Origin: Oscillospiraceae bacterium
GTDB taxonomy: Bacteria; Bacillota; Clostridia; Oscillospirales; Oscillospiraceae
Length of the DNA: 64,000 nucleotides
Direction: 5' to 3'
Assembly (NCBI GenBank): GCA_017434755.1
Contig: JAFRER010000010.1
Coordinates: forward strand, 233,218 to 297,217
Every line of letters starts with the position of its first letter. The stretch's first letter is position 1. The notes beneath the pieces are model-generated. The model had not been told where the DNA came from, ran no database searches, and saw only the letters and a program-made list of their open reading frames with translations. Position numbers and translations under genes: made by a program. Positions 1 to 64,000 of the stretch are shown one piece after another.

Positions 1-621
1 GGGCATAGCGGCTACGCCGGAGCTGTGCAGATAGGAATCCGACACCGTGACGTTCGCTTGGCTTCCGAACGCTGCAATCACGCTGCCCAGGCCGGTACGG
101 TCGCATGTGCCGCTGCCGTCGGCATTGCTGATCAGTTCGACGATCGAGCGGGTGACGGTGAAGTTTGTATCTGCGATCACAAAGCCGTTGTGACCGGCTG
201 TCTTGTCCGAAAGGTCGATGTTCTCGGCGTTTTCATCATTGAAGACACCGGAGCTGATACGGTCGGCCGATGATCTTTCACCGTCGATCCCCGCTGAAGT
301 CACAAACAGCGCCGCGTCGTAGGCGTAATCGTTTCCGGCGGGAGACGAGGCGTCGGTGCCGCCTCCGGACCAGGAGCCTAGCTGGCCATCGGCCTTGGGA
401 GCGGTCTCCTCAGCGCTTTCAGTGCTTTCTTCCGCGGGATCGGCCGGGAGCTCGGGCGTATCGGCAGGAGTTTCCTCCGCGGGAGCTTCGGCGGAAGGGA
501 TTGGATCCGCCTGCACCGGAGCAGGGGATTGTGTCGGTTCCGACTCTGCGGTGCTGCCGCAGGCGGCCATTGCCGTGAGCGTTATCGATACCGCGAGCAG
601 CGCGGCAAGCAGTTTTTTCAT
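1..621 (-). CDS. secreted lipoprotein, partial (C-terminus outside window)
   Basis: The gene runs off the left edge, leaving 207 codons. It starts with a basic, hydrophobic signal ending in a lipobox-like MAAC (Cys about residue 21), so it is probably lipid-anchored outside the membrane. An acidic, Pro/Ala/Glu-rich spacer (about 22-75) follows, then a region with short Ser/Val/Ala-rich strands and phrases such as NVTVSDS, in the style of right-handed beta-helix (pectate-lyase-fold) proteins. I do not recognise a specific family. Two in-frame ATGs lie 6 and 18 bases upstream of the chosen one; the true start is uncertain because no strong Shine-Dalgarno site distinguishes them. Confidence 0.7.
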   Translation of the reverse strand, partial: MKKLLAALLAVSITLTAMAACGSTAESEPTQSPAPVQADPIPSAEAPAEETPADTPELPADPAEESTESAEETAPKADGQLGSWSGGGTDASSPAGNDYAYDAALFVTSAGIDGERSSADRISSGVFNDENAENIDLSDKTAGHNGFVIADTNFTVTRSIVELISNADGSGTCDRTGLGSVIAAFGSQANVTVSDSYLHSSGVAAMP

Positions 622-680
622 TACCATATATGTTCTCATATTCCGTTCACTTTCATAAAAAGAGCATTTTCGTACAGGGC

Positions 681-709
681 ATTATACTATAAGCCGCCGG
701 CGCAGGCAA
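681..709 (-). promoter_or_regulatory. promoter of the first lipoprotein gene
   Basis: Reading leftward, TTGCCT (709-704) is separated by 17 bases from a perfect TATAAT (686-681), about 60 bases upstream of the lipoprotein start. Confidence 0.6.
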
Positions 710-776
710 CAGAAAACCGTTTTATCCTTTACCGGTGTGCGTCCGGGTTGCCTGTGGTTTCATAACGCACGTGAGC

Positions 777-1538
777 TTAAAGAGCCGGCAGATATCCGTC
801 CGTAATCTTATAGTCGATTCCTGCTTTGCGAGCCTGCGAAATCTGAAAACGACGCGGTATACGATACATTCTGCCGTCTTTTATGAAGTATGCACCCGTT
901 TGATGAAACTGGAAAGGGACACGTCTGTTCAGGCACTGCCGACGGACATCCAGCACCCATTCATAGTTGAGCGGCCGCACATTCACACCAGATTCTCCCG
1001 AACAGGCAACCTCGCTGATACTGCTGTCAAGATACTTTTCAAGATCAACGGGACCAAGCATGGGACCGAGGATAATCGTTTTGTGCCGGATCGGAAGATC
1101 CGCAAAGATCGGAAGCCTGTAATCCGCCCGGTCCTGGTTTTCGCAGGTGCAGCCTACGATAACATTAGCATAGCCATCTCCCCAGTCAGCCGGCGCACAT
1201 TCCGGGAAGCGCTCAATGCGCTTCGTGAAAAAGTAAAACATGCAGTCGGATCGGCGTCTTATCATTTCCCAGCACTCATCACGCCATTCGTCTGCATCCT
1301 TCAGCAGAAAATCAGAGGTAAAACAGGGCATGACGATAGAGCCGGATGCTATTTTCATGCTTCCGTCACGCTTTTTCCTTAACGGCAGATCGAAGTTCTG
1401 TGTTCTGCGGCATTGTTCCGAAGAAACAGGACTGCCGTATGATTTGTCCTGCCGGTAAACATAGCAGTATCGGCAGCCTTCGGAGTACTTCGTACAGCCG
1501 TGCCAGGGATTCCAACTTGCGTATTTCTGTTCACTCAT
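777..1538 (-). CDS. DUF5131 (phage Gp37/Gp68-like) protein
   Basis: A 253-residue protein starting MSEQKYASWNPWHGC. The N-terminus has the family's WNPWHGC motif followed by a three-cysteine cluster (C-x6-C-x2-C, then YVY), which suggests an Fe-S cluster like that of radical SAM enzymes. Later it has the typical FFTKRIERFPE, PMLGPV and SGESG-type blocks. The family is found in phages and mobile elements as well as chromosomes; its biochemical role is not established. The open frame extends 27 codons upstream, but that part looks non-coding and the family normally starts at SxxxxxxWNP, so 1538 is preferred. No clear Shine-Dalgarno site is seen. It sits between a lipoprotein gene and a tRNA-like scrap. 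Confidence 0.75.
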   Translation of the reverse strand: MSEQKYASWNPWHGCTKYSEGCRYCYVYRQDKSYGSPVSSEQCRRTQNFDLPLRKKRDGSMKIASGSIVMPCFTSDFLLKDADEWRDECWEMIRRRSDCMFYFFTKRIERFPECAPADWGDGYANVIVGCTCENQDRADYRLPIFADLPIRHKTIILGPMLGPVDLEKYLDSSISEVACSGESGVNVRPLNYEWVLDVRRQCLNRRVPFQFHQTGAYFIKDGRMYRIPRRFQISQARKAGIDYKITDGYLPAL

Positions 1539-1639
1539 ATTTTTATTCTGATTTTCGAAAAGCCGTATCTGCGGCGGCCTGTTATTCAAAACGGATCCAT
1601 CCGCTTCCGCTGCATTCACCGCAGTAAAACTGCATCCGT

Positions 1640-1645
1640 ATTATA
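1640..1645 (-). promoter_or_regulatory. -10 element upstream of the DUF5131 gene
   Basis: A perfect TATAAT on the minus strand lies about 100 bases upstream of the DUF5131 start. The expected -35 position (1668-1663, TGTTCA) matches only weakly. A small inverted repeat (GCAGT-AAA-ACTGC) lies just downstream at 1621-1633. Confidence 0.4.
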
Positions 1646-1782
1646 CCTTTTTTCCGAGCGGTTGAACAGTCCTTGAAGAAGCCAAACTCCGATCTCTGCG
1701 TGTTTACGGTGTTCAAAAAGGCGCTTCCCTTTGCTCCCGTCAGCGAAACAGACAAACCGGATCATATTCCGCCTGTAGCTAA

Positions 1783-1819
1783 AATGACCTGTCGCCTGTT
1801 CGAATCCCAGTCTCATCTA
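1783..1819 (+). other. degenerate tRNA 3'-end-like sequence
   Basis: The plus strand shows a T-loop-like TTCGAATCCC followed by a stretch resembling an acceptor arm, ending near the terminator of the adjacent tRNA-Ser. The 5' half of the T-stem (GCCTG) does not pair with the 3' half (CCCAG), and no matching 5' acceptor (GATGAGA-like) lies within 90 bases upstream, so this is not a functional tRNA. It could be a relic of tRNA-targeted integration or chance. A 66-codon open frame on the other strand (1816-1616) includes this sequence and is probably not a gene. Confidence 0.35.
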
Positions 1820-1821
1820 TC

Positions 1822-1869
1822 AAAAAAGAGAAGAAAATACTCCTGACGGAATATCTTCTTCTCTTTTTT
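1822..1869 (-). terminator. terminator of tRNA-Ser
   Basis: A long A/T-flanked hairpin, with an AAGAGAAGAA-type arm pairing with TTCTTCTCTT, directly follows the encoded CCA on the minus strand and ends in a T-run. It is nearly symmetrical and could act both ways. Confidence 0.8.
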
Positions 1870-1958
1870 TGGCGGAGGGTAAGGGATTCGAACCCCTGTG
1901 AGGTTGCCCTCTAACGGTTTTCAAGACCGCCCCGTTATGACCGCTTCGGTAACCCTCC
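1870..1958 (-). tRNA. tRNA-Ser(UGA)
   Basis: An 89-base class II tRNA including an encoded CCA (1872-1870). The acceptor stem is GGAGGGT paired with ACCCTCC. The anticodon loop is CTTGAAA, giving anticodon TGA (Ser). A long variable arm and a T-loop (GGTTCGAATCC) are present. Confidence 0.95.
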
Positions 1959-1977
1959 GTATGGACTTTGCTTTGCA

Positions 1978-2006
1978 GTTATAACATAAAAACACAGAGG
2001 TGTCAA
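1978..2006 (-). promoter_or_regulatory. tRNA-Ser promoter nested in a terminator
   Basis: On the minus strand TTGACA (2006-2001), a 17-base spacer and TATAAC (1983-1978) lie 20 bases before the tRNA. The -35 hexamer sits in the loop of the upstream operon's terminator hairpin and the spacer contains its 3' arm and T-run. Confidence 0.75.
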
Positions 2007-2026
2007 CAAAGGGACGCCTCTGTGTT
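1985..2026 (-). terminator. terminator of the ABC export operon
   Basis: AACACAGAGG (minus strand, 2026-2017) pairs with CCTCTGTGTT (2000-1991) and is followed by TTTAT. It lies 10 bases after the stop codon of the permease gene. Confidence 0.75.
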
Positions 2027-2036
2027 TTCTGCGGGA

Positions 2037-3293
2037 TCATTCCCTCCGCAGCGCCGCGATGGGATCGAGATTCGCCGCTTTGACCGCCGGAAGGAGTCCG
2101 AAGACGATCCCGATGGCCATGGAGAAGAGCACCGCGATGAGGATGGCGGGGATGCTGATCGCCGTCGGCGTTTCCAGCACGGAAGAGATGGATTTGGCAA
2201 GGACGATGCCCGCCGCCACGCCCAGAAGACCGCCGAGCCCCGTGAGGACGCCGGCCTCCGTGAGGAACTGCCGCAGGATGCGCTTTTTTCTCGCGCCGAG
2301 GGCTTTTTTCAGGCCGATCTCCTGCGTCCGTTCGGTGACGGTCACGAGCATGATGTTCATGACGCCTATGCCGCCGACCAGCAGGGAGATCCCGGCGATC
2401 CACAGCAGCTGGGTGTTGGAGGAGTTGGAGAGCTGCTGCAGCTGCTCCGCCTGCTCCATCAGATCCTCTCCCTTGTAGGAGAGCTTGCTGTCGGCCGTGG
2501 GGAGGACCTGCTTCTCCGTCAGGAGCCTTGCCGCTTTCTGGCCGATGGAGGTCATATCGTCGGTGCTTTCCGCCCGGATGGCGACGTGCTGGGGCTCGTC
2601 GAAGCGGTACAGGACCGGCCAGGTCTCAATGGGGATATAGATGGTCCCGCCGGTGCTGCTGTTGAAGCTGTAGTAGTCGTTGACGGTCTCGATCCGCGCT
2701 TCGAAGATGGAGGTGCTGTCCACGATCCCGATGACGGTGAAGGCTTCTCCCTGCATCTCCAGCGTTTTGCCGACGGGATCCGTCCCGGCGAACAGGGTGG
2801 ACCACGCGGTCATGTCCAGAAGGCAGAGCTTTCTGCAGCGGGCGTGATCCTCCTGCGTGAAGAGCCTGCCTGCCCGCAGGCCGAGGCCGCAGGTCGTGAA
2901 ATAATACGGGTCCGTCCCGATGACGGCGCCGTTGAAGGCCTGGTCTCCGTAGAAGATGCCGTCGGAATACTGCCTTGTCAGATAGAGGCTCACATCGGAG
3001 ACCTGTTCGATCCCGGCAAGTTCCGCACGGGTGTCCTCCGTGATGGGGACCACGCCCTGGGGGATCGGGTTCCAGGAGAGATCGTATTCGCTGTTGTCCT
3101 GACAGAGCCGGAGCCTTACGGCGTTGTTCCCGGAGCCGATCAGGCTCTGCTTTATCTGCTCGTTGGTCCCCTTTATGGTGGACACGATGGTGATGATCGA
3201 CGCGATGCCGATGATGATGCCGAGCATCGTCAGGAAAGAACGCAGCTTATGGCTTTTTATGCTCTGAAAGGCAAGAGAGATGTTTTCAAGCAA
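2037..3293 (-). CDS. MacB/FtsX-type ABC transporter permease
   Basis: A 418-residue membrane protein. It has an N-terminal helix (about 17-40; [14 protein letters not shown]), a large extracytoplasmic MacB-like domain (about 45-280), and three more helices from about 290 onward with the conserved [17 protein letters not shown] block. The C-terminal [17 protein letters not shown] signature is typical of the FtsX family. It should work with the ATPase encoded two genes upstream as a mechanotransmission-type exporter of a peptide, antibiotic or lipid; the substrate cannot be inferred. It is the last gene of a four-gene leftward operon. Confidence 0.9.
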
Positions 3294-3308
3294 TCCGCAT
3301 TCCCCCTC

Positions 3309-4961
3309 TCAGTAGTTGTAGAGCGCCTCGATGGCGGCCTCGTTCGCCCGGGCTCCGGGCTTTACTCTGCGGCCGTACGGGAAAGCGACGTGGTCGTCTT
3401 CGGTGAGGCCGGAAAGGACCTCCGTATAGGAACCCCAGAGGCTTCCGCCGGTGACGATGTCCCTGCGCTCCAGCAGGCCTTCGCTGTTTTCGACGAACAC
3501 ATAGCTCCGGCCGTTCTCGGTGCGGATGAACATCTTCTGGACATACAGGCCGCTGTCCCCGCTCCTGCGCGGAGTATAGCTGATGTTGACGAATTCGCCC
3601 TCCCGGAGCACCGCGTCCTCATGGATGGCGGCGGTGAAGGGATACAGGGACACGTTGCTGTTGCCCTGGCTGTAGTGGTAGTATTCGTTCCCTTCATAGG
3701 GAAACTCCGAAACGCTTATGATCTCCGCGTCGTAGTTCTGATAGGACTCCCAGCTCATCACGTTCACCGTATCGCCGGGACGCATGGCGGAAAGCTCCGT
3801 CTCGCTGAGCACGCCCGTGACGAAGAAGCCCCCGCCGCCGGAAACGACCAGGACCGGCTCGTTCGTGCCCGTCACTTCATCGGGATCGTTCAGCGTCTTG
3901 ACGACGCCGCTGACCTTGCTGACAACGAGACCGTTGGTCAGCTCATACTCCAGTGTCTCGTAATCGAGCTCCGCCTTCTTCTTTTCCATCTGGAGGGAGG
4001 TGATCTTTTCCTGCGCCTCCTTTTTCATGGCGTTCAGCTCGGCCCAGGTGGAGATATAGACGGTGTTGTCCACGGGAGCGGGCTTCACCGGCGGATTCAG
4101 AGGGTCGTAGGTGGGAGGCACGGCGGTTATGATGACGGAGTATTTCCCGTCGGGGCCGATAGAGCACACGGCCATATAACTGTCGGCCACCCGTCCGAGC
4201 ATGGAGTTGCCCTCGCGGCTTTCGAAAACGGCGCAGACGGTGCTGCTGGGGACCGGCTGGTCCGGGAAACCGGGATCGCCGGAGCCGCCCTCGCCGCCGG
4301 GGGAGGGAACATCGCCGCCCGTTCCGGGATCGGAGGGGAACTCGCCCTCTTCGGGGATCACGGGCAGTGGCCGTACCCCCAGCGCGACGATATCCGCCGG
4401 CGCAAAGGGAAGACCGGCCGACCAGACGAACACATAGGGGTCGTCGGCGGTTCCCCGCCCGCGGTCGGTTATGAGCTGTCCGTAATACTCGTAGACGGGA
4501 AGGTCCTCGGCGGTCTCCTGATGCACGACGGGGCTGCCGACCCGGTAGGTGTTGATGATCTTAAGCTGCTTTTCCGCCTGCTGTATCTCCAGCTCCAGCT
4601 GGTGCACCTTGATCTCCTGCCGCTTCAGCTGCATGTCCGTGAGCGTCGTGTCGAAGCTCAGCAGGGGATCGCCGATGTTTACGGTGTCGCCCTCCTTCAC
4701 GAACACTTCCCGGACGATCTGCGTGGGGGAGACGTACACGGTCTGCATCCTGTCCGCGAAGACCCTGCCCTGGGTCTCGGACTGGCTTGCCGTCTGGCTG
4801 CTGAAGAGGATGTCCTTTACGGAATACACGTTGACCGGGGCCGCGTTGGAGCGGATCAGGAGGAGGATCCCGTATACGCCCGCCGCAAGGACCGCGGCGG
4901 AAGCAAGGATGAGAAGCAGGATTCTGGCTTTCCGGGAGAGCTTTCCGGTGGCTTTTTTCAT
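3309..4961 (-). CDS. HlyD/MacA-like membrane-fusion adaptor with an inserted domain
   Basis: A 550-residue protein with one N-terminal transmembrane helix (about 13-35), followed by the biotinyl-lipoyl and coiled-coil arrangement of membrane-fusion proteins (residues about 70-130 and 310-400). Between the two coiled-coil halves there is an unusually long insert (about 130-300), including a Gly/Pro/Asp-rich linker and a beta-rich segment ending near [12 protein letters not shown]. The barrel-like part around [17 protein letters not shown] and the C-terminal domain complete the fold. It is translationally coupled to the ATPase gene (4-base overlap). It probably links the permease to the cell wall or captures substrate; the insert is its distinctive feature. 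Confidence 0.8.
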
Positions 4962-5638
4962 CGGATCGCCTCCCTTTCCACGAACTCGCCGTCGAAAATA
5001 TACCGGATCGTGCGGGCCCTGTCCGCGATCTCCTGGGCGTGCGTGATGAGGATCACGGTGGTCCCGGCGTCGTTCAGACTGTCAAACAGGGACATCACCT
5101 GCCGGCCGGACGCCGAGTCCAGCGCGCCGGTGGGTTCGTCCGCAAGAAGGAGCAGGGGGTCGTTGATCATCGCTCTGGCGATGGCGACGCGCTGCTGCTG
5201 GCCGCCGGAGATCTGGTTCGGATAAAAATCCATCCGGTCGGCCAGGCCGACCTTCTCCAGAGCTTCCGCGGCGCGTTCTCTGCGCTCGGCCTTCGAAATG
5301 TTCGCATAGACCAGCGGAAGACTTACGTTGTCGAGGGCGGTCAGTCCGGGCAGAAGATAAAAGCTCTGGAAAACGAAGCCGATCTTGGAGTTGCGGATAT
5401 CCGCGAGCCGGTTGTCGCCGGCGCCTTTTACGGATTCGCCGTCCAGCAGGTATTCGCCGGAGCTCGGCGTGTCGAGACAGCCGATGATGTTCATGAGCGT
5501 CGTCTTTCCCGAACCGGAAGGGCCCATGATGGTGATGTATTCCCCCTTCTCAACGGAGAGGGAGATGTTCCGGAGAACATGGATCGATTCGCCGCCCTGG
5601 GGAAAATCCCGGCAGATGTCTTTCAGTTCTATGAGCAT
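4958..5638 (-). CDS. ABC transporter ATP-binding protein (MacB/LolD type)
   Basis: A 226-residue nucleotide-binding subunit with Walker [10 protein letters not shown] (about 39-47), Q-loop FVFQSF, signature [13 protein letters not shown], Walker [13 protein letters not shown] and H-loop ITHAQEIA. Length and motifs match the LolD/MacB ATPases that drive FtsX-fold permeases. It overlaps the upstream adaptor stop by one base and the downstream adaptor by four bases, indicating tight translational coupling. Confidence 0.95.
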
Positions 5639-6909
5639 CAGCCCATCCCCTCCCCATCCGGCTCACCGGAAAACGCATCGTCCTCCGGGAAAGTGATCTC
5701 CGGCTCGGAAGGGACCGTCGCGTCCTCCGGAACGGCGGAGCCCTCCTCCACGAACATGGTGTCCTCATACGGCACGCAGGTCATCCCGGCGCGGAGGCCT
5801 TCCTCGGGGAAGGCGATGCTGTCGGAAAGGGACAGGCCGGAAAGGATCTGAACGGAGCCGTCCTCCGGGTCTTCCTCGCCCAGCGAGACCGGGCGCTTTT
5901 CCAGCTTGCCGCGGCCGTTCTGCGCCCATACAAAGGGATTGCCCTGGTCCGTCACAACGTAATAGGCGGGCAGCCGGAGCCCTTCCCGGACGGATGTCTG
6001 CCCGTAGTCGGGCTCGATATACACGTGCTGGCCGAGAAGGAGACCGTCAAAATTCTCTATGTCCACATAAAAGGGATATTTCGTGGTGCTTGTCATCTCG
6101 TCCGAGAAGCCGTACATGTTGGCCGCGCTGTTTACCGTGGTCTCCCAGTCGATCTTGGAGAGGGTCCCCGGCCAGGTTCTGCCGCCGTCCACACGGGAGC
6201 GGATGATGACCGGCATTCCCTCGGTGAGCGTGCCCACGTTCATCTCGTTGATGGTACCCTTGATCCGGTAGGTCGTGATGTCGGTGATGGTGATGAAGGC
6301 GTTTTCCGTGCTTTCGGCCGGGGCCTCCGTGCCGCCGGCGTCGTTTCCGCCTTCCTTCACGGACATGACCCGTCCGGCGATCGGCGCCCGCACATCCGCG
6401 TTCTGCATGGCGGTCTCAAGAGCGGCGATCTCCCGCTCCTTGATGCTCATGTTGTAGGTGGACTCGAGTATATCCGCCTCAAGGGACTGGATCTGCAGGT
6501 TATAGGCCAGCTGATCCGCCGCCGAGGCCCATTTCAGCTTGTTCTGGATCTCGGGGATGTCGGTCTCCGCGGAGAGCTTTTTGTTCTGGAGCATCTCATA
6601 TTCCAGCTTCAGCTTTTCCAGCCGGAGCTGCATGGCCTCCGTGTCATAGGAAAAGAGAACGTCCCCCTTGGAGACCATGTCGCCTTCCGCGACCCGGACC
6701 TCCAGGATCTCCTTGTCCTCATCCTTTTTTATCTCCGCGCTTTCGCCGGAAACGACGATGCCCGCATACCGGTCCGCAAAGGCGATGCTGCCGTCCGCAA
6801 CGATCTCCCGGACGGATTTTACCGCGGCTGTGCCGGCGTCCCCACCGCACGCAGCCAGAAGGGACAGAGCGATCGCGGCGGACAGAAGGAATGCTGCTGT
6901 TTTTCTCAT
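5638..6909 (-). CDS. lipid-anchored efflux adaptor (membrane-fusion family)
   Basis: A 423-residue protein with a signal peptide and lipobox LAAC (Cys about 21), so lipid-anchored on the outer face. Residues about 45-75 and 165-190 form the split lipoyl-like domain (VAEGDMVSKGDVLFSYD; ADVRAPIAGRVMSVKEGG). Between them is a coiled-coil hairpin, followed by beta-barrel and membrane-proximal domains. The C-terminus is acidic and Pro/Glu-rich. It is the first gene of the operon, with GGAGG seven bases before the ATG, and gives the system two non-identical adaptors. Confidence 0.85.
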   Translation of the reverse strand: MRKTAAFLLSAAIALSLLAACGGDAGTAAVKSVREIVADGSIAFADRYAGIVVSGESAEIKKDEDKEILEVRVAEGDMVSKGDVLFSYDTEAMQLRLEKLKLEYEMLQNKKLSAETDIPEIQNKLKWASAADQLAYNLQIQSLEADILESTYNMSIKEREIAALETAMQNADVRAPIAGRVMSVKEGGNDAGGTEAPAESTENAFITITDITTYRIKGTINEMNVGTLTEGMPVIIRSRVDGGRTWPGTLSKIDWETTVNSAANMYGFSDEMTSTTKYPFYVDIENFDGLLLGQHVYIEPDYGQTSVREGLRLPAYYVVTDQGNPFVWAQNGRGKLEKRPVSLGEEDPEDGSVQILSGLSLSDSIAFPEEGLRAGMTCVPYEDTMFVEEGSAVPEDATVPSEPEITFPEDDAFSGEPDGEGMG

Positions 6910-6943
6910 GATGACCTCCGAGACTACAGGATCAAAGCAGAGG

Positions 6944-6973
6944 GATTATCGCACAAAAAGCCCGATCAATCAA
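6944..6973 (-). promoter_or_regulatory. promoter of the ABC export operon
   Basis: Minus-strand TTGATT (6973-6968), an 18-base spacer and GATAAT (6949-6944), about 35 bases upstream of the first gene. Confidence 0.6.
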
Positions 6974-7004
6974 TGAAGAATATGTGAACGGAAGGGGCAA
7001 AACC

Positions 7005-7046
7005 AAAACGGCCGCGCTCCTGCAGAAAGGAACGCGGCCGTTTTTT
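7005..7046. terminator. strong hairpin terminator after the Pro-rich lipoprotein gene
   Basis: An AACGGCCGCG arm pairs with CGCGGCCGTT around a short loop, with A- and T-runs on both sides. It lies about 20 bases past the stop of the leftward lipoprotein gene and before the promoter of the next leftward operon. Confidence 0.85.
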
Positions 7047-7067
7047 CTTGCGGGGCCTGCCCGTCTG

Positions 7068-8264
7068 TTATCTTACTCTCGTGAGGATGAAGCGCACGGC
7101 CCGGAATTCCGTTTCCGGCTGCGGCTCCTCTGCGGGCGCTTCCCCGGCGGCGTCCGGTTCATCGGAGAAGGAGCCGGCGGGAGCGGCTTCCTCTGCGGGG
7201 GCCTCCTCCGCCGCGGGCTGCTCTTCCTCCGGGCTTTCTTCCGGCTCATCGGGAACCACGGGGAATTCCAGCATGATGTCCAGATAGATCTGGTTCCAGT
7301 TCTCCCAGCGCTGGCTGTCGGCTGTATAGTCGAAGAAGACAGGCATCTCCTCGTCGGACCCGTCTTTGGTCACCTTTGCACTGGCGGAATAGCCGCCGAG
7401 CCTTTCCTCGTCCACCGTTCCGCGGTATTCGGTACCGTCTATCACGATCAGGACAGAGCCGTCTTCATAGATCGAAAAGCGCACGTCTTTGATCCCTAGC
7501 TCTGGATCTGTGTCATTCTTCCGAAGCGAAAAAGTCTGGCCTGCGTACTCCTCCACGACCCACCAGAGCTCGCCTTCATAATCGATCACGGCCTTGAAGC
7601 CGGAGACGTTCCCGGTGCCCTTCACGGTCTTCCTGTCCTTGCCGTGGATCTTCAGCGTGCGTTCGGAAACGTGTATCATGGCGCTCCTGGAATAGACGGC
7701 GGCCTCGCCGCTCCCGGTGAAGATGCAGTGGACGCTCCAGCCATCGAGTTCTATCGGAACGTTAGCCAGAACGAGATAGCTGCTGTTGATCCCGGCGACC
7801 TTCATTCCGGGGAAGGTCTCCGCCATGTCGGCCCAGTTGAGGATGACGTGGTCTTTTTCCAGCTGCCAGTCATAGCGGAGGCAGTTGTCCGCGAAAGCGG
7901 TGAAATAGATGGTGCTTCCCTCTATGCAGTCCTCGCCGAGCGGGCTCTTTTTCACCGTCGGCGGATAATACGGCCCAATGGAGGGCTTGGGCGTCGGCGT
8001 TGGGCTCGGCGGAGCGGTGGGGATCGGGGCAAGCTGCACCGTTGGCAGCGGATCGGGCGCCGCAGAGGGGTCTGCAGACGGTACAGGCTGAACGGAGACG
8101 GACGGAACCGTGACCGAGGGCGATCCCGGCACATTCTGGATCGTGATCGACGGACCCTGAGACGCCTCACCGACGGATGCCGTGTCGGATCCAGTCCCGC
8201 ACGCGCTGCAGAGGAGGCCGATGATCAGCAGGAGCGGTATAATGTTGAGAAGTCTGAACTTCAT
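7068..8264 (-). CDS. secreted lipoprotein with Pro/Thr-rich linker, unknown function
   Basis: A 398-residue protein with signal peptide and lipobox CSAC (Cys about 22). It has a Ser/Pro/Val-rich spacer (about 30-95, with PTPTPKP) and then a beta-rich segment resembling an Ig-like domain. A region of about 100 residues containing GTEYRGTVDEE-type turns follows, reminiscent of small lipocalin-like DUF domains. The acidic, Ala/Glu/Pro-rich tail is followed by a short basic end. I do not recognise a family. It is monocistronic with its own promoter and terminator. Confidence 0.8.
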   Translation of the reverse strand: MKFRLLNIIPLLLIIGLLCSACGTGSDTASVGEASQGPSITIQNVPGSPSVTVPSVSVQPVPSADPSAAPDPLPTVQLAPIPTAPPSPTPTPKPSIGPYYPPTVKKSPLGEDCIEGSTIYFTAFADNCLRYDWQLEKDHVILNWADMAETFPGMKVAGINSSYLVLANVPIELDGWSVHCIFTGSGEAAVYSRSAMIHVSERTLKIHGKDRKTVKGTGNVSGFKAVIDYEGELWWVVEEYAGQTFSLRKNDTDPELGIKDVRFSIYEDGSVLIVIDGTEYRGTVDEERLGGYSASAKVTKDGSDEEMPVFFDYTADSQRWENWNQIYLDIMLEFPVVPDEPEESPEEEQPAAEEAPAEEAAPAGSFSDEPDAAGEAPAEEPQPETEFRAVRFILTRVR

Positions 8265-8296
8265 CGCATTTCCTCAAATTAAAGTTATCGTACTGT

Positions 8297-8325
8297 ATAT
8301 TACCCTCAAAGGCTGTTTTGGTCAA
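8297..8325 (-). promoter_or_regulatory. promoter of the Pro-rich lipoprotein gene
   Basis: Minus-strand TTGACC (8325-8320), a 17-base spacer and TAATAT (8302-8297), with the start codon about 33 bases downstream. Confidence 0.7.
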
Positions 8326-8327
8326 GG

Positions 8328-8358
8328 AAAATGAAAAAGGGCTGCCGGTTGCAGCCCT
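8328..8358 (-). terminator. terminator of plsY
   Basis: AGGGCTGC pairs with GCAGCCCT around a 5-base loop and is followed on the minus strand by TTTTCATTTT, directly after the plsY stop. Confidence 0.85.
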
Positions 8359-8366
8359 GAGATCTG

Positions 8367-8990
8367 CTATTTTGCACGTTTTTTCTTGCGGGGGAGTTTA
8401 AAGTCCGGTTCCTCTCCGCGGATCAGTCTCCGGATATTGGGGATGTGCCGGTAAAGGACCACAACAGACGTGAATACCGCGAGGATCCGGAAAGACATGG
8501 TATCGGTGATAAAGAACACGGCAATGCTCATAGTCAGGGCGGCAAGAAGAGATCCGAGAGAGACTTTTTTGCTGATGAAGGCACCGAGGAGAAACACGGC
8601 GGCGATCACGGCAAGCAGCTTCCAGCTGATGAACAGGGCGATGATGGCTCCGGCGGAGATGCCTTTGCCGCCTTTGAATTCATAGAACACGGGCCAGCAG
8701 TGGCCGACCACGCAGAAGGCCCCGGCGATGCACATACCCGGGGTACCCAGAATGAAATAGCCTCCGAGCAGCGCCAGGGCGGTCTTCGCCATGTCGCCCA
8801 GCATGGTGCCGAGCCCGGCGCCGAGTCCGAATGAGCGCGCCATGTTCGTCGCACCGGCATTGCCGCTGCCGCGCTTCCGGATATCGACCTTGTGAAAGAT
8901 CTCGGAGATCATTACCGAGAAGCTCACGGAGCCGAAAATGTATCCGAGTGTTATTGTAACGATGTATTTAAAAACTGTCATAGGATCCAT
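8367..8990 (-). CDS. plsY: glycerol-3-phosphate acyltransferase PlsY
   Basis: A 207-residue integral membrane enzyme that transfers the acyl group from acyl-phosphate to glycerol-3-phosphate, the first step of phospholipid synthesis in most Gram-positives. Diagnostic motifs are GSGNAGATN (about 38-46), the GHCWPVF block and FKGGKGIS, each in the loops between five hydrophobic helices; the C-terminus is strongly basic. The open frame extends 70 codons upstream, but the family's start lies at or just inside MDPMTVFKY; the next Met, three codons later, is an alternative. A TGTTATAAT extended -10 (9050-9045) lies about 55 bases upstream. Confidence 0.92.
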   Translation of the reverse strand: MDPMTVFKYIVTITLGYIFGSVSFSVMISEIFHKVDIRKRGSGNAGATNMARSFGLGAGLGTMLGDMAKTALALLGGYFILGTPGMCIAGAFCVVGHCWPVFYEFKGGKGISAGAIIALFISWKLLAVIAAVFLLGAFISKKVSLGSLLAALTMSIAVFFITDTMSFRILAVFTSVVVLYRHIPNIRRLIRGEEPDFKLPRKKKRAK

Positions 8991-9044
8991 ACCTATACCG
9001 GCTGAAATGTGTCTCTGACCTAATTTTATCTGAACATTTCTCAC

Positions 9045-9050
9045 ATTATA
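9045..9050 (-). promoter_or_regulatory. extended -10 element for plsY
   Basis: TGTTATAAT on the minus strand (a TG extension plus a perfect -10), with only a poor -35 match upstream. Confidence 0.5.
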
Positions 9051-9161
9051 ACACATAGATATGCAAAACAGAAGAAGAATACGGGACAGAGAACGACAAA
9101 TTAATAACATAGTTATAATCCACCCCACCGCGGGAGCGCCGATGCCCGGGGATCGAAAAAG

Positions 9162-9190
9162 TTGCGGCAGACGCGATAAAGTGATAAAAT
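9162..9190 (+). promoter_or_regulatory. promoter of the lipoprotein and metallo-hydrolase pair
   Basis: TTGCGG (9162-9167), a 17-base spacer and TAAAAT (9185-9190), about 30 bases before the TTG start with its GGAAGGAGG ribosome binding site. Confidence 0.6.
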
Positions 9191-9220
9191 GGATCAGCAT
9201 CTGCGGAAGGAGGCGGGCCG

Positions 9221-9787
9221 TTGAAAAGAATAATTGCGATCCTGCTTGCTCTGGTCATGGCTGCAGGCTTCTGCGCCTGCGGCAGATCCGGCGGAAGAGG
9301 CGGCTCAAAGCGCGGTGCGGCAGAGAAGTCGCCGGTCATCGAAGTGAAGATGACAATGGATAATTTCTATGATTATTTCGAGTATCACGAGTTCCACAGT
9401 CCCACCAAGAACGACAACGGCGACACCACCTCCATGCAGATCCTGTACGGCTTCAAGCTGAAAGACGGTTACGAGGCCGCGAACCTCCCCGAATACAAGG
9501 ATACCCTGAAGGTGGACTTCAAGGCGGAGGGCCTCATCAAGGAAGGCGACTTCAAGATCGATTTCGAAACGCTGGAATACACCGGCACTGAATCGAAGAT
9601 CACCGTGGAGGATATCACGGAGGATCTTGTGTTCTGGCCAAAGGGGAACAGGACCGAGATCTGGGCCTTCGGCCTTTACAGCAAAAGCTATGTGATGTAT
9701 TTCCGAAAAATGGAAGTGACGGCGGTATCGGGGAGCATTTTCCTGAAGAATGAGCCCGGCGGCGGGGAGACCGTGTCTGAGAAATGA
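9221..9787 (+). CDS. small putative lipoprotein, unknown function
   Basis: A 188-residue protein starting at TTG, chosen because GGAAGGAGG lies directly upstream. It has a short hydrophobic signal with a weak lipobox (FCAC, Cys about 20), a Gly/Arg/Ser-rich linker, and a compact beta-rich domain with YDYFEYHEF, YGFKLKDGY and DFETLEYTG patches. I do not recognise the domain. Its last codons overlap the next start by four bases (ATGA), so the two proteins are probably made together. Confidence 0.75.
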   Translation: MKRIIAILLALVMAAGFCACGRSGGRGGSKRGAAEKSPVIEVKMTMDNFYDYFEYHEFHSPTKNDNGDTTSMQILYGFKLKDGYEAANLPEYKDTLKVDFKAEGLIKEGDFKIDFETLEYTGTESKITVEDITEDLVFWPKGNRTEIWAFGLYSKSYVMYFRKMEVTAVSGSIFLKNEPGGGETVSEK

Positions 9788-10539
9788 TCAGATTGCTGTC
9801 CGTGGGGAGCGGTTCCTCCGGGAACTGCTTCTATCTCGAAATAAACGGGAAAAAGCTCCTGATCGATCTGGGACTTCCGGCAAAGACCATCCGGAACGCA
9901 CTGAAAACAGTGGGCTGTGAGTTCGGCGATATCGATGCAGTCCTTATAACCCATACCCATTCGGACCACATCCGGGGCCTTGCAGTCAGCAGAAAACATC
10001 TGAGCTGTCCGATCTATTCCAGTGAGATCTCCTGCGCGGCACTGTTCCCGTTCGGACCGGTGCCGATCCCTATCGGAAGGCCCTTTGAAGTGGCGGACGG
10101 GATAAATGTGACGGCGTTCGAGACCTCGCATGACTGCCCCGGAAGCATTGGCTTTCGCTTCGACTATGAGGGCGGCGCTTTCGGCTACGCCACGGACCTC
10201 GGCTGTATGACCGAAAGGATACGGGAGACGCTGAAAGGCTGTGAATGCATCGTGCTGGAGTCGAACCACGACACGGACATGCTCCGGAGCGGACCGTATC
10301 CCTATGTACTGAAAAGGAGAATTCTTTCCGACAGCGGTCATCTGTCGAATGAAAGCTGTGCCGAAGCGGCTGCGTTTTTCGCACGAAACGGCACGGAGAA
10401 TCTCTTTCTTGCGCATCTGAGCCGCGAGAACAACGATCCGGAGACGGCGCTCCGGACGGCGGAAGAGGCATTGAAAAGTCTTCCGGTCTCCGTCAGGGTG
10501 CTGTCCCCGGGCTGCGATGAAGCGGTCTGTATAGAATAA
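9784..10539 (+). CDS. MBL-fold metallo-hydrolase, WalJ/YycJ-like
   Basis: A 251-residue metallo-beta-lactamase-fold protein. It has SVGSGSSGNCFYLE at the N-terminus, the metal-binding motif HTHSDH (about 57-62), a further His near FETSHDCPGS, an Asp in ATDLGC, and the LESNHD motif typical of the YycJ/WalJ subfamily. Near the end is FLAHLSRENND, which supplies the last His. WalJ-type proteins are exonuclease-like and linked in other Bacillota to the WalKR cell-wall stress regulators, but no walKR genes are present here. It is translationally coupled to the lipoprotein upstream. Confidence 0.88.
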   Translation: MIRLLSVGSGSSGNCFYLEINGKKLLIDLGLPAKTIRNALKTVGCEFGDIDAVLITHTHSDHIRGLAVSRKHLSCPIYSSEISCAALFPFGPVPIPIGRPFEVADGINVTAFETSHDCPGSIGFRFDYEGGAFGYATDLGCMTERIRETLKGCECIVLESNHDTDMLRSGPYPYVLKRRILSDSGHLSNESCAEAAAFFARNGTENLFLAHLSRENNDPETALRTAEEALKSLPVSVRVLSPGCDEAVCIE

Positions 10540-10573
10540 AAAGGAGAAGGTATCTGATACCTTCTCCTTTTTT
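10538..10573. terminator. bidirectional terminator between convergent genes
   Basis: GGAGAAGGTAT pairs perfectly with ATACCTTCTCC around a 3-base loop, flanked by A5 and T6. It serves the metallo-hydrolase gene from the left and the TIR gene from the right; the TIR stop codon lies within the T-run. Confidence 0.9.
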
Positions 10574-12641
10574 ATCTTCCGAGGATCTCCCGGATCACAT
10601 AGTCAGTGTGCGGCGAATACAGCCCTGCCTGCTGCTGCGCCTCAAAATCTCCGATGATGGTCTCGACCTGACCTTCCCCGAGAGAGGCTATATGACGGAA
10701 AAGAGTGTCCGCATCGTCATAATAACCGCAGTACAGACAGGCATAGGCGAGATTCATCTGCACCAGCGGCTGGTCGGGCTGCAGCTGATATGCCGCGTAA
10801 GCCGCATCGAACGCGCCTTGAAAGTCCTGAACACAAATGAGTTCATAGTATGAAAGCCATGCATAGTACAGAGCATTATCAAAAATCCCGAGAGACTGAC
10901 AGGCTTCCCGGTATATGATCAGACCCTCTTCAAATCTATCCCATGTCCTGTCATAGTTGCCCATTTTAAAGGCATTCTCTCCGATGTTGAGAAGAAACTG
11001 CGCGTATATTGCCGCATCAGATGCAGTTCCGGTACGATCGCTTATTATCTGGTAGAGGTTTGCGGCAGTCTGATAGTACTTGTCAGCCTCTTCATAATCC
11101 CCCTGTCTGTTGAAGCAGAGACCGCGGTTATTGTAAAGATTGGCTAGAGTGATCAGAGCACCGGTGTCGTCATCGTTGTTTTTGGCTAATTCTTCTGCTG
11201 TTTTAATGGCTTCTTCAAAGTAATAATCGGCTTCCTTGAATCTGCCCTCATCGGAAAGACAGGTAGCCAGAACAGACACTGCCTGAACATGGCTGCTTCT
11301 GTTTTGCATGGAATCGGTATATTCCCTGAGCTCGGAATAGGACATGCACGCATCCTGAAGCCTCCGTTCTGCCTCTTCATAGTTGCCGGTCCTGCAGAGA
11401 AGAACTCCGTAGTTGTAATTGATTCTTGCAGACGCCTCGACAGCCTCCTCATTGTGCTCAATGCCCTCAAGTAATGCCAGGGCTTGTTCGTATTGATCTG
11501 AAGCGGATACATTGTCACCCAGATCTGAGTAATTGGCGCCGGCATTCATTGCAGTCATTACAGCCAGAATAGGATCGGGATCTGCTATCGTCTCCAGAAG
11601 CTCCGCTGCTTTCCGGTAATCCGCTTCCGCTTCCTGATATCTCCCCGCGGCATTGGCGGTTTTGCCGCGGTTATTATAAGCGGAGGCAAGAGCCTCCAGA
11701 CCGCCCGGATAGCCTGAATCCGCAAGGACGCGGTATATTTCAATGGCTTTATCCTCATAGGACAGTGCGTCCTCATACTGACCGAGGACGATCCCGGCTG
11801 TGGCAAGTTTTGCATAGTTGGCTGCGGCTTCGAATTCTGCCGCTTCCTTATTTGAGGAAAGGCTGAGTATTGCGTTTATGTCCTCTGTATTGCCTCGGAG
11901 AATATCCGCGATTTTGACATATGCACCGGGTACATTAGACAGATGATCAGGGAGCGAGTAGGTCAGTTCGCTGAGGATGCGCATGGACGCCTGTTCACGT
12001 CGTGCCGCTTCGTCCCTGTAATTGCCGGCCATTCTCATCAGACCGAGGGAGATACCGGTTACAGCCAGAAGGACTGCAGCGGCTCCTCCGGCTCTCGTCG
12101 CTATTCGTCTGCTGCGCCGCAGCTGATGCTCGCGCAGAAGATCCGCATGCTCGCAGCCCGTGATCCCGGCGATGACCTTCAGAAGCTCCGTATCCGCCTT
12201 GGCCATCATTTTTTTAACGTCGTTCCCCTCGGTGCGGATGTCCATGATCCGGTCCGCGATATCAGGAACGAGTTTCAGGGAGGGCGGGAAGGAATGCTCC
12301 GGATCGCCGCTGATGAGAAGGGGATAGATGCGTTCCGCCCTGCCGATCTCAATGAAGATGGAGACCTCCCTGTCTATCCATTCGGAGGAAGGTGTATCGG
12401 TGGAGCATACCACAACGAGGCAGTTGCAAGAATGCAGTGCGTTGTCGATGGTGTCGGTCAGGATGCGGCTGACGGGCAGTTCCTCCGTGTCGCGGAAGGC
12501 GCGGCGGATGTCCTCGAAGCCTTGTATGCGGATCCCGCGGGGGAGCTTATAGCTCTCGAGCGCGTTGAAGGATTTCTGGGTTATCTCTCCGTCAAGAGGA
12601 CGGTGGCGATAGCTGAAGAATACGTCGTAATCGAAACCCAT
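10572..12641 (-). CDS. TIR domain - transmembrane helix - TPR protein
   Basis: A 689-residue protein. Residues 1-125 form a bacterial TIR domain: YDVFFSYRH at the N-terminus, a BB-loop-like RRAFRDTEELP (about 46-56), and SSEWIDRE, in which Glu92 matches the catalytic Glu of NAD-cleaving TIR domains. A basic stretch (RRSRR) precedes one transmembrane helix (about 185-203), so positive-inside logic puts the TIR inside and the rest outside. Residues about 260-660 hold eight or more TPR-like repeats (NNRGKTANAAGRYQEAEADY and similar). It is the last gene of a five-gene leftward operon, two bases after its pseudo-TIR neighbour. Catalysis and topology are inferred. Confidence 0.88.
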   Translation of the reverse strand: MGFDYDVFFSYRHRPLDGEITQKSFNALESYKLPRGIRIQGFEDIRRAFRDTEELPVSRILTDTIDNALHSCNCLVVVCSTDTPSSEWIDREVSIFIEIGRAERIYPLLISGDPEHSFPPSLKLVPDIADRIMDIRTEGNDVKKMMAKADTELLKVIAGITGCEHADLLREHQLRRSRRIATRAGGAAAVLLAVTGISLGLMRMAGNYRDEAARREQASMRILSELTYSLPDHLSNVPGAYVKIADILRGNTEDINAILSLSSNKEAAEFEAAANYAKLATAGIVLGQYEDALSYEDKAIEIYRVLADSGYPGGLEALASAYNNRGKTANAAGRYQEAEADYRKAAELLETIADPDPILAVMTAMNAGANYSDLGDNVSASDQYEQALALLEGIEHNEEAVEASARINYNYGVLLCRTGNYEEAERRLQDACMSYSELREYTDSMQNRSSHVQAVSVLATCLSDEGRFKEADYYFEEAIKTAEELAKNNDDDTGALITLANLYNNRGLCFNRQGDYEEADKYYQTAANLYQIISDRTGTASDAAIYAQFLLNIGENAFKMGNYDRTWDRFEEGLIIYREACQSLGIFDNALYYAWLSYYELICVQDFQGAFDAAYAAYQLQPDQPLVQMNLAYACLYCGYYDDADTLFRHIASLGEGQVETIIGDFEAQQQAGLYSPHTDYVIREILGR

Positions 12642-12643
12642 GA

Positions 12644-13483
12644 TCAGCTTCCGTTTTCCTCGTCAACGAGCAACTCATCCAGCCCGTATTCCGCAAGGTC
12701 TGCCTTTGCGTTCTCCACGGCCTCATTGATATACTCAAGTGCGATCTCATCCCCTTCAAAAGTGGCGGGAAGCTCCTTGATGGTGCGCATGGCGATCTCA
12801 GTGCTGAGTCTGGTCTGCTCTTTGGCAATGTCACCCTCAGCCTTTGCGATCAGGCCGAGCCGGATAAAGATCGCCGCCGCCGTCAGGCAAATCACACCGG
12901 CGATGGAGAGGGCAATCGTCAAAGCCCGTTTGCGCCGCTGCCGGTGGCGCTGCTCGAGGGCGTCGGGGTGCAGCCCGAGGATGGAAGCCGTGATCCTGAC
13001 AGTTTCGTAACGGAGGACCTCCTTCTGCCTGGCCGGTGTGGAGGCGCGCAGATCCGCGGCCACAGGCTCTATGGTCTCAGTCTTCTCGATAACGGACATA
13101 TCCGGCATGATGCGGCGGACCGTTTTCTGCTCGATAAAGCCCTCGGGGAAGGAATCGACCGGCTCCGCATCCGCTATGATCGGGATCACGGACTCCTTGC
13201 CGTGGATCTGCCGGAAATAATTGAGCTTTTCCAGGATAACGGGATCGTCCTTCGTCCCCGGAGAGCAGAGAAGCGCCAGCCAGCGGCATGCCTCGAGGCG
13301 CTCCCTTCCGGCATCGTCAAGAAGGGCGTTTTCCGTGTCAAGCAGGATCCGCTTGTAATTTAGCGATGGATCCGGAAGAACCGTCCCGGCCGGGAGTCTG
13401 TATTTACGCAGACTCCCAGCCAGTATTTCCGCTTTTTCGGCATCGTGTCCGATTGCCAGTATGCAGATATCATATGTGTACAT
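12644..13483 (-). CDS. degenerate TIR-like membrane protein
   Basis: A 279-residue protein that parallels the first 210 residues of the adjacent TIR protein: YTYDICILAIGH in place of YDVFFSYRH, a shared KYRLP/YKLP phrase, and ALLCSPG in place of VVVCSTD. A similar helical linker with LGLHPDALEQRH follows, then a basic stretch (RQRRKR) and one transmembrane helix (about 190-212). The position equivalent to the TIR catalytic Glu appears occupied by Lys (VILEKL versus WIDREV), so it is probably inactive as an NADase. About 65 residues, probably outside, follow the helix. The ribosome binding site is GCAGGAGG. A regulatory partner of the active TIR is the simplest reading. Confidence 0.72.
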   Translation of the reverse strand: MYTYDICILAIGHDAEKAEILAGSLRKYRLPAGTVLPDPSLNYKRILLDTENALLDDAGRERLEACRWLALLCSPGTKDDPVILEKLNYFRQIHGKESVIPIIADAEPVDSFPEGFIEQKTVRRIMPDMSVIEKTETIEPVAADLRASTPARQKEVLRYETVRITASILGLHPDALEQRHRQRRKRALTIALSIAGVICLTAAAIFIRLGLIAKAEGDIAKEQTRLSTEIAMRTIKELPATFEGDEIALEYINEAVENAKADLAEYGLDELLVDEENGS

Positions 13484-13516
13484 GGTTGTTTCCTCCTGCG
13501 CCGGAATCCTGTTTGA

Positions 13517-15979
13517 TCAGTGGAGTTTATTTACAGAATCAAAAGACTCAAGAAGTGCGTAGAATTCGTCTGAAGTGAGATCGCCTTTATAATCGACACA
13601 GACCACGGCGAAATCGCCCAGCATGTCGCATTCAAACACGAGCTGGCCGGTGATCCGGTCATACCTTGCCCGGAATACCTTCAGGGAACTGTTGCTGTCA
13701 CGGAAGACGGCGAATATCATGACGTTCGTTTCCGGCGCCGGGCAGCTGAAGCGAACCGTAACCATACCGGTGAGTTCCGCTACTGTGTGCCCTTCCACTG
13801 AAGCCGAGACAGTATAGACGGTATCGAGCTCTTCCAGCGAGGCCGCCTGCTGTCCGGCTGTGTCGTCATTCGAAGTCACGGTGACGACCACATTCTGCTG
13901 AGCCCCCGGCTGCGGGTTTACGACCGGAGCGTGATCATTGTTGCTGTCATCATCGTTGCTGTTTTCATCATCATCGCTGCTGCCGGAATTGTTCGTGATA
14001 CCGGACCCGGTGAATATGGAGGAGCCCGCTCCGCCGGTAATGGAACCGGCCCCCGAACCGCCGAGTATGCCGCTGCCGGTCATGGATGTCTGGGTCGACA
14101 TGATGCTGCCTCCCCCGGTGCTGTCCTCTATTGCGCGTAATGACACCAGCCGGATGAGCCAAATCTGATCGGCGGGCACGAAGCCGTCGGTATATCTGCC
14201 GCTCTCGTCTATTTCGATCAGATGCCTTTCAAACTTGCCGTCGCTTATAGTGTACACTTCGATGTAACGGTATTGAGCATCATCGGAGAAATCGTCCTGG
14301 TAAGCGTCGGCAAGTTTGGAGAAAGACACAATGTCATCCGTAATAAGTTCGGAAGAAAGATAATCGTCTCCGTTATCCGGGACAGAGCCAGACCATGAAA
14401 ATGAGCCTGCCGGCCTCACGTGTGAGGTGGAGTCGATATTGACGGAAAGGACGGGAATGGCCGCGGGATCCGGCATTACCGCTTTATCCGGATCGACGAT
14501 TACGGACACGGCCGATCCTGCAGCCGATGTGAACCGCCTGGAAATGTCCTCTATCGTCACGGCCAATGCGGAGACGGTGACGGAGTCTTCGAGGAAAAAC
14601 CCCGGGTCCGTGACAGTATAATTCCCGGAGTTCAGCACGATCTTGCCGTCTCCCCAGATACCGCCGTTCAGAGAAACGATGCCGCTGCCCGGGTAGCCCT
14701 CTCTGACATAGCATTCAAGCGAAGCATCCGGAGCGAGAACGATCCGTGAGATCGACGAGCCGGCAGAGGAGATCAGAGAGCATGAGTCAGTTATGGTCAG
14801 CTTGATGTTCTGCGCATTGTTATACAACAGGGCGGTGTTATACATCAGGCCGCCTTGGAAAGCGGCGTCGACGGAGGCATGACCGTTGAATTCAAAGCAT
14901 CCGCCGGAGATGATTCCGGTGCCTTCCAGGGTCCCGCTGACGGTGACCTTCGGCCTTACCACCTTGCCAGAAAGGGCGGGGATGGTATGGGAAGTCATCG
15001 AGGCGCCGTCTTCCAGAACGAGCCCCGCTGATTCCGGTATGGTAAGATTGGCGGTGGAAAAGTCATAATCGTAGTTCGAGCCGAACTCAAACTGCGGATG
15101 AGATTCCGAAGGGTATGTGATGACCGATGCCGGCACCAGTTCGTCGTTTTCATCGTAGTGCAGTTTTGTGGTCACCTGCACGAGACTCTCAAGGATCAGG
15201 GAGGAATTCGCCGGGATCACGAGGGTGACGCCGTCGGGAACGGTATATGCCTCATCGAGTATTCCGGGAACGTCTTTACCGTTAATCAGCTCATATACGG
15301 CGTTGGCGCCGCCGGCCGTATCCGCCGGTGTCTGCAGCCGGAACACCGCCACGCTGCCGGAATCGTAAAGTCCCGCTATCGGATGCAGATAAAAGCCGCA
15401 ACCCTCGCTGAGCTGGATGTCATCCACCAGCAGGATCCCCGAGCCCGTGAGGTTCACGTCTCCGTCGGCATAGATGCCGTGCAGGCGGTTGAGTCCCGCC
15501 GCCTTTATGTTTATATCGCTGTCTGTCGATGTGAGATCATAATCGGAGCCGTCGAAATCGACCATGTAAAAGCAGTCGTCATCCGGATCGTTGCTTTTCT
15601 CCCCGGCATCGAATCCGAAAAGATCGTATGGATTATCGGTCGTTTGGGAGGACAGATCGACGCTGTCGTCTTCACCGGGAGTGAATTCAGTGACGTCAGC
15701 AGGATCCTCGATATTGCTTAAGGTGATCACGCCTGCTTCATCGGGATCGGCAGAATCGTCACCCTCCCCCTTGCCGTCTTCTCCGTCCTCATCGTCCGAA
15801 GCGGGTGCTCCGCGGGAGGGTGCAGGTGTATCTTCACCGGTATTCTCCTCATACTGGGGCAGGGGCTGATCGGGATTGGGGTCGTCTTCCATAAGATCGG
15901 CAGACGCTTTGGTGCTCAGGGTGAGCGCCAGCACGGAGGCTATGACCGCTCCGCTCAGTTTCTGTATCCATTTTTCCAT
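13517..15979 (-). CDS. secreted protein A of a three-member tandem family
   Basis: An 820-residue exported protein. The signal peptide ends in KASA-D (about 28) and is nearly identical in all three paralogues. Next come an acidic spacer and a beta-rich body with repeated GxIxGG / VDDI / GTL turns, suggesting a beta-helix or adhesin-like fold. A Gly/Ser/Thr-rich and then Asp-rich low-complexity linker (about 640-700) leads to a conserved C-terminal domain (about 715-820: MVTVRFSCPAPETN, GQLVFECDMLGDFAVVC, EFYALLESFDSVN). There is no sortase motif or transmembrane anchor, so it is released or held non-covalently. It is longer and more diverged than its two neighbours. Confidence 0.82.
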   Translation of the reverse strand: MEKWIQKLSGAVIASVLALTLSTKASADLMEDDPNPDQPLPQYEENTGEDTPAPSRGAPASDDEDGEDGKGEGDDSADPDEAGVITLSNIEDPADVTEFTPGEDDSVDLSSQTTDNPYDLFGFDAGEKSNDPDDDCFYMVDFDGSDYDLTSTDSDINIKAAGLNRLHGIYADGDVNLTGSGILLVDDIQLSEGCGFYLHPIAGLYDSGSVAVFRLQTPADTAGGANAVYELINGKDVPGILDEAYTVPDGVTLVIPANSSLILESLVQVTTKLHYDENDELVPASVITYPSESHPQFEFGSNYDYDFSTANLTIPESAGLVLEDGASMTSHTIPALSGKVVRPKVTVSGTLEGTGIISGGCFEFNGHASVDAAFQGGLMYNTALLYNNAQNIKLTITDSCSLISSAGSSISRIVLAPDASLECYVREGYPGSGIVSLNGGIWGDGKIVLNSGNYTVTDPGFFLEDSVTVSALAVTIEDISRRFTSAAGSAVSVIVDPDKAVMPDPAAIPVLSVNIDSTSHVRPAGSFSWSGSVPDNGDDYLSSELITDDIVSFSKLADAYQDDFSDDAQYRYIEVYTISDGKFERHLIEIDESGRYTDGFVPADQIWLIRLVSLRAIEDSTGGGSIMSTQTSMTGSGILGGSGAGSITGGAGSSIFTGSGITNNSGSSDDDENSNDDDSNNDHAPVVNPQPGAQQNVVVTVTSNDDTAGQQAASLEELDTVYTVSASVEGHTVAELTGMVTVRFSCPAPETNVMIFAVFRDSNSSLKVFRARYDRITGQLVFECDMLGDFAVVCVDYKGDLTSDEFYALLESFDSVNKLH

Positions 15980-16052
15980 AATCCGGTTCCTCCTTTCAGA
16001 GAAGGGATACCCGTTTCCGGGTCAGTAAAGCTTTATAAGAGATTTTTGCGAA
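15980..16052 (-). repeat. conserved intergenic copy 1 (paralogue B/A junction)
   Basis: This spacer is almost identical to 17889-17962. Both contain, in leftward reading, an AAGCTTTA-type stretch, a 5-bp hairpin (ACCCG-GAAA-CGGGT) with a GNRA tetraloop, and AAAGGAGG before the start codon. The duplication therefore covered gene plus spacer. The hairpin lacks a T-run and is unlikely to be a terminator. Confidence 0.85.
16009..16022 (-). promoter_or_regulatory. GAAA-tetraloop hairpin upstream of paralogue A
   Basis: ACCCG-GAAA-CGGGT in the transcript, about 20 bases before the AAAGGAGG ribosome binding site. It may be an mRNA processing or stabilising element. Confidence 0.5.
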
Positions 16053-17888
16053 TCAGAAAGATGCCTTCAGCGCATTGACGCTATCGATGGTCTCAAGGAA
16101 AGCATAGAACTTTTCGCCGGAGAGCTCTCCGTCAAAACCATCCGGGCAAATGACCACGAAGTCGCCGAGTTTGTCGCCGCTGAATACGAGCTGTCTGGCC
16201 ACGGCATCGTACCTCGCCGCGAAAGCGGTGAGACTGCCGTCCCCGTTGCGGAATACCACGAAGAACCTGCTTTCGGAGGCCGGCACGGGATAATCGAAGC
16301 GGACAGTCACCTTGCTGTTCAGAGAGAAGATCTGCTTTCTGTCAAGATAGGCGGCGAGATTGTAGCAGGTGTCTCTGTCGGTGACTTCCAGAATCAGAGA
16401 GCGATTGGAGGTCTTATACGATCCGGCATATTTGCCTCCTATAATACTGGAGCCGGTGCTTCCGGTCGAGTTGACAGTGGTGTCATTTCCCCCGCCCGCA
16501 CCGAGCTTGTACAGTCCCCATTTGAGCCAGCCCAGACTGCCGAGAGCATTTGCTGAAGGCATAGATCCGTAGAAATAGGCGGTTTCTGTGCCGGCGAACT
16601 CAAAACTGAATGTTGTGGCGTGGGTGCCCCATTTCCCGTTTGGGGTAGAAATGCCGTCGTTACTGGTGGCTTCCGTAAAGCCCTCGTCGCTGAGATTTGC
16701 ATGAAGATAGCTGTATACCTCCTCATCCAGATCGTCGACGGAAATGGTGCCGCTGCGTCTGACCAGCTTGAAAATGCTGCTGTCTATCGAAGGAGCGGAA
16801 GGAACGTAGTCCTCCGCACCGAGGTTAAGCTCAACGAGTCCTTTACCTGTGATACTGCCTGAGCCGAGCAAACTGCCCTCGACGTTCAGCACCGGGGCAT
16901 ACGTAACGGCGCCCCTGCCCACGGCAAGAGATCCGGAAACATCTTCACCGCGCATCGTAATAGTCGCATCACCCTGTAAGGTCATTGTGGAACCGCTTGA
17001 AATGGTGAGCGAACTGCTCGGTTCGAAAAACTGCCCGCAGGTATCGGCAAATTCGACATCTGACGTCACGGTGGTATCTTTAGGGTTGACCAGCTCAATG
17101 CTTGTGCCGCCGGGCATGATAAGATTCTTCCCAGAGGGGATCACATAGCTTTCATCCAGTATCCCGGGGACGCTTCCGTTGATAAGGACATAATTAGAAC
17201 CGGTTCCGGAACTGTCAGAGGTGCCTGCGGGAGGAGCAGACAGCAGAAACACGGCCACGCTTCCGGTGCTGCCGTTGTTCTCAAGACCTTCAAGGGGCTG
17301 CAGGAAAAAGCCCGGGATCCCTTCAGCAGGAAGGGCGAGCGGATCGATGGCAGTGCCGCCTATCATGAGATCGTCCAGCAGCATGATGCCGGTGCCGGAA
17401 ATGTACAGATCCTGACCGGCTTCAATGGAATAGATCTCGTTCAGTCCCGTAGCTTCAATATGGAGATCGGTGCCGTATGCGGTGACGGACTGCAGACTGT
17501 TGTCCACCATATAGACGATGTTGTCGCTCTGCAAGTTCGCCTCTCCGGCCTCATAGCCCCAGAAACCGGTCTTGTCCTCATCCGCGGTCTTATCGATGTC
17601 ATCCGGTGCATCGGGATCGATCTCAGTGACTTTATGGTCAGCGTCATTGTTGACGATCTCGATATACGGACCAGGGCTGCCGACAGTCGGATCGGCAGAA
17701 GCATCTCCGCCCTTTGACAGATCGATTCCACCTGCCGTGCCGGAACCATCGGCCGCACCTGCCTTTTCTTCGATCACCGTTGTTTCGGAAGGGGTTTCCT
17801 CAAGATCCGCAGAAGCTTTAGTGCTCAAAGTAAGCGCGATCGCGGAAGCGATCATCACGCCGCTCAGCTTCTTCATCCATTGTTCCAT
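16053..17888 (-). CDS. secreted protein B of a three-member tandem family
   Basis: A 611-residue exported protein with a KASA-D signal cleavage site, an acidic spacer, and a beta-rich body containing VYMVDNSLQSVTAYGTDLH, SGTGIMLLDDL and PGILDESYVIPSGKNLIMPG. These strand-and-turn patterns recall beta-helix proteins. The C-terminal domain (about 495-611) matches those of A and C (KVTVRFDYPVPASES, GDKLGDFVVICPDGFDGE, FYAFLETIDSVNALKASF). It is very close to paralogue C, with divergence concentrated around residues 380-440 and in the acidic spacer. It is a middle gene of the TIR operon. Function unknown; a surface or released ligand for the TIR receptor-like protein is speculation. Confidence 0.82.
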   Translation of the reverse strand: MEQWMKKLSGVMIASAIALTLSTKASADLEETPSETTVIEEKAGAADGSGTAGGIDLSKGGDASADPTVGSPGPYIEIVNNDADHKVTEIDPDAPDDIDKTADEDKTGFWGYEAGEANLQSDNIVYMVDNSLQSVTAYGTDLHIEATGLNEIYSIEAGQDLYISGTGIMLLDDLMIGGTAIDPLALPAEGIPGFFLQPLEGLENNGSTGSVAVFLLSAPPAGTSDSSGTGSNYVLINGSVPGILDESYVIPSGKNLIMPGGTSIELVNPKDTTVTSDVEFADTCGQFFEPSSSLTISSGSTMTLQGDATITMRGEDVSGSLAVGRGAVTYAPVLNVEGSLLGSGSITGKGLVELNLGAEDYVPSAPSIDSSIFKLVRRSGTISVDDLDEEVYSYLHANLSDEGFTEATSNDGISTPNGKWGTHATTFSFEFAGTETAYFYGSMPSANALGSLGWLKWGLYKLGAGGGNDTTVNSTGSTGSSIIGGKYAGSYKTSNRSLILEVTDRDTCYNLAAYLDRKQIFSLNSKVTVRFDYPVPASESRFFVVFRNGDGSLTAFAARYDAVARQLVFSGDKLGDFVVICPDGFDGELSGEKFYAFLETIDSVNALKASF

Positions 17889-17962
17889 GGTCCGGTTCCT
17901 CCTTTCAGGAGAAGGGATACCCGTTTCCGGGTCAATTAAGCTTTATAAGAGATTTTTGCGGA
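17889..17962 (-). repeat. conserved intergenic copy 2 (paralogue C/B junction)
   Basis: Nearly identical to 15980-16052, including the GAAA-loop hairpin at 17919-17932 and the AAAGGAGG ribosome binding site. This supports duplication of a gene-plus-leader unit. Confidence 0.85.
17919..17932 (-). promoter_or_regulatory. GAAA-tetraloop hairpin upstream of paralogue B
   Basis: The same ACCCG-GAAA-CGGGT hairpin as at 16009-16022, in the same position relative to the next start codon. Confidence 0.5.
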
Positions 17963-19810
17963 TCAGAAAGATGCCTTCAGCGCTTTGACGCTGTCGATGG
18001 TCTCAAGGAAAGCATAGAAATCCTCACTGAAGATCTCTCCGTCAAAACCATCCGGGCAGACGACCACGAAGTCGCCAAGCTTGTCGCCGCTGAATACGAG
18101 CTGTCCGGCCACGGCGTCGTACCTCGCCGCGAAAGCGGTGAGACTGCCGTCCCCGTTGCGGAACACCACGAAGAACCTGCCTTCGGAGGCTGGCACGGGA
18201 TAATCGAAGCGGACGGTCACCTTGCTGTTCAGAGAGAAGATCTGCTTACCGTCATAATAGGCGGCGAGATTGTAGCAGATGTCCCTGTCGGTAACCACCA
18301 GTATCAGAGAGTGATTGGAGGGCTTATACGATCCGGCATATTTGCCGCCTATGATACTGGAGCCGGTGCTTCCGGTCGTGTTGATGATGACATTGTTTCC
18401 CCCGCCCGCACCGAGCTTGACTATTCCCCATTTGAACCATCCCAGTCCGCCGATACCGTTTTTGGGGGAACCGGAAGAGCCGAACTCAGCTGTTTTGGAA
18501 TCGTCGATTTCAAAACCAAAGACCGTTGTGTGGACACCCCACAGTGGGTTCATACCATCAAGGCCGGCTTGGCTGGTAACGATCGCAAAATCCTCGTCGC
18601 TCATGTTAACATCTGCATCCAGATATTTGTAGAGCTCGTCATCCAGGTCCTTAAAGACAATGTTGCCGCTGCGTCTGACCAGTTTGAAAATGCGGCTGTC
18701 TATCGAAGGAGCGGAAGGAACCGGTTCTTCCGCACCGAGGTTAAGCTCAACGAGTCCTTTACCTGTGATACTGCCTGAGCCGAGCAAACTGCCCTCGATA
18801 TTCAGCACCGGGGCATATGTAATGGCACCCCTGCCCACGGCAAGAGATCCGGAAACATCTTCACCGCGCATCGTAATAGTCGCATCACCCTGCAAAGTCA
18901 TTGTGGAACCGCTTGAAATGGTGAGCGAACTGCTCGGTTCGAAAAACTGCCCGCAGGTATCGGCAAATTCGACATTCGACGTCACGGATGTAACTTCAGG
19001 ATTGACCAGTTCAATGCTCGTGCCGCCGGGCATGATAAGATTCTTCCCTGAGGGGATCACATAGCTTTCATCCAGTATCCCGGGGACGCTTCCGTTGATA
19101 AGGACATAATTAGAGCCGGTTCCGGAACCGTCAGAGGAGCCTCCGGAATCAGACAAAAGAAACACTGCCACGCTTCCGGTGCTGCCGTTATTCTCAAGAC
19201 CATCAAGGGGCTGCAGGAAAAAGCCCGGGATCCCTTCAGCAGGAAGGGCGAGCGGGTTGATGGTACTGCCGCCTATCATGAGATAATCCAGCAGCATAAT
19301 GCCTGTGCCGGAAATGTACAGATCCTGACCGGCTGCGATGGAATTGATCTCGTTCAGTCCCGCGGCTTCGATATGGAGATCGGTCTCGTATGCGGTGATG
19401 GACTGCAGACTGTTGTCTACCATATAGACGGTGTTGTCGCTCTGCGAGTCCGCCTCTCCGGCTTCATAACCCCAGAAACCGGTCCCGTCCTCATCATCGG
19501 TCATATCGATGTCATCCTCTGCATCGGGATCTATAACGACGGGGGGATCGCTGCTGACATTATTGTCGATCTGGATATACGGACCGACGTTGCTGCCGGT
19601 CGGATCGGCCGGAGCATCAGCCGGATCATCTCCGTCCCTCGTCGGATCAGTTCCGCCCGCTGTGCCGGAACCATCGGCCGCACCTGCATTATCTTCGATC
19701 ACCGTTGTTTCGGGAGGGGGATCCCCGTCCGCAGATGCTTTGGTGCTCAAAGTAAGCGCGATCGCGGAAGCGATCATCACGCCGCTCAGCTTCTTCATCC
19801 ATTGTTCCAT
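17963..19810 (-). CDS. secreted protein C of a three-member tandem family
   Basis: A 615-residue exported protein and the first gene of the operon. The signal peptide matches B almost exactly (MEQWMKKLSGVMIAS...KASAD). The acidic spacer carries Asp-rich stretches (PDAEDDIDMTDDEDG). The body and C-terminal domain align with B throughout; the most variable stretch is about 385-440, as in B, which suggests local diversification. It is preceded by GGGAGG eight bases before ATG and by its own promoter in the divergent control region. No anchor motif is seen. Confidence 0.82.
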   Translation of the reverse strand: MEQWMKKLSGVMIASAIALTLSTKASADGDPPPETTVIEDNAGAADGSGTAGGTDPTRDGDDPADAPADPTGSNVGPYIQIDNNVSSDPPVVIDPDAEDDIDMTDDEDGTGFWGYEAGEADSQSDNTVYMVDNSLQSITAYETDLHIEAAGLNEINSIAAGQDLYISGTGIMLLDYLMIGGSTINPLALPAEGIPGFFLQPLDGLENNGSTGSVAVFLLSDSGGSSDGSGTGSNYVLINGSVPGILDESYVIPSGKNLIMPGGTSIELVNPEVTSVTSNVEFADTCGQFFEPSSSLTISSGSTMTLQGDATITMRGEDVSGSLAVGRGAITYAPVLNIEGSLLGSGSITGKGLVELNLGAEEPVPSAPSIDSRIFKLVRRSGNIVFKDLDDELYKYLDADVNMSDEDFAIVTSQAGLDGMNPLWGVHTTVFGFEIDDSKTAEFGSSGSPKNGIGGLGWFKWGIVKLGAGGGNNVIINTTGSTGSSIIGGKYAGSYKPSNHSLILVVTDRDICYNLAAYYDGKQIFSLNSKVTVRFDYPVPASEGRFFVVFRNGDGSLTAFAARYDAVAGQLVFSGDKLGDFVVVCPDGFDGEIFSEDFYAFLETIDSVKALKASF

Positions 19811-19860
19811 ATCCGATACCTCCCGTCACAGGAATAAAATTATCCAATTTACCACATTAC

Positions 19861-19889
19861 ATCATATCACCGGGGCAGCATTTCCACAA
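19861..19889 (-). promoter_or_regulatory. leftward promoter of the secreted-protein/TIR operon
   Basis: Minus-strand TTGTGG (19889-19884), a 17-base spacer and TATGAT (19866-19861), about 50 bases before the first start codon. It is back to back with the rightward promoter 66 bases away. Confidence 0.55.
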
Positions 19890-19954
19890 CAGAAAACTTG
19901 CGTTTTTCAAAGAATTTGCAGTTCATTCACATCTGCCGGGACCTTAGCTTTTTG

Positions 19955-19983
19955 TTGACAAGTCGCCTGCCCCTTTTTATACT
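19955..19983 (+). promoter_or_regulatory. rightward promoter of the RyR-domain channel pair
   Basis: TTGACA (19955-19960), a 17-base spacer and TATACT (19978-19983): one of the strongest matches in the window. It implies an untranslated leader of about 65 bases before the ATG at 20057 and argues against the TTG start at 19898, which would lie upstream of the promoter. Confidence 0.85.
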
Positions 19984-20056
19984 TATCTTATTATTATGCT
20001 TTGCATCTGTTTATACGAAACAACGGGCCTTCCTGGCCGTGAAAACGGAGGCATTT

Positions 20057-21925
20057 ATGCTTACGATCCCTGTGATCCTGTTATCCGTGGCAGTTTTGCT
20101 GGCACTGATGATAAATCTTGTTTCAAAGAATTCCTCAAAACTGACCGCTTTCTGTATGATAGTGTCCATGGTGTGGGGATTCATTGTATACGGAACGGGA
20201 TTTGTCGAAGCCACCAATGGAAATGTTCCGCTCAGCATCCTGCGCACCGTGATGACCGTTCTGCGCATGTTCGTCGGTGTGAATGAGCTCTCTGCGATCC
20301 AGGGCACCACCTTTGTATCGGGCACAGGCTGGATGATCGCTTTCTGGGCAATGCACCTGATGGCTTTCTATTCAGCCACCAGTGCCATCATGTTCACGAT
20401 CGGAGCCGCGGCTCTGAGGCAGCTCCGTCTGTTTCTGTCGCGCAGAGGCGACCTGACGATCATTTACGGCATCAATGAAAACAGCATAAACCTCGGCAAG
20501 GAATGCCGCGCCGCCGGCGGAACATCGGTTATATTCGTCGAGGAAAACGTCGATTCATCGAAGATCCGCGAACTGAATGACATGGGCATGTCGGTGTTGG
20601 CAGGCTATTCCGCCGTGCATTCGGAGCCGAAGGCCATTCGGAAGCTGCATGTTACCGGCAGAAAGGTAACTGTTTATGCCATCAATTCAAAAACAGATCA
20701 GAATCTCTTCTATGCCCTTGAACTGAAAGAGGCACTTGAAAAAGCAGGGGTTTCCCCGGAGAACACATGTGTGACGCTTCCGGGTGCGGAGGAGATCATC
20801 ACATCCATGCTTCAGGTTTCCCCCGAACAATACGGGTTCGGCTATGTAAACGTTTTCGATTCAGCCACACTTGCGGCACGGACGATGATCAAGATCTGTC
20901 CGCCTTGGGAATACATGCACTTTACCGAGGACGGCCACGCCAAAGAAAATTTCGAATGTGTGATCGTCGGCTTCGGCAGCACGGGACAGGCGGCTCTGAA
21001 ACAGCTGCTGATCAACGGCCAGTATGCCGGCAGCACATTCCGGGCCACGGTCTTTGCCCCAGGGTTCGACAGCAGAGCGGGATATATCCTCGCCGACTGT
21101 CCGGAGCTTCTGGGCAAGTATGATATACAGAACGCAAAGGCCGATGGACGCAGCCGGGAATTCTATGACTTCATCGGGCAGCATCTGTCTACTCTTAAAG
21201 TCATTGCGATCTGCACGGGGAAGGACGAGATCAACCGGGAACTCTCGGATAACCTGATGCTCTATCTCAAGCGGAGACGCGCCGAGAATATCTGTGTCGT
21301 TCAGGTAGGACATAACGGAGCACGGTATCAGGAGACGGTGGGAAGCCCCATCATTCTGAGCCCAATCTACACTAAGGCTATGCTCTCCGCAGAGGAGGCA
21401 GACCGCAGTGCCATGATCCTCAACAGCATCTATGACAATTCCGACAGGAGCGACTGGGAAAAATGGGTCGCGTGCGACGCCTTCAGCAAGATGTCCTCCC
21501 GGGCCTCTGCAGATTTCATGCCTGCCTATATCAGGATTACCGGATCCACCGAAGAAGAGGTCAGGAGCGGGAACTGGTCTCCGAATGAGGAAATGCTTCC
21601 TGTACTCGGAGAGACGGAGCACCTGCGCTGGAACGCTTTCCATTTCTCGATGGGTTACAGGGTGATGAGCAACGAGGAACTGGAGAAGAACTTCCGGACA
21701 TGGACTTCCTGCAAAGAAAAGGGTATTCCGTGTACCATACGTATGACGAAAAATACCGAGGCACTCACACATGCCTGTCTTGTATCCTGGGATGAACTGG
21801 ATGATCTTTCTGCCCGCGAAAATGCGGTCACCGGAAGAAATGTGGATTATAAACAGTATGACATAAACAACGTTCTGGCTCTTCCCAGACTGTACGGAGC
21901 TTTGGAGAAGGACGGGAAGACATGA
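20057..21925 (+). CDS. four-helix membrane protein with two TrkA/RCK-like domains and a RyR-like C-terminus
   Basis: A 622-residue protein; the start at 20057 is set by GGAGG six bases upstream. Four hydrophobic helices (about 1-22, 28-49, 58-80, 88-117) contain no K+ filter. Two Rossmann-like NAD-binding segments follow: LTIIYGINENSINLGKE with acidic FVEEN (about 133-165) and FECVIVGFGSTGQAALK (about 299). The C-terminus (about 515-615) has GETEHLRWNAFHFSMGYR and ACLVSWDELDDLS, resembling the ryanodine-receptor (RyR) domain of bacterial conflict and signalling proteins. It overlaps the next gene by four bases. Probably a membrane effector or channel subunit gated by a nucleotide; this is inferred. 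Confidence 0.75.
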   Translation: MLTIPVILLSVAVLLALMINLVSKNSSKLTAFCMIVSMVWGFIVYGTGFVEATNGNVPLSILRTVMTVLRMFVGVNELSAIQGTTFVSGTGWMIAFWAMHLMAFYSATSAIMFTIGAAALRQLRLFLSRRGDLTIIYGINENSINLGKECRAAGGTSVIFVEENVDSSKIRELNDMGMSVLAGYSAVHSEPKAIRKLHVTGRKVTVYAINSKTDQNLFYALELKEALEKAGVSPENTCVTLPGAEEIITSMLQVSPEQYGFGYVNVFDSATLAARTMIKICPPWEYMHFTEDGHAKENFECVIVGFGSTGQAALKQLLINGQYAGSTFRATVFAPGFDSRAGYILADCPELLGKYDIQNAKADGRSREFYDFIGQHLSTLKVIAICTGKDEINRELSDNLMLYLKRRRAENICVVQVGHNGARYQETVGSPIILSPIYTKAMLSAEEADRSAMILNSIYDNSDRSDWEKWVACDAFSKMSSRASADFMPAYIRITGSTEEEVRSGNWSPNEEMLPVLGETEHLRWNAFHFSMGYRVMSNEELEKNFRTWTSCKEKGIPCTIRMTKNTEALTHACLVSWDELDDLSARENAVTGRNVDYKQYDINNVLALPRLYGALEKDGKT

Positions 21926-23454
21926 TGAAAAGACGCCTTAAGATACTGCTGATCGCGCTGGCGGTATATGCGGCCCTGCTTGTGATCCTGGTGGCTGTCG
22001 AATCTGCATCACCGGACGCGACCATCCACAATCTGTGGGATGCGCTGTGGTTCTCACTGATCACGATGACCACCGTCGGCTACGGAGACCTTTCCCCGGT
22101 GACAGCAGGCGGCAGAGCCGTAGGCATCATCTTTGCTCTCTGCAGTATAGGCATCCTCACACTGCTTATCGGCATCGGGCTGAGTATTATTAGCGGCCAT
22201 ACCATTCCGAGTCTGCGCCTTCGGTTCGGCCGCAGAAAGACCTGGTACGTATTCGACAGTGAAAACGAGGATACTGCCGTCCTTGCTGAAGAACTCAGAA
22301 AAAGTACAGAAAGATGCCTGCTTGTGTTCCCTGCCTCTTCAACCCGGCTCGTGACCGGAACCGAAGTTGTCAGGCTGGACGCGAACACTGATTCTTTGCT
22401 TCGACTGAGAGGCGGAAATAAAGACGGCATGTTCATGTTTTTTATGGTGGGCGACCCCTGGAAAGATTATTCCGAAGCCACTGAAGCTGCCGAAAAGGGC
22501 ATACATTCATACTGCATGGCAGATGTTGTTGCTGACGATATCCCCGAGGAATTGGAGCTGTTCAGTCGCAGGGAGGCTCTCAGCCGCTGCTACTGGAAAG
22601 AGCATCCGCTGAAAAATGAGGATGGTTGTGTTATCCTCATAGGCTGCGGACAAACGGGATCCGCACTTCTGGAGCGCGCGCTGCTCACCAATGTGTTTGA
22701 AAAAGGACGCACCACCGAATACCATGTGTTTGACGACAGCGCGGACTTTGAAACACTCCATCCGGAGCTGATGGAATACTTCGCTTCAAAGCCGTCCGAA
22801 GAGGACAGCCTGCTGTTCCATAAAGGAAGCTGGACCTCGGAAGCGGAACTGATCAGGACGGCCGACCGTATCATAATCTGCTGCGACGAAGACGCAGATG
22901 CTCTTGAAACCTATGAGACTTTAAAGACCTGGTTCCCGACCGGAGCGACAGTCCATGTGCGCCTGACGGCTCCCGTTCCCGGTGTTCCGGGCTTCGGAGA
23001 GAGGAAAGACGTTATCACCAGGGAATTTGTCATGAGGGATGCGGTGAACCGGCAGGCGAGGATGATGCATGCGATCTACAGTGAGAATTCTCCGTCACCT
23101 GTTGAATGGAAGGACCTCAGTTATTTCCTCAGGCAGTCCAATATAGCCGCCGCGGATCATCTCATCGTTAAGGCGAGATATCTGCTCGGCGATGAAAACA
23201 TGACAGAGCTGAGGGAGGAAGACTGCCGCCGGGCATATGAGCGCTTCAGGGAAGTGTATGCTGATCAGGCGGATATCCTCCAGGAGATGGAACACAGGCG
23301 CTGGATGCGCTTCCATCTGATGTTCAACTGGAAATACGATCCTGTCAGGAACAACAGTCATCGCCGCCACCCGCTGCTGCTTCCGTATGATGAGCTTTCG
23401 CAAGCAGAACAGCGAAAGGACTCCTATGCCTGGGAGATGCTCGGAAGAATTTGA
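21922..23454 (+). CDS. two-helix K+ channel with RCK-like domains and a RyR-like C-terminus
   Basis: A 510-residue protein. Two helices (about 5-26 and 63-92) flank a pore loop with the canonical potassium filter TMTTVGYGD (about 49-57). Two RCK/TrkA-like parts follow, with a clear second Rossmann motif (CVILIGCGQTGSALLERA, about 235). The C-terminus from about 455 has MEHRRWMRFHLMFNWKYDPV, then HRRHPLLLPYDEL and KDSYAWEML, close to the RyR domain pattern (HxxW, GWxYGPxR, hPxLvPydeL). RyR domains bind small ligands, probably nucleotides, in several settings. Together with the upstream overlapping gene it may form a hetero-oligomeric ligand-gated channel. Confidence 0.85.
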   Translation: MMKRRLKILLIALAVYAALLVILVAVESASPDATIHNLWDALWFSLITMTTVGYGDLSPVTAGGRAVGIIFALCSIGILTLLIGIGLSIISGHTIPSLRLRFGRRKTWYVFDSENEDTAVLAEELRKSTERCLLVFPASSTRLVTGTEVVRLDANTDSLLRLRGGNKDGMFMFFMVGDPWKDYSEATEAAEKGIHSYCMADVVADDIPEELELFSRREALSRCYWKEHPLKNEDGCVILIGCGQTGSALLERALLTNVFEKGRTTEYHVFDDSADFETLHPELMEYFASKPSEEDSLLFHKGSWTSEAELIRTADRIIICCDEDADALETYETLKTWFPTGATVHVRLTAPVPGVPGFGERKDVITREFVMRDAVNRQARMMHAIYSENSPSPVEWKDLSYFLRQSNIAAADHLIVKARYLLGDENMTELREEDCRRAYERFREVYADQADILQEMEHRRWMRFHLMFNWKYDPVRNNSHRRHPLLLPYDELSQAEQRKDSYAWEMLGRI

Positions 23455-23470
23455 GCTTAAAACGAATAAT

Positions 23471-23504
23471 AAAAAGACACCGTCCGGAAGGGCGGTGTCT
23501 TTTT
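23471..23504. terminator. bidirectional terminator between channel pair and pyr operon
   Basis: AAAAAGACACCG pairs with CGGTGTCTTTTT around a 10-base loop. It serves the rightward channel genes and the leftward pyr operon. Confidence 0.88.
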
Positions 23505-23519
23505 GCGTATATGCACGGT

Positions 23520-23936
23520 TCAGGGTGCTTTTGTTTCACAGTAGAGGCAACGGTAGACTTTGTTTACCCGATCTGTCAGCTTGAACACATGGTCCAGTTC
23601 CTGCTCGACGGACGTTATGCAGCGGGGGTTCCTGCAGAAGATCACGTTGGTGAGAGTCTCCGGCATCTCGATGCTGCGTTTCTCCACCAGCTGACCATCC
23701 CGGATGATGTTCACGATCACGCCGGGATCCACGTAACCGATCACGTCAAGATTAATGGGGATCTCCTCATCGATTTTGATAATATCTTTTTTGCCCTGTT
23801 TTTTGCTGTTGACATTCTTGATGATAGCCACGGAGCAGTTCAGTTTCTCCAGCCCGAGCAGATCATAGAGCTTCATGCCGCGGCCGGCGGTGATATGATC
23901 CAGAACGATCCCGTTCTGAATGGCGTCGATATTCAT
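23520..23936 (-). CDS. pyrI: aspartate carbamoyltransferase regulatory subunit
   Basis: A 138-residue zinc-binding regulatory chain. The N-terminal allosteric domain ([25 protein letters not shown]) is followed by the C-terminal zinc domain with a four-Cys site, C-x4-C (CRNPRC) and C-x2-C (CLYC). It binds effector nucleotides and assembles with PyrB trimers. The start is set by the ATATGA overlap with the pyrB stop; an upstream extension in the same frame lies inside pyrB. Last gene of the pyr operon. Confidence 0.95.
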
Positions 23937-24856
23937 ATGCGGCCTGCCTCCTTCAACAGTTTCATAATAAGCGCCATGCGCATGTATTTGCCGTTCAGCA
24001 CCTGCTTGAAATAGCAGGCGCGCGGATCGTCGTCCACGGCCACGCTGATCTCGTTTACACGGGGCAGCGGGTGCATGATGCACAGATCCTTCGAGGCATT
24101 TTTCAGCTTTTCAGGGGTGAGGATGTAGCTGTCTTTCAGGCGGAGATAGTCCTCCTCATTGAAGAACCGCTCGCGCTGCACACGCGTCATATAGAGGATG
24201 TCCAGATCGGGCATTGCTTTTTCCAGATCCGTTGTCTGTTCATACGGAATGCCCTGCCTGCGAAGCACGTCTTTTTTGACATAGCTGGGCAGCTTCAGCT
24301 CCTCCGGAGAAATGAGCACAAAGCGGACATTTTCATAACGGGAGAGAGCGTTGATGAGAGAATGAACGGTACGGCCGAATTTCAGGTCGCCGCAGAGGCC
24401 TACCGTGAGATCGGAAAAGCGTCCCTTCTCACGGTAGATGGTCAGAAGGTCGGCAAGGGTCTGCGTCGGGTGGTTGTGCCCGCCGTCGCCTGCATTGATC
24501 ACCGGAATGCTGGCGTTGGCGGCAGCTACCAGCGGAGCGCCCTCCTTTGGGTGGCGCATGGCGATGATATCGGCATAGCAGCTGATGGTCTTCGCCGTGT
24601 CGGCAACGCTCTCACCCTTGGCGGCGGAAGAACTGTTGGCCTCCGAAAAGCCGATCACGTTGCCGCCCAGCTCATACATGGCGGCCTCAAAGCTGAGGCG
24701 CGTCCTCGTAGACGGCTCAAAAAACAGCGTTGCCAGCTTCTTGCCGCGGCAGACCTGACTATAGGCCTCCGGCCGGGCGATGATATCGTTGGCGGTATCG
24801 ATCAGCTCCTGCAGTTCCTCGACGGAAAAATCCAGAATGTTGATCAGCGATCTCAT
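23933..24856 (-). CDS. pyrB: aspartate carbamoyltransferase catalytic subunit
   Basis: A 307-residue catalytic chain making N-carbamoyl-L-aspartate from carbamoyl phosphate and aspartate. It shows the carbamoyl-phosphate signature [12 protein letters not shown] (about 47-58), the HPKEGAP loop, [12 protein letters not shown] and [10 protein letters not shown], all conserved. Full length. It overlaps pyrE and pyrI by four bases each. Confidence 0.97.
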
Positions 24857-25506
24857 CCTTTTCCCTCCTCTATCCAGCTTTCATCCGAAGGATTCTCCCG
24901 GAAAGCCAGAAGACGGTCCACATCCTCCGGACGTATATAGGCCTCTTCCGCGGCTGTCCGGGCGATCACATCAAAATTGGTCAGCGAATGATTTTCCACT
25001 CCTGCGGCTGCCAGCCGCTCCAGACCTTTCTGCATGCCGTATGTAAAAATGCTGGCCACGCCCAGGACTTCCGCGCCTGCCTCGCGCAGGGCGTTCACCA
25101 CTTCGATCACGCTGCCGCCGGTAGAGATAAGATCCTCGATCACAACGACCTTCTGCCCCGGCTCGAGACGGCCCTCAATCTGGTTGCGCCGACCGTGGTC
25201 CTTGGCCCCGGAACGCACATAGCCCATGGGCATGTTCAGCAGATGTGCGGTGATGGCCGCATGGGCGATCCCTGCGGTGGATGTGCCCATCAGCACTTCG
25301 GCTTCCGGATAATACTCCCGGACGAGCTGTGCCAGGCCGTTTTCCACGTCCAGCCGCACCTCGGGGGAGGTCAGAGTCAGACGGTTATCACAGTAAACCG
25401 GGCTTTTGATCCCGCTTGCCCAGATGAAGGGCTCATCGGGACGGAACAAAACGGCATGGATCTTCAGAAGGTCCTTTGCAATCACTTCAGCATCGATCTT
25501 CTTCAT
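24853..25506 (-). CDS. pyrE: orotate phosphoribosyltransferase
   Basis: A 217-residue enzyme joining orotate to PRPP to give OMP. The PRPP-binding motif [14 protein letters not shown] is clear (about 121-134), as is the GRRNQIEG flexible loop preceded by GAKDH. The start MKKIDAEV is chosen because AAGGAG lies eight bases upstream; the frame opens seven codons earlier without a better site. The start overlaps the pyrF stop by four bases. Confidence 0.96.
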
Positions 25507-26201
25507 CCCAAAAACTCCTTTACACATCTTCTGTAGGCTGCCAGCGGGTCATCCGACCGTGTGACCGGACGCCCTATAACGATATAGTCCGAACCGAGCT
25601 CTCTGGCTTCTGCGGGCGTGGTGACCCGCTTCTGATCTCCTGCATCGCCTTCGGCAAAACGGACGCCCGGCGTCACGGTCAGAAAGCTTTTCCCGCAGCG
25701 GTCGTGGACCTTGCCTGCCTCCAGCGGAGAGCAGACCACACCGTCCAGTCCGGCGGCTGCGGCATTTTCCGCATAACGCATCACGGTATCATCCATCGAT
25801 TCGGAGATCAGAAGCTCCCTGTGCAGACTCTCTTCATCGGTAGAGGTCAGCTGGGTGACCGCAATGAGCAGCGGGCGGCTTCCGTCCGGACGGGTGAGCC
25901 CGTTACGGGCTGCTTCCATCATGCGCCGTGTCCCTGCAGCATGGACATTTACAATATCCACATCCAGCGCAGACAGCACGCGCATGGCTTTTTCCACGGT
26001 GTTGGGAATATCGTGCAGCTTCAGATCCAGGAAGATCCGGTGACCGCGCGTTTTGATCTCCCGCACGATCTGCGGGCCTTCGGCATAGAAGAGCTCCATT
26101 CCGATCTTCAGAAAAGGCTTTTCTTCGGGAAAAAGATCCAGAAAATCAAAAACCTCTGCCGCACTTTGAAAATCACAGGCGATGATCACGTCTTTGCTCA
26201 T
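25503..26201 (-). CDS. pyrF: orotidine-5'-phosphate decarboxylase
   Basis: A 232-residue enzyme producing UMP. It begins VIIACDF and has the catalytic FLDLKLHDIPNT motif (about 57-68; the Asp-Lys-x-x-Asp set), then VNVHAAG, TPGVR and YIVIGRPVT phosphate-binding segments. It is coupled to pyrD upstream and pyrE downstream by four-base overlaps. Confidence 0.97.
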   Translation of the reverse strand: MSKDVIIACDFQSAAEVFDFLDLFPEEKPFLKIGMELFYAEGPQIVREIKTRGHRIFLDLKLHDIPNTVEKAMRVLSALDVDIVNVHAAGTRRMMEAARNGLTRPDGSRPLLIAVTQLTSTDEESLHRELLISESMDDTVMRYAENAAAAGLDGVVCSPLEAGKVHDRCGKSFLTVTPGVRFAEGDAGDQKRVTTPAEARELGSDYIVIGRPVTRSDDPLAAYRRCVKEFLG

Positions 26202-27112
26202 GCCTTGGCACCTCCGATGATACTTTTAAGATTGTCGATCCCGAGACGGTCCATAACAGCGGGCAACGCTTCGATGATGTCCCGGCAGGCCGTCGGACGG
26301 ACCAGATTGGCAGATCCGACTTCCACTGCACAGGCCCCTGCCAGCATCATTTCGATAACATCCTCGGCGGAGCTTATTCCGCCAAGCCCGATGACCGGTA
26401 TGTGAACGGCGTCGGAAACCTGCCAGACCATCCGGAGCGCCAGCGGGAAGACAGCGGGGCCGGAAAGACCGCCGGTCAGGTTGGCTAAAACCGGCTGCCT
26501 GGTATTCAGGTCGATGCGCATGGCCATCACCGTATTGATCAGGCTTATGCCGTCCGCACCGGCGTCTTCGCAGGCTCTGGCAATGGAAACGATATCCGTC
26601 ACATTGGGAGAGAGCTTTACGATAACCGGTTTTGCAGTCACGGCGCGGACAGCACGTGTCACGGCTGCTGCCGATTCCGGGTCGGTCCCGAAGCTCATGC
26701 CGCCGCCGTGTACATTGGGGCAGCTGATATTTACCTCCAGCCAGCCAACCTGCGGCTGGGCTTCCAGCTTTTCGCAGACCTGCGCATATTCCTCGACGGA
26801 AAAGCCGCTGACATTGGCCATCACGGGCTTGCGGAAGAAACGCGCAAGACGGGGAAGCTCTTCTGCTATCACGGCATCCACGCCGGGGTTCTGAAGACCG
26901 ACGGAGTTGAGCATCCCTCCGCGCCCCTCGGCTATGCGGGGCAGGGGATTCCCCATGCGAGGTTCCAGAGTGGTCCCCTTAAAAGAGAAGGTCCCCAGAC
27001 AGTTTATATCATAGATTTCGGCAAACTCACAGCCATAGCCGAAAGTGCCGGATGCGGCGATCACGGGATTATCCAGCTCGATCCCGCAAAGGTCCACACT
27101 CAGTCGTCCCAC
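26198..27112 (-). CDS. pyrD: dihydroorotate dehydrogenase, NAD-linked catalytic subunit (PyrDB type)
   Basis: A 304-residue FMN enzyme oxidising dihydroorotate to orotate. The class 1B pattern is clear: SGTFGYGCEF, NSVGLQNPG, the catalytic loop VNISCPNVHGGG (active Cys), KLSPNVTD and GLGGISSAEDV. The GTG start at 27112 is chosen because AGGAGG lies seven bases upstream; it overlaps the end of pyrK by 13 bases. The presence of PyrK confirms the NAD-dependent heterotetramer type. Confidence 0.94.
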   Translation of the reverse strand: MGRLSVDLCGIELDNPVIAASGTFGYGCEFAEIYDINCLGTFSFKGTTLEPRMGNPLPRIAEGRGGMLNSVGLQNPGVDAVIAEELPRLARFFRKPVMANVSGFSVEEYAQVCEKLEAQPQVGWLEVNISCPNVHGGGMSFGTDPESAAAVTRAVRAVTAKPVIVKLSPNVTDIVSIARACEDAGADGISLINTVMAMRIDLNTRQPVLANLTGGLSGPAVFPLALRMVWQVSDAVHIPVIGLGGISSAEDVIEMMLAGACAVEVGSANLVRPTACRDIIEALPAVMDRLGIDNLKSIIGGAKA

Positions 27113-27834
27113 AGCACTTCCTCCTTTCGCAGCACCGGACCGTCCTTGCACAGCCGCTTCCCGCCGGAAACGGTCTGACAGGTGCAGCCCATGCAGACAC
27201 CGAATCCGCAGCCAAGGCGCTGGGCCATACTCAGCTGGCCGCTGGTTTCGGCACGGCGGCAGACTTCCCGCAGCATCAGCTTGGAACCGCAGACGTAAAA
27301 ATAGCTGCAGGGGCGGTCCATGGCGGCGGTCACGAATCCCGGGATCCCGTAGGATCCGTCCTCCGTGGTCACCAGGACCTCACAGCCCAGAGCCCGGAAC
27401 TCCTCCTCATAAAAAACCTCTTCCTTTGAGGAAAAGCCGAGGATCACGGTAACGTTTTTTCCCTCCGCACGAAGCAGTCTGGCCAGCCAGTACAGCGGCG
27501 AAGCCCCGGAGCCGCCGGCAATCAACAGCGGATGATCACCGGCTTCGGTCCGATCAAACGTGTTGCCGAGCCCGGTCAGCACGTCGAGTTTGCTTCCGAC
27601 CGGCAGAGCGGTCATGGCTTCTGTCCCCTGCCCGGCACGCTCGTATAGGATCGTAAAGCTGTTCGAATCCGCATCGCACACGGAGAAAGGACGGCGAAGG
27701 AAAAAACCGTCCAGCGCCAGATCAACGAACTGCCCCGGCCCGGTTATGGCGGACACATCGCCCTGAAGCCGCATGCGGCTGGCTTTCGGGCTCAGCGGAC
27801 GGTTTTCAATTATGGTGAAGATAGATTGTTTCAT
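27100..27834 (-). CDS. pyrK: dihydroorotate dehydrogenase electron-transfer subunit
   Basis: A 244-residue FAD and [2Fe-2S] protein passing electrons from PyrD to NAD+. The FAD-binding RPFSVCDAD motif (about 48-56), the NAD-binding GGSGASPLYWLA motif, and a C-terminal cysteine cluster (CGFGVCMGCTC plus a later Cys) are all present. It lies eight bases after carB. Confidence 0.95.
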   Translation of the reverse strand: MKQSIFTIIENRPLSPKASRMRLQGDVSAITGPGQFVDLALDGFFLRRPFSVCDADSNSFTILYERAGQGTEAMTALPVGSKLDVLTGLGNTFDRTEAGDHPLLIAGGSGASPLYWLARLLRAEGKNVTVILGFSSKEEVFYEEEFRALGCEVLVTTEDGSYGIPGFVTAAMDRPCSYFYVCGSKLMLREVCRRAETSGQLSMAQRLGCGFGVCMGCTCQTVSGGKRLCKDGPVLRKEEVLWDD

Positions 27835-27842
27835 ATAGTCTT

Positions 27843-30800
27843 TCAGGAATCGATCGTGGAAACGGTTATGGTGGTTTCTTCCAGAACGTCCAGGAGGACC
27901 CGAACGGTATCCAGAGAAGTGAAGATTGTCACATTGTTTTCCGTGGCACAGCGGCGGATCTGAATGCCGTCTTTCAGGTGCACGGCGGAGTGGATGGCGC
28001 GGGTGTTGATGATATAGCTGACGTAACCTGCCCGGATGGAATCCAGGATCTCTTCGCTGCCTTCGCTGATCTTCTTTTTGACACGGGTGCGTATCCCGTG
28101 TTCCTTGAGATAGCGGGCAGTACCGGAGGTGGCCTCAATGTTGAAGCCCATATCATAAAAGCGGCGGATTAGCGGAAGGGCTTCCACTTTGTCTTCGCCT
28201 GCCAGCGTGACGAATACCGTGCCGTAGTTCTGCAGCTTCATGCCTGATGCCTGCAGGGCCTTGTACATGGCGCGGCTCAGATTGTCATCATAGCCTATGG
28301 CTTCGCCGGTGGATTTCATCTCCGGGGACAGATAGGCGTCCAAGCCTTTGATCTTGCTCCAGGAGAACACGGGAACCTTCACATAGTGGCGTTTTTTCTC
28401 TTCGGGATAGAGATCGAAAATGCCCTGTTCCTTGAGCGTCTTGCCCAGAATCACCTCTGTGGCGATATCTGCCAGCGAGTAGCCTGTCGATTTGGAGAGA
28501 AACGGGACGGTGCGGGAGGAACGGGGGTTGACCTCGATGATATAGACGTTGTCATTCTTGTCCACAATGAACTGGATGTTATACAATCCCACAATGCCGA
28601 TCCCGAGTCCCAGCTTTTTCGCGTACTGAAGGATGATGCCCTTTACCCGGTTGGATATGGAGAAAGTCGGATAAACGCTGATCGAGTCTCCTGAATGAAC
28701 ACCGGTCCGTTCCACCAACTCCATGATGCCGGGTACAAACACATCCCGTCCGTCGCAGATGGCGTCCACTTCCACTTCCTTGCCCTGAATGTATTTGTCC
28801 ACCAGCACGGGCTTGTCCGCATCGATCTCCACGGCGGATTTCAGGTAGTGCCGCAGACTCTCCTCATCTGCCACGATCTGCATGGCCCTTCCGCCCAGGA
28901 CGAAGCTCGGGCGCACGAGGACGGGATAGCCGATATCCTCGGCAGCCTTCACACCGTCTTCAATGTTGGTCACGGCACATCCGCGCGGCTGGGGAATGTT
29001 CAGTTCCGAAAGGATTTTTTCAAAGCTGTCCCGGTTTTCCGCCCGCTCGATGGCGGCGCAGTCCGTTCCGATCAGCTTCACACCACGCTCCATAAGCGGC
29101 TGAGCCAGATTGATGGCAGTCTGCCCGCCGAGCGAGGCGATCACGCCTTCCGGCTGCTCATAGTCCACAATGGCCATTACATCCTCCGGAGTGAGCGGGT
29201 CAAAATAGAGCTTATCGGCCGTGGTATAGTCGGTGGATACCGTTTCGGGGTTGTTGTTGATGATAATGGCTTCGTATCCTGCCCGCTTGATGGTCTGCAC
29301 CGCATGGACGGTCGAATAGTCGAATTCCACACCCTGCCCGATCCGGATGGGCCCTGCTCCAAGCACAAGGATCTTCTTTTTGCCGGTCAGGCGGGAATCG
29401 TTATTCCCGGAATAAGAGGAATAGAGATAGGCAATATAGGCGCCGGTATGCAGCGTGTCCACCATCCTGAACACCGGAATGATGCCTTCTTTTTTGCGCT
29501 TAGCATATACTTCGATCTCGCTCAGGTTCCAGAGCCCGGCAATGTATTTGTCTGAAAAGCCCATCTTCTTGGCCTGACGAAGCACATCCACGTCGTTCAC
29601 GCGGGCTTTCAGCAGGCCTTCCATATCCACTATTTTCTTGTATGATTCAAGGAACAGCTCAGTGATCATCGTCTTCCGGTGAAGTGTTTCGATGGAAACA
29701 CCGCGGCGCAGCAGTTCCACGATGGCAAACACATTGTCATCCCGGAATTCGGAGATGTACTCGAGCAGATCCTCATCCGTCCTGTTGTCAAACTTGGCCA
29801 TGCGGAGATGACAGGCGCCTGTCTCCAGCGAGCGTACGGACTTCAGTATGCACTCCTCCAGATTGGAACCGATGCCCATCACTTCACCGGTGGCCTTCAT
29901 TTGCGTACCCAGCGTATTGGGGGCACCGGCAAACTTGTCAAAGGGGAAGCGGGGGAATTTGGCCACTATGTAATCGAGACTCGGCTCGATCGCAGCGGTA
30001 CCGCCTGCCACGGGAATTTCTTCCAGCGCCATGCCCAGCGCGATCTTGGCGGTCACACGGGCGATCGGATAACCGCTTGCCTTGGAGGCAAGTGCCGAGG
30101 AGCGGCTCACACGCGGATTGACCTCGATCAGATAATACTCGCTGCTGGTGGGGTTGAGCGCAAACTGCACATTGCAGCCGCCTTCGATCTTCAGCTCCCG
30201 GATGATCTTGATAGCGCTGTCGTTGAGCATCTTCAGGTCATGCTCATTCAGGGAGAGGATCGGAGCCACCACTATGGAGTCACCGGTGTGCACCCCTACG
30301 GGATCCACGTTCTCCATTCCGCAGATGGTGATGGCGTGATCGTTGGAGTCGCGCATGACCTCAAACTCGATCTCCTTATAGCCTTTCACGCTCTTTTCCA
30401 CAAGAACCTGGTGGACGGGAGAGAGCTTGAAAGCGTTGTTGCAGATCTCTACGAGTTCGGCCTCGCATCCTGCAAAGCCGCCGCCGGTGCCGCCCAGCGT
30501 AAACGCTGGACGCAGCACAACAGGGTAGCCGATATTACGTGCTGCCTGCTTTGCCTGCTCCAGATCATAGGTGATCTCAGAGGGGATGACCGGTTCACCG
30601 ATCGATTCACACATCTCCTTGAACAATTCCCGGTCCTCAGCCCGCTCGATGCTTCGGCTGCTGGTGCCGAGAAGTTCCACGCCGCATTCGCGCAGAATGC
30701 CCTTTTTCTCCAGCAGCATGGCCATGTTCAGGCCCGTCTGCCCGCCAATGCCGGGCACTATGGCGTCCGGACGCTCATAGCGGAGGATCTTGGCGACATA

Positions 30801-31016
30801 TTCGAGCGTGAGGGGCTCCATGTATACCTTGTCGGCAATGGTGGTGTCTGTCATGATGGTGGCGGGATTGGAGTTGACAAGGACCACCTCGTAGCCCTCC
30901 TCCTTGAGCGCAAGGCAGGCCTGCGTGCCCGCATAGTCGAATTCCGCCGCCTGACCGATCACGATCGGACCTGACCCGATGATCAGCACCTTCTTTATGT
31001 CTGTTCTTTTTGCCAT
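27843..31016 (-). CDS. carB: carbamoyl-phosphate synthase large subunit
   Basis: A 1057-residue enzyme making carbamoyl phosphate from bicarbonate, ammonia and two ATP. Both homologous halves are intact, each with an ATP-grasp domain (GSGPIVIGQAAEFDYAG at the start, GAGPIRIGQGVEFDYS near 555). The C-terminal MGS-like allosteric domain (about 930-1057) is present. Length is normal. The glutaminase subunit carA is not in this operon and must be elsewhere, since the large subunit depends on it for ammonia from glutamine. Confidence 0.97.
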   Translation of the reverse strand: MAKRTDIKKVLIIGSGPIVIGQAAEFDYAGTQACLALKEEGYEVVLVNSNPATIMTDTTIADKVYMEPLTLEYVAKILRYERPDAIVPGIGGQTGLNMAMLLEKKGILRECGVELLGTSSRSIERAEDRELFKEMCESIGEPVIPSEITYDLEQAKQAARNIGYPVVLRPAFTLGGTGGGFAGCEAELVEICNNAFKLSPVHQVLVEKSVKGYKEIEFEVMRDSNDHAITICGMENVDPVGVHTGDSIVVAPILSLNEHDLKMLNDSAIKIIRELKIEGGCNVQFALNPTSSEYYLIEVNPRVSRSSALASKASGYPIARVTAKIALGMALEEIPVAGGTAAIEPSLDYIVAKFPRFPFDKFAGAPNTLGTQMKATGEVMGIGSNLEECILKSVRSLETGACHLRMAKFDNRTDEDLLEYISEFRDDNVFAIVELLRRGVSIETLHRKTMITELFLESYKKIVDMEGLLKARVNDVDVLRQAKKMGFSDKYIAGLWNLSEIEVYAKRKKEGIIPVFRMVDTLHTGAYIAYLYSSYSGNNDSRLTGKKKILVLGAGPIRIGQGVEFDYSTVHAVQTIKRAGYEAIIINNNPETVSTDYTTADKLYFDPLTPEDVMAIVDYEQPEGVIASLGGQTAINLAQPLMERGVKLIGTDCAAIERAENRDSFEKILSELNIPQPRGCAVTNIEDGVKAAEDIGYPVLVRPSFVLGGRAMQIVADEESLRHYLKSAVEIDADKPVLVDKYIQGKEVEVDAICDGRDVFVPGIMELVERTGVHSGDSISVYPTFSISNRVKGIILQYAKKLGLGIGIVGLYNIQFIVDKNDNVYIIEVNPRSSRTVPFLSKSTGYSLADIATEVILGKTLKEQGIFDLYPEEKKRHYVKVPVFSWSKIKGLDAYLSPEMKSTGEAIGYDDNLSRAMYKALQASGMKLQNYGTVFVTLAGEDKVEALPLIRRFYDMGFNIEATSGTARYLKEHGIRTRVKKKISEGSEEILDSIRAGYVSYIINTRAIHSAVHLKDGIQIRRCATENNVTIFTSLDTVRVLLDVLEETTITVSTIDS

Positions 31017-31019
31017 GGT

Positions 31020-32231
31020 TCAGATCTCCTTTTCTGCCAAATAAACAACGTTTCCGTTATATACCGTGAGCATGCATTTTCCGAAGACCCGCTGCCCTGC
31101 GAAGGGGGTCGAGCGGCCTTTGGAAAGAAATTCTGTAGGATCGACGCGGTATTCCTGCTCCAGGTCCCAAAGGGAGAAATCATTTCCGAGCGGAATATGA
31201 AAGCGTCTGCGCGGATTGAACACAATCAAATCTGCAAGCCGCTGCAGGCTCAGAATGCCTTCCCGGACAAGCCCGGAATAAAGCAGCGGAAAGGCTGTCT
31301 CCAGACCGACGATGCCGAAAGCGCTCCCTGCCAGCCCGCGGGATTTTTCCTCTGCGCTGTGCGGTGCGTGATCGGTGGCGATCATATCCACGGTCCCGTC
31401 GCAGATTCCCTCGATCAGAGCTTCCCGGTCTCGCTTGCCGCGCAGGGGCGGATTCATCTTGAAACGGCCGTCTTCCCGAAGATCGTTCTCATCCAGCAGC
31501 AGATAGTGCGGGGCGGTCTCGCAGGTTACGTCTGTGCCTTCTTTTTTAGCCTGCCGGATCAGTTCAACGCTCTCTTTGGTGGAGATGTGGCATACATGAT
31601 AACGGCAGCCGGTTTCCCTTGCCAGCTTCAGATCGCGTTCGATCTGTCTCCATTCACTCTCGCTGCTGATTCCCTTGCGCCCGTGCTCTGCGGCATAGGC
31701 ACCGTCATGAATATATCCCCCGTGAAGAAGCGAGTTGTCTTCGCAGTGGGCAACGATCAGCTTTCCCAGCCCGGTGGCGGTCTCCATAGCCTCGCGCATA
31801 AGCTCCTCCGACTGCACACCGTGTCCGTCATCCGAAAATGCGACGGCAAAAGGAGCAAGCTCTTCCAGAGCCGCGAGACGCTCACCCTTTTCACCGCGTG
31901 TGATCGAGGCATAGGGGTAAACACCGATGCAGGCATCCCGAGCAATCTGTTCGAGCTGGGGGCGCAGGGTTTCGAGGCTGTCCGGCACCGGATCCAGATT
32001 CGGCATCGTACAAACTGCGGTGTATCCGCCGTGCGCTGCTGCCCGGCAGCCGCTCGCTATGGTCTCTTTATAAGAAAAACCCGGTTCGCGGAAGTGCACA
32101 TGCACATCGCAGAAACCGGGAAAAAGAGAATACTTATCAATATTGAAAGTGGATAATGGGGCCTTTGATTCCGAAACATAGAATTCGGAGCGGCTGCCGT
32201 CTATCGTTCTGACTTTGTCGAAAACCGTCAT
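31020..32231 (-). CDS. pyrC: dihydroorotase
   Basis: A 403-residue class I dihydroorotase of the amidohydrolase family, closing carbamoyl-aspartate to dihydroorotate. It shows the metal motif DVHVHFREPG (about 42-51), AHCEDN, CHIST and ATDHAPHS (catalytic Asp). First gene of the operon. The start codon lies 18 bases beyond the T-run of the leader terminator, with GGGAG as ribosome binding site. Confidence 0.96.
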   Translation of the reverse strand: MTVFDKVRTIDGSRSEFYVSESKAPLSTFNIDKYSLFPGFCDVHVHFREPGFSYKETIASGCRAAAHGGYTAVCTMPNLDPVPDSLETLRPQLEQIARDACIGVYPYASITRGEKGERLAALEELAPFAVAFSDDGHGVQSEELMREAMETATGLGKLIVAHCEDNSLLHGGYIHDGAYAAEHGRKGISSESEWRQIERDLKLARETGCRYHVCHISTKESVELIRQAKKEGTDVTCETAPHYLLLDENDLREDGRFKMNPPLRGKRDREALIEGICDGTVDMIATDHAPHSAEEKSRGLAGSAFGIVGLETAFPLLYSGLVREGILSLQRLADLIVFNPRRRFHIPLGNDFSLWDLEQEYRVDPTEFLSKGRSTPFAGQRVFGKCMLTVYNGNVVYLAEKEI

Positions 32232-32248
32232 TTGTGCTGTCTCCCGCT

Positions 32249-32277
32249 AAAAAAGCCCTGCCGAAAACGGCAAGGCT
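32249..32277 (-). terminator. pyr leader attenuator terminator
   Basis: In leftward reading AGCCTTGCCG pairs with CGGCAGGGCT (10 bp, one G-U) around TTTT and is followed by T6. It lies between the promoter and pyrC, so it must be conditional. Confidence 0.9.
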
Positions 32278-32326
32278 GAAAAAAGGTCAGGATATAACAC
32301 TCCCCGTGCAGAACGGGGCCTTTGTT

Positions 32327-32360
32327 TCTCTTGCCGATTTCTCTGAATCGTCTTAAAGAT
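32327..32360 (-). promoter_or_regulatory. PyrR-binding loop (anti-antiterminator)
   Basis: The leader RNA contains UCUUUAA, then GAUU-CAGAGA-AAUC (a 4-bp upper stem with the hexaloop CAGAGA) and GGCAAGAGA. This matches the PyrR-binding loop layout of Bacillus pyr leaders. Its 3' part (CGGCAAG) is exactly complementary to CUUGCCG in the 5' arm of the downstream terminator, giving the antiterminator alternative. UMP-loaded PyrR would stabilise this loop and favour termination. No pyrR gene is seen in this window. Confidence 0.85.
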
Positions 32361-32367
32361 CACTGCA

Positions 32368-32397
32368 ATTATAAGAGGTGGAAGAAACATTTGTCAA
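32368..32397 (-). promoter_or_regulatory. pyr operon promoter
   Basis: Minus-strand TTGACA (32397-32392), an 18-base spacer and TATAAT (32373-32368). Transcription would start just before the PyrR-binding loop. Confidence 0.9.
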
Positions 32398-32573
32398 CGC
32401 AAATCCTGCAGCAGGATTATTTTTGGCGTTTTGCCAAGAAGCGGGCAAAAAAGCGCCTCAGACTTCGTCGATTTGGCAGAGATGGATCGCCGGAAGTTTT
32501 TTGTAGTGGCTGTATAGCCTTTTGCATAACCGCTTGTCAAACAGATGTGTCATGAAACAGAAAAAAGGAAAAC

Positions 32574-32610
32574 AAAAAACCTTGTAGCCGTTGAAACTAC
32601 AAGGTTTTTT
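32574..32610. terminator. terminator of tRNA-Ala
   Basis: AAAAAACCTTGTAG pairs with CTACAAGGTTTTTT around a 9-base loop, three bases after the encoded CCA on the minus strand. The 175 bases between this hairpin and the pyr promoter hold nothing I can name. Confidence 0.9.
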
Positions 32611-32613
32611 GCT

Positions 32614-32689
<76 letters not shown>

Positions 32690-32720
32690 GAATGCGGTTT
32701 TCCTCTTGCGAGCAGAAGCT

Positions 32721-32749
32721 ATCTTAGCAGAGAAAGTTTTGCTTGTCAA
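32721..32749 (-). promoter_or_regulatory. tRNA-Ala promoter
   Basis: Minus-strand TTGACA (32749-32744), 17 bases, TAAGAT (32726-32721), about 30 bases before the tRNA. Confidence 0.85.
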
Positions 32750-32820
32750 TAATTATTCTTGAATTGCGTCTGCTTCGGAGGTAAAATCCATGTATTCATA
32801 ACAGGAATGGAGAATTGGAC

Positions 32821-34056
32821 ATGGATCCGCTGCTCGTGATCCCCCGCAGGATCGAAAAATGGGCTCTTGAAAAGCCGGAACTGGCGTCTCTGCTCGCTTC
32901 GGAGTACGGAGACGCGCTGATGAAGGCATACGATGAACTTGATCTGGCGCTGCTTTATCAGTCGGTGACCCACGGTCTCGGCCATATAGAGCGGACCATG
33001 CTTTTCGGCGCGCTGATCGCCAAAAACGAAAAGCTGAGTCCAGCTGACACGAGGGATGTACTGCTCTGCTGTGCCTATCATGATATCGGCCGGGTGAACG
33101 ACAGCTACGACATCGGCCACGGAAGACAGTCGGCGGAAATGATCAGGGGAAAAGAGCCCCTGCGCTCGCTGTTTACGGAACCAGAGGCCGCCATGGCCGC
33201 CATCCATTCCCATTCGATCCCGGACGGCGAGGCGGAGGACGCGCCCTTACTATATAATGTAAAGAATCTGGACAAGAGCACGCTGTACACCGCCTGTCTC
33301 AAGGACGCCGACAACATCGACCGGGTCAGGATCTACGATCTTGACGAGAGCTTCCTGCGCTTTGCGGGCACAAGGGCGATGGTACCCCTTGCCTACTGGG
33401 TTCTGGAGGCATATCTGAAAAAGCACACTGTCCTCTGCTTCGGCGATTCGAACACCTACGGCTACAATCCCCGCACCGGGACACGGTATCCGGCCTATAT
33501 GCGGTATCCCGCCGTGCTGCAGCGCTTCCTCGGGGAAGACTATACCGTGATAGCGGAGGGACTGAATGGCAGGACGACCGCCTTTCCGAAGGAAGGGCTC
33601 GTCTGGAAAAGCGGACTCTATGCCGTGGAACCGGTGATCGCCAGCCACTATCCAGTGGACACGCTCGTGATCATGCTCGGCACCAACGACTGCGCTGCGG
33701 AACTGGAGCTTGAGGCGGAGGATATCGCCGGAGGGATGGAGAAGCTCATCATTGCGGCAAGAGATCTGCTCACGGAGAAGCAGGGATACAGCCCGCGGAT
33801 CATACTGGTCTGCCCGCCCCATCTGGAGGAGAGTGTCCTGTCCGGGCCTTTCTCCGAAGAGATGAACGCAAAGAGCATAGAGGTATCGAAAAGACTGCCG
33901 GAACTGTATAAGGAGCTGGCAAAAAAACAGAACGCCGGGTATCTGGATCTGGACGGAGCGATCCGTTTTTCGGAGATCGATTCCGAACATCTGAGACCGT
34001 TTGACACTTACCGCGTGGCCGGAATGCTTGCGGATCTGATACGGGAACAGGAATAA
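32821..34056 (+). CDS. HD-domain phosphohydrolase fused to SGNH/GDSL hydrolase
   Basis: A 411-residue protein joining two enzymes. Residues about 45-190 form an HD domain (HGLGHIERT, CCAYHDIGR, GHGRQSAEMI, KDADNIDRVRI), as in small metal-dependent phosphohydrolases. From about 203 a complete SGNH hydrolase follows: CFGDSNTYGYNP (catalytic Ser), LNGRTT, MLGTNDC, and DSEH supplying the catalytic Asp and His. The join is abrupt at EAYLKK-HTVLCFGDSN, where a free SGNH esterase would normally begin. The start is ATG with GGAG eight bases upstream; a TTG two codons earlier is less likely. Real fusion or recent loss of a stop codon are both possible. Confidence 0.85.
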   Translation: MDPLLVIPRRIEKWALEKPELASLLASEYGDALMKAYDELDLALLYQSVTHGLGHIERTMLFGALIAKNEKLSPADTRDVLLCCAYHDIGRVNDSYDIGHGRQSAEMIRGKEPLRSLFTEPEAAMAAIHSHSIPDGEAEDAPLLYNVKNLDKSTLYTACLKDADNIDRVRIYDLDESFLRFAGTRAMVPLAYWVLEAYLKKHTVLCFGDSNTYGYNPRTGTRYPAYMRYPAVLQRFLGEDYTVIAEGLNGRTTAFPKEGLVWKSGLYAVEPVIASHYPVDTLVIMLGTNDCAAELELEAEDIAGGMEKLIIAARDLLTEKQGYSPRIILVCPPHLEESVLSGPFSEEMNAKSIEVSKRLPELYKELAKKQNAGYLDLDGAIRFSEIDSEHLRPFDTYRVAGMLADLIREQE

Positions 34057-34083
34057 AACGGCAAAAACCGCGGACTTGAATAC

Positions 34084-34129
34084 AGCCGGCGGGGACTGAA
34101 CGGAACGGTCCCCGCCGGCTTTCTGTTTT
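34084..34129 (+). terminator. terminator of the HD-SGNH gene
   Basis: AGCCGGCGGGGAC pairs perfectly with GTCCCCGCCGGCT (13 bp) around an 11-base loop, followed by TTCTGTTTT. Confidence 0.92.
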
Positions 34130-34374
34130 CCCGTCCGGGAAGCCTTGCAAGATAATGCTTTGAGGTTACATAATTTCGGGGTTTTTGTTAAAAAATCAGT
34201 CAAATCTCATTTATATTTTTTTAACATTTAGGAACTTAAAACCCGTATACTGAAATCGTAACCGGAAGGAGCGGAACACACCGCAAGATACAGTGTCCGC
34301 CCAGGATCCAAACACAAGATATTTGAGTTTGTAATCTTTTTGAAATTTTTTTACACTTTTTTGAAAATTTGCTC

Positions 34375-34403
34375 TTGCAATTTCGTCATTTCTATTGTAA
34401 TAT
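34375..34403 (+). promoter_or_regulatory. promoter of the LysM surface protein gene
   Basis: TTGCAA (34375-34380), 17 bases, TAATAT (34398-34403), in a strongly A/T-rich context. Confidence 0.6.
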
Positions 34404-34548
34404 GTCAGCACACAGAGTGACATAATATCAGTAAAAATGAATTATGGTAGATGAGGACGGGATGCTTCAGCTTGACGATTCAAGAGGAAGTGTCGGTTAC
34501 GGTCCGCATTTTGCGTACTCGGGTACGCCGCTCGAAAAGTATTTATTT

Positions 34549-34566
34549 CGGCTCCGCGTGGAGCCG
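34549..34566 (+). promoter_or_regulatory. leader hairpin before the LysM gene ribosome binding site
   Basis: CGGCTCC-GCGT-GGAGCCG, a 7-bp perfect stem, ends four bases before AGGAGGG. It could stabilise the mRNA or tune translation. Confidence 0.55.
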
Positions 34567-34583
34567 TGTAGGAGGGTTTATAT

Positions 34584-37500
34584 ATGAAGAAGAGAATTCT
34601 GGCAGTGCTGCTCATGGTAGTCATCCTGGCGGCGCTCTTCGCCGGCCTCAGCGTTACCGCGGCTGCGGCGAACGACGTCTCCGGCGACACGATCTCCGGG
34701 TATATGGTCGCATATACGATGAAGAACGGTGACACCGTCCTCAATATATGCAAAAAACTGGGGATCGATTTCTACAAGAACCAGGCGATGATCTCCAAGG
34801 TCAACAACATCGGAGACTACAGCACGCTCCCCGTCGGGAAGGTGCTCTGGCTTCCTGCAACATCCGTAGGCTCCGCCTCGGATTATTACACGCTCAAATC
34901 CCACAAGGTAGTCAGCGGAGATGATACCAATACTCTTCTTTCCAAGTACGGTATTGCCTCCACGGATGCGATGCTCAGCAAGGTCAATAATAATCTGGCA
35001 TCCCCCGTCGTGGGCACAACGCTGACCTTCCCGGTTTACACCGGAAGCTCATCCAACAAGATGGCTGACAATACCACCGCGGTCATCGGCGGAGCTGCCG
35101 CAGCGGCCGGCACGGCGACCGGGATATCCACAACGACCGGAGGCACTGCAGTTACCAGCGGCAATGTTGCCTACTATCTGGTTGCCTATACGATGCAGCC
35201 GGGCGATACCGTCGGCGCGGTCTGCACCTCGATCGGCATCAACTTCAACCAGAACTCCGCACTCATCTCCAGGATCAACGGCATCACCAACTATAACAGG
35301 ATCCCTGTTGGACGCACGATCCTTATCCCCAGCGGAACTGCGACCGGGACCAGTTACAGTGTAATCGCGCATCAGATCGCTGCAGGCGAGACTGCAAACG
35401 ACATTTGCACTTCTTACGGAGTGAGCCTTGCCAACAACCTCACTCTTATCAAGGGCCTCAACAATACCAACAACCTCAACTACATCCAGGCCGGCGGCAT
35501 CCTTTATGTTCCCGTTGCTGGAACCTCTCCCACTCCCGGCCCCGGACCCAGCCCCACGCCCACGCCCGGAACCGCTTACAAACTCTCCAAGGATGACTGC
35601 GACAACGGCAGCTTTGTCCTCAAGGTTGGCGGCGCTGAGGCAACGACGGCAACAGAGGGCAGCACGGTAACGATCGTCTGCAACGGCGCTGCCGGCTATG
35701 CGCAGAAGACTATAACTGCTCACATGACCGGGGACACGTCCAAGAAAGTCACTGTCACTAACAATACCTTCGTCATGCCCGACTATAACGTCACCGTCAA
35801 GGTGACCTTCGCTAAGGCAACCATGTATGCAATCGACTGCAAATCAGCGTCCAACGGCAGTTACGAGCTCATGGTAGATGAGAAGGTCGTTACCGATAAA
35901 ACGTATGCCGGTGCGGCAGTAACTATTAACACCAAGCCGAATCCGAACTTCGTTGTGAGTGAGATCCAGGTATACAAGACCGCTGATGATACAGTCAAGG
36001 TCCCTGTGACAAACGGCAAGTTCACCATGCCGCAGTACAAGGTCACTGTTGAAGTAACCTTCAAACCCGCCTCCAATTACGAGTATCCCATCAGTGCGTA
36101 TGCCACACCTTCGCACGGAAGCTTTGAGATCAGATGTGATGCTACTACAGTAGTAAGCAAATTGGCATCCGGTCAGTTGTTCTGGGTTGCATGCAAAGCA
36201 GACTCGGGATATAAACAGGATACCATTACGCTTCGTTATCCTGCTCTGGACGCTGACGGCAATCAGATTACCAAGAAAGAAATCGTTTCCGGCACTATTA
36301 CCATGCCGAGCTTTGCAGACAAGATCCCTCTGTCAGACAGGGAGGTTAAGGTCGAGGTTAACTTCATTGAGGACAAGACCTTTACCATAACCATCAAAGC
36401 AGATACATTCAATTCCGGAAACGGCGTGCTTGCGCAGGTGAACGGAGCTACTGTCACCAAGGCTGAGCCTGGCAGGACAGTGGTCGTGGTGCCCGATATC
36501 AAGAAGGCCGGTTATGAACTCACCTCGATAGCGGTCACTGACGAAGGCGGAAACCCCATCTCCGGCACACCTCTGTCTGATCCTTCCTCTGCTGCTCATT
36601 TCACGATGCCTTCGAAGAATGTGATTATTACACCGACTTATGCATCGGCAGGCAATTATGAGGTCGTTTATTCGATCAAGCCTACAGGCAAGGCGACAAT
36701 CACATACTCTGTTGATGCAATTACCTATGCTGTTGCTGAAGGAACTCCGGTCTCCTTCAAGAGCGGAAAGACCGTCAATCTGACGATCAAACCGAACAAT
36801 GTGAATAACTTCAAGGTCAAATCCGTAAAGGCAGTATATCAGTATGACGGCGAGGATGTTGAGGTGAAGATCTCCGGCAACAACTTCACGATGCCTGCTT
36901 CTAAGGTTGCAATCACTGTTGAACTTGAGCATCTGAAGCATGGGATTGAGACCAAACTCATCAAGGACGGCTCTGAGATCGCCGATGACGGCACTGCCGG
37001 AACCTTCACCTATATCGTGAGCGGAAAGACTGTAACAAATGCAGCCGAAGACGATAATGTCGTTATCAAGACCGAGATGTCTCCCGGATACAAGGTCAAG
37101 AACATCAAGGTTACCTACAAGGATGCTGACGGAAAAGAGCAGACAGTTCCTGTTTCTGAAAAGAACTTTAAGATGCCTGCATACAAGGCCACTGTTACCA
37201 TCACCGTCGATGAGGGCACGGGCGTGTTCTTCAACATCAACATTGCCGATACCGATAACGGCAGTGTCCATGCAGAGAATGACTCGCACGAAGTGATCAC
37301 CCAGTCGGAAGAGGGCAAAAAAGTTCAAGTCATCGCTAACCCCGATCCGGGATTCAAAGTCAAAGACATCAAGGTGAAGTCCGGCGGCGTTCTGCAATCT
37401 CTTGACTCGGATAATAAGTTCGATATGCCGGGAGCGCCTGTCAATATCACAGTCACATTCGAAGCCGTGACTTACGATATAACACCTTCTGCTTCCAACT

Positions 37501-37994
37501 CGACACTGGTCATCACGAATGAATACGGCGAGTCGATCCACGATGCAAAGGCCGGCGCCACAGTCAAGTTCGCAGTGACACCGAAAGAAGGCTATAAGTT
37601 CGATAAGGTCACTGTGACCAATGAGGGCGGCAATATACTCCATACCTTTGACCTCTCCGAGGGCAGCTTTGAGATGCCTGCCGAGAAGGTAACGGTCACC
37701 GCATACGTTCTGAAGATCGCCGCAGACCTGAAGATCAACAAGTTTGAATTTGCTGATTTCGTAAACGGCTCTGTGAGCCTGAAGGTGAACGGCTCTGATG
37801 CAAGCTTCCCCGCCACCGTGAAAGAGGGAGACACCATCGTGATCAATGCTGAGCCGTTCAGCGGATACAAAGTGGTATCCATCACGGTACACAACATGAA
37901 GAGCGGAACCACTACTGTGGTCAGTGTTGAGACCGGAAAATTCATCATGCCGAACGAGAACGTCCAGATCGAAGTGATCTTCGCACTCGGCTGA
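34584..37994 (+). CDS. large secreted LysM protein with nine tandem beta repeats
   Basis: An 1136-residue exported protein. A signal peptide (cleavage near TAAAA-ND, about 29) is followed by four LysM-like domains in two pairs (about 40-92, 106-152, 195-250, 262-312), separated by an Ala/Thr/Gly-rich linker. Typical phrases are NGDTVLNICKKLGI and LPVGKVLWLP. A Pro-rich hinge (TPGPGPSPTPTPG, about 315-328) leads to nine repeats of about 80-95 residues, each ending in a variant of FxMPxxxVTVxVTF, similar to bacterial InlB B-type repeat domains. LysM domains bind peptidoglycan, so this is probably a wall-bound fibre-like surface protein. There is no sortase motif. It has its own promoter, leader hairpin and terminator. 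Confidence 0.88.
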   Translation: MKKRILAVLLMVVILAALFAGLSVTAAAANDVSGDTISGYMVAYTMKNGDTVLNICKKLGIDFYKNQAMISKVNNIGDYSTLPVGKVLWLPATSVGSASDYYTLKSHKVVSGDDTNTLLSKYGIASTDAMLSKVNNNLASPVVGTTLTFPVYTGSSSNKMADNTTAVIGGAAAAAGTATGISTTTGGTAVTSGNVAYYLVAYTMQPGDTVGAVCTSIGINFNQNSALISRINGITNYNRIPVGRTILIPSGTATGTSYSVIAHQIAAGETANDICTSYGVSLANNLTLIKGLNNTNNLNYIQAGGILYVPVAGTSPTPGPGPSPTPTPGTAYKLSKDDCDNGSFVLKVGGAEATTATEGSTVTIVCNGAAGYAQKTITAHMTGDTSKKVTVTNNTFVMPDYNVTVKVTFAKATMYAIDCKSASNGSYELMVDEKVVTDKTYAGAAVTINTKPNPNFVVSEIQVYKTADDTVKVPVTNGKFTMPQYKVTVEVTFKPASNYEYPISAYATPSHGSFEIRCDATTVVSKLASGQLFWVACKADSGYKQDTITLRYPALDADGNQITKKEIVSGTITMPSFADKIPLSDREVKVEVNFIEDKTFTITIKADTFNSGNGVLAQVNGATVTKAEPGRTVVVVPDIKKAGYELTSIAVTDEGGNPISGTPLSDPSSAAHFTMPSKNVIITPTYASAGNYEVVYSIKPTGKATITYSVDAITYAVAEGTPVSFKSGKTVNLTIKPNNVNNFKVKSVKAVYQYDGEDVEVKISGNNFTMPASKVAITVELEHLKHGIETKLIKDGSEIADDGTAGTFTYIVSGKTVTNAAEDDNVVIKTEMSPGYKVKNIKVTYKDADGKEQTVPVSEKNFKMPAYKATVTITVDEGTGVFFNINIADTDNGSVHAENDSHEVITQSEEGKKVQVIANPDPGFKVKDIKVKSGGVLQSLDSDNKFDMPGAPVNITVTFEAVTYDITPSASNSTLVITNEYGESIHDAKAGATVKFAVTPKEGYKFDKVTVTNEGGNILHTFDLSEGSFEMPAEKVTVTAYVLKIAADLKINKFEFADFVNGSVSLKVNGSDASFPATVKEGDTIVINAEPFSGYKVVSITVHNMKSGTTTVVSVETGKFIMPNENVQIEVIFALG

Positions 37995-38018
37995 GCCGAA
38001 ACCCCATAAGAAATGAAC

Positions 38019-38049
38019 AGCCCGTCTCGAAAGAGACGGGCTGTTTTTC
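38019..38049 (+). terminator. terminator of the LysM protein gene
   Basis: CAGCCCGTCTC-GAAA-GAGACGGGCTG followed by TTTTTC; an 11-bp perfect stem with a GNRA loop. Confidence 0.95.
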
Positions 38050-38074
38050 TGTCCTGTGAAGGCCGTTTTTCCGG

Positions 38075-38749
38075 TCAGACCTTCCGGATATACACCAGAT
38101 TGCTCACGATCGAGCTGCTGATGCGGCGGACGTATTCATCGTATTCCCGGCGGTCGATGGAATATCTTCTTCCCCAGGAAGAGACGTAGATGCAGTTTTC
38201 ATCAAGGCCGGTCGCGATCATGTAGTGCGCGTTGATCCCCTGGGAAGGGATGCCCCGGCTGTTCCGCTCCGGACTGAGCTGCACGGTCCTTCTGCCCCAT
38301 ACGGCGGGAAAGTTCGGGCCCACGGAGATGATCACGGGGATGTCCCTGCGCAGCATATCCTCCATCGACGGATAGAAGCTGCGGGAGGCGATCTTCCACT
38401 GGCCGCGGTACGGAAAGCCGTAGCGCCGGAAAACGGAGTTCATTCCCGCCACGAGGGAGACGCCGTTGATTCCGAAGGAGGGGATCAGGTGCATGTACCG
38501 TGCGCACAGGGAATCCAGGACCCGGTTGTATTCCCGCGGAGAGATGACCGGAGGACCGATGACGTCGCCCAGAAGCTCCTGCCCCGGGCAGGCGTGGTAT
38601 TTTGTGAGATAAATGAGAACTTCCTGCGCCGCCACGATCCCGCAGCCGCACCGGATCATGTTTTTGTCTGAGCCGTGCATCTGGCTGCCGCCGAAGGATA
38701 TGCCCTCGGGGTACGCCACCGCGCACAGCGGATGTTTCAGTTCGATCAT
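38075..38749 (-). CDS. C39-like (papain-fold) cysteine peptidase family protein
   Basis: A 224-residue protein. IRCGCGIVAAQEV (about 32-44) supplies a candidate catalytic Cys, and INAHYMIATGLDENCIYVSSWG (split here as INAHYMIATGL and ENCIYVSSWG, about 178-200) matches the His and NPWG-like segments of the C39-like peptidase fold. There is no signal peptide or membrane helix. It starts five bases after the stop of the spermidine-synthase-like gene, so the two share a transcript. A substrate cannot be inferred; a role in cutting a peptide or isopeptide bond is possible. Confidence 0.65.
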   Translation of the reverse strand: MIELKHPLCAVAYPEGISFGGSQMHGSDKNMIRCGCGIVAAQEVLIYLTKYHACPGQELLGDVIGPPVISPREYNRVLDSLCARYMHLIPSFGINGVSLVAGMNSVFRRYGFPYRGQWKIASRSFYPSMEDMLRRDIPVIISVGPNFPAVWGRRTVQLSPERNSRGIPSQGINAHYMIATGLDENCIYVSSWGRRYSIDRREYDEYVRRISSSIVSNLVYIRKV

Positions 38750-38753
38750 ACCG

Positions 38754-40358
38754 TCAGCCTATCCCGAAATCACCGAGGATGCCCTGAAGGCCCTCGTTTT
38801 CGTAAACCTTCTTATAATAGCTCACCTCGTCGGCGATGAGCCCGTCTATCATCTTCATGCCCAGAAGTTCCACGGGGGCCTTGTCGTCAGTGAGGATGTG
38901 ATCTCCGCCCTCGCAGCAAACAAGGGCGCCGGAGACTCTTTGCATGAGCTGCCGCAGGTCGGCGTCGCCGATCCTGTCCGAAAAGCCGGACAGCCTTTCG
39001 GAGGCATCCCCCGTGCTGCAGGCGAAAAGCTCTCTGTTCGTGGTCCACGGCACATCGGCGGTGTACACGCTGCCGAACACCGAGCAGATTGTGTCGGTCA
39101 GGTATTCGTTTATGCTGCCATCGCCGTCGGAGTGCATGTTCATATTCACGACCATCACGCCGCCGTCCTTCAGATGATCCCGTACTAGAACAAAGAATTC
39201 ACGGGAGGACATCTGAAAGGGGATGGTGATGTCCTGGTAGGCGTCCACGAGGATCACGTCGTAGAGTCCGCTGTCGGCCATGAGCCAGGCCCGGCCGTCG
39301 TATTCCGTCACCTCGACGGAAGCGGGCAGATCGAAGTACTCTTCCGCGAGTTTGGTGATCTTTCCGTCGATCTCTATGCCGCGGACGGAGGAGCCGGGGA
39401 AGTATTCAAGGCATTCCGAGGCGAAGGTTCCCGTGCCGTTTCCGAGGACGAGGATGTCTAGAGGGCTGCCGTCATAAGCCATGACCGGGGCTGCCAGCGC
39501 ATAGTCGTAGTACATGCCGGTGAGTTTTGCGTTTTTCATCTTCACGGATTGCACGCCGAACAGCACATTCGTCGCCAGCACCGTCTTCTCGTCATCCTCT
39601 TTCACCTGCAGATAGTTGTAGACCGATTCGCCCTCGTAGAGCAGACCGCTCTCCCAGAAGGCGAAGGAGTCTGACCGGCCGAAGATGCTGAACAGGATAA
39701 AGAGGATGAGGGTGATGATGCAGGTCTTTCCGAAGCGCTTCGAACTGATGAAGTAGATCAGGCCGATGACGAACAGGATCCCGGAGAAGATGAGGAAGGT
39801 GACCGAGGTGCCCACCGTCGGGATCGTGACGAAGGTCGGCAGAAAGGTGCCGATGATGCTGCCGATCGTATTGCAGGCGTTGAGCATGCCAACGGTCCTG
39901 CCGCTGTCGTCCAGGCTGCCGATCGTGTATTTCACCAGGGAGGGGGTCACCGTGCCGAGCAGGAACAGCGGGAACACGAAGATGACCATGCAGGAGACAA
40001 AGGCGGCAATGATCAGGAAGTTCGTATTGATCGTAAAGATCAGAAGCGCCGACACGCCGAGGATTATGTATTTGCCCGCGACAGGGATCGCGGCGATCCA
40101 CACTGCCGCAATGAGGATACGTCTGTAAAGCACGTCCGGATCGGGATTTTTGTCCGCGGACCGGCCGCCATAGAGGTTGCCGAGGGCCATGGCGATCATG
40201 ATGGTGCCGATGATGATCGTCCAGACGATCTGCGAGGAGCTGAAATACGGCGCCAGCAGACGGCTCGCCCCGAGCTCCACCGCCATTACGGAAACGCCGG
40301 CGAAAAACTCGGTGACATAGAGGTAGTATTTGTTTTTCAGGATGGCACGTTCTTTCAT
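38754..40358 (-). CDS. spermidine-synthase-like methyltransferase fused to a membrane transporter-like domain
   Basis: A 534-residue protein. Residues about 10-235 contain about seven or eight hydrophobic helices with MFS-like loops (GNLYGGRSADK, LNACNTIGSIIGTFLPTF). Residues about 270-480 form a Rossmann polyamine-synthase-like domain (LDILVLGNGTGTFASECLEYFPG, GIEIDGKI, YDVILVDAYQ). Such 'fused MFS/spermidine synthase' proteins are widespread, but their reaction is rarely proven. The loop DAYQDITIP corresponds to the catalytic Asp region of spermidine synthases. First gene of a two-gene leftward operon. Confidence 0.88.
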   Translation of the reverse strand: MKERAILKNKYYLYVTEFFAGVSVMAVELGASRLLAPYFSSSQIVWTIIIGTIMIAMALGNLYGGRSADKNPDPDVLYRRILIAAVWIAAIPVAGKYIILGVSALLIFTINTNFLIIAAFVSCMVIFVFPLFLLGTVTPSLVKYTIGSLDDSGRTVGMLNACNTIGSIIGTFLPTFVTIPTVGTSVTFLIFSGILFVIGLIYFISSKRFGKTCIITLILFILFSIFGRSDSFAFWESGLLYEGESVYNYLQVKEDDEKTVLATNVLFGVQSVKMKNAKLTGMYYDYALAAPVMAYDGSPLDILVLGNGTGTFASECLEYFPGSSVRGIEIDGKITKLAEEYFDLPASVEVTEYDGRAWLMADSGLYDVILVDAYQDITIPFQMSSREFFVLVRDHLKDGGVMVVNMNMHSDGDGSINEYLTDTICSVFGSVYTADVPWTTNRELFACSTGDASERLSGFSDRIGDADLRQLMQRVSGALVCCEGGDHILTDDKAPVELLGMKMIDGLIADEVSYYKKVYENEGLQGILGDFGIG

Positions 40359-40398
40359 ACTGTCTCCGTTTCATGCTGCTGACCGTTATTTTGCGTAC

Positions 40399-40427
40399 AG
40401 TATAAACCAGGAACGGATTTCTGACAA
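40399..40427 (-). promoter_or_regulatory. promoter of the spermidine-synthase-like operon
   Basis: Minus-strand TTGTCA (40427-40422), 17 bases, TATACT (40404-40399). Confidence 0.75.
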
Positions 40428-40433
40428 GATTGC

Positions 40434-40469
40434 AAAAAATACAGCCGCCTCTCCAATGAGAAGCGGCTG
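40434..40469 (-). terminator. terminator of the ECF S-component gene
   Basis: CAGCCGCTTCTC pairs with GAGAGGCGGCTG around a 4-base loop and is followed on the minus strand by TATTTTTT. Confidence 0.9.
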
Positions 40470-40487
40470 CAGATACGATACAGTTCA

Positions 40488-41084
40488 TTAGGTGGTATAT
40501 TGAGGCCTGTTTTTTCCGAGTTTGATAAGCCTGAGGATAAGAGGACTGAAAACGATGTTTAAGAGCAATTCAAACACAAAATTGAAACCAACAAGGAATA
40601 CTATCATATAAACGCCAAGATTATCGACACCCGCTGCCTCTGCCCAGCTGCTGACAGTAGGAAGAAAGAACAGAAGACAACCCAGCAGAAAAACACCTGT
40701 GTTTACTACGGGACAGACTATCGCAGCACAAATCGCAGCAATCCACATATTCTTTTTTTCCAGAGCCTTGAAAACAAGGCCGGCAGCAAAGCCAGCAAGA
40801 GTTCCTTTGATCAGAACGGTGAGGATAGTTCCAAGCGGATTTACACCAAGGAAAAGTGCTGCATCTCCTGATATCAGAACAACAAAGCCAAAGAAGAAAC
40901 CAAGCCATGCTCCCCACATCGGCCCATACAGTGCTGCACCGACAACGATCGGGATAAGCACGAGAGAAATGGAAAAAGTCCCAAATCGAATGAAGGCGCC
41001 AAGAAAAAACTGCAATACAAAAATAATAGCAGTAAATATGGCAACGCCGACAAGGGTGCGCGTGCTGGTGGTTGACCTATTCAT
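40488..41084 (-). CDS. ECF transporter S-component
   Basis: A 198-residue integral membrane protein with five or six helices and a basic N-terminus (RSTTSTRTLVGVAIFTAIIF), typical of the substrate-binding S-components of energy-coupling-factor vitamin transporters. Conserved family features include IRFGTFSISLVLIPIVVGA (about 32-50) and the GPMWGAWLGF loop. The ATPase and T-subunits are not nearby, as usual for group II ECF systems that share one energising module. The vitamin cannot be read from the sequence; the short structured leader may eventually tell. Confidence 0.82.
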   Translation of the reverse strand: MNRSTTSTRTLVGVAIFTAIIFVLQFFLGAFIRFGTFSISLVLIPIVVGAALYGPMWGAWLGFFFGFVVLISGDAALFLGVNPLGTILTVLIKGTLAGFAAGLVFKALEKKNMWIAAICAAIVCPVVNTGVFLLGCLLFFLPTVSSWAEAAGVDNLGVYMIVFLVGFNFVFELLLNIVFSPLILRLIKLGKNRPQYTT

Positions 41085-41097
41085 TTTAATACCTCCT

Positions 41098-41128
41098 GCT
41101 GTCGCCCCTTAGGCGGGTGCGGCGCAGC
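41098..41128 (-). promoter_or_regulatory. short structured leader of the ECF S-component gene
   Basis: The first about 31 bases of the predicted transcript fold as GCUG...CAGC enclosing a CGCC...GGCG hairpin, ending directly before the AGGAGG ribosome binding site. It is as small as the preQ1 aptamers but does not match their consensus. It may be a simple stabilising stem. Confidence 0.4.
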
Positions 41129-41131
41129 TTG

Positions 41132-41160
41132 ATTATAGTATGTACGCAGGCAAATGTAAA
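41132..41160 (-). promoter_or_regulatory. promoter of the ECF S-component gene
   Basis: Minus-strand TTTACA (41160-41155), 17 bases, perfect TATAAT (41137-41132). Confidence 0.85.
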
Positions 41161-41225
41161 CATGCGGACACGCGGTGCAGAAGAATTTATACTTTATTAA
41201 TAATGTAGGTTGTTCCCGTGAAGCG

Positions 41226-41729
41226 TCAGAAACCGAGCAGCGGAGCAGAGCCGTCGTCCGCGGTCTTGGTGATGGAGAGGATCTCGGCTTCATAGCTGTA
41301 TGAATCATTGACCTGCACAGTGAACCGGTCGCCCACGTGCTTCCCGAGCACCTGCATCCCAAAAGGGGATTCCTTGCTGATCAGGCCCTTCCGCGGGTCG
41401 CAGCGCACGGTGGTCACCGCCTGGATGGTCTGCCGCTCTTCATCCTCGGGGATGTAGATCTCCACCCGGTCGAAGAGACCGACCTCATCGTCCTTCGAGC
41501 TGTCGTCGATCACGCGGGCGGTCTTGATCATACCCTCGAGGTAGCGGATGCGGCTCCTGTTTTTGTTCTGGGCCTGCTTCGCGGCTTTATATTCGAAGTT
41601 CTCGCTCAGGTCGCCGAAGGCCCTTGTGCGCTTGACCTCCTCGATGAGCTCGGGCATGAGCTCGTTCGTCCGGTAGTCGAGCTCCTCTCGCATCTTCTGT
41701 ATGTCTTTCTTCGTCAGTTCATCATGCAT
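41226..41729 (-). CDS. greA: GreA/GreB family transcript cleavage factor
   Basis: A 167-residue protein with the N-terminal antiparallel coiled coil (about 5-80) that enters the RNA polymerase secondary channel. At the tip it has RAFGDLSENFEYKAAKQ, including the conserved acidic Asp and Glu of the GDLxEN motif. The C-terminal FKBP-like domain (about 85-160) has the ISKESPFGMQVLGKHVGD block. It helps stalled polymerase cleave backtracked RNA. Monocistronic. It could equally be called a GreA paralogue, as the genome may hold others. Confidence 0.9.
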   Translation of the reverse strand: MHDELTKKDIQKMREELDYRTNELMPELIEEVKRTRAFGDLSENFEYKAAKQAQNKNRSRIRYLEGMIKTARVIDDSSKDDEVGLFDRVEIYIPEDEERQTIQAVTTVRCDPRKGLISKESPFGMQVLGKHVGDRFTVQVNDSYSYEAEILSITKTADDGSAPLLGF

Positions 41730-41777
41730 GGCGGTATTTTTCCTTTCGTACGCGGGGATATCCTCCCGCGGAAACGG

Positions 41778-41806
41778 ATTATACCACAGGCGGCTGCGGC
41801 GGTCAA
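41778..41806 (-). promoter_or_regulatory. greA promoter
   Basis: Minus-strand TTGACC (41806-41801), 17 bases, TATAAT (41783-41778). An inverted repeat (CGCGGG...CCCGCG) lies in the leader. Confidence 0.85.
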
Positions 41807-41813
41807 AAAGAAC

Positions 41814-41842
41814 TTGTAATCGGCCGTGCTATGCTGTATATT
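41814..41842 (+). promoter_or_regulatory. promoter of the DUF1934-argS operon
   Basis: TTGTAA (41814-41819), 17 bases, TATATT (41837-41842), divergent from the greA promoter eight bases away. Confidence 0.65.
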
Positions 41843-41885
41843 ATGTGACATGCAAAAACCGGAAGCACTTACGGAGACTGAATGT

Positions 41886-42320
41886 ATGGAACAGAAAGAT
41901 GTATTCATATCCATCCGCAGCGTCCACGGATATGATCAGCCGGATTCGGAAACGCTCGATTTCATGACCGACGGGGTCATGCGGGTGGACGAGAACGGCT
42001 GCAGCTTTTCCTATATGGAATCGGAAGTCACGGGTATGCCCGGCACCCTCACCACCTTCCGCGTGAGCGACGACGGCGTGGTGATCGACAGGGAGGGCTT
42101 CATCACCTCCAGTATGGAGTTCCGTGAAGGCACGAAGGACGCGTTCCTCTATAACACGCCCTATGGGACCGCCCGCCTCGGCATCGACACGAGAAAGGTG
42201 CGGAACAGTCTCGGTGCGAGCGGCGGAAAGCTTGAGATCGACTATGTGGTCAACATGGAGCATATGGTCGCCATGCGGAACAGATTCATCATCGACGTCA
42301 AGGAACAGGGAGCTATCTGA
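41886..42320 (+). CDS. DUF1934 family beta-barrel protein (YwiB-like)
   Basis: A 144-residue protein with the calycin-like pattern of DUF1934: ESEVTGMPGTLTTFRV, FNTPYG-like YNTPYGTARLG, and KLEIDYVVNME near the end. The next gene is argS, two bases on, the same neighbour that ywiB has in Bacillus. Function is unknown. The start MEQKDVF is preferred because GGAG lies nine bases upstream; longer versions of the frame lack a ribosome binding site and one would begin at the promoter. Confidence 0.82.
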   Translation: MEQKDVFISIRSVHGYDQPDSETLDFMTDGVMRVDENGCSFSYMESEVTGMPGTLTTFRVSDDGVVIDREGFITSSMEFREGTKDAFLYNTPYGTARLGIDTRKVRNSLGASGGKLEIDYVVNMEHMVAMRNRFIIDVKEQGAI

Positions 42321-42322
42321 TT

Positions 42323-44065
42323 ATGTCCAATATGATCCGTCTTGCAAAAGACAGCATCGATAAAATGCTTCAGGATGCCTGCGCGGCCGCGGCAGCCGAG
42401 GGGATCTTCCCCGAAGGCGCGGTGCTCGAGGGCTCCGTGGAGATACCCAAGGATGCTTCCAACGGGGACTACGCCGCAAACCACGCCATGACCGGTGCCC
42501 GCACCCTGCACATGGCACCGCGGAAGATCGCGGAAACGCTTCTTGCGCATATGGATCTGAGCGGTTCCTGGTTCTCGTCCGTTGAGATCGCCGGCCCCGG
42601 CTTCATCAACTTCCGGCTTGCGGACAGCTGGTATGCGGATGTCCTCCGGTGCATCGCATCCGAGGGCGTGGATTACTGCCGCTCGGATGAGGGCAAAGGA
42701 AAAAGGATCATGGTGGAATTCGTTTCCGCCAATCCCACCGGCCCCATGCACATGGGGAATGCCAGAGGCGGAGTCCTCGGGGACTCCCTTGCCTCCGTGC
42801 TCGACCGGGCGGGCTATACGGTAGAGCGGGAATTCTATGTGAACGACGCGGGCAACCAGATCGAGAAATTTGCCGCGTCCATAGACGCAAGATACCGCCA
42901 GCTCATCCTCGGGGAGGATGCCGTGGCGTTTCCGGAGGACGGATACCACGGAGAGGACATCAAGGATCTTGCCAAGGGCTTTTACGAACTCCACGGCGAT
43001 TCGTTCCTGAACAGGGATGAGACGGAGCGCCACGACGCCATGGCGGAATACGGCCTTTCCGTGAACATCCCGAAGATGCGCTCGGATCTCGGCCGTTACG
43101 GCATAGAGTACGACACCTGGTTCTTTGAATCCGCGCTTCACGGCGGCTATATCGAGGATTCCGTCAACGAGCTGACAAAACGCGGCTATACCTACGAGAA
43201 GGACGGCGCGCTGTGGCTTGCCACATCGAGGATCCTCGCCGAAAACGCACGGAAAACCGGGAAAAGCGAGAAGGAGATCGAAAAGCTCGATCTCAAGGAC
43301 GACGTCCTCCGCAGGGCAAACGGCTTCTATACCTATTTTGCGGCTGATATCGCGTACCACAGGAACAAGCTGGATGTCCGCGGCTTCGACAAGGCCATCA
43401 ATATCTGGGGAGCGGACCACCACGGACACGTGGCACGGCTCAAGGGAGCGCTTGATGCCCTCGGACTCGACGGGGAGCACCGGCTCGACGTGGTGCTGAT
43501 GCAACTGGTGAAGCTCGTGGAAAACGGTGTCGAAGTGAGGATGTCCAAACGAACGGGGAAGATGATCTCTCTGTCCAATCTTCTCGACGATATCCCGGTC
43601 GACGCGGCCCGGTATTTCTTCAATTCCCGTCCCGAGAGTCCTGTGATCTTCGATCTTGAGCTCGCCAAACGGGAGGACAGCGACAATCCGGTTTACTACG
43701 TCCAGTACGCCCACGCAAGGATCTGCTCCATCATACGGAACCTGAAAGAAGACGGATTTGACGTGCCGGAGATGGGTGCAGTCGATTTCGCGCTCCTCGC
43801 TGAGCCTGCGGAGTATGAACTGATCAAGCAGCTCGCGCTGCTACCGGAAACAATCCGTCTTGCGGCAAGGGACTATGACCCGAGCCTGATCAATAAATAT
43901 GTTACCGACCTGGCGGGTGCCTTCCACCGTTTTTATAATACATGCCGCATTCGCGGTGCTGCGAAGGATCTTCTTGAGGCCAGACTTGCCCTGGCAGACT
44001 GTGTCCGCAGGGTGATCGCCTCCTCACTCGGAATCATCGGTGTTTCAGCTCCGGAAAAGATGTAA
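42323..44065 (+). CDS. argS: arginyl-tRNA synthetase
   Basis: A 580-residue class I synthetase. It has the N-terminal Add1 domain (about 1-110), the HIGH-like signature PTGPMHMGNARG (about 130-141), the KMSKS-like VRMSKRTGKM (about 405), and the C-terminal all-helical anticodon-binding domain with the YVQYAHAR motif. Length is normal. Its stop codon lies inside the loop of the downstream terminator hairpin. Confidence 0.97.
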   Translation: MSNMIRLAKDSIDKMLQDACAAAAAEGIFPEGAVLEGSVEIPKDASNGDYAANHAMTGARTLHMAPRKIAETLLAHMDLSGSWFSSVEIAGPGFINFRLADSWYADVLRCIASEGVDYCRSDEGKGKRIMVEFVSANPTGPMHMGNARGGVLGDSLASVLDRAGYTVEREFYVNDAGNQIEKFAASIDARYRQLILGEDAVAFPEDGYHGEDIKDLAKGFYELHGDSFLNRDETERHDAMAEYGLSVNIPKMRSDLGRYGIEYDTWFFESALHGGYIEDSVNELTKRGYTYEKDGALWLATSRILAENARKTGKSEKEIEKLDLKDDVLRRANGFYTYFAADIAYHRNKLDVRGFDKAINIWGADHHGHVARLKGALDALGLDGEHRLDVVLMQLVKLVENGVEVRMSKRTGKMISLSNLLDDIPVDAARYFFNSRPESPVIFDLELAKREDSDNPVYYVQYAHARICSIIRNLKEDGFDVPEMGAVDFALLAEPAEYELIKQLALLPETIRLAARDYDPSLINKYVTDLAGAFHRFYNTCRIRGAAKDLLEARLALADCVRRVIASSLGIIGVSAPEKM

Positions 44066-44096
44066 TTTTCCGGAGCTTATTTCTTAGTTTTTGTTA
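44049..44096 (+). terminator. argS terminator overlapping the stop codon
   Basis: GCTCCGGAAAA pairs with TTTTCCGGAGC; the argS TAA is in the 7-base loop. A T-rich run (TTATTTCTTAGTTTTT) follows. Confidence 0.85.
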
Positions 44097-44097
44097 A

Positions 44098-44111
44098 TGA
44101 AAACGTTTTCG
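44098..44111. promoter_or_regulatory. cre-like LacI-family operator
   Basis: TGAAAACGTTTTCG matches the catabolite-responsive element consensus TGWAANCGNTNWCA at all but the last base, and GAAAACGTTTTC is a perfect palindrome. It is centred about 60 bases upstream of the mgl -35 element, where CcpA or a GalR/MglR-type regulator could act. Confidence 0.65.
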
Positions 44112-44161
44112 TTTGTGAAAAATAGCACAAAACGCACCTTTTTTTATATGCAGGTTGCTGA

Positions 44162-44190
44162 TTGACAGCAGGAAACAAGCTTTGTAAAAT
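44162..44190 (+). promoter_or_regulatory. mgl operon promoter
   Basis: TTGACA (44162-44167), 17 bases, TAAAAT (44185-44190). Confidence 0.88.
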
Positions 44191-44244
44191 ACAATTTTAG
44201 TAGTGCATTTAGCTACAAAAATTTGAACAAAACAGGAGGATCTA

Positions 44245-45297
44245 ATGAAAAAGTATTTAGCACTTCTTCTCGCACTGGTAATGGTGTTTGCTCTGGCCGC
44301 TTGCGGAGAATCAGCACCTGCACCTGCTGCAGCCCCGGCCGACACCGGCAGCTCTGCTCCGGCCGACACCGGCAGTTCTGCCCCTGAAGTCAAAACCTAT
44401 AAAGTTGGCGTTGCGATTTATCAATTTGATGACAACTTCATGACTCTCTACCGCAACGAGCTTCAGGATTATCTTAAGTCTCTTGAAACGGACACTGTCA
44501 AATATGACATCACTATCGTCGATGGCAAAAATGACATGGCAGAGCAGAACAACCAGATTGACAACTTCATCACTCAGGGAATGGATGCCATCATTCTGAA
44601 CCTTGTTCAGACATCTTCTGCTGACGCAGCGATTGCAAAGATCGTTGATGCCGGTATCCCCTGCATCCTGATCAACCGTGAGCCTCTAGGCGACAATGGT
44701 GATGAGTCGTACGCAGGTATCCTCGACAACGCCACTGTCTGCTATGTTGGGGCGGACGCCCGTCAGTCCGGTACCTATCAGGGTGAAATCATTGCTGATC
44801 TTCCCAACCACGGTGATATTAACGGTGACGGAAAAGTCAGCTACATCATGATCGAAGGCGACCCGGAGAATGTCGATGCTCAGTACCGTACACAGTTTTC
44901 CATTAAGGCCCTTCAAGATGCAGGCATTACCGTTGAGTGCCTTGATGATCAGATCGGCAACTGGGCGCTTGCCAAGGGCCAGGAAATCTGCGCCAATGAC
45001 CTTGCCAAATTCGGCGATGCTGTTGAAGTAGTCTTCTGCAACAACGACGCCATGGCTCTTGGTGCTGCTGCCGCTATCACTGCTGCTGGACGCACTGTCG
45101 GCGAAGATATCTACCTTGTCGGTGTTGACGCTCTTGAAGAGTGCCAGCAGATGGTTGCTGATGGCACTATGACCGGTACTGTTCTGAACGACCACATCGG
45201 CCAGTCCCACACTGCTGTTGATGTCACTGTTGCAGCTCTCGCCGGAGAGGCCATCAACAACTACTATTGGGTCGACTACGTTAAGGTCACCAAGTAA
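44245..45297 (+). CDS. mglB: galactose/glucose-binding lipoprotein of an ABC importer
   Basis: A 350-residue substrate-binding protein. The signal peptide ends in lipobox LAAC (Cys about 20), followed by a duplicated Ala/Asp/Ser-rich linker (PADTGSSA twice). The body is a periplasmic sugar-binding fold with IINLVQ-like and QIDNFITQGMDAIILN phrases. An EF-hand-like calcium loop (DINGDGKVSY, about 191-200) is followed by EGDPE, as in E. coli MglB. It delivers galactose or glucose to MglAC. An intergenic hairpin probably makes it more abundant than the other subunits. Confidence 0.93.
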   Translation: MKKYLALLLALVMVFALAACGESAPAPAAAPADTGSSAPADTGSSAPEVKTYKVGVAIYQFDDNFMTLYRNELQDYLKSLETDTVKYDITIVDGKNDMAEQNNQIDNFITQGMDAIILNLVQTSSADAAIAKIVDAGIPCILINREPLGDNGDESYAGILDNATVCYVGADARQSGTYQGEIIADLPNHGDINGDGKVSYIMIEGDPENVDAQYRTQFSIKALQDAGITVECLDDQIGNWALAKGQEICANDLAKFGDAVEVVFCNNDAMALGAAAAITAAGRTVGEDIYLVGVDALEECQQMVADGTMTGTVLNDHIGQSHTAVDVTVAALAGEAINNYYWVDYVKVTK

Positions 45298-45340
45298 TCA
45301 GATCACTTTCGGGAATATAGTATTCCCCGTCTCAAAACGA

Positions 45341-45372
45341 AACGGGTGAGCCTCCGGGCTCACCCGTTTTTC
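45341..45372 (+). terminator. intra-operon hairpin between mglB and mglA
   Basis: AACGGGTGAGCC-TCCG-GGCTCACCCGTT, a 12-bp perfect stem followed by TTTTCT. It probably terminates part of the transcripts so that the binding protein is overproduced. Confidence 0.88.
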
Positions 45373-45412
45373 TGAATAGTTACCCTCAAACCTTAGAATG
45401 GAGGCTTGGCCT

Positions 45413-46924
45413 ATGTCTGAATTCGTGCTGGAAATGCGCGACGTTAGCAAATCCTTCCCCGGCGTCAAGGCTCTGGATCATGCGCAGCTCAAGCTGCGCC
45501 CCGGCACGGTCCACGCCTTGATGGGTGAAAACGGAGCAGGAAAATCAACATTGATGAAATGTATGTTCGGCATCTACTCAATGGATGAAGGCGAGATCTA
45601 CATCGATGGCGAGAAGACTTCAATCAACGATCCGCTTGAAGCTTGGGACAAGGGTATTTCCATGGTGCATCAGGAGCTGCAGCCCATCCCCGCAAGGACC
45701 ATCGGTGAGAACATATTCCTCGGCCGCTACCCGATGAAAAAAGCACTTGGCTTTATACCGGTAGTGGATCATGAAAAAATGTACGAGGAGACCGGAAAAC
45801 TCCTGAAACGCGTCCGTATGGACTTTGATCCGAAAGCTAAGCTCGGAACCCTGACTGTATCCCAGATGCAGTCGGTCGAAATCGCCAAGGCGGTTGCAGG
45901 CAACTGCCGTGTGCTGATACTCGACGAGCCGACCTCCTCTCTGACCCAGAACGAGGTTGAAGCTCTGTTCAGGATAATAGAGGACCTAAAAAAGGAGAAT
46001 GTGGCCATAGTCTACATTTCCCACAAGATGGACGAGATACTCCGCATAAGTGATGAGGTCACCATCATGCGTGACGGACAGTATATCGGAACCTGGGACT
46101 CTAAAGATCTTACTACTGACTTCATTATCACTAAAATGGTCGGCCGCGAGCTTTCCAATCTCTATCCCAAACGTGATAATGTTCCCGGTGACGTGGTCTT
46201 CGAAGTGGAGGACTTCACGTCCATAAACCCCCGCAGTTTCCGACATGCCAGCTTTAATGTTCGAAAGGGAGAGATACTTGGTGTCGCCGGACTTGTAGGC
46301 GCACAGCGAACAGAGTTGATGGAGGGGTTGTTCGGAATCCGCTCCCATGTTTCCGGCACAATCCGCTACCGGGGAAAGGAACTGAAGATCAACCGACCAA
46401 AAGATGCCATCGATCAAGGTATTGCTATGCTTACTGAGGATCGCCGCGGAAGTGGCATCATGGGGGTACTGTCCGTGGCGGATAATATTTCCATTGCGTC
46501 TCTGAACAAGTATGTAGACCACGGCTTTATACTCAATACAAAAAAAATAGCCGAGCTTGTTGAGGAAAACCGCCGAAAGATGAATATAAAGACGCCGTCC
46601 GGCAAGACGCTGATCCAGTCATTGTCCGGCGGCAATCAGCAGAAGGTGCTTATTGGCCGCTGGCTTGCCAATGACCCGGAAGTACTGATACTGGATGAGC
46701 CGACACGCGGTATCGACGTCGGCGCAAAATATGAGATCTACTGTATCATCGCGGACCTTGCAAAACAGGGCAAAAGCATTATCATGATCTCCTCCGAAAT
46801 GGGGGAATTGATTGGAATGTCCGATCGGATCATGGTCATGTGTGACGGCCGTGTTACCGGATTCATAGACGGCAAGGATGCCAATCAGGAAAACATAATG
46901 GCGTTTGCCACTCAGTTCGAATAA
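45413..46924 (+). CDS. mglA: galactose ABC importer ATP-binding protein
   Basis: A 503-residue double ATPase of the sugar-import (MglA/RbsA) type. The N-terminal half has Walker A GENGAGKST (about 40-48) and LDEPTSSL; the C-terminal half has the signature LSGGNQQKVLIGRW and LDEPTRGIDVGAK. The second Walker A is degenerate, as normal for this family. The start at 45413 (MSEFVLEM) is chosen because GGAGG lies nine bases upstream; an ATG 15 bases earlier overlaps that site. Confidence 0.95.
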   Translation: MSEFVLEMRDVSKSFPGVKALDHAQLKLRPGTVHALMGENGAGKSTLMKCMFGIYSMDEGEIYIDGEKTSINDPLEAWDKGISMVHQELQPIPARTIGENIFLGRYPMKKALGFIPVVDHEKMYEETGKLLKRVRMDFDPKAKLGTLTVSQMQSVEIAKAVAGNCRVLILDEPTSSLTQNEVEALFRIIEDLKKENVAIVYISHKMDEILRISDEVTIMRDGQYIGTWDSKDLTTDFIITKMVGRELSNLYPKRDNVPGDVVFEVEDFTSINPRSFRHASFNVRKGEILGVAGLVGAQRTELMEGLFGIRSHVSGTIRYRGKELKINRPKDAIDQGIAMLTEDRRGSGIMGVLSVADNISIASLNKYVDHGFILNTKKIAELVEENRRKMNIKTPSGKTLIQSLSGGNQQKVLIGRWLANDPEVLILDEPTRGIDVGAKYEIYCIIADLAKQGKSIIMISSEMGELIGMSDRIMVMCDGRVTGFIDGKDANQENIMAFATQFE

Positions 46925-46938
46925 TCGGAGGATGGGAT

Positions 46939-47946
46939 ATGAATAACAACGAAAACTTCGGCAAGAAGGTCTTGAAGTACGTCAAGGCAAACCCGATAGT
47001 TGTGATGCTTGTGATAGTTGCAATCATCGTCGGCATTACAAAAGACAACTTCTTCTCCTGGAAAAACTTCGGCAACCTGATGAGCAACACTGCCGTCCGC
47101 TTCCTTATAGCGCTGGGTGTTTCAGGATGTCTTATCACAAAAGGAACGGACCTGTCTGCCGGACGTCAGGTCGGCCTTGCTGCCTGTATTGCCGGAATCC
47201 TTATACAACGCGGTGATTACTCCGGGAGACTGACAAGCCTGCCAGAGTTAAACATGTTCATAGTTCTGCTGATAGTTATAGTTGTCGGCGCTGTGTTGGG
47301 ACTCCTCAACGGCACGATAATCACTCTGCTCAAAGTACCTCCGTTCATCACTACGTTGGGTACCCAGACAATAGTATACGGCCTGTGCCTGGTCGCAACT
47401 GACGCCCAGCCTATCGGAGGCTTCCAAAAAGCTTATACGGATCTGATCAACGGACGTATAGGAAATACCAACGGGTTTCATCTTCCGTATCTGCTGTTTG
47501 TGGCAGTTATTGCGGGTTTTATTTTCTGGTTCTTGTATAACAAGATGCGCCATGGTAAATATATGTATGCCATTGGGGGCAATGAGATTGCAGCTGAAGT
47601 CTCAGGTGTAAACACGACCAAAACGCTCATGCTTATATATACCAGAGCCGGCATTATGTATGCGATTGCAGGTTGGCTGCTTGCAGGCAAATCCGGAGGT
47701 GCTTCTACATCTATGGGCCTTGGCTATGAGCTTGAAGCTATCGCAGCCTGTACTATAGGAGGTGTGTCTACCACTGGCGGTATAGGTACAGTTGGCGGAG
47801 TGCTGGTAGGTGTTTTGGTGTTTGAACTATTGAAGATTGTGCTCCAGTTCCTGGGAGTAAACCCCTACTACAACTATATTGTTCAAGGTGTTGTAATTGT
47901 TGTTGCAGTTGCTCTTGACGTAAGGAAATACCTTGCAAAGAAATGA
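46939..47946 (+). CDS. mglC: galactose ABC importer permease
   Basis: A 335-residue membrane protein of the MglC/RbsC permease family with about eight to ten helices. It contains GTDLSAGRQVGLAACIAGI (about 72-90), the LLNGTIITLLKVPPFITTLGT block and the C-terminal IGGVSTTGGIGTVGGVLVG signature. It lies 14 bases after mglA with GGAGG before the start, and is the last gene of the operon. Confidence 0.95.
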   Translation: MNNNENFGKKVLKYVKANPIVVMLVIVAIIVGITKDNFFSWKNFGNLMSNTAVRFLIALGVSGCLITKGTDLSAGRQVGLAACIAGILIQRGDYSGRLTSLPELNMFIVLLIVIVVGAVLGLLNGTIITLLKVPPFITTLGTQTIVYGLCLVATDAQPIGGFQKAYTDLINGRIGNTNGFHLPYLLFVAVIAGFIFWFLYNKMRHGKYMYAIGGNEIAAEVSGVNTTKTLMLIYTRAGIMYAIAGWLLAGKSGGASTSMGLGYELEAIAACTIGGVSTTGGIGTVGGVLVGVLVFELLKIVLQFLGVNPYYNYIVQGVVIVVAVALDVRKYLAKK

Positions 47947-47969
47947 TTAGAGAAAGTAATTAAGTGAAA

Positions 47970-48015
47970 TAAAACACAGCAGCCCTGCCATTATTTGGCA
48001 GGGCTGCTGTGTTTT
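47970..48015. terminator. bidirectional terminator between mglC and the methyltransferase gene
   Basis: AAAACACAGCAGCCCTGCCA pairs with its complement around a 5-base loop; one of the longest perfect stems in the window, shared by the two convergent genes. Confidence 0.95.
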
Positions 48016-48727
48016 ATCTGTGATATATCTTTTTATACTCTTCTGATTCTGTACCGTCGGGATTACGAAGAAACAGCACCGGTTCTATCTTAAGGCCGGG
48101 CTTCCCGCCGCGTCTTGCTTCGATCAGAACGAGAGACGGGGGTCTTGAGGCATCGGGGCAGACGAGCCTGAGCCTCTTGGGTTCGAGCCCCTTTCCGCTC
48201 ATCATCCGCATCGCCTCTGCCAGGCGCTCCGGTTTGTGCACGAGAAATAAGCTTCCGCCTGTCCTGCAGAGGAACGCAGCTGCATCACATATATCCGCAA
48301 GACTGCAAATGAGCTCGGTCCTCGCCGCGGCTTTGTCCTCATGCGGGGAGATCTGCCCCGAATCGGCAGGATAATAGGGCGGATTCGCAACGGCAAAATC
48401 ATAACTGCCGCTTTTGAACATCGTCCTGTGTTCCCGGATGTCCCCGCACAGGATCTCCGCTCTTCCGGAAAGCCTGTTCACGGCCATGTTTTCTGCGGCG
48501 AGAGATGCCGCACCGTCAAGGATCTCGAGACCGGTCATGCGGATCCGTTCGTGTTTTGCAAGCAGGAGAAGCATGATCGCCCCGGAGGCGCAGCCGAGAT
48601 CGATCCCTTTTGCGGAGCCGGAGACATTTACGAAATCCGAGAGCAGCACACAGTCAGTATTCAGCTTGAAATGCTCCGCCTGAGCAAAAAGAGGGCCATC
48701 GTCCCACAGTCTGTTGAATTCCGCCAT
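48014..48727 (-). CDS. trmN6: tRNA1(Val) A37 N6-methyltransferase-like (TrmN6/YfiC)
   Basis: A 237-residue SAM-dependent enzyme with LGCASGAIMLLLLAK (motif I, about 44-58), the N6-adenine motif NPPYY (about 113-117) preceded by FAVA, and the C-terminal strands of the YfiC family (GGKPGLKIEPVLFL). It begins with RLWDDGPLFAQAEHFKLNTDCVLLSDF, typical of the Bacillota branch. It probably methylates A37 in a tRNA, though relatives with other RNA or protein substrates exist. Confidence 0.88.
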   Translation of the reverse strand: MAEFNRLWDDGPLFAQAEHFKLNTDCVLLSDFVNVSGSAKGIDLGCASGAIMLLLLAKHERIRMTGLEILDGAASLAAENMAVNRLSGRAEILCGDIREHRTMFKSGSYDFAVANPPYYPADSGQISPHEDKAAARTELICSLADICDAAAFLCRTGGSLFLVHKPERLAEAMRMMSGKGLEPKRLRLVCPDASRPPSLVLIEARRGGKPGLKIEPVLFLRNPDGTESEEYKKIYHR

Positions 48728-48748
48728 TGAATCCTCCGATCGATCGTG

Positions 48749-48790
48749 AAAAAAGTAAATAAGGGGCGAGAACCTCGCCCCTTATTTACT
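48749..48790 (-). terminator. ferredoxin gene terminator
   Basis: AGTAAATAAGGGGCGAG pairs perfectly (17 bp) with its complement around AAC; on the minus strand it is followed by T6. Confidence 0.92.
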
Positions 48791-48802
48791 GACAGGTGAT
48801 TA

Positions 48803-48973
48803 TTACTCCTCTACGATAGCCTCGGCAGGGCACTGTGCAGCGCAGGAACCGCACTGCAGGCACTTGTCCTGATCGATCTCGTAATGGAGCTCGCCCATAT
48901 CGATAGCTTCGGCAGGGCACTGTGCTGCGCAGGAACCGCAGGACAGGCATTCATCCGTGATAACAAAAGCCAT
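48803..48973 (-). CDS. 2[4Fe-4S] ferredoxin
   Basis: A 56-residue clostridial-type ferredoxin. Two complete cluster motifs C-x2-C-x2-C-x3-CP are present: CLSCGSCAAQCPAEA near the N-terminus and CLQCGSCAAQCPAEA near the C-terminus. They are almost identical, reflecting the old gene duplication of the family. It is a low-potential electron carrier for anaerobic metabolism. AGGAGG lies eight bases before the ATG, and it is monocistronic with its own promoter and terminator. Confidence 0.96.
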   Translation of the reverse strand: MAFVITDECLSCGSCAAQCPAEAIDMGELHYEIDQDKCLQCGSCAAQCPAEAIVEE

Positions 48974-49014
48974 TCTAAAATCCTCCTGTGTAGTTTTTTC
49001 TCATTGGCAAACTC

Positions 49015-49042
49015 ATTGTAACATATATTTTATGAAAATCAA
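49015..49042 (-). promoter_or_regulatory. ferredoxin gene promoter
   Basis: Minus-strand TTGATT (49042-49037), 16 bases, TACAAT (49020-49015). Confidence 0.65.
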
Positions 49043-49123
49043 CTGGTAAAGAAAAAAATGTAAAAGCGCAGAAAGCGAGCAATTCCGTATATCTGCAGGG
49101 GTATCCCGCGGATGCTTCCGATG

Positions 49124-51142
49124 TCATTCCAGATAGTGGACCGTGCAGTTGGGAAGCGCGTTGCACAGTTCAAGGATCTGGTTTTCGCTGAGCTTCGTAC
49201 CGACGATATGGAGTTCCTTCAGCGTTGTGAGGTTCTTCAGCGGGTTTATCGAAGCGATGTCGTTATAGGACAGATTCAGTTCCTCAATCCCGGTAAGATA
49301 GCCTATGGCGTTGATGTCGTTGATGGTGTTGCGGCTCAGGTCGAGTTTCCGGATGCTGCCGGCATTGGGGACCATCTCGAGAACGTAAAGGTTGGAGATC
49401 CTGTTGTTGCTGAGATCGACTTTTTCGGGATCGTTGAAGCCTTTGATCCAAGTGATATCCGTGAGGCCGAGCCCCGAAAGATTGATATCCGTATCGGTGC
49501 TGAGGAAACGGTTTCCGGCGATATCGATGATATAGGCAAGTTCGTCGTGTATGATACTGCAGTTTTTGAGATGCCCGTCGAGGGCGTCGACCGCGTTGCC
49601 GGTGAGATCGGGATTGTTGTTCAGGATTATCAGCCTGAGACTATAGGAGGAATTGAGCTGCGCGAGCAGTTCATCGGTCGCTCCCGTGCCGGAAATATCA
49701 AGTGTTTCCAGATAGTTCAGTTTTTCGATCCCGCTGAGAGATGTGAGCGGATTGTCGGCAAGATACAGTTCGGTGAGATCCGTGAGGCCGGACAGGGCCG
49801 TGATACCGGAAATCCTGTTCCCTTCCAGATAGAGAAAACGCAGGGAAGTCAGCCCCATGAGCGGGTAGATGTTGCTTATGCTGTTGTCCGAAAGAACAAG
49901 GGTCTCGAGATCCGGAATATCCAGAAGCGGGGAGAGATCGGATATATTGTTTCCGCTCAGGTTAAGGAATCGCAGAGAGGTGCATTCCGAGAGAGCCGAG
50001 ATGTCGCTTATGCCCATGTTCGAAAGATCCAGCTGTTCGGAATCTACGCGGAAGGTCTTTCCCCCGAGACTGATCTCCTCAGAAGCCGATGCGGCAGTCT
50101 CAGTATGCAGCGCGCAGTCGGGAAGAGCTAGAGAAAGGGATTCCCGCTGGTTTGCATCGATATTGATGCCTTTGATCGAAAGCATGGAAAGCTCGGAGAG
50201 GGAGAGCAGGGGAGAGAAATCACTGACCGGGTTGCCGTCAAGATAGAGGACGCGTAGAGAGGAAAGAGAGGAGAGGGCGGAGATATCGGAGATCCTGTTG
50301 CCGCTGAGGTTCAGGGAGGTCAGTCCTCCGAGAACGGAAAGCGGAGAAATATCCGTGACGGCATTGTTCGCTATGGAAAGATTGGTGAGAGAATACAGCC
50401 CGGTTATCGCTTCTACATCTGTATCCGTGAGACCGGTACCGTCAAGAGCGAGGGCGGTGGTGGTAACAGGGTAGGATCTGCCGGCTATGGTCACGCTTTC
50501 CGGCGCTTCGCTTGCAAGCCGCTCAGCCTCGATGCTCTGGATCCTGGCGGAAACGGCGGCATCCCGCGTATCCATGGTCCTGAGCACTTCGAGCGCCTTT
50601 GTGTAGTTTCCATCAGCGTAATAGCAGTCGGCCATCCGGCTTTTAACTTCCTCGGTGTCATCTACCTTGGCCGCTTTCCGGTAATAGGTCAGAGCGTTGC
50701 TGTAATCCCCGGAGCTGTAATACTCCTCCGCAAGACCGAAATAGTTTGCATATTCCCTGGAGTCGGCGGAGGTCCTGATCAAAACGGCGGCGACCACGAG
50801 AAGAAGCACCATTGCGGCTATAGCGGCAACGATAAGGGAGGAACGGATCGGTTTGTATATGCGACGGTCTGCCGTGTTTTCGCTTCCGCGCTTATCCCCT
50901 GAAAGGAAAGTGCTTACTTTTGCGGCAGCCAGCCAGACGGCTCTTTTGACCGTAGAGACAGCGTCCGCCAGGCGGAATCCCTTGGAAGAGGAATGTTTGC
51001 CTCTGACGGAATAGTACTTGCCGTTGTAGCTCTTTTTCGGCTTTTCCTGCGGAGCGGCGGAGCTGACGTGCGCATGATCCGATCCCTGACCGTCTTCACT
51101 GATGCCGTTAACAGGCTTATCCAATTGCTGCTCGTCGCTCAT
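49124..51142 (-). CDS. membrane-anchored TPR and leucine-rich-repeat protein
   Basis: A 672-residue protein. The N-terminal 105 residues are basic and polar (cytoplasmic), followed by one transmembrane helix (about 105-127; LIVAAIAAMVLLLVVAAVLI). A short TPR-like pair (about 135-195) precedes at least twelve internalin-style leucine-rich repeats (about 225-665) with the core L-x-x-L-x-L-x-x-N-x-I-x-D-I. The repeats fall in two blocks around a break near residue 340 and lack a C-terminal anchor. The LRR face is predicted outside. The basic-TM-TPR layout resembles the TIR-TPR protein in this window. Probable surface interaction protein; ligand unknown. Confidence 0.87.
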   Translation of the reverse strand: MSDEQQLDKPVNGISEDGQGSDHAHVSSAAPQEKPKKSYNGKYYSVRGKHSSSKGFRLADAVSTVKRAVWLAAAKVSTFLSGDKRGSENTADRRIYKPIRSSLIVAAIAAMVLLLVVAAVLIRTSADSREYANYFGLAEEYYSSGDYSNALTYYRKAAKVDDTEEVKSRMADCYYADGNYTKALEVLRTMDTRDAAVSARIQSIEAERLASEAPESVTIAGRSYPVTTTALALDGTGLTDTDVEAITGLYSLTNLSIANNAVTDISPLSVLGGLTSLNLSGNRISDISALSSLSSLRVLYLDGNPVSDFSPLLSLSELSMLSIKGINIDANQRESLSLALPDCALHTETAASASEEISLGGKTFRVDSEQLDLSNMGISDISALSECTSLRFLNLSGNNISDLSPLLDIPDLETLVLSDNSISNIYPLMGLTSLRFLYLEGNRISGITALSGLTDLTELYLADNPLTSLSGIEKLNYLETLDISGTGATDELLAQLNSSYSLRLIILNNNPDLTGNAVDALDGHLKNCSIIHDELAYIIDIAGNRFLSTDTDINLSGLGLTDITWIKGFNDPEKVDLSNNRISNLYVLEMVPNAGSIRKLDLSRNTINDINAIGYLTGIEELNLSYNDIASINPLKNLTTLKELHIVGTKLSENQILELCNALPNCTVHYLE

Positions 51143-51193
51143 CCGCTCACCTCCTGACCCTAAAAGCGCTCAAAACAGGATGTCAACTTTTAA

Positions 51194-51222
51194 ATTATAT
51201 ATCAAACTGTCCTGTAAGGCAA
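51194..51222 (-). promoter_or_regulatory. promoter of the LRR protein gene
   Basis: Minus-strand TTGCCT (51222-51217), 17 bases, TATAAT (51199-51194). The leader of about 50 bases ends in AGGAGG. Confidence 0.8.
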
Positions 51223-51246
51223 GATTTTGAGCACCTGTATGCCTTC

Positions 51247-51552
51247 TCAGATCTCAAAATCTATCGCTGCCCTTCCTGAGCTTACCGCGTGGCAATGTGT
51301 GCCGAATGCTTTGTGCGCCGGATGCTGCTTGTACTCTGCCAGCGCATCCAGATCATCGAGGTCGCAGATAAGGATTATGTCGTAATTGTCGGCTTTCTGC
51401 CCCTCACAGCCGGTCCCGCAGCGGAAAGCCTTCAGCACGGAGATGCTTTTGCCCATCTCTGCCGCGAGCCCCCGTGCGATCTCCAGATTCTCGGCTTTTG
51501 TTCTGCCCTGTGCTTCCGGCAGGAATTTATATGTAACGATATGTCTGAGCAT
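51247..51552 (-). CDS. Dabb-family (stress-responsive alpha/beta barrel) protein
   Basis: A 101-residue ferredoxin-like dimeric alpha/beta-barrel domain: MLRHIVTYKF at the start, a helix with EMGKSISVLKAFRCG, then DIILICDLDDLDALAEYKQHPAHKAF, which is the diagnostic Dabb phrase. Bacterial members are small proteins of unknown reaction. GGAGG lies six bases before the ATG. It follows the rubredoxin gene in the same direction, separated by a hairpin. Confidence 0.9.
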   Translation of the reverse strand: MLRHIVTYKFLPEAQGRTKAENLEIARGLAAEMGKSISVLKAFRCGTGCEGQKADNYDIILICDLDDLDALAEYKQHPAHKAFGTHCHAVSSGRAAIDFEI

Positions 51553-51601
51553 GTTACCCTCCGTTCATGCCGTCGGTCTCATTTACTTTCGGCGGATATC
51601 A

Positions 51602-51640
51602 GAAAGCGGAAGCCGAAGCTCCCGCTTTCATTTGTTTTTT
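51602..51640 (+). terminator. hairpin with T-run on the plus strand, between rubredoxin and Dabb genes
   Basis: GAAAGCGGAAGC pairs with GCTCCCGCTTTC (one mismatch) around CGAA. The T-run follows on the plus strand although both flanking genes read leftward. On the minus strand the hairpin lacks a T-run and may only reduce read-through. Confidence 0.5.
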
Positions 51641-51644
51641 GTAT

Positions 51645-51779
51645 TTACTTTTCGGGGCTGAAGTCTTCCTTGCCCACTCCGCAGAGCTCGCAGGCAAAAT
51701 CATCGGGAAGATCTTCCCACTTCACGCCGGTCTCTTCCTCATCATAGACCCAGCCGCATACATTGCAGACGTATTTCAT
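51645..51779 (-). CDS. rubredoxin
   Basis: A 44-residue one-iron electron carrier. The two Fe-binding knuckles are CNVCGWVYDEE (about 5-15) and CELCGVGKEDF (about 30-40), with the conserved WEDLPDDFAC core between. It is shorter than usual (about 52 residues) but complete. It lies 17 bases downstream of the reverse rubrerythrin gene and probably passes electrons to it in peroxide reduction. Confidence 0.95.
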   Translation of the reverse strand: MKYVCNVCGWVYDEEETGVKWEDLPDDFACELCGVGKEDFSPEK

Positions 51780-51796
51780 AGTCAGTTCTCCCTTGA

Positions 51797-52363
51797 TTAC
51801 TTGAAGTATCTCTCGAGCAGGCCCTTGAACGCCTTGCCGTGGCGGGCTTCGTCGCGCGCCATTTCATGGACGGTGTCGTGGATCGCATCGAGGTTGTATT
51901 TCTTGGCGAGCTTGGCAAGATCGGTCTTGCCGGCGGTGGCTCCGTTCTCGGCGTCTACGCGCATCTCAAGGTTTTTCTTGGTGCTGTCGGTGACGACCTC
52001 GCCGAGGAGCTCGGCGAACTTGGCGGCGTGCTCAGCCTCTTCAAGGCCGGCCTTCTCCCAGTACAGGCCGATCTCGGGATAACCCTCGCGGAAAGCGACT
52101 CTCGCCATGGCAAGATACATGCCCACTTCGCTGCATTCGCCCTCAAAGTTCGATCTGAGACCGGCAATGATCTCTTCCTTGACATCTTCGGGAACATCCG
52201 CGCCGAAGACCTTGCCTACGCCGACGACATGCTCCGCAGCCCAGGTCAGTTCCGCAGCCTGCAGGGTGAATCTTTCACCGGGAACTTTGCAGACAGGGCA
52301 TTTCTCAGGGGGTGTGTCTCCCTCGTGGACATAGCCGCATACCGGGCATACCCATTTTTTCAT
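51797..52363 (-). CDS. reverse rubrerythrin (NADH-peroxidase-type)
   Basis: A 188-residue protein with an N-terminal rubredoxin domain ([10 protein letters not shown] and CPVCKVPGE) followed by a ferritin-like di-iron domain (about 38-188) with [26 protein letters not shown]-like and [13 protein letters not shown] helices supplying the Glu and His ligands. The reversed domain order compared with classical rubrerythrin defines the clostridial revRbr family, which reduces hydrogen peroxide and helps survival in oxygen. It is first in a two-gene unit with rubredoxin. A PerR-like box lies just upstream. Confidence 0.94.
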
Positions 52364-52379
52364 AAATGATACCTCCGTT

Positions 52380-52394
52380 AAATAATAATTGTAG
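52380..52394. promoter_or_regulatory. PerR-box-like sequence
   Basis: On the minus strand CTACAATTATTATTT matches the PerR consensus TTATAATNATTATAA at 10 of 14 fixed positions. It lies in the leader between the promoter and the rubrerythrin start, where a repressor could block elongation. Confidence 0.4.
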
Positions 52395-52445
52395 TTATTT
52401 ATTCCGCTCTCTTCCGGGCGGTTTTATACTATGGGTAACATATTG

Positions 52446-52474
52446 ATTCTATCATAGGAAGCACTATCTGTAAA
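52446..52474 (-). promoter_or_regulatory. promoter of the rubrerythrin-rubredoxin unit
   Basis: Minus-strand TTTACA (52474-52469), 17 bases, TAGAAT (52451-52446). Confidence 0.7.
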
Positions 52475-52533
52475 TACGGGATCCCATGGCACTTTTGCTC
52501 AAAAAAGCAGTGTGATTATTAGCTGTTCTGCCC

Positions 52534-53118
52534 TCAGATCGTGCCGAGCTCATCGAGGTCAAGCTCGAAAGCGGGAATGAAATGCTCGATGAAGTATCGG
52601 ACCTCGGGCAGCGGGCTCTCATCAAGAATGGCTTTTGTGCTCTTTTCGGCGGAGAGGAATTCGTTGTTGCCGGCTTTCCTCTCCTCAATGCACTTTATGT
52701 ATGCCGAGAGCTTGTCCGCGGCCTTGACGATATCGTGGAGCCGTTCCTCGGTCTCGCCGCCGATCAGCGGCTCATAGGCGGGACGCAGCTCGTCCGGCAG
52801 AGTGGAGAGCAGCTTCTCACAGGCGATCTTCTCCACCTGCTTGTACGCGCCCATGATCGCGCGGCTGTGGTATTTGATGGGAGTAGGCAGATCACCGGTC
52901 AGGATCTCGGAACTGTCGTGAAAAAGAGCGACCGCGGCGCACTCGTTCGGGTCACAGTCGACACCGAACACATCTCTGCGTATCGTCCCCAGAGCGTGCG
53001 CGATCACCGCGACCATATGGCTGTGTTCCTGGATGTTTTCCGGAAGGGAATTCCTCATCAGGCTCCATCTTCCTATGTAACGCATGCGCGAGATATAGGC
53101 AAAGAAGTTTTCGCTCAT
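52534..53118 (-). CDS. HD-domain 5'-deoxynucleotidase YfbR-like
   Basis: A 194-residue HD hydrolase. The ligand set is visible as EHSHMVAVIAH (about 31-41), LFHDSSEILTGDLPTPIKY (about 66-84) and VKAADKLSAYIKC (about 131-143), which together form the YfbR/YfdR-type active site. Such enzymes remove the 5' phosphate from deoxynucleoside monophosphates. The start codon follows GGAGG by six bases. Monocistronic, divergent from typA. Confidence 0.9.
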   Translation of the reverse strand: MSENFFAYISRMRYIGRWSLMRNSLPENIQEHSHMVAVIAHALGTIRRDVFGVDCDPNECAAVALFHDSSEILTGDLPTPIKYHSRAIMGAYKQVEKIACEKLLSTLPDELRPAYEPLIGGETEERLHDIVKAADKLSAYIKCIEERKAGNNEFLSAEKSTKAILDESPLPEVRYFIEHFIPAFELDLDELGTI

Positions 53119-53148
53119 ATGCCGCCTCCGACTGTTTGATGCACCGGT

Positions 53149-53177
53149 ATTTTATCATGCCGCGGGGATTATTTCAA
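53149..53177 (-). promoter_or_regulatory. yfbR-like gene promoter
   Basis: Minus-strand TTGAAA (53177-53172), 17 bases, TAAAAT (53154-53149). Confidence 0.8.
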
Positions 53178-53203
53178 TAAAAGCCCGTGCATGCCGAAAA
53201 ACC

Positions 53204-53232
53204 TTGCTTTTTGGATAGGCGGGTGATAAAAT
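53204..53232 (+). promoter_or_regulatory. typA promoter
   Basis: TTGCTT (53204-53209), 17 bases, TAAAAT (53227-53232), about 45 bases before the typA start. Confidence 0.7.
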
Positions 53233-53275
53233 CACTTTTCGTGTGAAAAATGAGAAAGAATCGGAGAAAAGCTTG

Positions 53276-55096
53276 ATGGATAAGCTCAGGAATATAGCCA
53301 TTATCGCCCACGTCGACCACGGAAAGACCACGCTGGTCGATGAGATGCTCAAGCAGTCGGGCGTTTACAGGGAGAACCAGGAGATCGTCGAACGCGTCAT
53401 GGACTCGAACGATCTCGAGCGTGAACGCGGCATCACGATCATGGCAAAGAACACCGCCGTATGGTACGGCGATACGAAGATAAACATAGTGGACACGCCG
53501 GGCCACGCCGATTTCGGCGGCGAGGTGGAGCGCATCCTCAAAATGGTCAACGGTGTCCTGCTTCTGGTGGATGCAGCGGAGGGCCCCATGCCCCAGACCA
53601 GATTCGTGCTGTCCCGCGCGCTGGAACTGGGCCACAGGGTCATCGTCGTTGTAAACAAGATCGACAGGCCGGATCAGCGGATCCACGAGGTAATTGACGA
53701 GGTGCTCGAGCTCCTCATCGATCTCAATGCAACCGACGAACAGCTCGATTCCCCCATGCTGTTCTGCTCGGGCAGGAACGGGACCGCAAGCTATTCGCCG
53801 GATGCCGTCGGTACGGATCTCAAACCCCTGTTCGAGACTATCCTCGAATACATTCCGGAGCCGGAGATGGACGAAGAAGCCCCTTTCCAGATGCTCGTCA
53901 GCAGCATCGATTACAACGAGTATGTCGGAAGGATCGCCATCGGTCGCATCGAGCGCGGCGTCATCCGGCAGAATCAGGAGATCGACGTCTGCAATTACCA
54001 CAGGCCGGATGATGCGCCGCTGAGAGCCAAGGTGGTCTCGCTCTACCAGTTCGAAGGCCTCAGCAGGGTTCCCGTGACAGAGGCCGGGGCGGGGAATATT
54101 ATTGCCATGAGCGGCATCGGGGAAGTCACCATAGGTGACACCATCTGCGCCAAAGGCTTTGCCGAGCCGATCGAATTTGTCAAGATCGGTGCGCCGACGC
54201 TGGAGATGACCTTCTCCGTCAACGACAGTCCCTTTGCCGGCAGGGAGGGCAAGTTCGTCACTTCCCGCCAGATCCGCGAGCGACTGACCAGGGAGACGAT
54301 GAAAGACGTATCCCTGCGGGTGACGGATATCGAGAACAGCACGGACAGCTTCAATGTAGCCGGCCGCGGAGAGATGAGCCTTTCGATCCTGATCGAGACC
54401 ATGCGCCGGGAGGGATATGAATTCCAAGTCTCGCCCCCGCGCGTGCTCTACCGTGAGATAGACGGTAAGCTCTGCGAACCGGTGGAGCGGGTCGTGGTGG
54501 ACGTGCCGCAGGAATACATGGGCTCCGTGATGGAAAAGCTCGGAGCCAGAAAAGGGGAATTCCTGCAGATGACACCGGTCGGCAGCAGGATGAAGCTGGA
54601 GTTTCTTGTGCCGTCGCGTGGGCTGTTCGGCTACAGGAACGAGTTCCTCACGGATACGAAGGGTGAGGGCATCCTTGCTTCCGTGTTCGAAAATTATCAG
54701 CCGTACAAAGGGGATATCGCCCGCCGCACCACTGGCTCTCTCATTGCCCACGAGACGGGCGAGGCAGTGGCCTACGGAATCTGGAACGCGCAGGAGCGCG
54801 GAGCGATGTTCATATCTCCGGGCACGAAGGTGTATGGCGGGATGATCGTAGGCGTTACGCAGAAGAGTGATGACGTGCCCGTGAATGTTTGCCGCACCAA
54901 GCATCTGACGAACACCAGGGCTTCCGGCTCAGACGAGGCTCTGCGTCTGGTACCGCCCAAGCAGATGAGCCTGGAGCAGTGCCTTGAGTTCCTTGCGGAC
55001 GATGAACTGCTCGAAGTTACGCCGAAAAATCTCCGTCTGCGCAAGAGCATACTTGACCACTCCCTGCGGATGAAGACATTGATGAGAAACAGATAA
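53276..55096 (+). CDS. typA: ribosome-associated GTPase TypA/BipA
   Basis: A 606-residue translational GTPase. G1 is AHVDHGKTT (about 11-19), G2 is in RERGITIMAKNT, G3 is DTPGHADF and G4 is NKIDRP. Domains II, III and V and the C-terminal TypA-specific domain (PRGLFGYRNEFLTDT, GGMIVGV, NVCRTKHLTN) follow. It acts in ribosome assembly and stress or low-temperature growth. The start at 53276 gives the family's usual length and has GGAG upstream; an in-frame GTG 33 bases earlier has none. Confidence 0.97.
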   Translation: MDKLRNIAIIAHVDHGKTTLVDEMLKQSGVYRENQEIVERVMDSNDLERERGITIMAKNTAVWYGDTKINIVDTPGHADFGGEVERILKMVNGVLLLVDAAEGPMPQTRFVLSRALELGHRVIVVVNKIDRPDQRIHEVIDEVLELLIDLNATDEQLDSPMLFCSGRNGTASYSPDAVGTDLKPLFETILEYIPEPEMDEEAPFQMLVSSIDYNEYVGRIAIGRIERGVIRQNQEIDVCNYHRPDDAPLRAKVVSLYQFEGLSRVPVTEAGAGNIIAMSGIGEVTIGDTICAKGFAEPIEFVKIGAPTLEMTFSVNDSPFAGREGKFVTSRQIRERLTRETMKDVSLRVTDIENSTDSFNVAGRGEMSLSILIETMRREGYEFQVSPPRVLYREIDGKLCEPVERVVVDVPQEYMGSVMEKLGARKGEFLQMTPVGSRMKLEFLVPSRGLFGYRNEFLTDTKGEGILASVFENYQPYKGDIARRTTGSLIAHETGEAVAYGIWNAQERGAMFISPGTKVYGGMIVGVTQKSDDVPVNVCRTKHLTNTRASGSDEALRLVPPKQMSLEQCLEFLADDELLEVTPKNLRLRKSILDHSLRMKTLMRNR

Positions 55097-55105
55097 AAGT
55101 ATTTG

Positions 55106-55134
55106 TTGACATCCCGGCAGGCTGATGTTAAAAT
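55106..55134 (+). promoter_or_regulatory. rpsO promoter
   Basis: TTGACA (55106-55111), 17 bases, TAAAAT (55129-55134), starting 10 bases after the typA stop. Confidence 0.88.
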
Positions 55135-55139
55135 ACTCG

Positions 55140-55243
55140 AGCACGCCCGCGTTTCTCAGCACCGGGGAAAGCCGCTGATGCGGTTGCCTTTCCGCCCGAT
55201 GCCGCGGCGCAGGGTATAGTATGATTTAAGAAAGGAAAAGACC
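55140..55243 (+). promoter_or_regulatory. structured leader of rpsO
   Basis: About 100 bases of leader. A G/C-rich imperfect stem pairs CGGGGAAAG (about 55163) with CTTTCCGCCCG (about 55191) and encloses a second hairpin, GCCGC...GCGGT. This is where S15 autoregulatory leaders sit in other bacteria. Only the location and pairing are seen here; autoregulation is inferred. Confidence 0.45.
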
Positions 55244-55510
55244 ATGATCACCAAAGAAAAGAAGACCGAAGTCATCACCGGCAACGCCACCCATGCGAAC
55301 GATACCGGCTCCCCCGAAGTCCAGGTCGCTATCTGGACGGAGCGTATCCGCGAACTCACCGAGCACCTCAAGCAGCACCCCAACGATGACCACAGCCGTC
55401 TCGGCATGTATCAGCTCGTCGGCAAACGCCGCCGCATGCTCGACTATCTCGCGAAGAAGGACATTGAGCGCTACCGTGCTCTTATCGCAAAACTCGGCAT
55501 CCGCAAGTGA
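55244..55510 (+). CDS. rpsO: 30S ribosomal protein S15
   Basis: An 88-residue ribosomal protein binding the central domain of 16S rRNA. The diagnostic motifs [43 protein letters not shown] (split as [14 protein letters not shown] and VGKRRRML) and [12 protein letters not shown] are all present. It is placed upstream of pnp, as in many bacteria. Confidence 0.98.
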
Positions 55511-55544
55511 TCGCGGAGACCGTTCTGAGGCTTATGAAGGTTTT

Positions 55545-55582
55545 AGGGAGAGACAAGTGAATACTGTCTCTCCCTGTTTTTT
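55545..55582 (+). terminator. rpsO terminator
   Basis: AGGGAGAGACA pairs with TGTCTCTCCCT around a 9-base loop, followed by GTTTTTTG. Confidence 0.92.
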
Positions 55583-55691
55583 GCCGTAAAAAAGAGCTGC
55601 ACGGTAGATTAGTATTTGAAAAAGCGCCCTCCCGGAGGACTTTTTTTCAAGTGCTAAGATACCGCGGCTCCGGAAACATAAAGGAGTAAAT

Positions 55692-57821
55692 ATGATAATC
55701 ACAAAAAAAGAGTTCCCGAATTACAGAAAGTATGAGATGGATTTCGAAGGCCGGCCTCTCTCCATGGAAGTCGGCAAGCTCGCAGAGCTTTGCAACGCCG
55801 CCGTCCTCGTGAAATACGGCGAGACCACCGTTCTGGTGACCTGCACGGCTTCCGCAAGACCCAAGGACGGAGTGGACTATTTCCCGCTCGCAGTTGATTT
55901 CAACGAGAAGCTCTATGCCGTCGGCCGCATACCGGGCAGCTTCAACCGCCGTGAAGGCAGACCGAGCCTCAATGCCGTGCTTGCCTCCCGCCTTATCGAC
56001 CGCCCGATGCGCCCCCTGTTCCCGACGGACCTTCGCAATGACGTCGTCATCGCATGCGAAGTGCTCTCCGTTGACCGCGACTGCTCTCCCGAGATCACGG
56101 CCATGATCGGAGCCTCCGCCGCCGTTTCCATCTCCGATGTTCCCTTCAACGGCCCCATTGCAGGCATCGTTCTCGGCTGGGACGGAGAGAAGTATCTCTT
56201 CAACCCCACCAAGGCGGAGCGTGAGACCAACCGTATGACCACCACCGTCGCGGCCACCCACAAGAAGATCGTTATGATCGAGTCCGAAGCGGATCAGGTC
56301 CCCGATGAAGTGATGTACGAGGGCATCGTGCAGGCCCATGAGCACCTGCAGCCTGTTCTTGACCTCATCGACAGGATGGTCGAAGAGATCGGCAAGCCCA
56401 AGTTCAGCTATGAGCATGCCGCGTTCGATGATGAGCTCTTCGAGAAGCTCGTTGCAAACGAGTTCGAGGGAATGGAATACTGCATGGACACGGACGACAA
56501 GAACGTCCGCGAAGCCCGCGTGAACGAGTGGGTCACCGCCATGCAGGAAAAGTACGAGGCCGATCATCCCGAGATCATGACCTATATGGATGAGATCCTC
56601 TACAAGCTCCAGAAGAAGGTCGTCAAGAAGTGGCTGCTCGCCGGCAAGCGTGTCGACGGCAGAGCCATGAACGAGATCCGTCCTCTCGGCGCGGAAGTCG
56701 GCGTACTCCCGGTTGTGCACGGCTCTGGACTCTTCACCCGCGGACAGACCCAGGTCCTCTCTATAGCTACTCTCGCCACCATGAGAGATGCGCAGATGCT
56801 CGATACCATCTGGGAAGAGGAAGAGAAGCGCTTTATGCACCACTACAACATGCCTTCCTATTCAACGGGCGAGGCGCGTGCCGCCCGCAGCGTCGGCCGC
56901 CGCGAATACGGCCACGGCGCTCTGGTCGAGAAAGCGCTCGACTGTGTCATCCCCTCTATCGAGGACTTCCCGTACTCCATCCGCGTAGTGTCTGAGGTCC
57001 TCTCCTCCAACGGTTCGACCTCGCAGGGCTCCATCTGCGGAACTACGCTCGCCCTCATGGATGCGGGCGTTCCCATCAAGGCTCCTGTCGCAGGCATCTC
57101 CTGCGGCCTGATCCAGGACGGCGATGATTTCACCACCTTCATAGACATCCAGGGTGTTGAAGACTTCCACGGCGAGATGGACTTCAAGGTAGCCGGGACC
57201 AAGCAGGGCATCACCGCCATCCAGATGGACCTCAAGAACGACGGACTCAAGCACGAGATCGTCAAGGAAGCCTTCGCGATCACGAAGGAAGCGCGTTTCC
57301 AGATCCTCGACGAGGTCATGCTCAAGGCGATAGCCGAGCCGCGTCATGAACTGGCCAAGACCGCCCCGAAGATGATCCAGATGAAGATCAATCCCGACAA
57401 GATCCGTGAAGTCATCGGATCCGGCGGCAAGGTCATCCAGAAGATCACCGCCGACACCGGCTGCAAGATCGACATCGACGACGACGGCAACATCTTCATC
57501 GCATCTCAGGATATCGAAGCCTGCCGCTCAGCGCGCAGCATCATAGAAGATATCGTCTTCGAGCCGGAGACCGGCGCCATCTACAAGGGCAAGGTCGTCC
57601 GCATCATCTCCAACCTCGGCGCCTTCATAGAGCTCAAGCCGGGCAAGGATGCCATGTGCCACATTAAGGACCTTGAGTACAAGCGTACCGAGAAGGTCGA
57701 GGACGTCCTGAATATCGGCGACGAGACCTACATCAAGTTCCTCGGAGTCGATGAGAAGGGCCGCTGGAACGTTTCCCGCAAGGAAGCGCTGAAAGAGCTC
57801 GGCCTGGACAAAAAACAGTAA
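55692..57821 (+). CDS. pnp: polynucleotide phosphorylase
   Basis: A 709-residue 3'-5' phosphorolytic exoribonuclease. Two RNase-PH domains are joined by a helical domain; the second carries GTRRTTLAL-equivalent and MDFKVAGT segments. They are followed by a KH domain (IGSGGKVIQKITADTGCKID) and a C-terminal S1 domain (YKGKVVRIISNLGAFIEL). It degrades mRNA together with the degradosome and helps RNA quality control. AAAGGAG lies before the start. It ends with a G/C-rich hairpin. Confidence 0.97.
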   Translation: MIITKKEFPNYRKYEMDFEGRPLSMEVGKLAELCNAAVLVKYGETTVLVTCTASARPKDGVDYFPLAVDFNEKLYAVGRIPGSFNRREGRPSLNAVLASRLIDRPMRPLFPTDLRNDVVIACEVLSVDRDCSPEITAMIGASAAVSISDVPFNGPIAGIVLGWDGEKYLFNPTKAERETNRMTTTVAATHKKIVMIESEADQVPDEVMYEGIVQAHEHLQPVLDLIDRMVEEIGKPKFSYEHAAFDDELFEKLVANEFEGMEYCMDTDDKNVREARVNEWVTAMQEKYEADHPEIMTYMDEILYKLQKKVVKKWLLAGKRVDGRAMNEIRPLGAEVGVLPVVHGSGLFTRGQTQVLSIATLATMRDAQMLDTIWEEEEKRFMHHYNMPSYSTGEARAARSVGRREYGHGALVEKALDCVIPSIEDFPYSIRVVSEVLSSNGSTSQGSICGTTLALMDAGVPIKAPVAGISCGLIQDGDDFTTFIDIQGVEDFHGEMDFKVAGTKQGITAIQMDLKNDGLKHEIVKEAFAITKEARFQILDEVMLKAIAEPRHELAKTAPKMIQMKINPDKIREVIGSGGKVIQKITADTGCKIDIDDDGNIFIASQDIEACRSARSIIEDIVFEPETGAIYKGKVVRIISNLGAFIELKPGKDAMCHIKDLEYKRTEKVEDVLNIGDETYIKFLGVDEKGRWNVSRKEALKELGLDKKQ

Positions 57822-57838
57822 TTCCGGATAAACGGCAG

Positions 57839-57875
57839 ACGGCCGCGGCAGGTATTCGCCGCGGCCGTTTCGGTT
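57839..57875 (+). terminator. hairpin after pnp
   Basis: ACGGCCGCGGC pairs with GCCGCGGCCGT around an 8-base loop; only a short T-rich tail follows, so termination may be partial. Confidence 0.65.
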
Positions 57876-57961
57876 GAGAGGGTGCCGCGCCCGGCGGGAC
57901 GGAAATGCGCGGATGGGATCTGTTCTTCGGAATTTCCGCTGGATTATACGGGAAAGAATAG

Positions 57962-57967
57962 TATAAT
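57962..57967 (+). promoter_or_regulatory. -10 element before the dehydrogenase gene
   Basis: A perfect TATAAT about 65 bases before the ATG; the -35 position (57939-57944, CTGGAT) is a weak match. Confidence 0.45.
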
Positions 57968-58031
57968 GGCGACAGAAACGATACCGCCCGGAACGGGATC
58001 CCCGATGGGCGGGAGAGAAGAGGGAAACGCG

Positions 58032-59291
58032 ATGAAGACCAGAGCGGTAAGGATCCACGGCAGAATGGACCTCAGGCTGGAGGAGTTTGAGCTGCCCGAA
58101 ATGAGAGAGGACGAGATCCTCGCGAAAGTCGTTTCGGACAGCCTCTGCATGTCCAGCTACAAGGCGGCAAAGCAGGGGGCGGCGCACAAGCGCGTGCCGG
58201 AGGACGTGGCGGAGAATCCGACCATCGTCGGCCACGAATTCTGCGGCCGGATCCTGGCCGTGGGGAGCAGATGGGCGGGCCGCTTCCGGGCGGGGGAGCG
58301 CTTCGTGCTCCAGCCCTCCCACGGCTGCAGGGGGAGCCTCGCTTCCCCTGGCTATTCCTACCCCTATGCCGGCGGGGATGCGACCTTCATCCTCATCCCG
58401 CCCGAGATCATGGAAATGAACTGCCTGATCCCCTACCGGGGAGACGCCTTCTACACCGGTTCCCTGTCGGAGCCGTACAGCTGCGTCATCGGCACGATGC
58501 ACGCCATGTACCACACGGCCTACGGCTCCTATGTGCACAGCATGGGGATTCGGGAGGGGGGCCGGATGGTCCTGCTTGCCGGCAACGGGCCCATGGGCCA
58601 GGCCGCGGCTGACTATCTGATCCACTGCGACCGGAGACCCTCCCTGCTGGTGGTGACGAGCCGCCGGCAGGAGCGGCTGGACCGGCTGGCGGAGCTGCTT
58701 TCGCCGGAGGAGGCCGCCGGGCAGGGGGTGGAGCTGCGCTACTTCAACACCGTCGCCTGTGGAGACCCGTACACCGGGCTGATGCAGCTTTCGGGCGGGG
58801 CCGGCTACGACGACGTGATCGTCTTCGCCCATGCGGCGGAACTGGTGGAGCTCGGGGACGCACTTCTGTGCGACGACGGCTGCTTGAACTTTTTTGCGGG
58901 GCCGGACGACCGGCGCTTTTCGGCCCGCTTCAACTTCTATGACGCGCATTACGGCAGGACCCACATCGTGGGCACCTCCGGCGGAAATGCCGACGATATG
59001 CGAGAGGCCTGCGCCATGATGGAGGCCGGAAGGCTGGATCCCGCAATGCTCGTGACCTGTGTGGGAGGGCTGAACGCCGCGGCGGAGGCGACGCTTCACC
59101 TGCCTGACATAAAGGGCGGCAAGAAGCTGATCTATACCGGAGCGGACATGCCGCTCACCGCTCTGGCGGACTTTGAGAAACTCGGAGCCGAAGATCCGTT
59201 CTACGCGAAGCTCGATGAGCTCTGCAAGGCGCATAAGGGCCTCTGGAACACTGAGGCGGAAGAGTACCTGCTCAAAATGAAAAGCGTATGA
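58032..59291 (+). CDS. zinc-type alcohol/sugar-phosphate dehydrogenase (sorbose-1-phosphate-reductase-like)
   Basis: A 419-residue medium-chain dehydrogenase. The catalytic domain has a VGHEFCGRIL motif (about 65-74) matching the GHE zinc site; the usual four-Cys structural zinc loop is absent. The Rossmann domain begins near VLLAGNGPMGQAAADYL (about 180-196). The sequence style fits the L-sorbose-1-phosphate reductase group of sugar and polyol dehydrogenases, but the substrate is unproven. Local GC is noticeably higher than in the flanks. The start is set by GAGGG upstream and by the domain boundary. It overlaps lplA by four bases. Confidence 0.82.
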   Translation: MKTRAVRIHGRMDLRLEEFELPEMREDEILAKVVSDSLCMSSYKAAKQGAAHKRVPEDVAENPTIVGHEFCGRILAVGSRWAGRFRAGERFVLQPSHGCRGSLASPGYSYPYAGGDATFILIPPEIMEMNCLIPYRGDAFYTGSLSEPYSCVIGTMHAMYHTAYGSYVHSMGIREGGRMVLLAGNGPMGQAAADYLIHCDRRPSLLVVTSRRQERLDRLAELLSPEEAAGQGVELRYFNTVACGDPYTGLMQLSGGAGYDDVIVFAHAAELVELGDALLCDDGCLNFFAGPDDRRFSARFNFYDAHYGRTHIVGTSGGNADDMREACAMMEAGRLDPAMLVTCVGGLNAAAEATLHLPDIKGGKKLIYTGADMPLTALADFEKLGAEDPFYAKLDELCKAHKGLWNTEAEEYLLKMKSV

Positions 59292-60283
59292 ACGTCCTCG
59301 AGACAGGAACGACCGACCCTTATTATAATCTTGCTTTTGAGGAATATGTCCTGAATACCTTCACACAGGGGGACATCCTCATCCTCTGGCAGAACGACCG
59401 CACCGTCGTGATCGGACGGAATCAGTGCGCTGAGGCGGAGATCGATCCGGACTATATCCGGGAAAACGGGGTGAACGTCGTGCGCCGGGCTACCGGCGGC
59501 GGCGCGGTCTACCATGATCTAGGCAACCTCAACTATTCGTTCATTACCGATCGAACTGAATCCGCATCGGATCCGGTAAACAGGTGTACGAAAACAGTGG
59601 TCGATGCGCTTCGCGGGCTCGGACTCGACGCAGAGGCCTCGGGAAGGAACGATATTCTGGTCGAGGGACATAAAGTCTCCGGGACCGCGCAGCGGATACT
59701 CGGCAGCCGTATCCTGTATCACGGAACGCTGCTGTTCTCTGCGGATCTTGACGCTGCGGAGCGCGCACTGAGGGTCGATCCCGAAAAGTTTGCCGGGAAA
59801 GGTATTGCGTCGGTCCGAAGCAGGATCGCCAATATAAGCACTTTTCTGGAAACGCCCATGACGGTCCGGGAATTCCGGGACTATATAAAAAAAGCGCTCT
59901 CAAAGGAAGAGAGCGGCGGGATCAGCCTCAGCCCTGAGGACATCCGTGCGATCAGGCGGCTGAAGCAGGAAAAATACGAGACCTGGGAATGGAATTACGG
60001 CAGATCCCCGCAGATGGACGTCCATGTGAAGAATAGATGGAAGGGCGGGACGCTCGAACTGTATTATTCCGTGAAACGCGGGGCAGTAAAGGAGATCTGC
60101 TTCCGGGGCGACTTCCTCGCAATGTGCCCGCTGAAGGACATAACGGATGCGCTGACCGGGTGCAGGTTCACAAAAGAAGATGTGGGGAAGATCCTGGACG
60201 GATTCGATCTGAAAGATTATTTCGGCACCATTGGCCGCGAGGAAATCCTTTCCACTATGTTTGAAAACAGCGCCGGCTCATGA
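59288..60283 (+). CDS. lplA: lipoate-protein ligase A
   Basis: A 331-residue enzyme that activates free lipoate with ATP and attaches it to lysines of lipoyl domains. The core has NLAFEEYVL, GRNQCAEAEID, RRATGGGAVYHDLGNLNYSF (about 64-83) and GHKVSGTAQR. The C-terminal accessory domain found in bacterial LplA (about 245-331, GTLELYYSVKRG) is present. It overlaps the dehydrogenase upstream (ATGA) and converges with the TtcA-like gene, whose last bases overlap its own. Confidence 0.94.
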   Translation: MNVLETGTTDPYYNLAFEEYVLNTFTQGDILILWQNDRTVVIGRNQCAEAEIDPDYIRENGVNVVRRATGGGAVYHDLGNLNYSFITDRTESASDPVNRCTKTVVDALRGLGLDAEASGRNDILVEGHKVSGTAQRILGSRILYHGTLLFSADLDAAERALRVDPEKFAGKGIASVRSRIANISTFLETPMTVREFRDYIKKALSKEESGGISLSPEDIRAIRRLKQEKYETWEWNYGRSPQMDVHVKNRWKGGTLELYYSVKRGAVKEICFRGDFLAMCPLKDITDALTGCRFTKEDVGKILDGFDLKDYFGTIGREEILSTMFENSAGS

Positions 60284-61039
60284 GCCAGCGGCGTTTCTTA
60301 TATCGTGTATGTTCGGGGCGGGCGCCCATCCCTCCAGGGGCAGGCGCTGCATCGCTCCGAATATTTTTGACTTCATATCCGGATAATCTGCGGACATGCC
60401 GCTCAGGAGCTGCTTGATCTCCCAGCGCTTGCTGGTCCTGTCCTGCGGACAGGGGTTCTCGACGACCGGAAGTGCAAGCGCCTGTGCTACGTTTGCGATC
60501 TTCTGCTCCCCAGCATAGATCAGCGGCCGGATCTGGGTCACGCCTGTGCGGTCAAGAAAGGTGACCGGACGGAAACAGCTGATCCTGCCTTCAAAGAGCA
60601 GGGACATCATGAATGTCTCAACCGCGTCGTCAAAATGATGGCCGAGGGCAAGCTTGTGTATACCCCTTTCGGTTATGGCGCCGTTGATCGCACCGCGGCG
60701 CATCTTCGCGCACAGGGAGCAGGGATTGTCCTCGTTCCGCACATCGAAGACCACTTCTTTGATGTCGGTCTTTATTCTGGTGTAAGGGATTTCAAGGTCG
60801 GAGCAGAGAGCAGCAACGGGCGAATAATCCATGCCTTCGAAACCAAGCTCAACAGTGATTGCTTCCAGCTCAAAATGCTTCGGATAAAAATGCCTGAGAT
60901 GATTCAGAGCCAGAAGGAGAAGCAGGCTGTCCTTGCCGCCGGATACCCCGACGGCGATCCGGTCGCCTTCGCTGATCATAGTATAGTCATCCACGGCCCG
61001 TCGGACCGTACCGGTAAATTCGTTGAGAATCTTTTCCAT
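60278..61039 (-). CDS. TtcA-like tRNA 2-thiocytidine biosynthesis protein
   Basis: A 253-residue PP-loop ATPase of the TtcA/TtuA superfamily. The P-loop is GVSGGKDSLLLLLAL (about 28-42). A CxxC pair (CSLCAKMRRGAI, about 106) and a later Cys (VVENPCPQDRTSKR) are spaced for a [4Fe-4S] cluster. The ALGHHFDDAVETFMM motif is conserved. It probably thiolates a tRNA base. The start MEKILNEF has GAGG upstream; an upstream ATG ten codons earlier is less likely. Confidence 0.9.
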   Translation of the reverse strand: MEKILNEFTGTVRRAVDDYTMISEGDRIAVGVSGGKDSLLLLLALNHLRHFYPKHFELEAITVELGFEGMDYSPVAALCSDLEIPYTRIKTDIKEVVFDVRNEDNPCSLCAKMRRGAINGAITERGIHKLALGHHFDDAVETFMMSLLFEGRISCFRPVTFLDRTGVTQIRPLIYAGEQKIANVAQALALPVVENPCPQDRTSKRWEIKQLLSGMSADYPDMKSKIFGAMQRLPLEGWAPAPNIHDIRNAAGS

Positions 61040-61137
61040 AAATGCCTCAAAAATAAAAAATGAAATCAAGAATAAAGGAGAATTTAAGAGTATTTAAGAG
61101 AAATTCGGAGTATATACATTCAAAATCAAAATAGATG

Positions 61138-61166
61138 TTGACATGGCTTGATCACTGTGTTATAAA
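61138..61166 (+). promoter_or_regulatory. rplM-rpsI promoter
   Basis: TTGACA (61138-61143), 17 bases, TATAAA (61161-61166), with a leader of about 115 bases where an L13 autoregulatory structure could sit. Confidence 0.85.
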
Positions 61167-61287
61167 AATAAAGCGCGTCTGGGAAAGGCGGCATTTGCAG
61201 ACCGGAATCGGCTGTGAACACGGAAAAGTCTATTCCCAAACGGATTGAATGTCAAATTATTTATTATTCATAATTGGAGGACAAATA

Positions 61288-61716
61288 ATGTCTACGACTC
61301 TGCTTACCAAGGAAGCCGTTGTACGCAAATGGTATATCCTTGATGCGGCGGGAAAGCCCATGGGCGAGACCGCTGTTAAAGCTGCCGATATTCTTCGCGG
61401 CAAACTCAAGACCGACTATACGCCCAATGTTGACTGCGGTGACTATGTCATCATCATCAACGCGAAGGACGCGGTCCTTACCGGCAAGAAGCTCGAGCAG
61501 AAGTACTACCGCACCCATTCCGGGTATCCCGGCGGTCTGAAAGAGACCCAATACAAGACCCTCATGGCCACGAGGCCCGAGCTTGCAATGCGTCTTGCAG
61601 TCCGCGGAATGCTCCAGAAGAACACCATCGCCCAGTGGCAGCTCAAGCGCCTGAGAATATTCGCAGGCCCCGAGCACACCCACGCGGCGCAGAAGCCCGA
61701 AGTATGGGATCGCTGA
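61288..61716 (+). CDS. rplM: 50S ribosomal protein L13
   Basis: A 142-residue ribosomal protein, early-assembling on 23S rRNA. Diagnostic features are KWYILDAAGKPMGE, TPNVDCGDYVIIINA, TGKKLEQKYYRTHSGYPGG and MLQKN. The start is set by GGAGG ten bases upstream of MSTTLLT; the longer open frame has no ribosome binding site. Followed by rpsI 19 bases later. Confidence 0.97.
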   Translation: MSTTLLTKEAVVRKWYILDAAGKPMGETAVKAADILRGKLKTDYTPNVDCGDYVIIINAKDAVLTGKKLEQKYYRTHSGYPGGLKETQYKTLMATRPELAMRLAVRGMLQKNTIAQWQLKRLRIFAGPEHTHAAQKPEVWDR

Positions 61717-61735
61717 AGAAGGAGGAAGATGAATA

Positions 61736-62146
<411 letters not shown>

Positions 62147-62164
62147 TCGAGACCAACGAACATG

Positions 62165-62202
62165 CAAAAAACCTCGGAAAATCAACGTTTCCGGGGTTTT
62201 TT
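62165..62202 (+). terminator. rplM-rpsI terminator
   Basis: AAAAAACCTCGGAAA pairs with TTTCCGGGGTTTTTT (one mismatch) around a 7-base loop. Confidence 0.9.
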
Positions 62203-62264
62203 CATGCCCGGAAATCTTTGATGGGTTATCCCAGGTTTTGACGGATTCTGACGGAAATTTTGTA

Positions 62265-62281
62265 GTTAACGAGGGGCTAAC
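62265..62281. repeat. repeat site 1 of the element end
   Basis: GTTAAC-GAGG-GGCTAAC; its partner is at 62315-62332, with the same orientation. Confidence 0.6.
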
Positions 62282-62314
62282 CGGCGGTTTTCGGCCCATT
62301 TTCGACCTCTTTTA

Positions 62315-62332
62315 GTTAACAGATGGGCTAAC
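62315..62332. repeat. repeat site 2 of the element end
   Basis: GTTAAC-AGAT-GGGCTAAC; with its flanks it also forms an inverted repeat (AGTTA...TAACT). It lies 50 bases from the first site, about five helical turns. Confidence 0.6.
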
Positions 62333-62502
62333 TGAGGGAGAGTAAAAAGTCGATTTCCAGTGGTTTGAAGGGCGGCATGTCTCTCCTCCGAAAACTCGCT
62401 TGGAGGCTGTAGATGACCCTCCTTTCACAGGCCTCTTCCGTTTCAGTGCATTTGATGGAATCTGACCGAATCCGACATTTTTAATTCGGTTTTATATGTG
62501 CT

Positions 62503-62548
62503 AAAGACGCTCAGCAGAAAGTTCTTCCTGCCGGGCGTCTTTGTCTTC
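62503..62548 (+). terminator. first leader terminator of the element genes
   Basis: AAAGACGC pairs with GCGTCTTT, with an inner AGCAG/CTGC pairing, followed by a T-rich stretch (TTGTCTTCT). It lies upstream of the first gene and in the same direction. Confidence 0.6.
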
Positions 62549-62572
62549 TCAGAAGAATAAGCCTCCTTACAT

Positions 62573-62616
62573 AGCCCGGTGACTGTTTAACGACGGTGAC
62601 CGGGCTTTTTCTTTTC
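62573..62616 (+). terminator. second leader terminator of the element genes
   Basis: AGCCCGGT pairs with ACCGGGCT (8 bp plus inner pairs) and is followed by TTTTCTTTTC. The two tandem hairpins before a coding unit suggest attenuation, or termination of a short RNA starting upstream. Confidence 0.75.
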
Positions 62617-62660
62617 TGCAGGCTCTGCAGAACCATCAGAAAACAAAGGAGGATAAATCG

Positions 62661-62918
62661 ATGGAAAAAGAAACGATCATAATCGACGGCGTGCGTTACT
62701 ACGCTGACCGTCCGCGCAGCTGCGGAGGCTGTTTCTTCTGGAAGAACCGGAAAGTCGGATGCACCCTCAAAAAAGAAAACTGCTACTACCTGGCGGAGTC
62801 CCCGAAGCCGAAATCCCCTTGCGCAGGCTGCAGTTACGGTCCTTGTGTCAGTTTCTGTATGAAGAAATGTATGAACGAGGTCTTCGGAACCAAAATGGAG
62901 GTACCGGCCAATGCGTGA
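62661..62918 (+). CDS. Cys-rich small protein of the integrative element
   Basis: An 85-residue protein with at least ten cysteines arranged as paired knuckles (CGGCFFWKNRKVGC, then CAGCSYGPCVSFCMKKC), suggesting zinc or Fe-S binding. Proteins of this style are common near the replication genes of clostridial conjugative elements, but no function is assigned. AAAGGAGG lies nine bases before the start, and its end overlaps the next gene by eight bases. Confidence 0.75.
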   Translation: MEKETIIIDGVRYYADRPRSCGGCFFWKNRKVGCTLKKENCYYLAESPKPKSPCAGCSYGPCVSFCMKKCMNEVFGTKMEVPANA

Positions 62919-63141
62919 GAATGGAAGCCTAAACTTTTACAGAAATCTCATGAAGCGTGATGTGCCAGTGGACCGCAACAAGACGGCTCCGAAATGCAGG
63001 CAGTGCTGCTACTATCACCCGGACTTCAAATACAGGAAATGCCTGTTTTCAACCTGCCCCTATGGCAAGCAGGATAAGGACATCTTCCGGCGCAAGCCCC
63101 TTTCCAAAGACAGGTTTTCCATTCAGGAGGTGGTGATATGA
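62911..63141 (+). CDS. second Cys-rich small protein of the integrative element
   Basis: A 76-residue basic protein with a compact cysteine set (CRQCCYYHPDFKYRKC and FSTCPYGK, about 29-50), compatible with one zinc knuckle pair. It overlaps the first Cys-rich gene and ends directly before the GTG of the replication gene, so the three are a translationally coupled unit. Function not recognised. Confidence 0.72.
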   Translation: MRENGSLNFYRNLMKRDVPVDRNKTAPKCRQCCYYHPDFKYRKCLFSTCPYGKQDKDIFRRKPLSKDRFSIQEVVI

Positions 63142-64000
63142 GTGCTTGACTATATCCACAGCGCGGAAACTGAGCAGTTTTCATTTCTCAGGGTCCCGAA
63201 GATCCTGCTTCAGAATGATACCTTCAAGGGAATCTCTGCCGAAGCAAAGCTGCTGTACAGCATCCTGTTTGACAGGACTGAGCTTTCGAACCGGAACGGC
63301 TGGCGGGATGATCAGGATCGCGTCTATATCATCTTCACCATCGCGGAGATCACGGAGAGCATGAACTGCGGCAACAAGAAGGCCATTCAGCTTCTGAATG
63401 AGCTGGAACATAAGGCAGGTCTCATCGAGCGGAAACGGCAGGGCCTCGGAAAGCCCAACCTGATCTATGTAAAAAGTTTCTATCGGACTGTGGATAAGTA
63501 TGGGGAAAGACATTTCTTGAAGTGTCAAAACGACACTTCTGGAAGTGTGAAAGCGACATCTCTGGAAGTGTCAGAATCACACTCTAATAAGACTAATAAT
63601 AAAAAGACTGATTTGAATGATACTGATCTTTCTTTCCTTCCGGGAAGGGAATCGAAGCGAAACGATGCTTATGCACAGTATGAAGCTTATTTCAGAGAAG
63701 AGTTGGAGATCCCCATCCTGATCCAGGGCAATCGAACTGAGAAGGAAACGCTGGAAGGAATTCTGGATCTCCTGGCAGAGACCTGTTCATCCAAAAGAAA
63801 GACGATTCGGATCGCCGGAGACGATAAGCCCATTGAGATCGTAAAAGGCAGGCTCATGAAGCTGAACTCCCTGCATATCCAATATGTCCTGGATTGCCTG
63901 AAGGAGAACACGACCTACGTCAGGGATATGAAACAGTATCTCTTGACGACGCTGTTCAATGCCCCGGTAACGATCGACCCTTACTATCAGGCAAGGCAGC
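63142..64000 (+). CDS. RepA_N-type replication initiator, partial (C-terminus outside window)
   Basis: 286 codons before the window edge. The N-terminus matches the replication-initiator N-domain found in Tn1549-like elements and plasmids: EQFSFLRVPKILLQND, FKGISAEAKLLYSILFDR, DDQDRVYIIFTIAEI and GNKKAIQLLNELE, a winged-helix DNA-binding region. A Ser/Asn/Lys-rich linker (about 130-165) and a helical C-terminal part follow. The GTG start has GGAGG about 11 bases upstream; an ATG four bases earlier is in another frame and stops after three codons. Presumably starts replication of the excised element. Confidence 0.82.
   Translation, partial: MLDYIHSAETEQFSFLRVPKILLQNDTFKGISAEAKLLYSILFDRTELSNRNGWRDDQDRVYIIFTIAEITESMNCGNKKAIQLLNELEHKAGLIERKRQGLGKPNLIYVKSFYRTVDKYGERHFLKCQNDTSGSVKATSLEVSESHSNKTNNKKTDLNDTDLSFLPGRESKRNDAYAQYEAYFREELEIPILIQGNRTEKETLEGILDLLAETCSSKRKTIRIAGDDKPIEIVKGRLMKLNSLHIQYVLDCLKENTTYVRDMKQYLLTTLFNAPVTIDPYYQARQ

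Follow-up and report, generated by a model that had tools for sequence, protein, structure and literature searches.

TIR domains make cyclic or linear ADP-ribose-type nucleotides, and RCK/TrkA and RyR domains bind nucleotide-like ligands. In Thoeris, which pairs the TIR protein ThsB with the effector ThsA, the effector carries a SLOG or Macro sensor. Comparative genomics has reportedly linked RyR domains, TIR domains and channels in prokaryotic conflict systems. In the staphylococcal Thoeris ThsA-B1-B2, as described in PMC12578639, one TIR protein senses and recruits while the other catalyses. Phage RyR-domain proteins of the RyDEP family are described as binding or cleaving 2' and 3' cyclic ADP-ribose (cADPR), and cyclic ADP-ribose is bound in RyDEP by His75, Trp78, His100 and Asp117 (PMC13232231). 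DUF4062 is described as a TIR-like NADase family, and the Swarozyc defence as acting through NAD+ depletion (PMC13174449). Among the papers listed by a literature search, no title or beginning of an abstract describes the TIR-RyR-channel pairing; a 2015 paper on nucleotide-centric conflict systems may predict it. PMC9503650 and PMC7159879 contain no RyR term, and in PMC8195603 ryanodine occurs in the reference list only.

We analysed a locus within a window of 64,000 nucleotides from an Oscillospiraceae bacterium. All seven open reading frames of the original prediction, five leftward and two rightward, were found in place (Table 1). The hairpins said to close the locus at both ends are real inverted repeats, and neither appears in the output of a terminator scan over the region. 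The back-to-back promoters proposed between the two gene runs are supported on one side only, since the promoter scan gave a rightward match but no leftward one in the secA-chanN gap. Promoter-like matches across the whole region number 11 and shuffled sequences give 9.2 (s.d. 3.0), so that there is no excess. The long reading frame of chanN opens at TTG 19898, but its true start is very probably ATG 20057: alignments with relatives begin at residues 49-54 of the long frame (at residue 80 for one relative), GGAGG lies immediately 5' of this ATG, and the best plus-strand promoter match is located downstream of the TTG.

Table 1. Features of the locus, in window coordinates
Feature	Position	Strand	Description
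Bidirectional terminator-like hairpin, TIR-TPR end	10533..10577	.	Inverted repeat, 22-nt arms, 91% complementary, A and T flanks
TIR-TM-TPR receptor	10572..12641	-	Pfam TPR_12 and ThsB_TIR; one helix after a basic stretch
Pseudo-TIR (TIR-like) membrane protein	12644..13483	-	Divergent paralogue of the TIR-helix part of the receptor, without TPR
secC (secreted protein C)	13517..15979	-	Same family as secA and secB; signal-peptide-like start by eye
secB (secreted protein B)	16053..17888	-	80% identity to secA
secA (secreted protein A)	17963..19810	-	No Pfam domain
Promoter-like site before the channel genes	19955..19983	+	TTGACA-17-TATACT, 11/12
chanN	20057..21925 (corrected start)	+	Membrane protein; two RCK-like parts, divergent RyR domain, K+ filter absent
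chanK	21922..23454	+	K+ channel pore (TVGYGD), RCK parts, RyR domain
Bidirectional terminator-like hairpin, channel end	23471..23504	.	Inverted repeat, 15-nt arms, 93% complementary, A and T flanks

The receptor consists of a TIR domain (about residues 1-150) with Glu92 in a WxxxE motif, a helix at residues 184-202 and TPR repeats from about residue 280 on. Its Pfam matches to TPR and ThsB_TIR are above cut-off, while TIR_2 falls just below. Both the Trp and the Glu of the motif are kept in all 30 TIR-TPR relatives, and the protein thus has the TIR domain with a catalytic glutamate expected by analogy with Thoeris. Hydropathy and charge predict that the TIR domain lies inside the cell and the repeat domain outside, on either side of one helix. 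This layout resembles that of Toll-like receptors, but the order is reversed, with the TIR domain at the N terminus, and the presumed output is a nucleotide and a channel. The pseudo-TIR shares about 24% identity with the N-terminal part of the receptor, has a helix at residues 189-207 and gave no significant Pfam match. Two alignments differ in the column of the catalytic glutamate (E in 4 of 8 sequences in one; in the other, E in none of 27 and K or R in 26), and the residue is conserved in neither. That the conserved Trp and Glu are lost supports the prediction of a catalytically dead second TIR.

The two channel genes had both been described as encoding RCK/RyR membrane proteins, one of them a K+ channel. 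The K+ selectivity filter is found in chanK alone, where TVGYGD is nearly invariant in 73 sequences and belongs to a two-helix pore; chanN is a related membrane protein. Pfam detects Ion_trans_2 in chanK as well as RyR (PF02026) at 29.5 bits against a cut-off of 27.4, and its TrkA_N match, like that of chanN, is below cut-off. At the sequence level chanK also matches ryanodine receptor chains. The ligand residues of RyDEP correspond to chanK His458, Trp461, His483 and Asp500 with identical spacing (3, 22, 17); these are kept in 73, 73, 71 and 71 of the 73 sequences, two of the four being partly selected because the retrieval pattern contained EHxRW, and they form the best-conserved portion of the C-terminus. 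For chanN, neither Pfam nor a comparison of its domain with solved RyR structures gave an RyR match, but its profile-profile alignment with chanK (probability 99.4) extends through the beginning of the RyR part. The likely equivalents of the ligand residues are conserved in chanN, His522, Trp525 and His572 in 62 of 62 relatives and Asp602 in 61, but their spacing differs, and the equivalent aspartate is either 597 or 602.

Both channel proteins lack SLOG, SIR2 and Macro domains according to Pfam and gave no PADLOC match up to E 1. As in Thoeris, a TIR protein would presumably make the messenger, and another protein carrying a nucleotide-binding sensor domain would act as effector, but the receptor here is predicted to be membrane-anchored with outward-facing repeats, an RyR domain serves as sensor, a K+ channel as effector, and secreted partners are present. 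The RyR (R12) domain is shared with RyDEP; since here it forms part of a K+ channel whose gene accompanies a TIR gene, its presumed role is to read a signal, not to remove it. Animal ryanodine receptors are likewise ion channels with the RyR repeat domain, but they release Ca2+, whereas chanK has a K+-type pore and RCK parts. It differs in turn from RCK-gated K+ channels, with which it shares pore and RCK-like parts, by the added RyR domain and the paired filter-less subunit.

The secreted trio gave no Pfam match at all. At each of its two ends, secC shows a relationship to secA (40% and 46% identity). When 27 members of the secreted family were compared with Pfam, five families were hit (best E 2.9e-07), all of which we take as low-complexity or chance matches, and the best match of the family profile in the PDB (E 0.0025) lies within a charged low-complexity part. 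By eye, we suspect a beta-helix. There are none to three secreted proteins per locus, and they accompany the TPR-type receptor.

A scan with the RCK-RyR part of chanK retrieved 79 loci, mostly from gut Clostridia, and the gene set recurs in gut and rumen bacteria. With TIR profiles seeded from receptors of these loci and pseudo-TIRs counted as TIR-family matches, TIR-family genes were found in the flanks (up to 10 kb per side) of 31 of the 79 loci but of none of 40 control loci, which are K+ channels without RyR from the genus and order of the window, with up to 8 kb per side. Where the flanks on either side reach 4 kb or more (48 loci), a TIR-family gene is present in 22 and absent from 26. 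The TIR-TPR type is present in 19 of the 79 loci, 17 of which share one same-strand order: channel, usually a secreted protein, pseudo-TIR and TIR-TPR. A pseudo-TIR is encoded alongside the receptor in 18 of these 19, and in one TIR-TPR operon (L099) chanK lacks the RyR end. Twelve loci carry other TIR proteins; all 10 that were scanned exceed the TIR_2 cut-off, and in all 11 examined, hydropathy and charge indicate a TIR domain, one helix and then a second domain unlike the TPR type. The linkage spans several families and different TIR proteins, and the genes frequently overlap or are separated by short gaps.

The gene set recurs beyond chance, as judged from the shared gene order and the comparison with the controls, and the claim of one system survives its own chance-neighbourhood test. 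Co-occurrence of all seven genes is borne out in part: the linkage recurs, but 48 of the 79 loci, several related Lachnospiraceae loci included, have no TIR gene in the fetched flank, and the secreted set varies. The divergent layout, taken originally as the form of the system, is the rarer arrangement among related loci; this layout and the secreted trio are local variants.

Within the genus, RyR occurs in 27 of 101 genomes and TIR-TPR in 17 of 101; RyR is found in 13 of 16 TIR-TPR genomes against 4.1 expected, with kinship ignored. The two are linked in 5 of these 13 genomes (G000, G017, G112, G121, G137) and plausibly across a contig break in G130; they lie on different contigs, with no linkage seen, in six (G014, G022, G028, G031, G041, G102), and G117 was left out of the linkage count. 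Among 9 other genomes of the phylum, 6 have RyR genes at most 2 kb from a TIR_2 gene, and 2 more have them at most 1 kb from a DUF4062 gene. Since RyR genes without any channel also adjoin TIR genes (L209, L214, L215), it is the RyR domain itself that follows TIR. DUF4062 genes occupy the TIR position beside some other RyR genes (L210, L211, L218), which recalls Swarozyc; the latter, however, acts by NAD+ depletion, and the part of its description available names neither RyR nor a channel (PMC13174449).

TIR-TPR linkage must have changed at least 8 times, given the well-supported branches of the chanK tree, but the class without TIR includes loci cut by contig ends, such as L076. Inter-gene distances across 15 operons correlate at 0.83-0.98, to which we give little weight because co-inheritance and ordinary descent both fit. 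Mean pairwise identity is 72% for TIR, 55% for TPR, 35% for the secreted proteins, 59% for chanN and 52% for chanK; the idea that outward parts evolve fastest is thus true only in part. A phage or plasmid origin was rejected: the RCK-RyR part of chanK has no match in phage records, none of its 22 pattern matches on viral contigs was confirmed, and plasmids gave one distant RyR protein.

We consider it fairly probable, from sequence and gene context, that the locus is one signalling system in which an RyR/RCK K+ channel is gated by an ADP-ribose-type messenger from a TIR receptor. The receptor, oriented by the positive-inside rule, would be a one-pass membrane protein with its enzyme inside and its TPR repeats outside, and the secreted proteins would likely be its extracellular partners or baits. 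Upon a stimulus, the TIR domains would turn NAD+ into a cyclic or linear ADP-ribose-type messenger, with the pseudo-TIR as a putative regulatory partner. The messenger may then bind to chanK and chanN through their RyR domains and alter the gating of the RCK-regulated channel, which would change membrane potential and K+ content. The likely purpose would be defence through growth arrest or cell death; an envelope or cell-contact alarm would be a less probable one. That a TIR product gates the channels, as originally proposed, appears to be the best-supported mechanism.

The same proteins could be coupled otherwise. If the TIR domain mainly destroyed NAD+, the RCK (TrkA-N) parts might sense the level of NAD+/NADH or of ADP-ribose, leaving RyR a secondary or structural role. 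RCK domains commonly bind nucleotides, and invariant glycines in the second RCK part (Gly241 in chanK, Gly305 and Gly310 in chanN) agree with this, but the strongest conservation at the RyR ligand residues and the channel-less RyR genes beside TIR genes argue against it, and we regard it as clearly unlikely. TIR domains also serve as adaptors, so that they could be non-enzymatic assembly modules contacting the channel or other partners directly, as the near-constant company of a non-catalytic TIR-like protein might suggest. This is very unlikely given the fully kept WxxxE residues and the occurrence of receptor and channel genes on separate contigs of one genome. A chance neighbourhood of unrelated genes would fit the six of 13 genomes with both parts on different contigs and the many loci without a nearby TIR, and with up to 10 TIR_2 matches in the genome of the window, about 9% of random 20-kb stretches would contain one. 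Chance is nevertheless rejected as an extremely remote explanation, strongly disfavoured by the shared gene order, the absence of TIR genes from control loci, and the linkage of different TIR receptors in several families.

Rather than serving defence, the locus might be a housekeeping circuit for envelope stress, cell contact or electrical signalling that sets K+ flux by surface state. The secreted partners suggest an outside cue, and RCK-RyR is not a typical mobile defence gene, because phage and viral matches are absent and the plasmid match is single and distant. However, the patchy presence within the genus, the receptors swapped among loci and an Arcobacter plasmid on which a type I restriction gene and recombinases are close to TrkA_N, RyR and DUF4062 genes speak against it, and we hold it to be somewhat unlikely.

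The messenger-gated channel would add outward-looking receptors, and an ion channel as messenger target, to bacterial TIR signalling. Since the genes for enzyme and channel are neighbours, it offers a simple bacterial test of direct cyclic ADP-ribose action on channel RyR domains. The phylum-wide neighbourhoods suggest that RyR domains may be general readers of TIR-family products. More tentatively, and as a somewhat less than even prospect, these loci may form a Toll-like receptor pathway of bacteria that possesses a ryanodine-receptor-like channel of its own. In it, interchangeable outward TIR receptors (TPR, beta-propeller, LRR, Sel1, MORN) would sense a cue at the cell surface, and an NAD+-derived messenger would carry their signal to a K+ channel with an RyR domain. 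If true, this would be a prokaryotic counterpart of animal cADPR-RyR coupling, and the two might have a common origin.

The five leftward and two rightward genes of the original prediction were found in the window as described, and two hairpins bound the gene set, in keeping with the closure claimed at both ends. A strong promoter match precedes the two channel genes, which encode chanK, a K+ channel with RCK and RyR parts, and chanN, a related filter-less membrane protein. The alignment of relatives, the position of the promoter match and a GGAGG sequence indicate that chanN very probably starts at 20057 rather than 19898. Pfam matched the receptor to TPR and to a ThsB-type TIR, chanK to a K+ pore and a RyR domain, and chanN, below threshold, to TrkA_N. 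The pseudo-TIR gave no significant Pfam match, the three secreted proteins gave no Pfam match at all, and PADLOC returned no match up to E 1 for the channel proteins, the secreted proteins or the pseudo-TIR. The translations 3' of the channels were recognised by eye as resembling pyrimidine synthesis genes; the locus thus lies in housekeeping surroundings.

Positions of the genes of the locus and of other features met in the analysis
Feature	Sequence	Position	Strand
Receptor (TIR-TM-TPR)	window	10572-12641	-
Pseudo-TIR (TIR-like membrane protein)	window	12644-13483	-
Secreted protein C	window	13517-15979	-
Secreted protein B	window	16053-17888	-
Secreted protein A	window	17963-19810	-
chanN	window	20057-21925	+
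chanK	window	21922-23454	+
Pyrimidine-synthesis-like genes	window	23520-27151	-
Second TIR-TPR gene of the window's genome, 57% identical	L072 (G000:C22)	1850-3964	
575-aa RyR protein of another kind, overlapping a 516-aa gene	L204 (G000:C10)	6415-9682	
Run of 284-aa gene, TIR protein, LRR protein and 576-aa RyR protein without channel	L201 (G124:C54)	2761-9343	
Another RyR-channel pair, 1146-aa TIR/beta-propeller gene directly 3'	L200 (G124:C60)	4483-11301	
TIR protein divergent from distant RyR-channel-like gene (26% identity)	L195 (G109:C38)	4470-8509	
Small RyR gene 96 bp from TIR protein with right-handed beta-helix domain	L209 (G446:C37)	4527-6574	
TIR gene flanked by two RyR genes, one membrane-bound-looking at its start	L216 (G262:C1)	6812-12066	
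Consecutive TrkA_N, RyR and DUF4062 proteins	L218 (Arcobacter plasmid CP146529.1)	4937-8660	

In a first search of 99 genomes, close relatives of chanK (at least 37% identity over nearly the whole protein) were present in 9, the window's genome included, close relatives of the pseudo-TIR in 8, and both in 7. The channel and TIR modules adjoin in two of these seven, the window's genome and G017, where they form a single same-strand run; they lie on separate contigs in the other five, including G014, whose channel contig of just 6.8 kb does not allow the distance to be judged. Taken alone, this co-occurrence is weak evidence for a system. When named genomes were then scanned with the RCK-RyR part of chanK, using a retrieval pattern that included EHxRW, 79 loci were obtained; judged by their record titles, most are from rumen/gut Clostridia (Oscillospiraceae, Ruminococcaceae, Mogibacterium, Lachnospiraceae) and one is labelled Coriobacteriaceae. 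The predicted conserved co-occurrence was recovered here: a TIR-TPR gene flanks 19 of the 79 loci, accompanied by a pseudo-TIR in 18 and a secreted relative in 17, and 17 of the 19 share one order on one strand, namely channel, usually secreted protein, pseudo-TIR and TIR-TPR. Among these 17, L103 has its secreted gene in last place, and L099 has a chanK without its end and no chanN was found there. The remaining two have the receptor genes upstream (L080) or are divergent as in the window (L093). The nearest relative of the window locus, L076 (chanK 81% identical), shares this divergent arrangement. Its contig stops within the secreted genes, and in G130, apparently its genome, the receptor and pseudo-TIR are found beside a secreted-gene end on a different, short contig.

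Across 101 genomes of the genus, a TIR-TPR gene is present in 16 (a seventeenth, G040, was dropped as matching in the TIR part only) and a RyR gene of any kind in 26 (G099, with a weak match and an internal stop, was dropped from 27). Both occur in 13 genomes, versus 4.1 expected (p 4.6e-7, uncorrected for kinship). Among the 12 of these whose linkage was assessed, the two genes are linked in 5 (G000, G017, G112, G121, G137), plausibly linked across a contig break in G130, and on different contigs, with no linkage seen, in 6 (G014, G022, G028, G031, G041, G102). Three genomes have TIR-TPR without RyR, G009, G116 and G101; in the last the operon is present and its chanK lacks the RyR end. We conclude that the gene set is a real, recurrent system.

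We searched the 79 RyR-channel loci with TIR profiles seeded from their own receptors, counting pseudo-TIRs as TIR-family. Such genes were detected in 31 loci, the 19 with TIR-TPR and 12 with a different TIR protein; the closest match is no more than 4 kb from the channel genes in 29 of them and no more than 1 kb away in 14. These profiles found nothing in 40 control loci (K+ channels without RyR, 538 kb), which were drawn solely from the genus and order of the window and extend up to 8 kb per side, versus 10 for the RyR-channel loci. Linkage was 22/48 in loci flanked by 4 kb or more on each side and 9/31 in shorter ones; no TIR was found nearby in 48 of the 79, including 26 with good flanks. 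As background, 68 of the genus's 101 genomes have a TIR_2 match at E 0.01; the window's genome has 10 at that threshold, so that a random 20-kb stretch would hold one about 9% of the time. In the phylum, a match at E 1e-5 occurs in 57 of 398 genomes. All 10 scanned of the 12 other TIR proteins passed the TIR_2 cut-off. According to Pfam, their attached domains are of beta-propeller type (L110, L131, L141), Sel1 (L122, L132, L135), LRR (L077, L137), MORN (L120) or a weak PDZ under its cut-off (L142); the L149 protein starts similarly to that of L120, and that of L097 is a fragment located at the end of its contig. A single strong helix separates TIR from the remainder in all 11 checked, with an additional weak hydrophobic stretch within the TIR of L120.

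Further TIR and RyR genes were also seen. No channel, pseudo-TIR or secreted relative lies near the second TIR-TPR gene in the 12 kb fetched for L072. The 516-aa gene of L204 resembles the SLOG-related family YAcAr and DUF4231 weakly, below threshold, the 284-aa gene of L201 has no Pfam match, and the L195 TIR protein has weak NB-ARC and clear TPR matches. The L200 pair is outside the 79-locus count.

Few genomes of the phylum carry a RyR gene (10 of 398, the window's included). Six of the nine others have a TIR_2 gene no farther than 2 kb from a RyR gene (G384, G446, G235, G262, and G430 and G512, which belong to one genus). Two more (G349, G468) have a DUF4062 gene at most 1 kb away, and neither gene was found within the stretch fetched from G280. 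DUF4062 is described in a 2026 preprint as a TIR-like NADase family with anti-phage members (PMC13174449). The Arcobacter plasmid row has a type I restriction gene and recombinases in its vicinity. These neighbourhoods indicate that the RyR domain itself, beyond this channel, accompanies TIR-family enzymes.

Another 2026 preprint reports binding of 2' and 3' cyclic ADP-ribose by RyR-domain proteins of phages, one of which also cleaves these compounds, and identifies His75, Trp78, His100 and Asp117 as contacting the ligand (PMC13232231). chanK, which matches ryanodine-receptor chains by sequence, has His458, Trp461, His483 and Asp500 at the same spacing (3, 22, 17). They are kept in 73, 73, 71 and 71 of 73 aligned proteins (from the window and the 72 loci whose chanK ORF has 470-620 codons), the first two being partly selected by the EHxRW pattern. 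chanN, which played no part in retrieval, gave no match to ryanodine-receptor chains on its own; its profile matches that of chanK across both the RCK and the RyR regions (probability 99.4). With residues counted from a start at 20057, its His522, Trp525 and His572 are kept in 62/62 aligned proteins (from the window and the 61 loci whose chanN ORF has 560-700 codons), Asp602 in 61 and Asp597 in 56, at a spacing that differs from that of the phage contacts. The WxxxE glutamate is present in 30/30 TIR-TPR proteins. This conservation fits a path in which the TIR would produce an ADP-ribose-type messenger acting through the RyR domain on the channel, a mechanism that is well motivated but unproven.

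In staphylococcal Thoeris, one of two TIR proteins, ThsB1, is reported to bind the trigger and to recruit the other, catalytic one (PMC12578639); by analogy, the pseudo-TIR may have a role akin to that of ThsB1. The secreted family, represented by three genes in the window, showed no convincing Pfam domain among 27 members scanned. It accompanies the TPR-type receptor even without a nearby channel (L066), and we therefore regard the secreted proteins as likely partners of its TPR ectodomain; the TIR-TPR loci L109 and L151 showed no member of the family. We call the locus a variant of TIR-messenger-effector signalling, whose unusual parts would be a receptor predicted to face outward and an ion channel as the effector.
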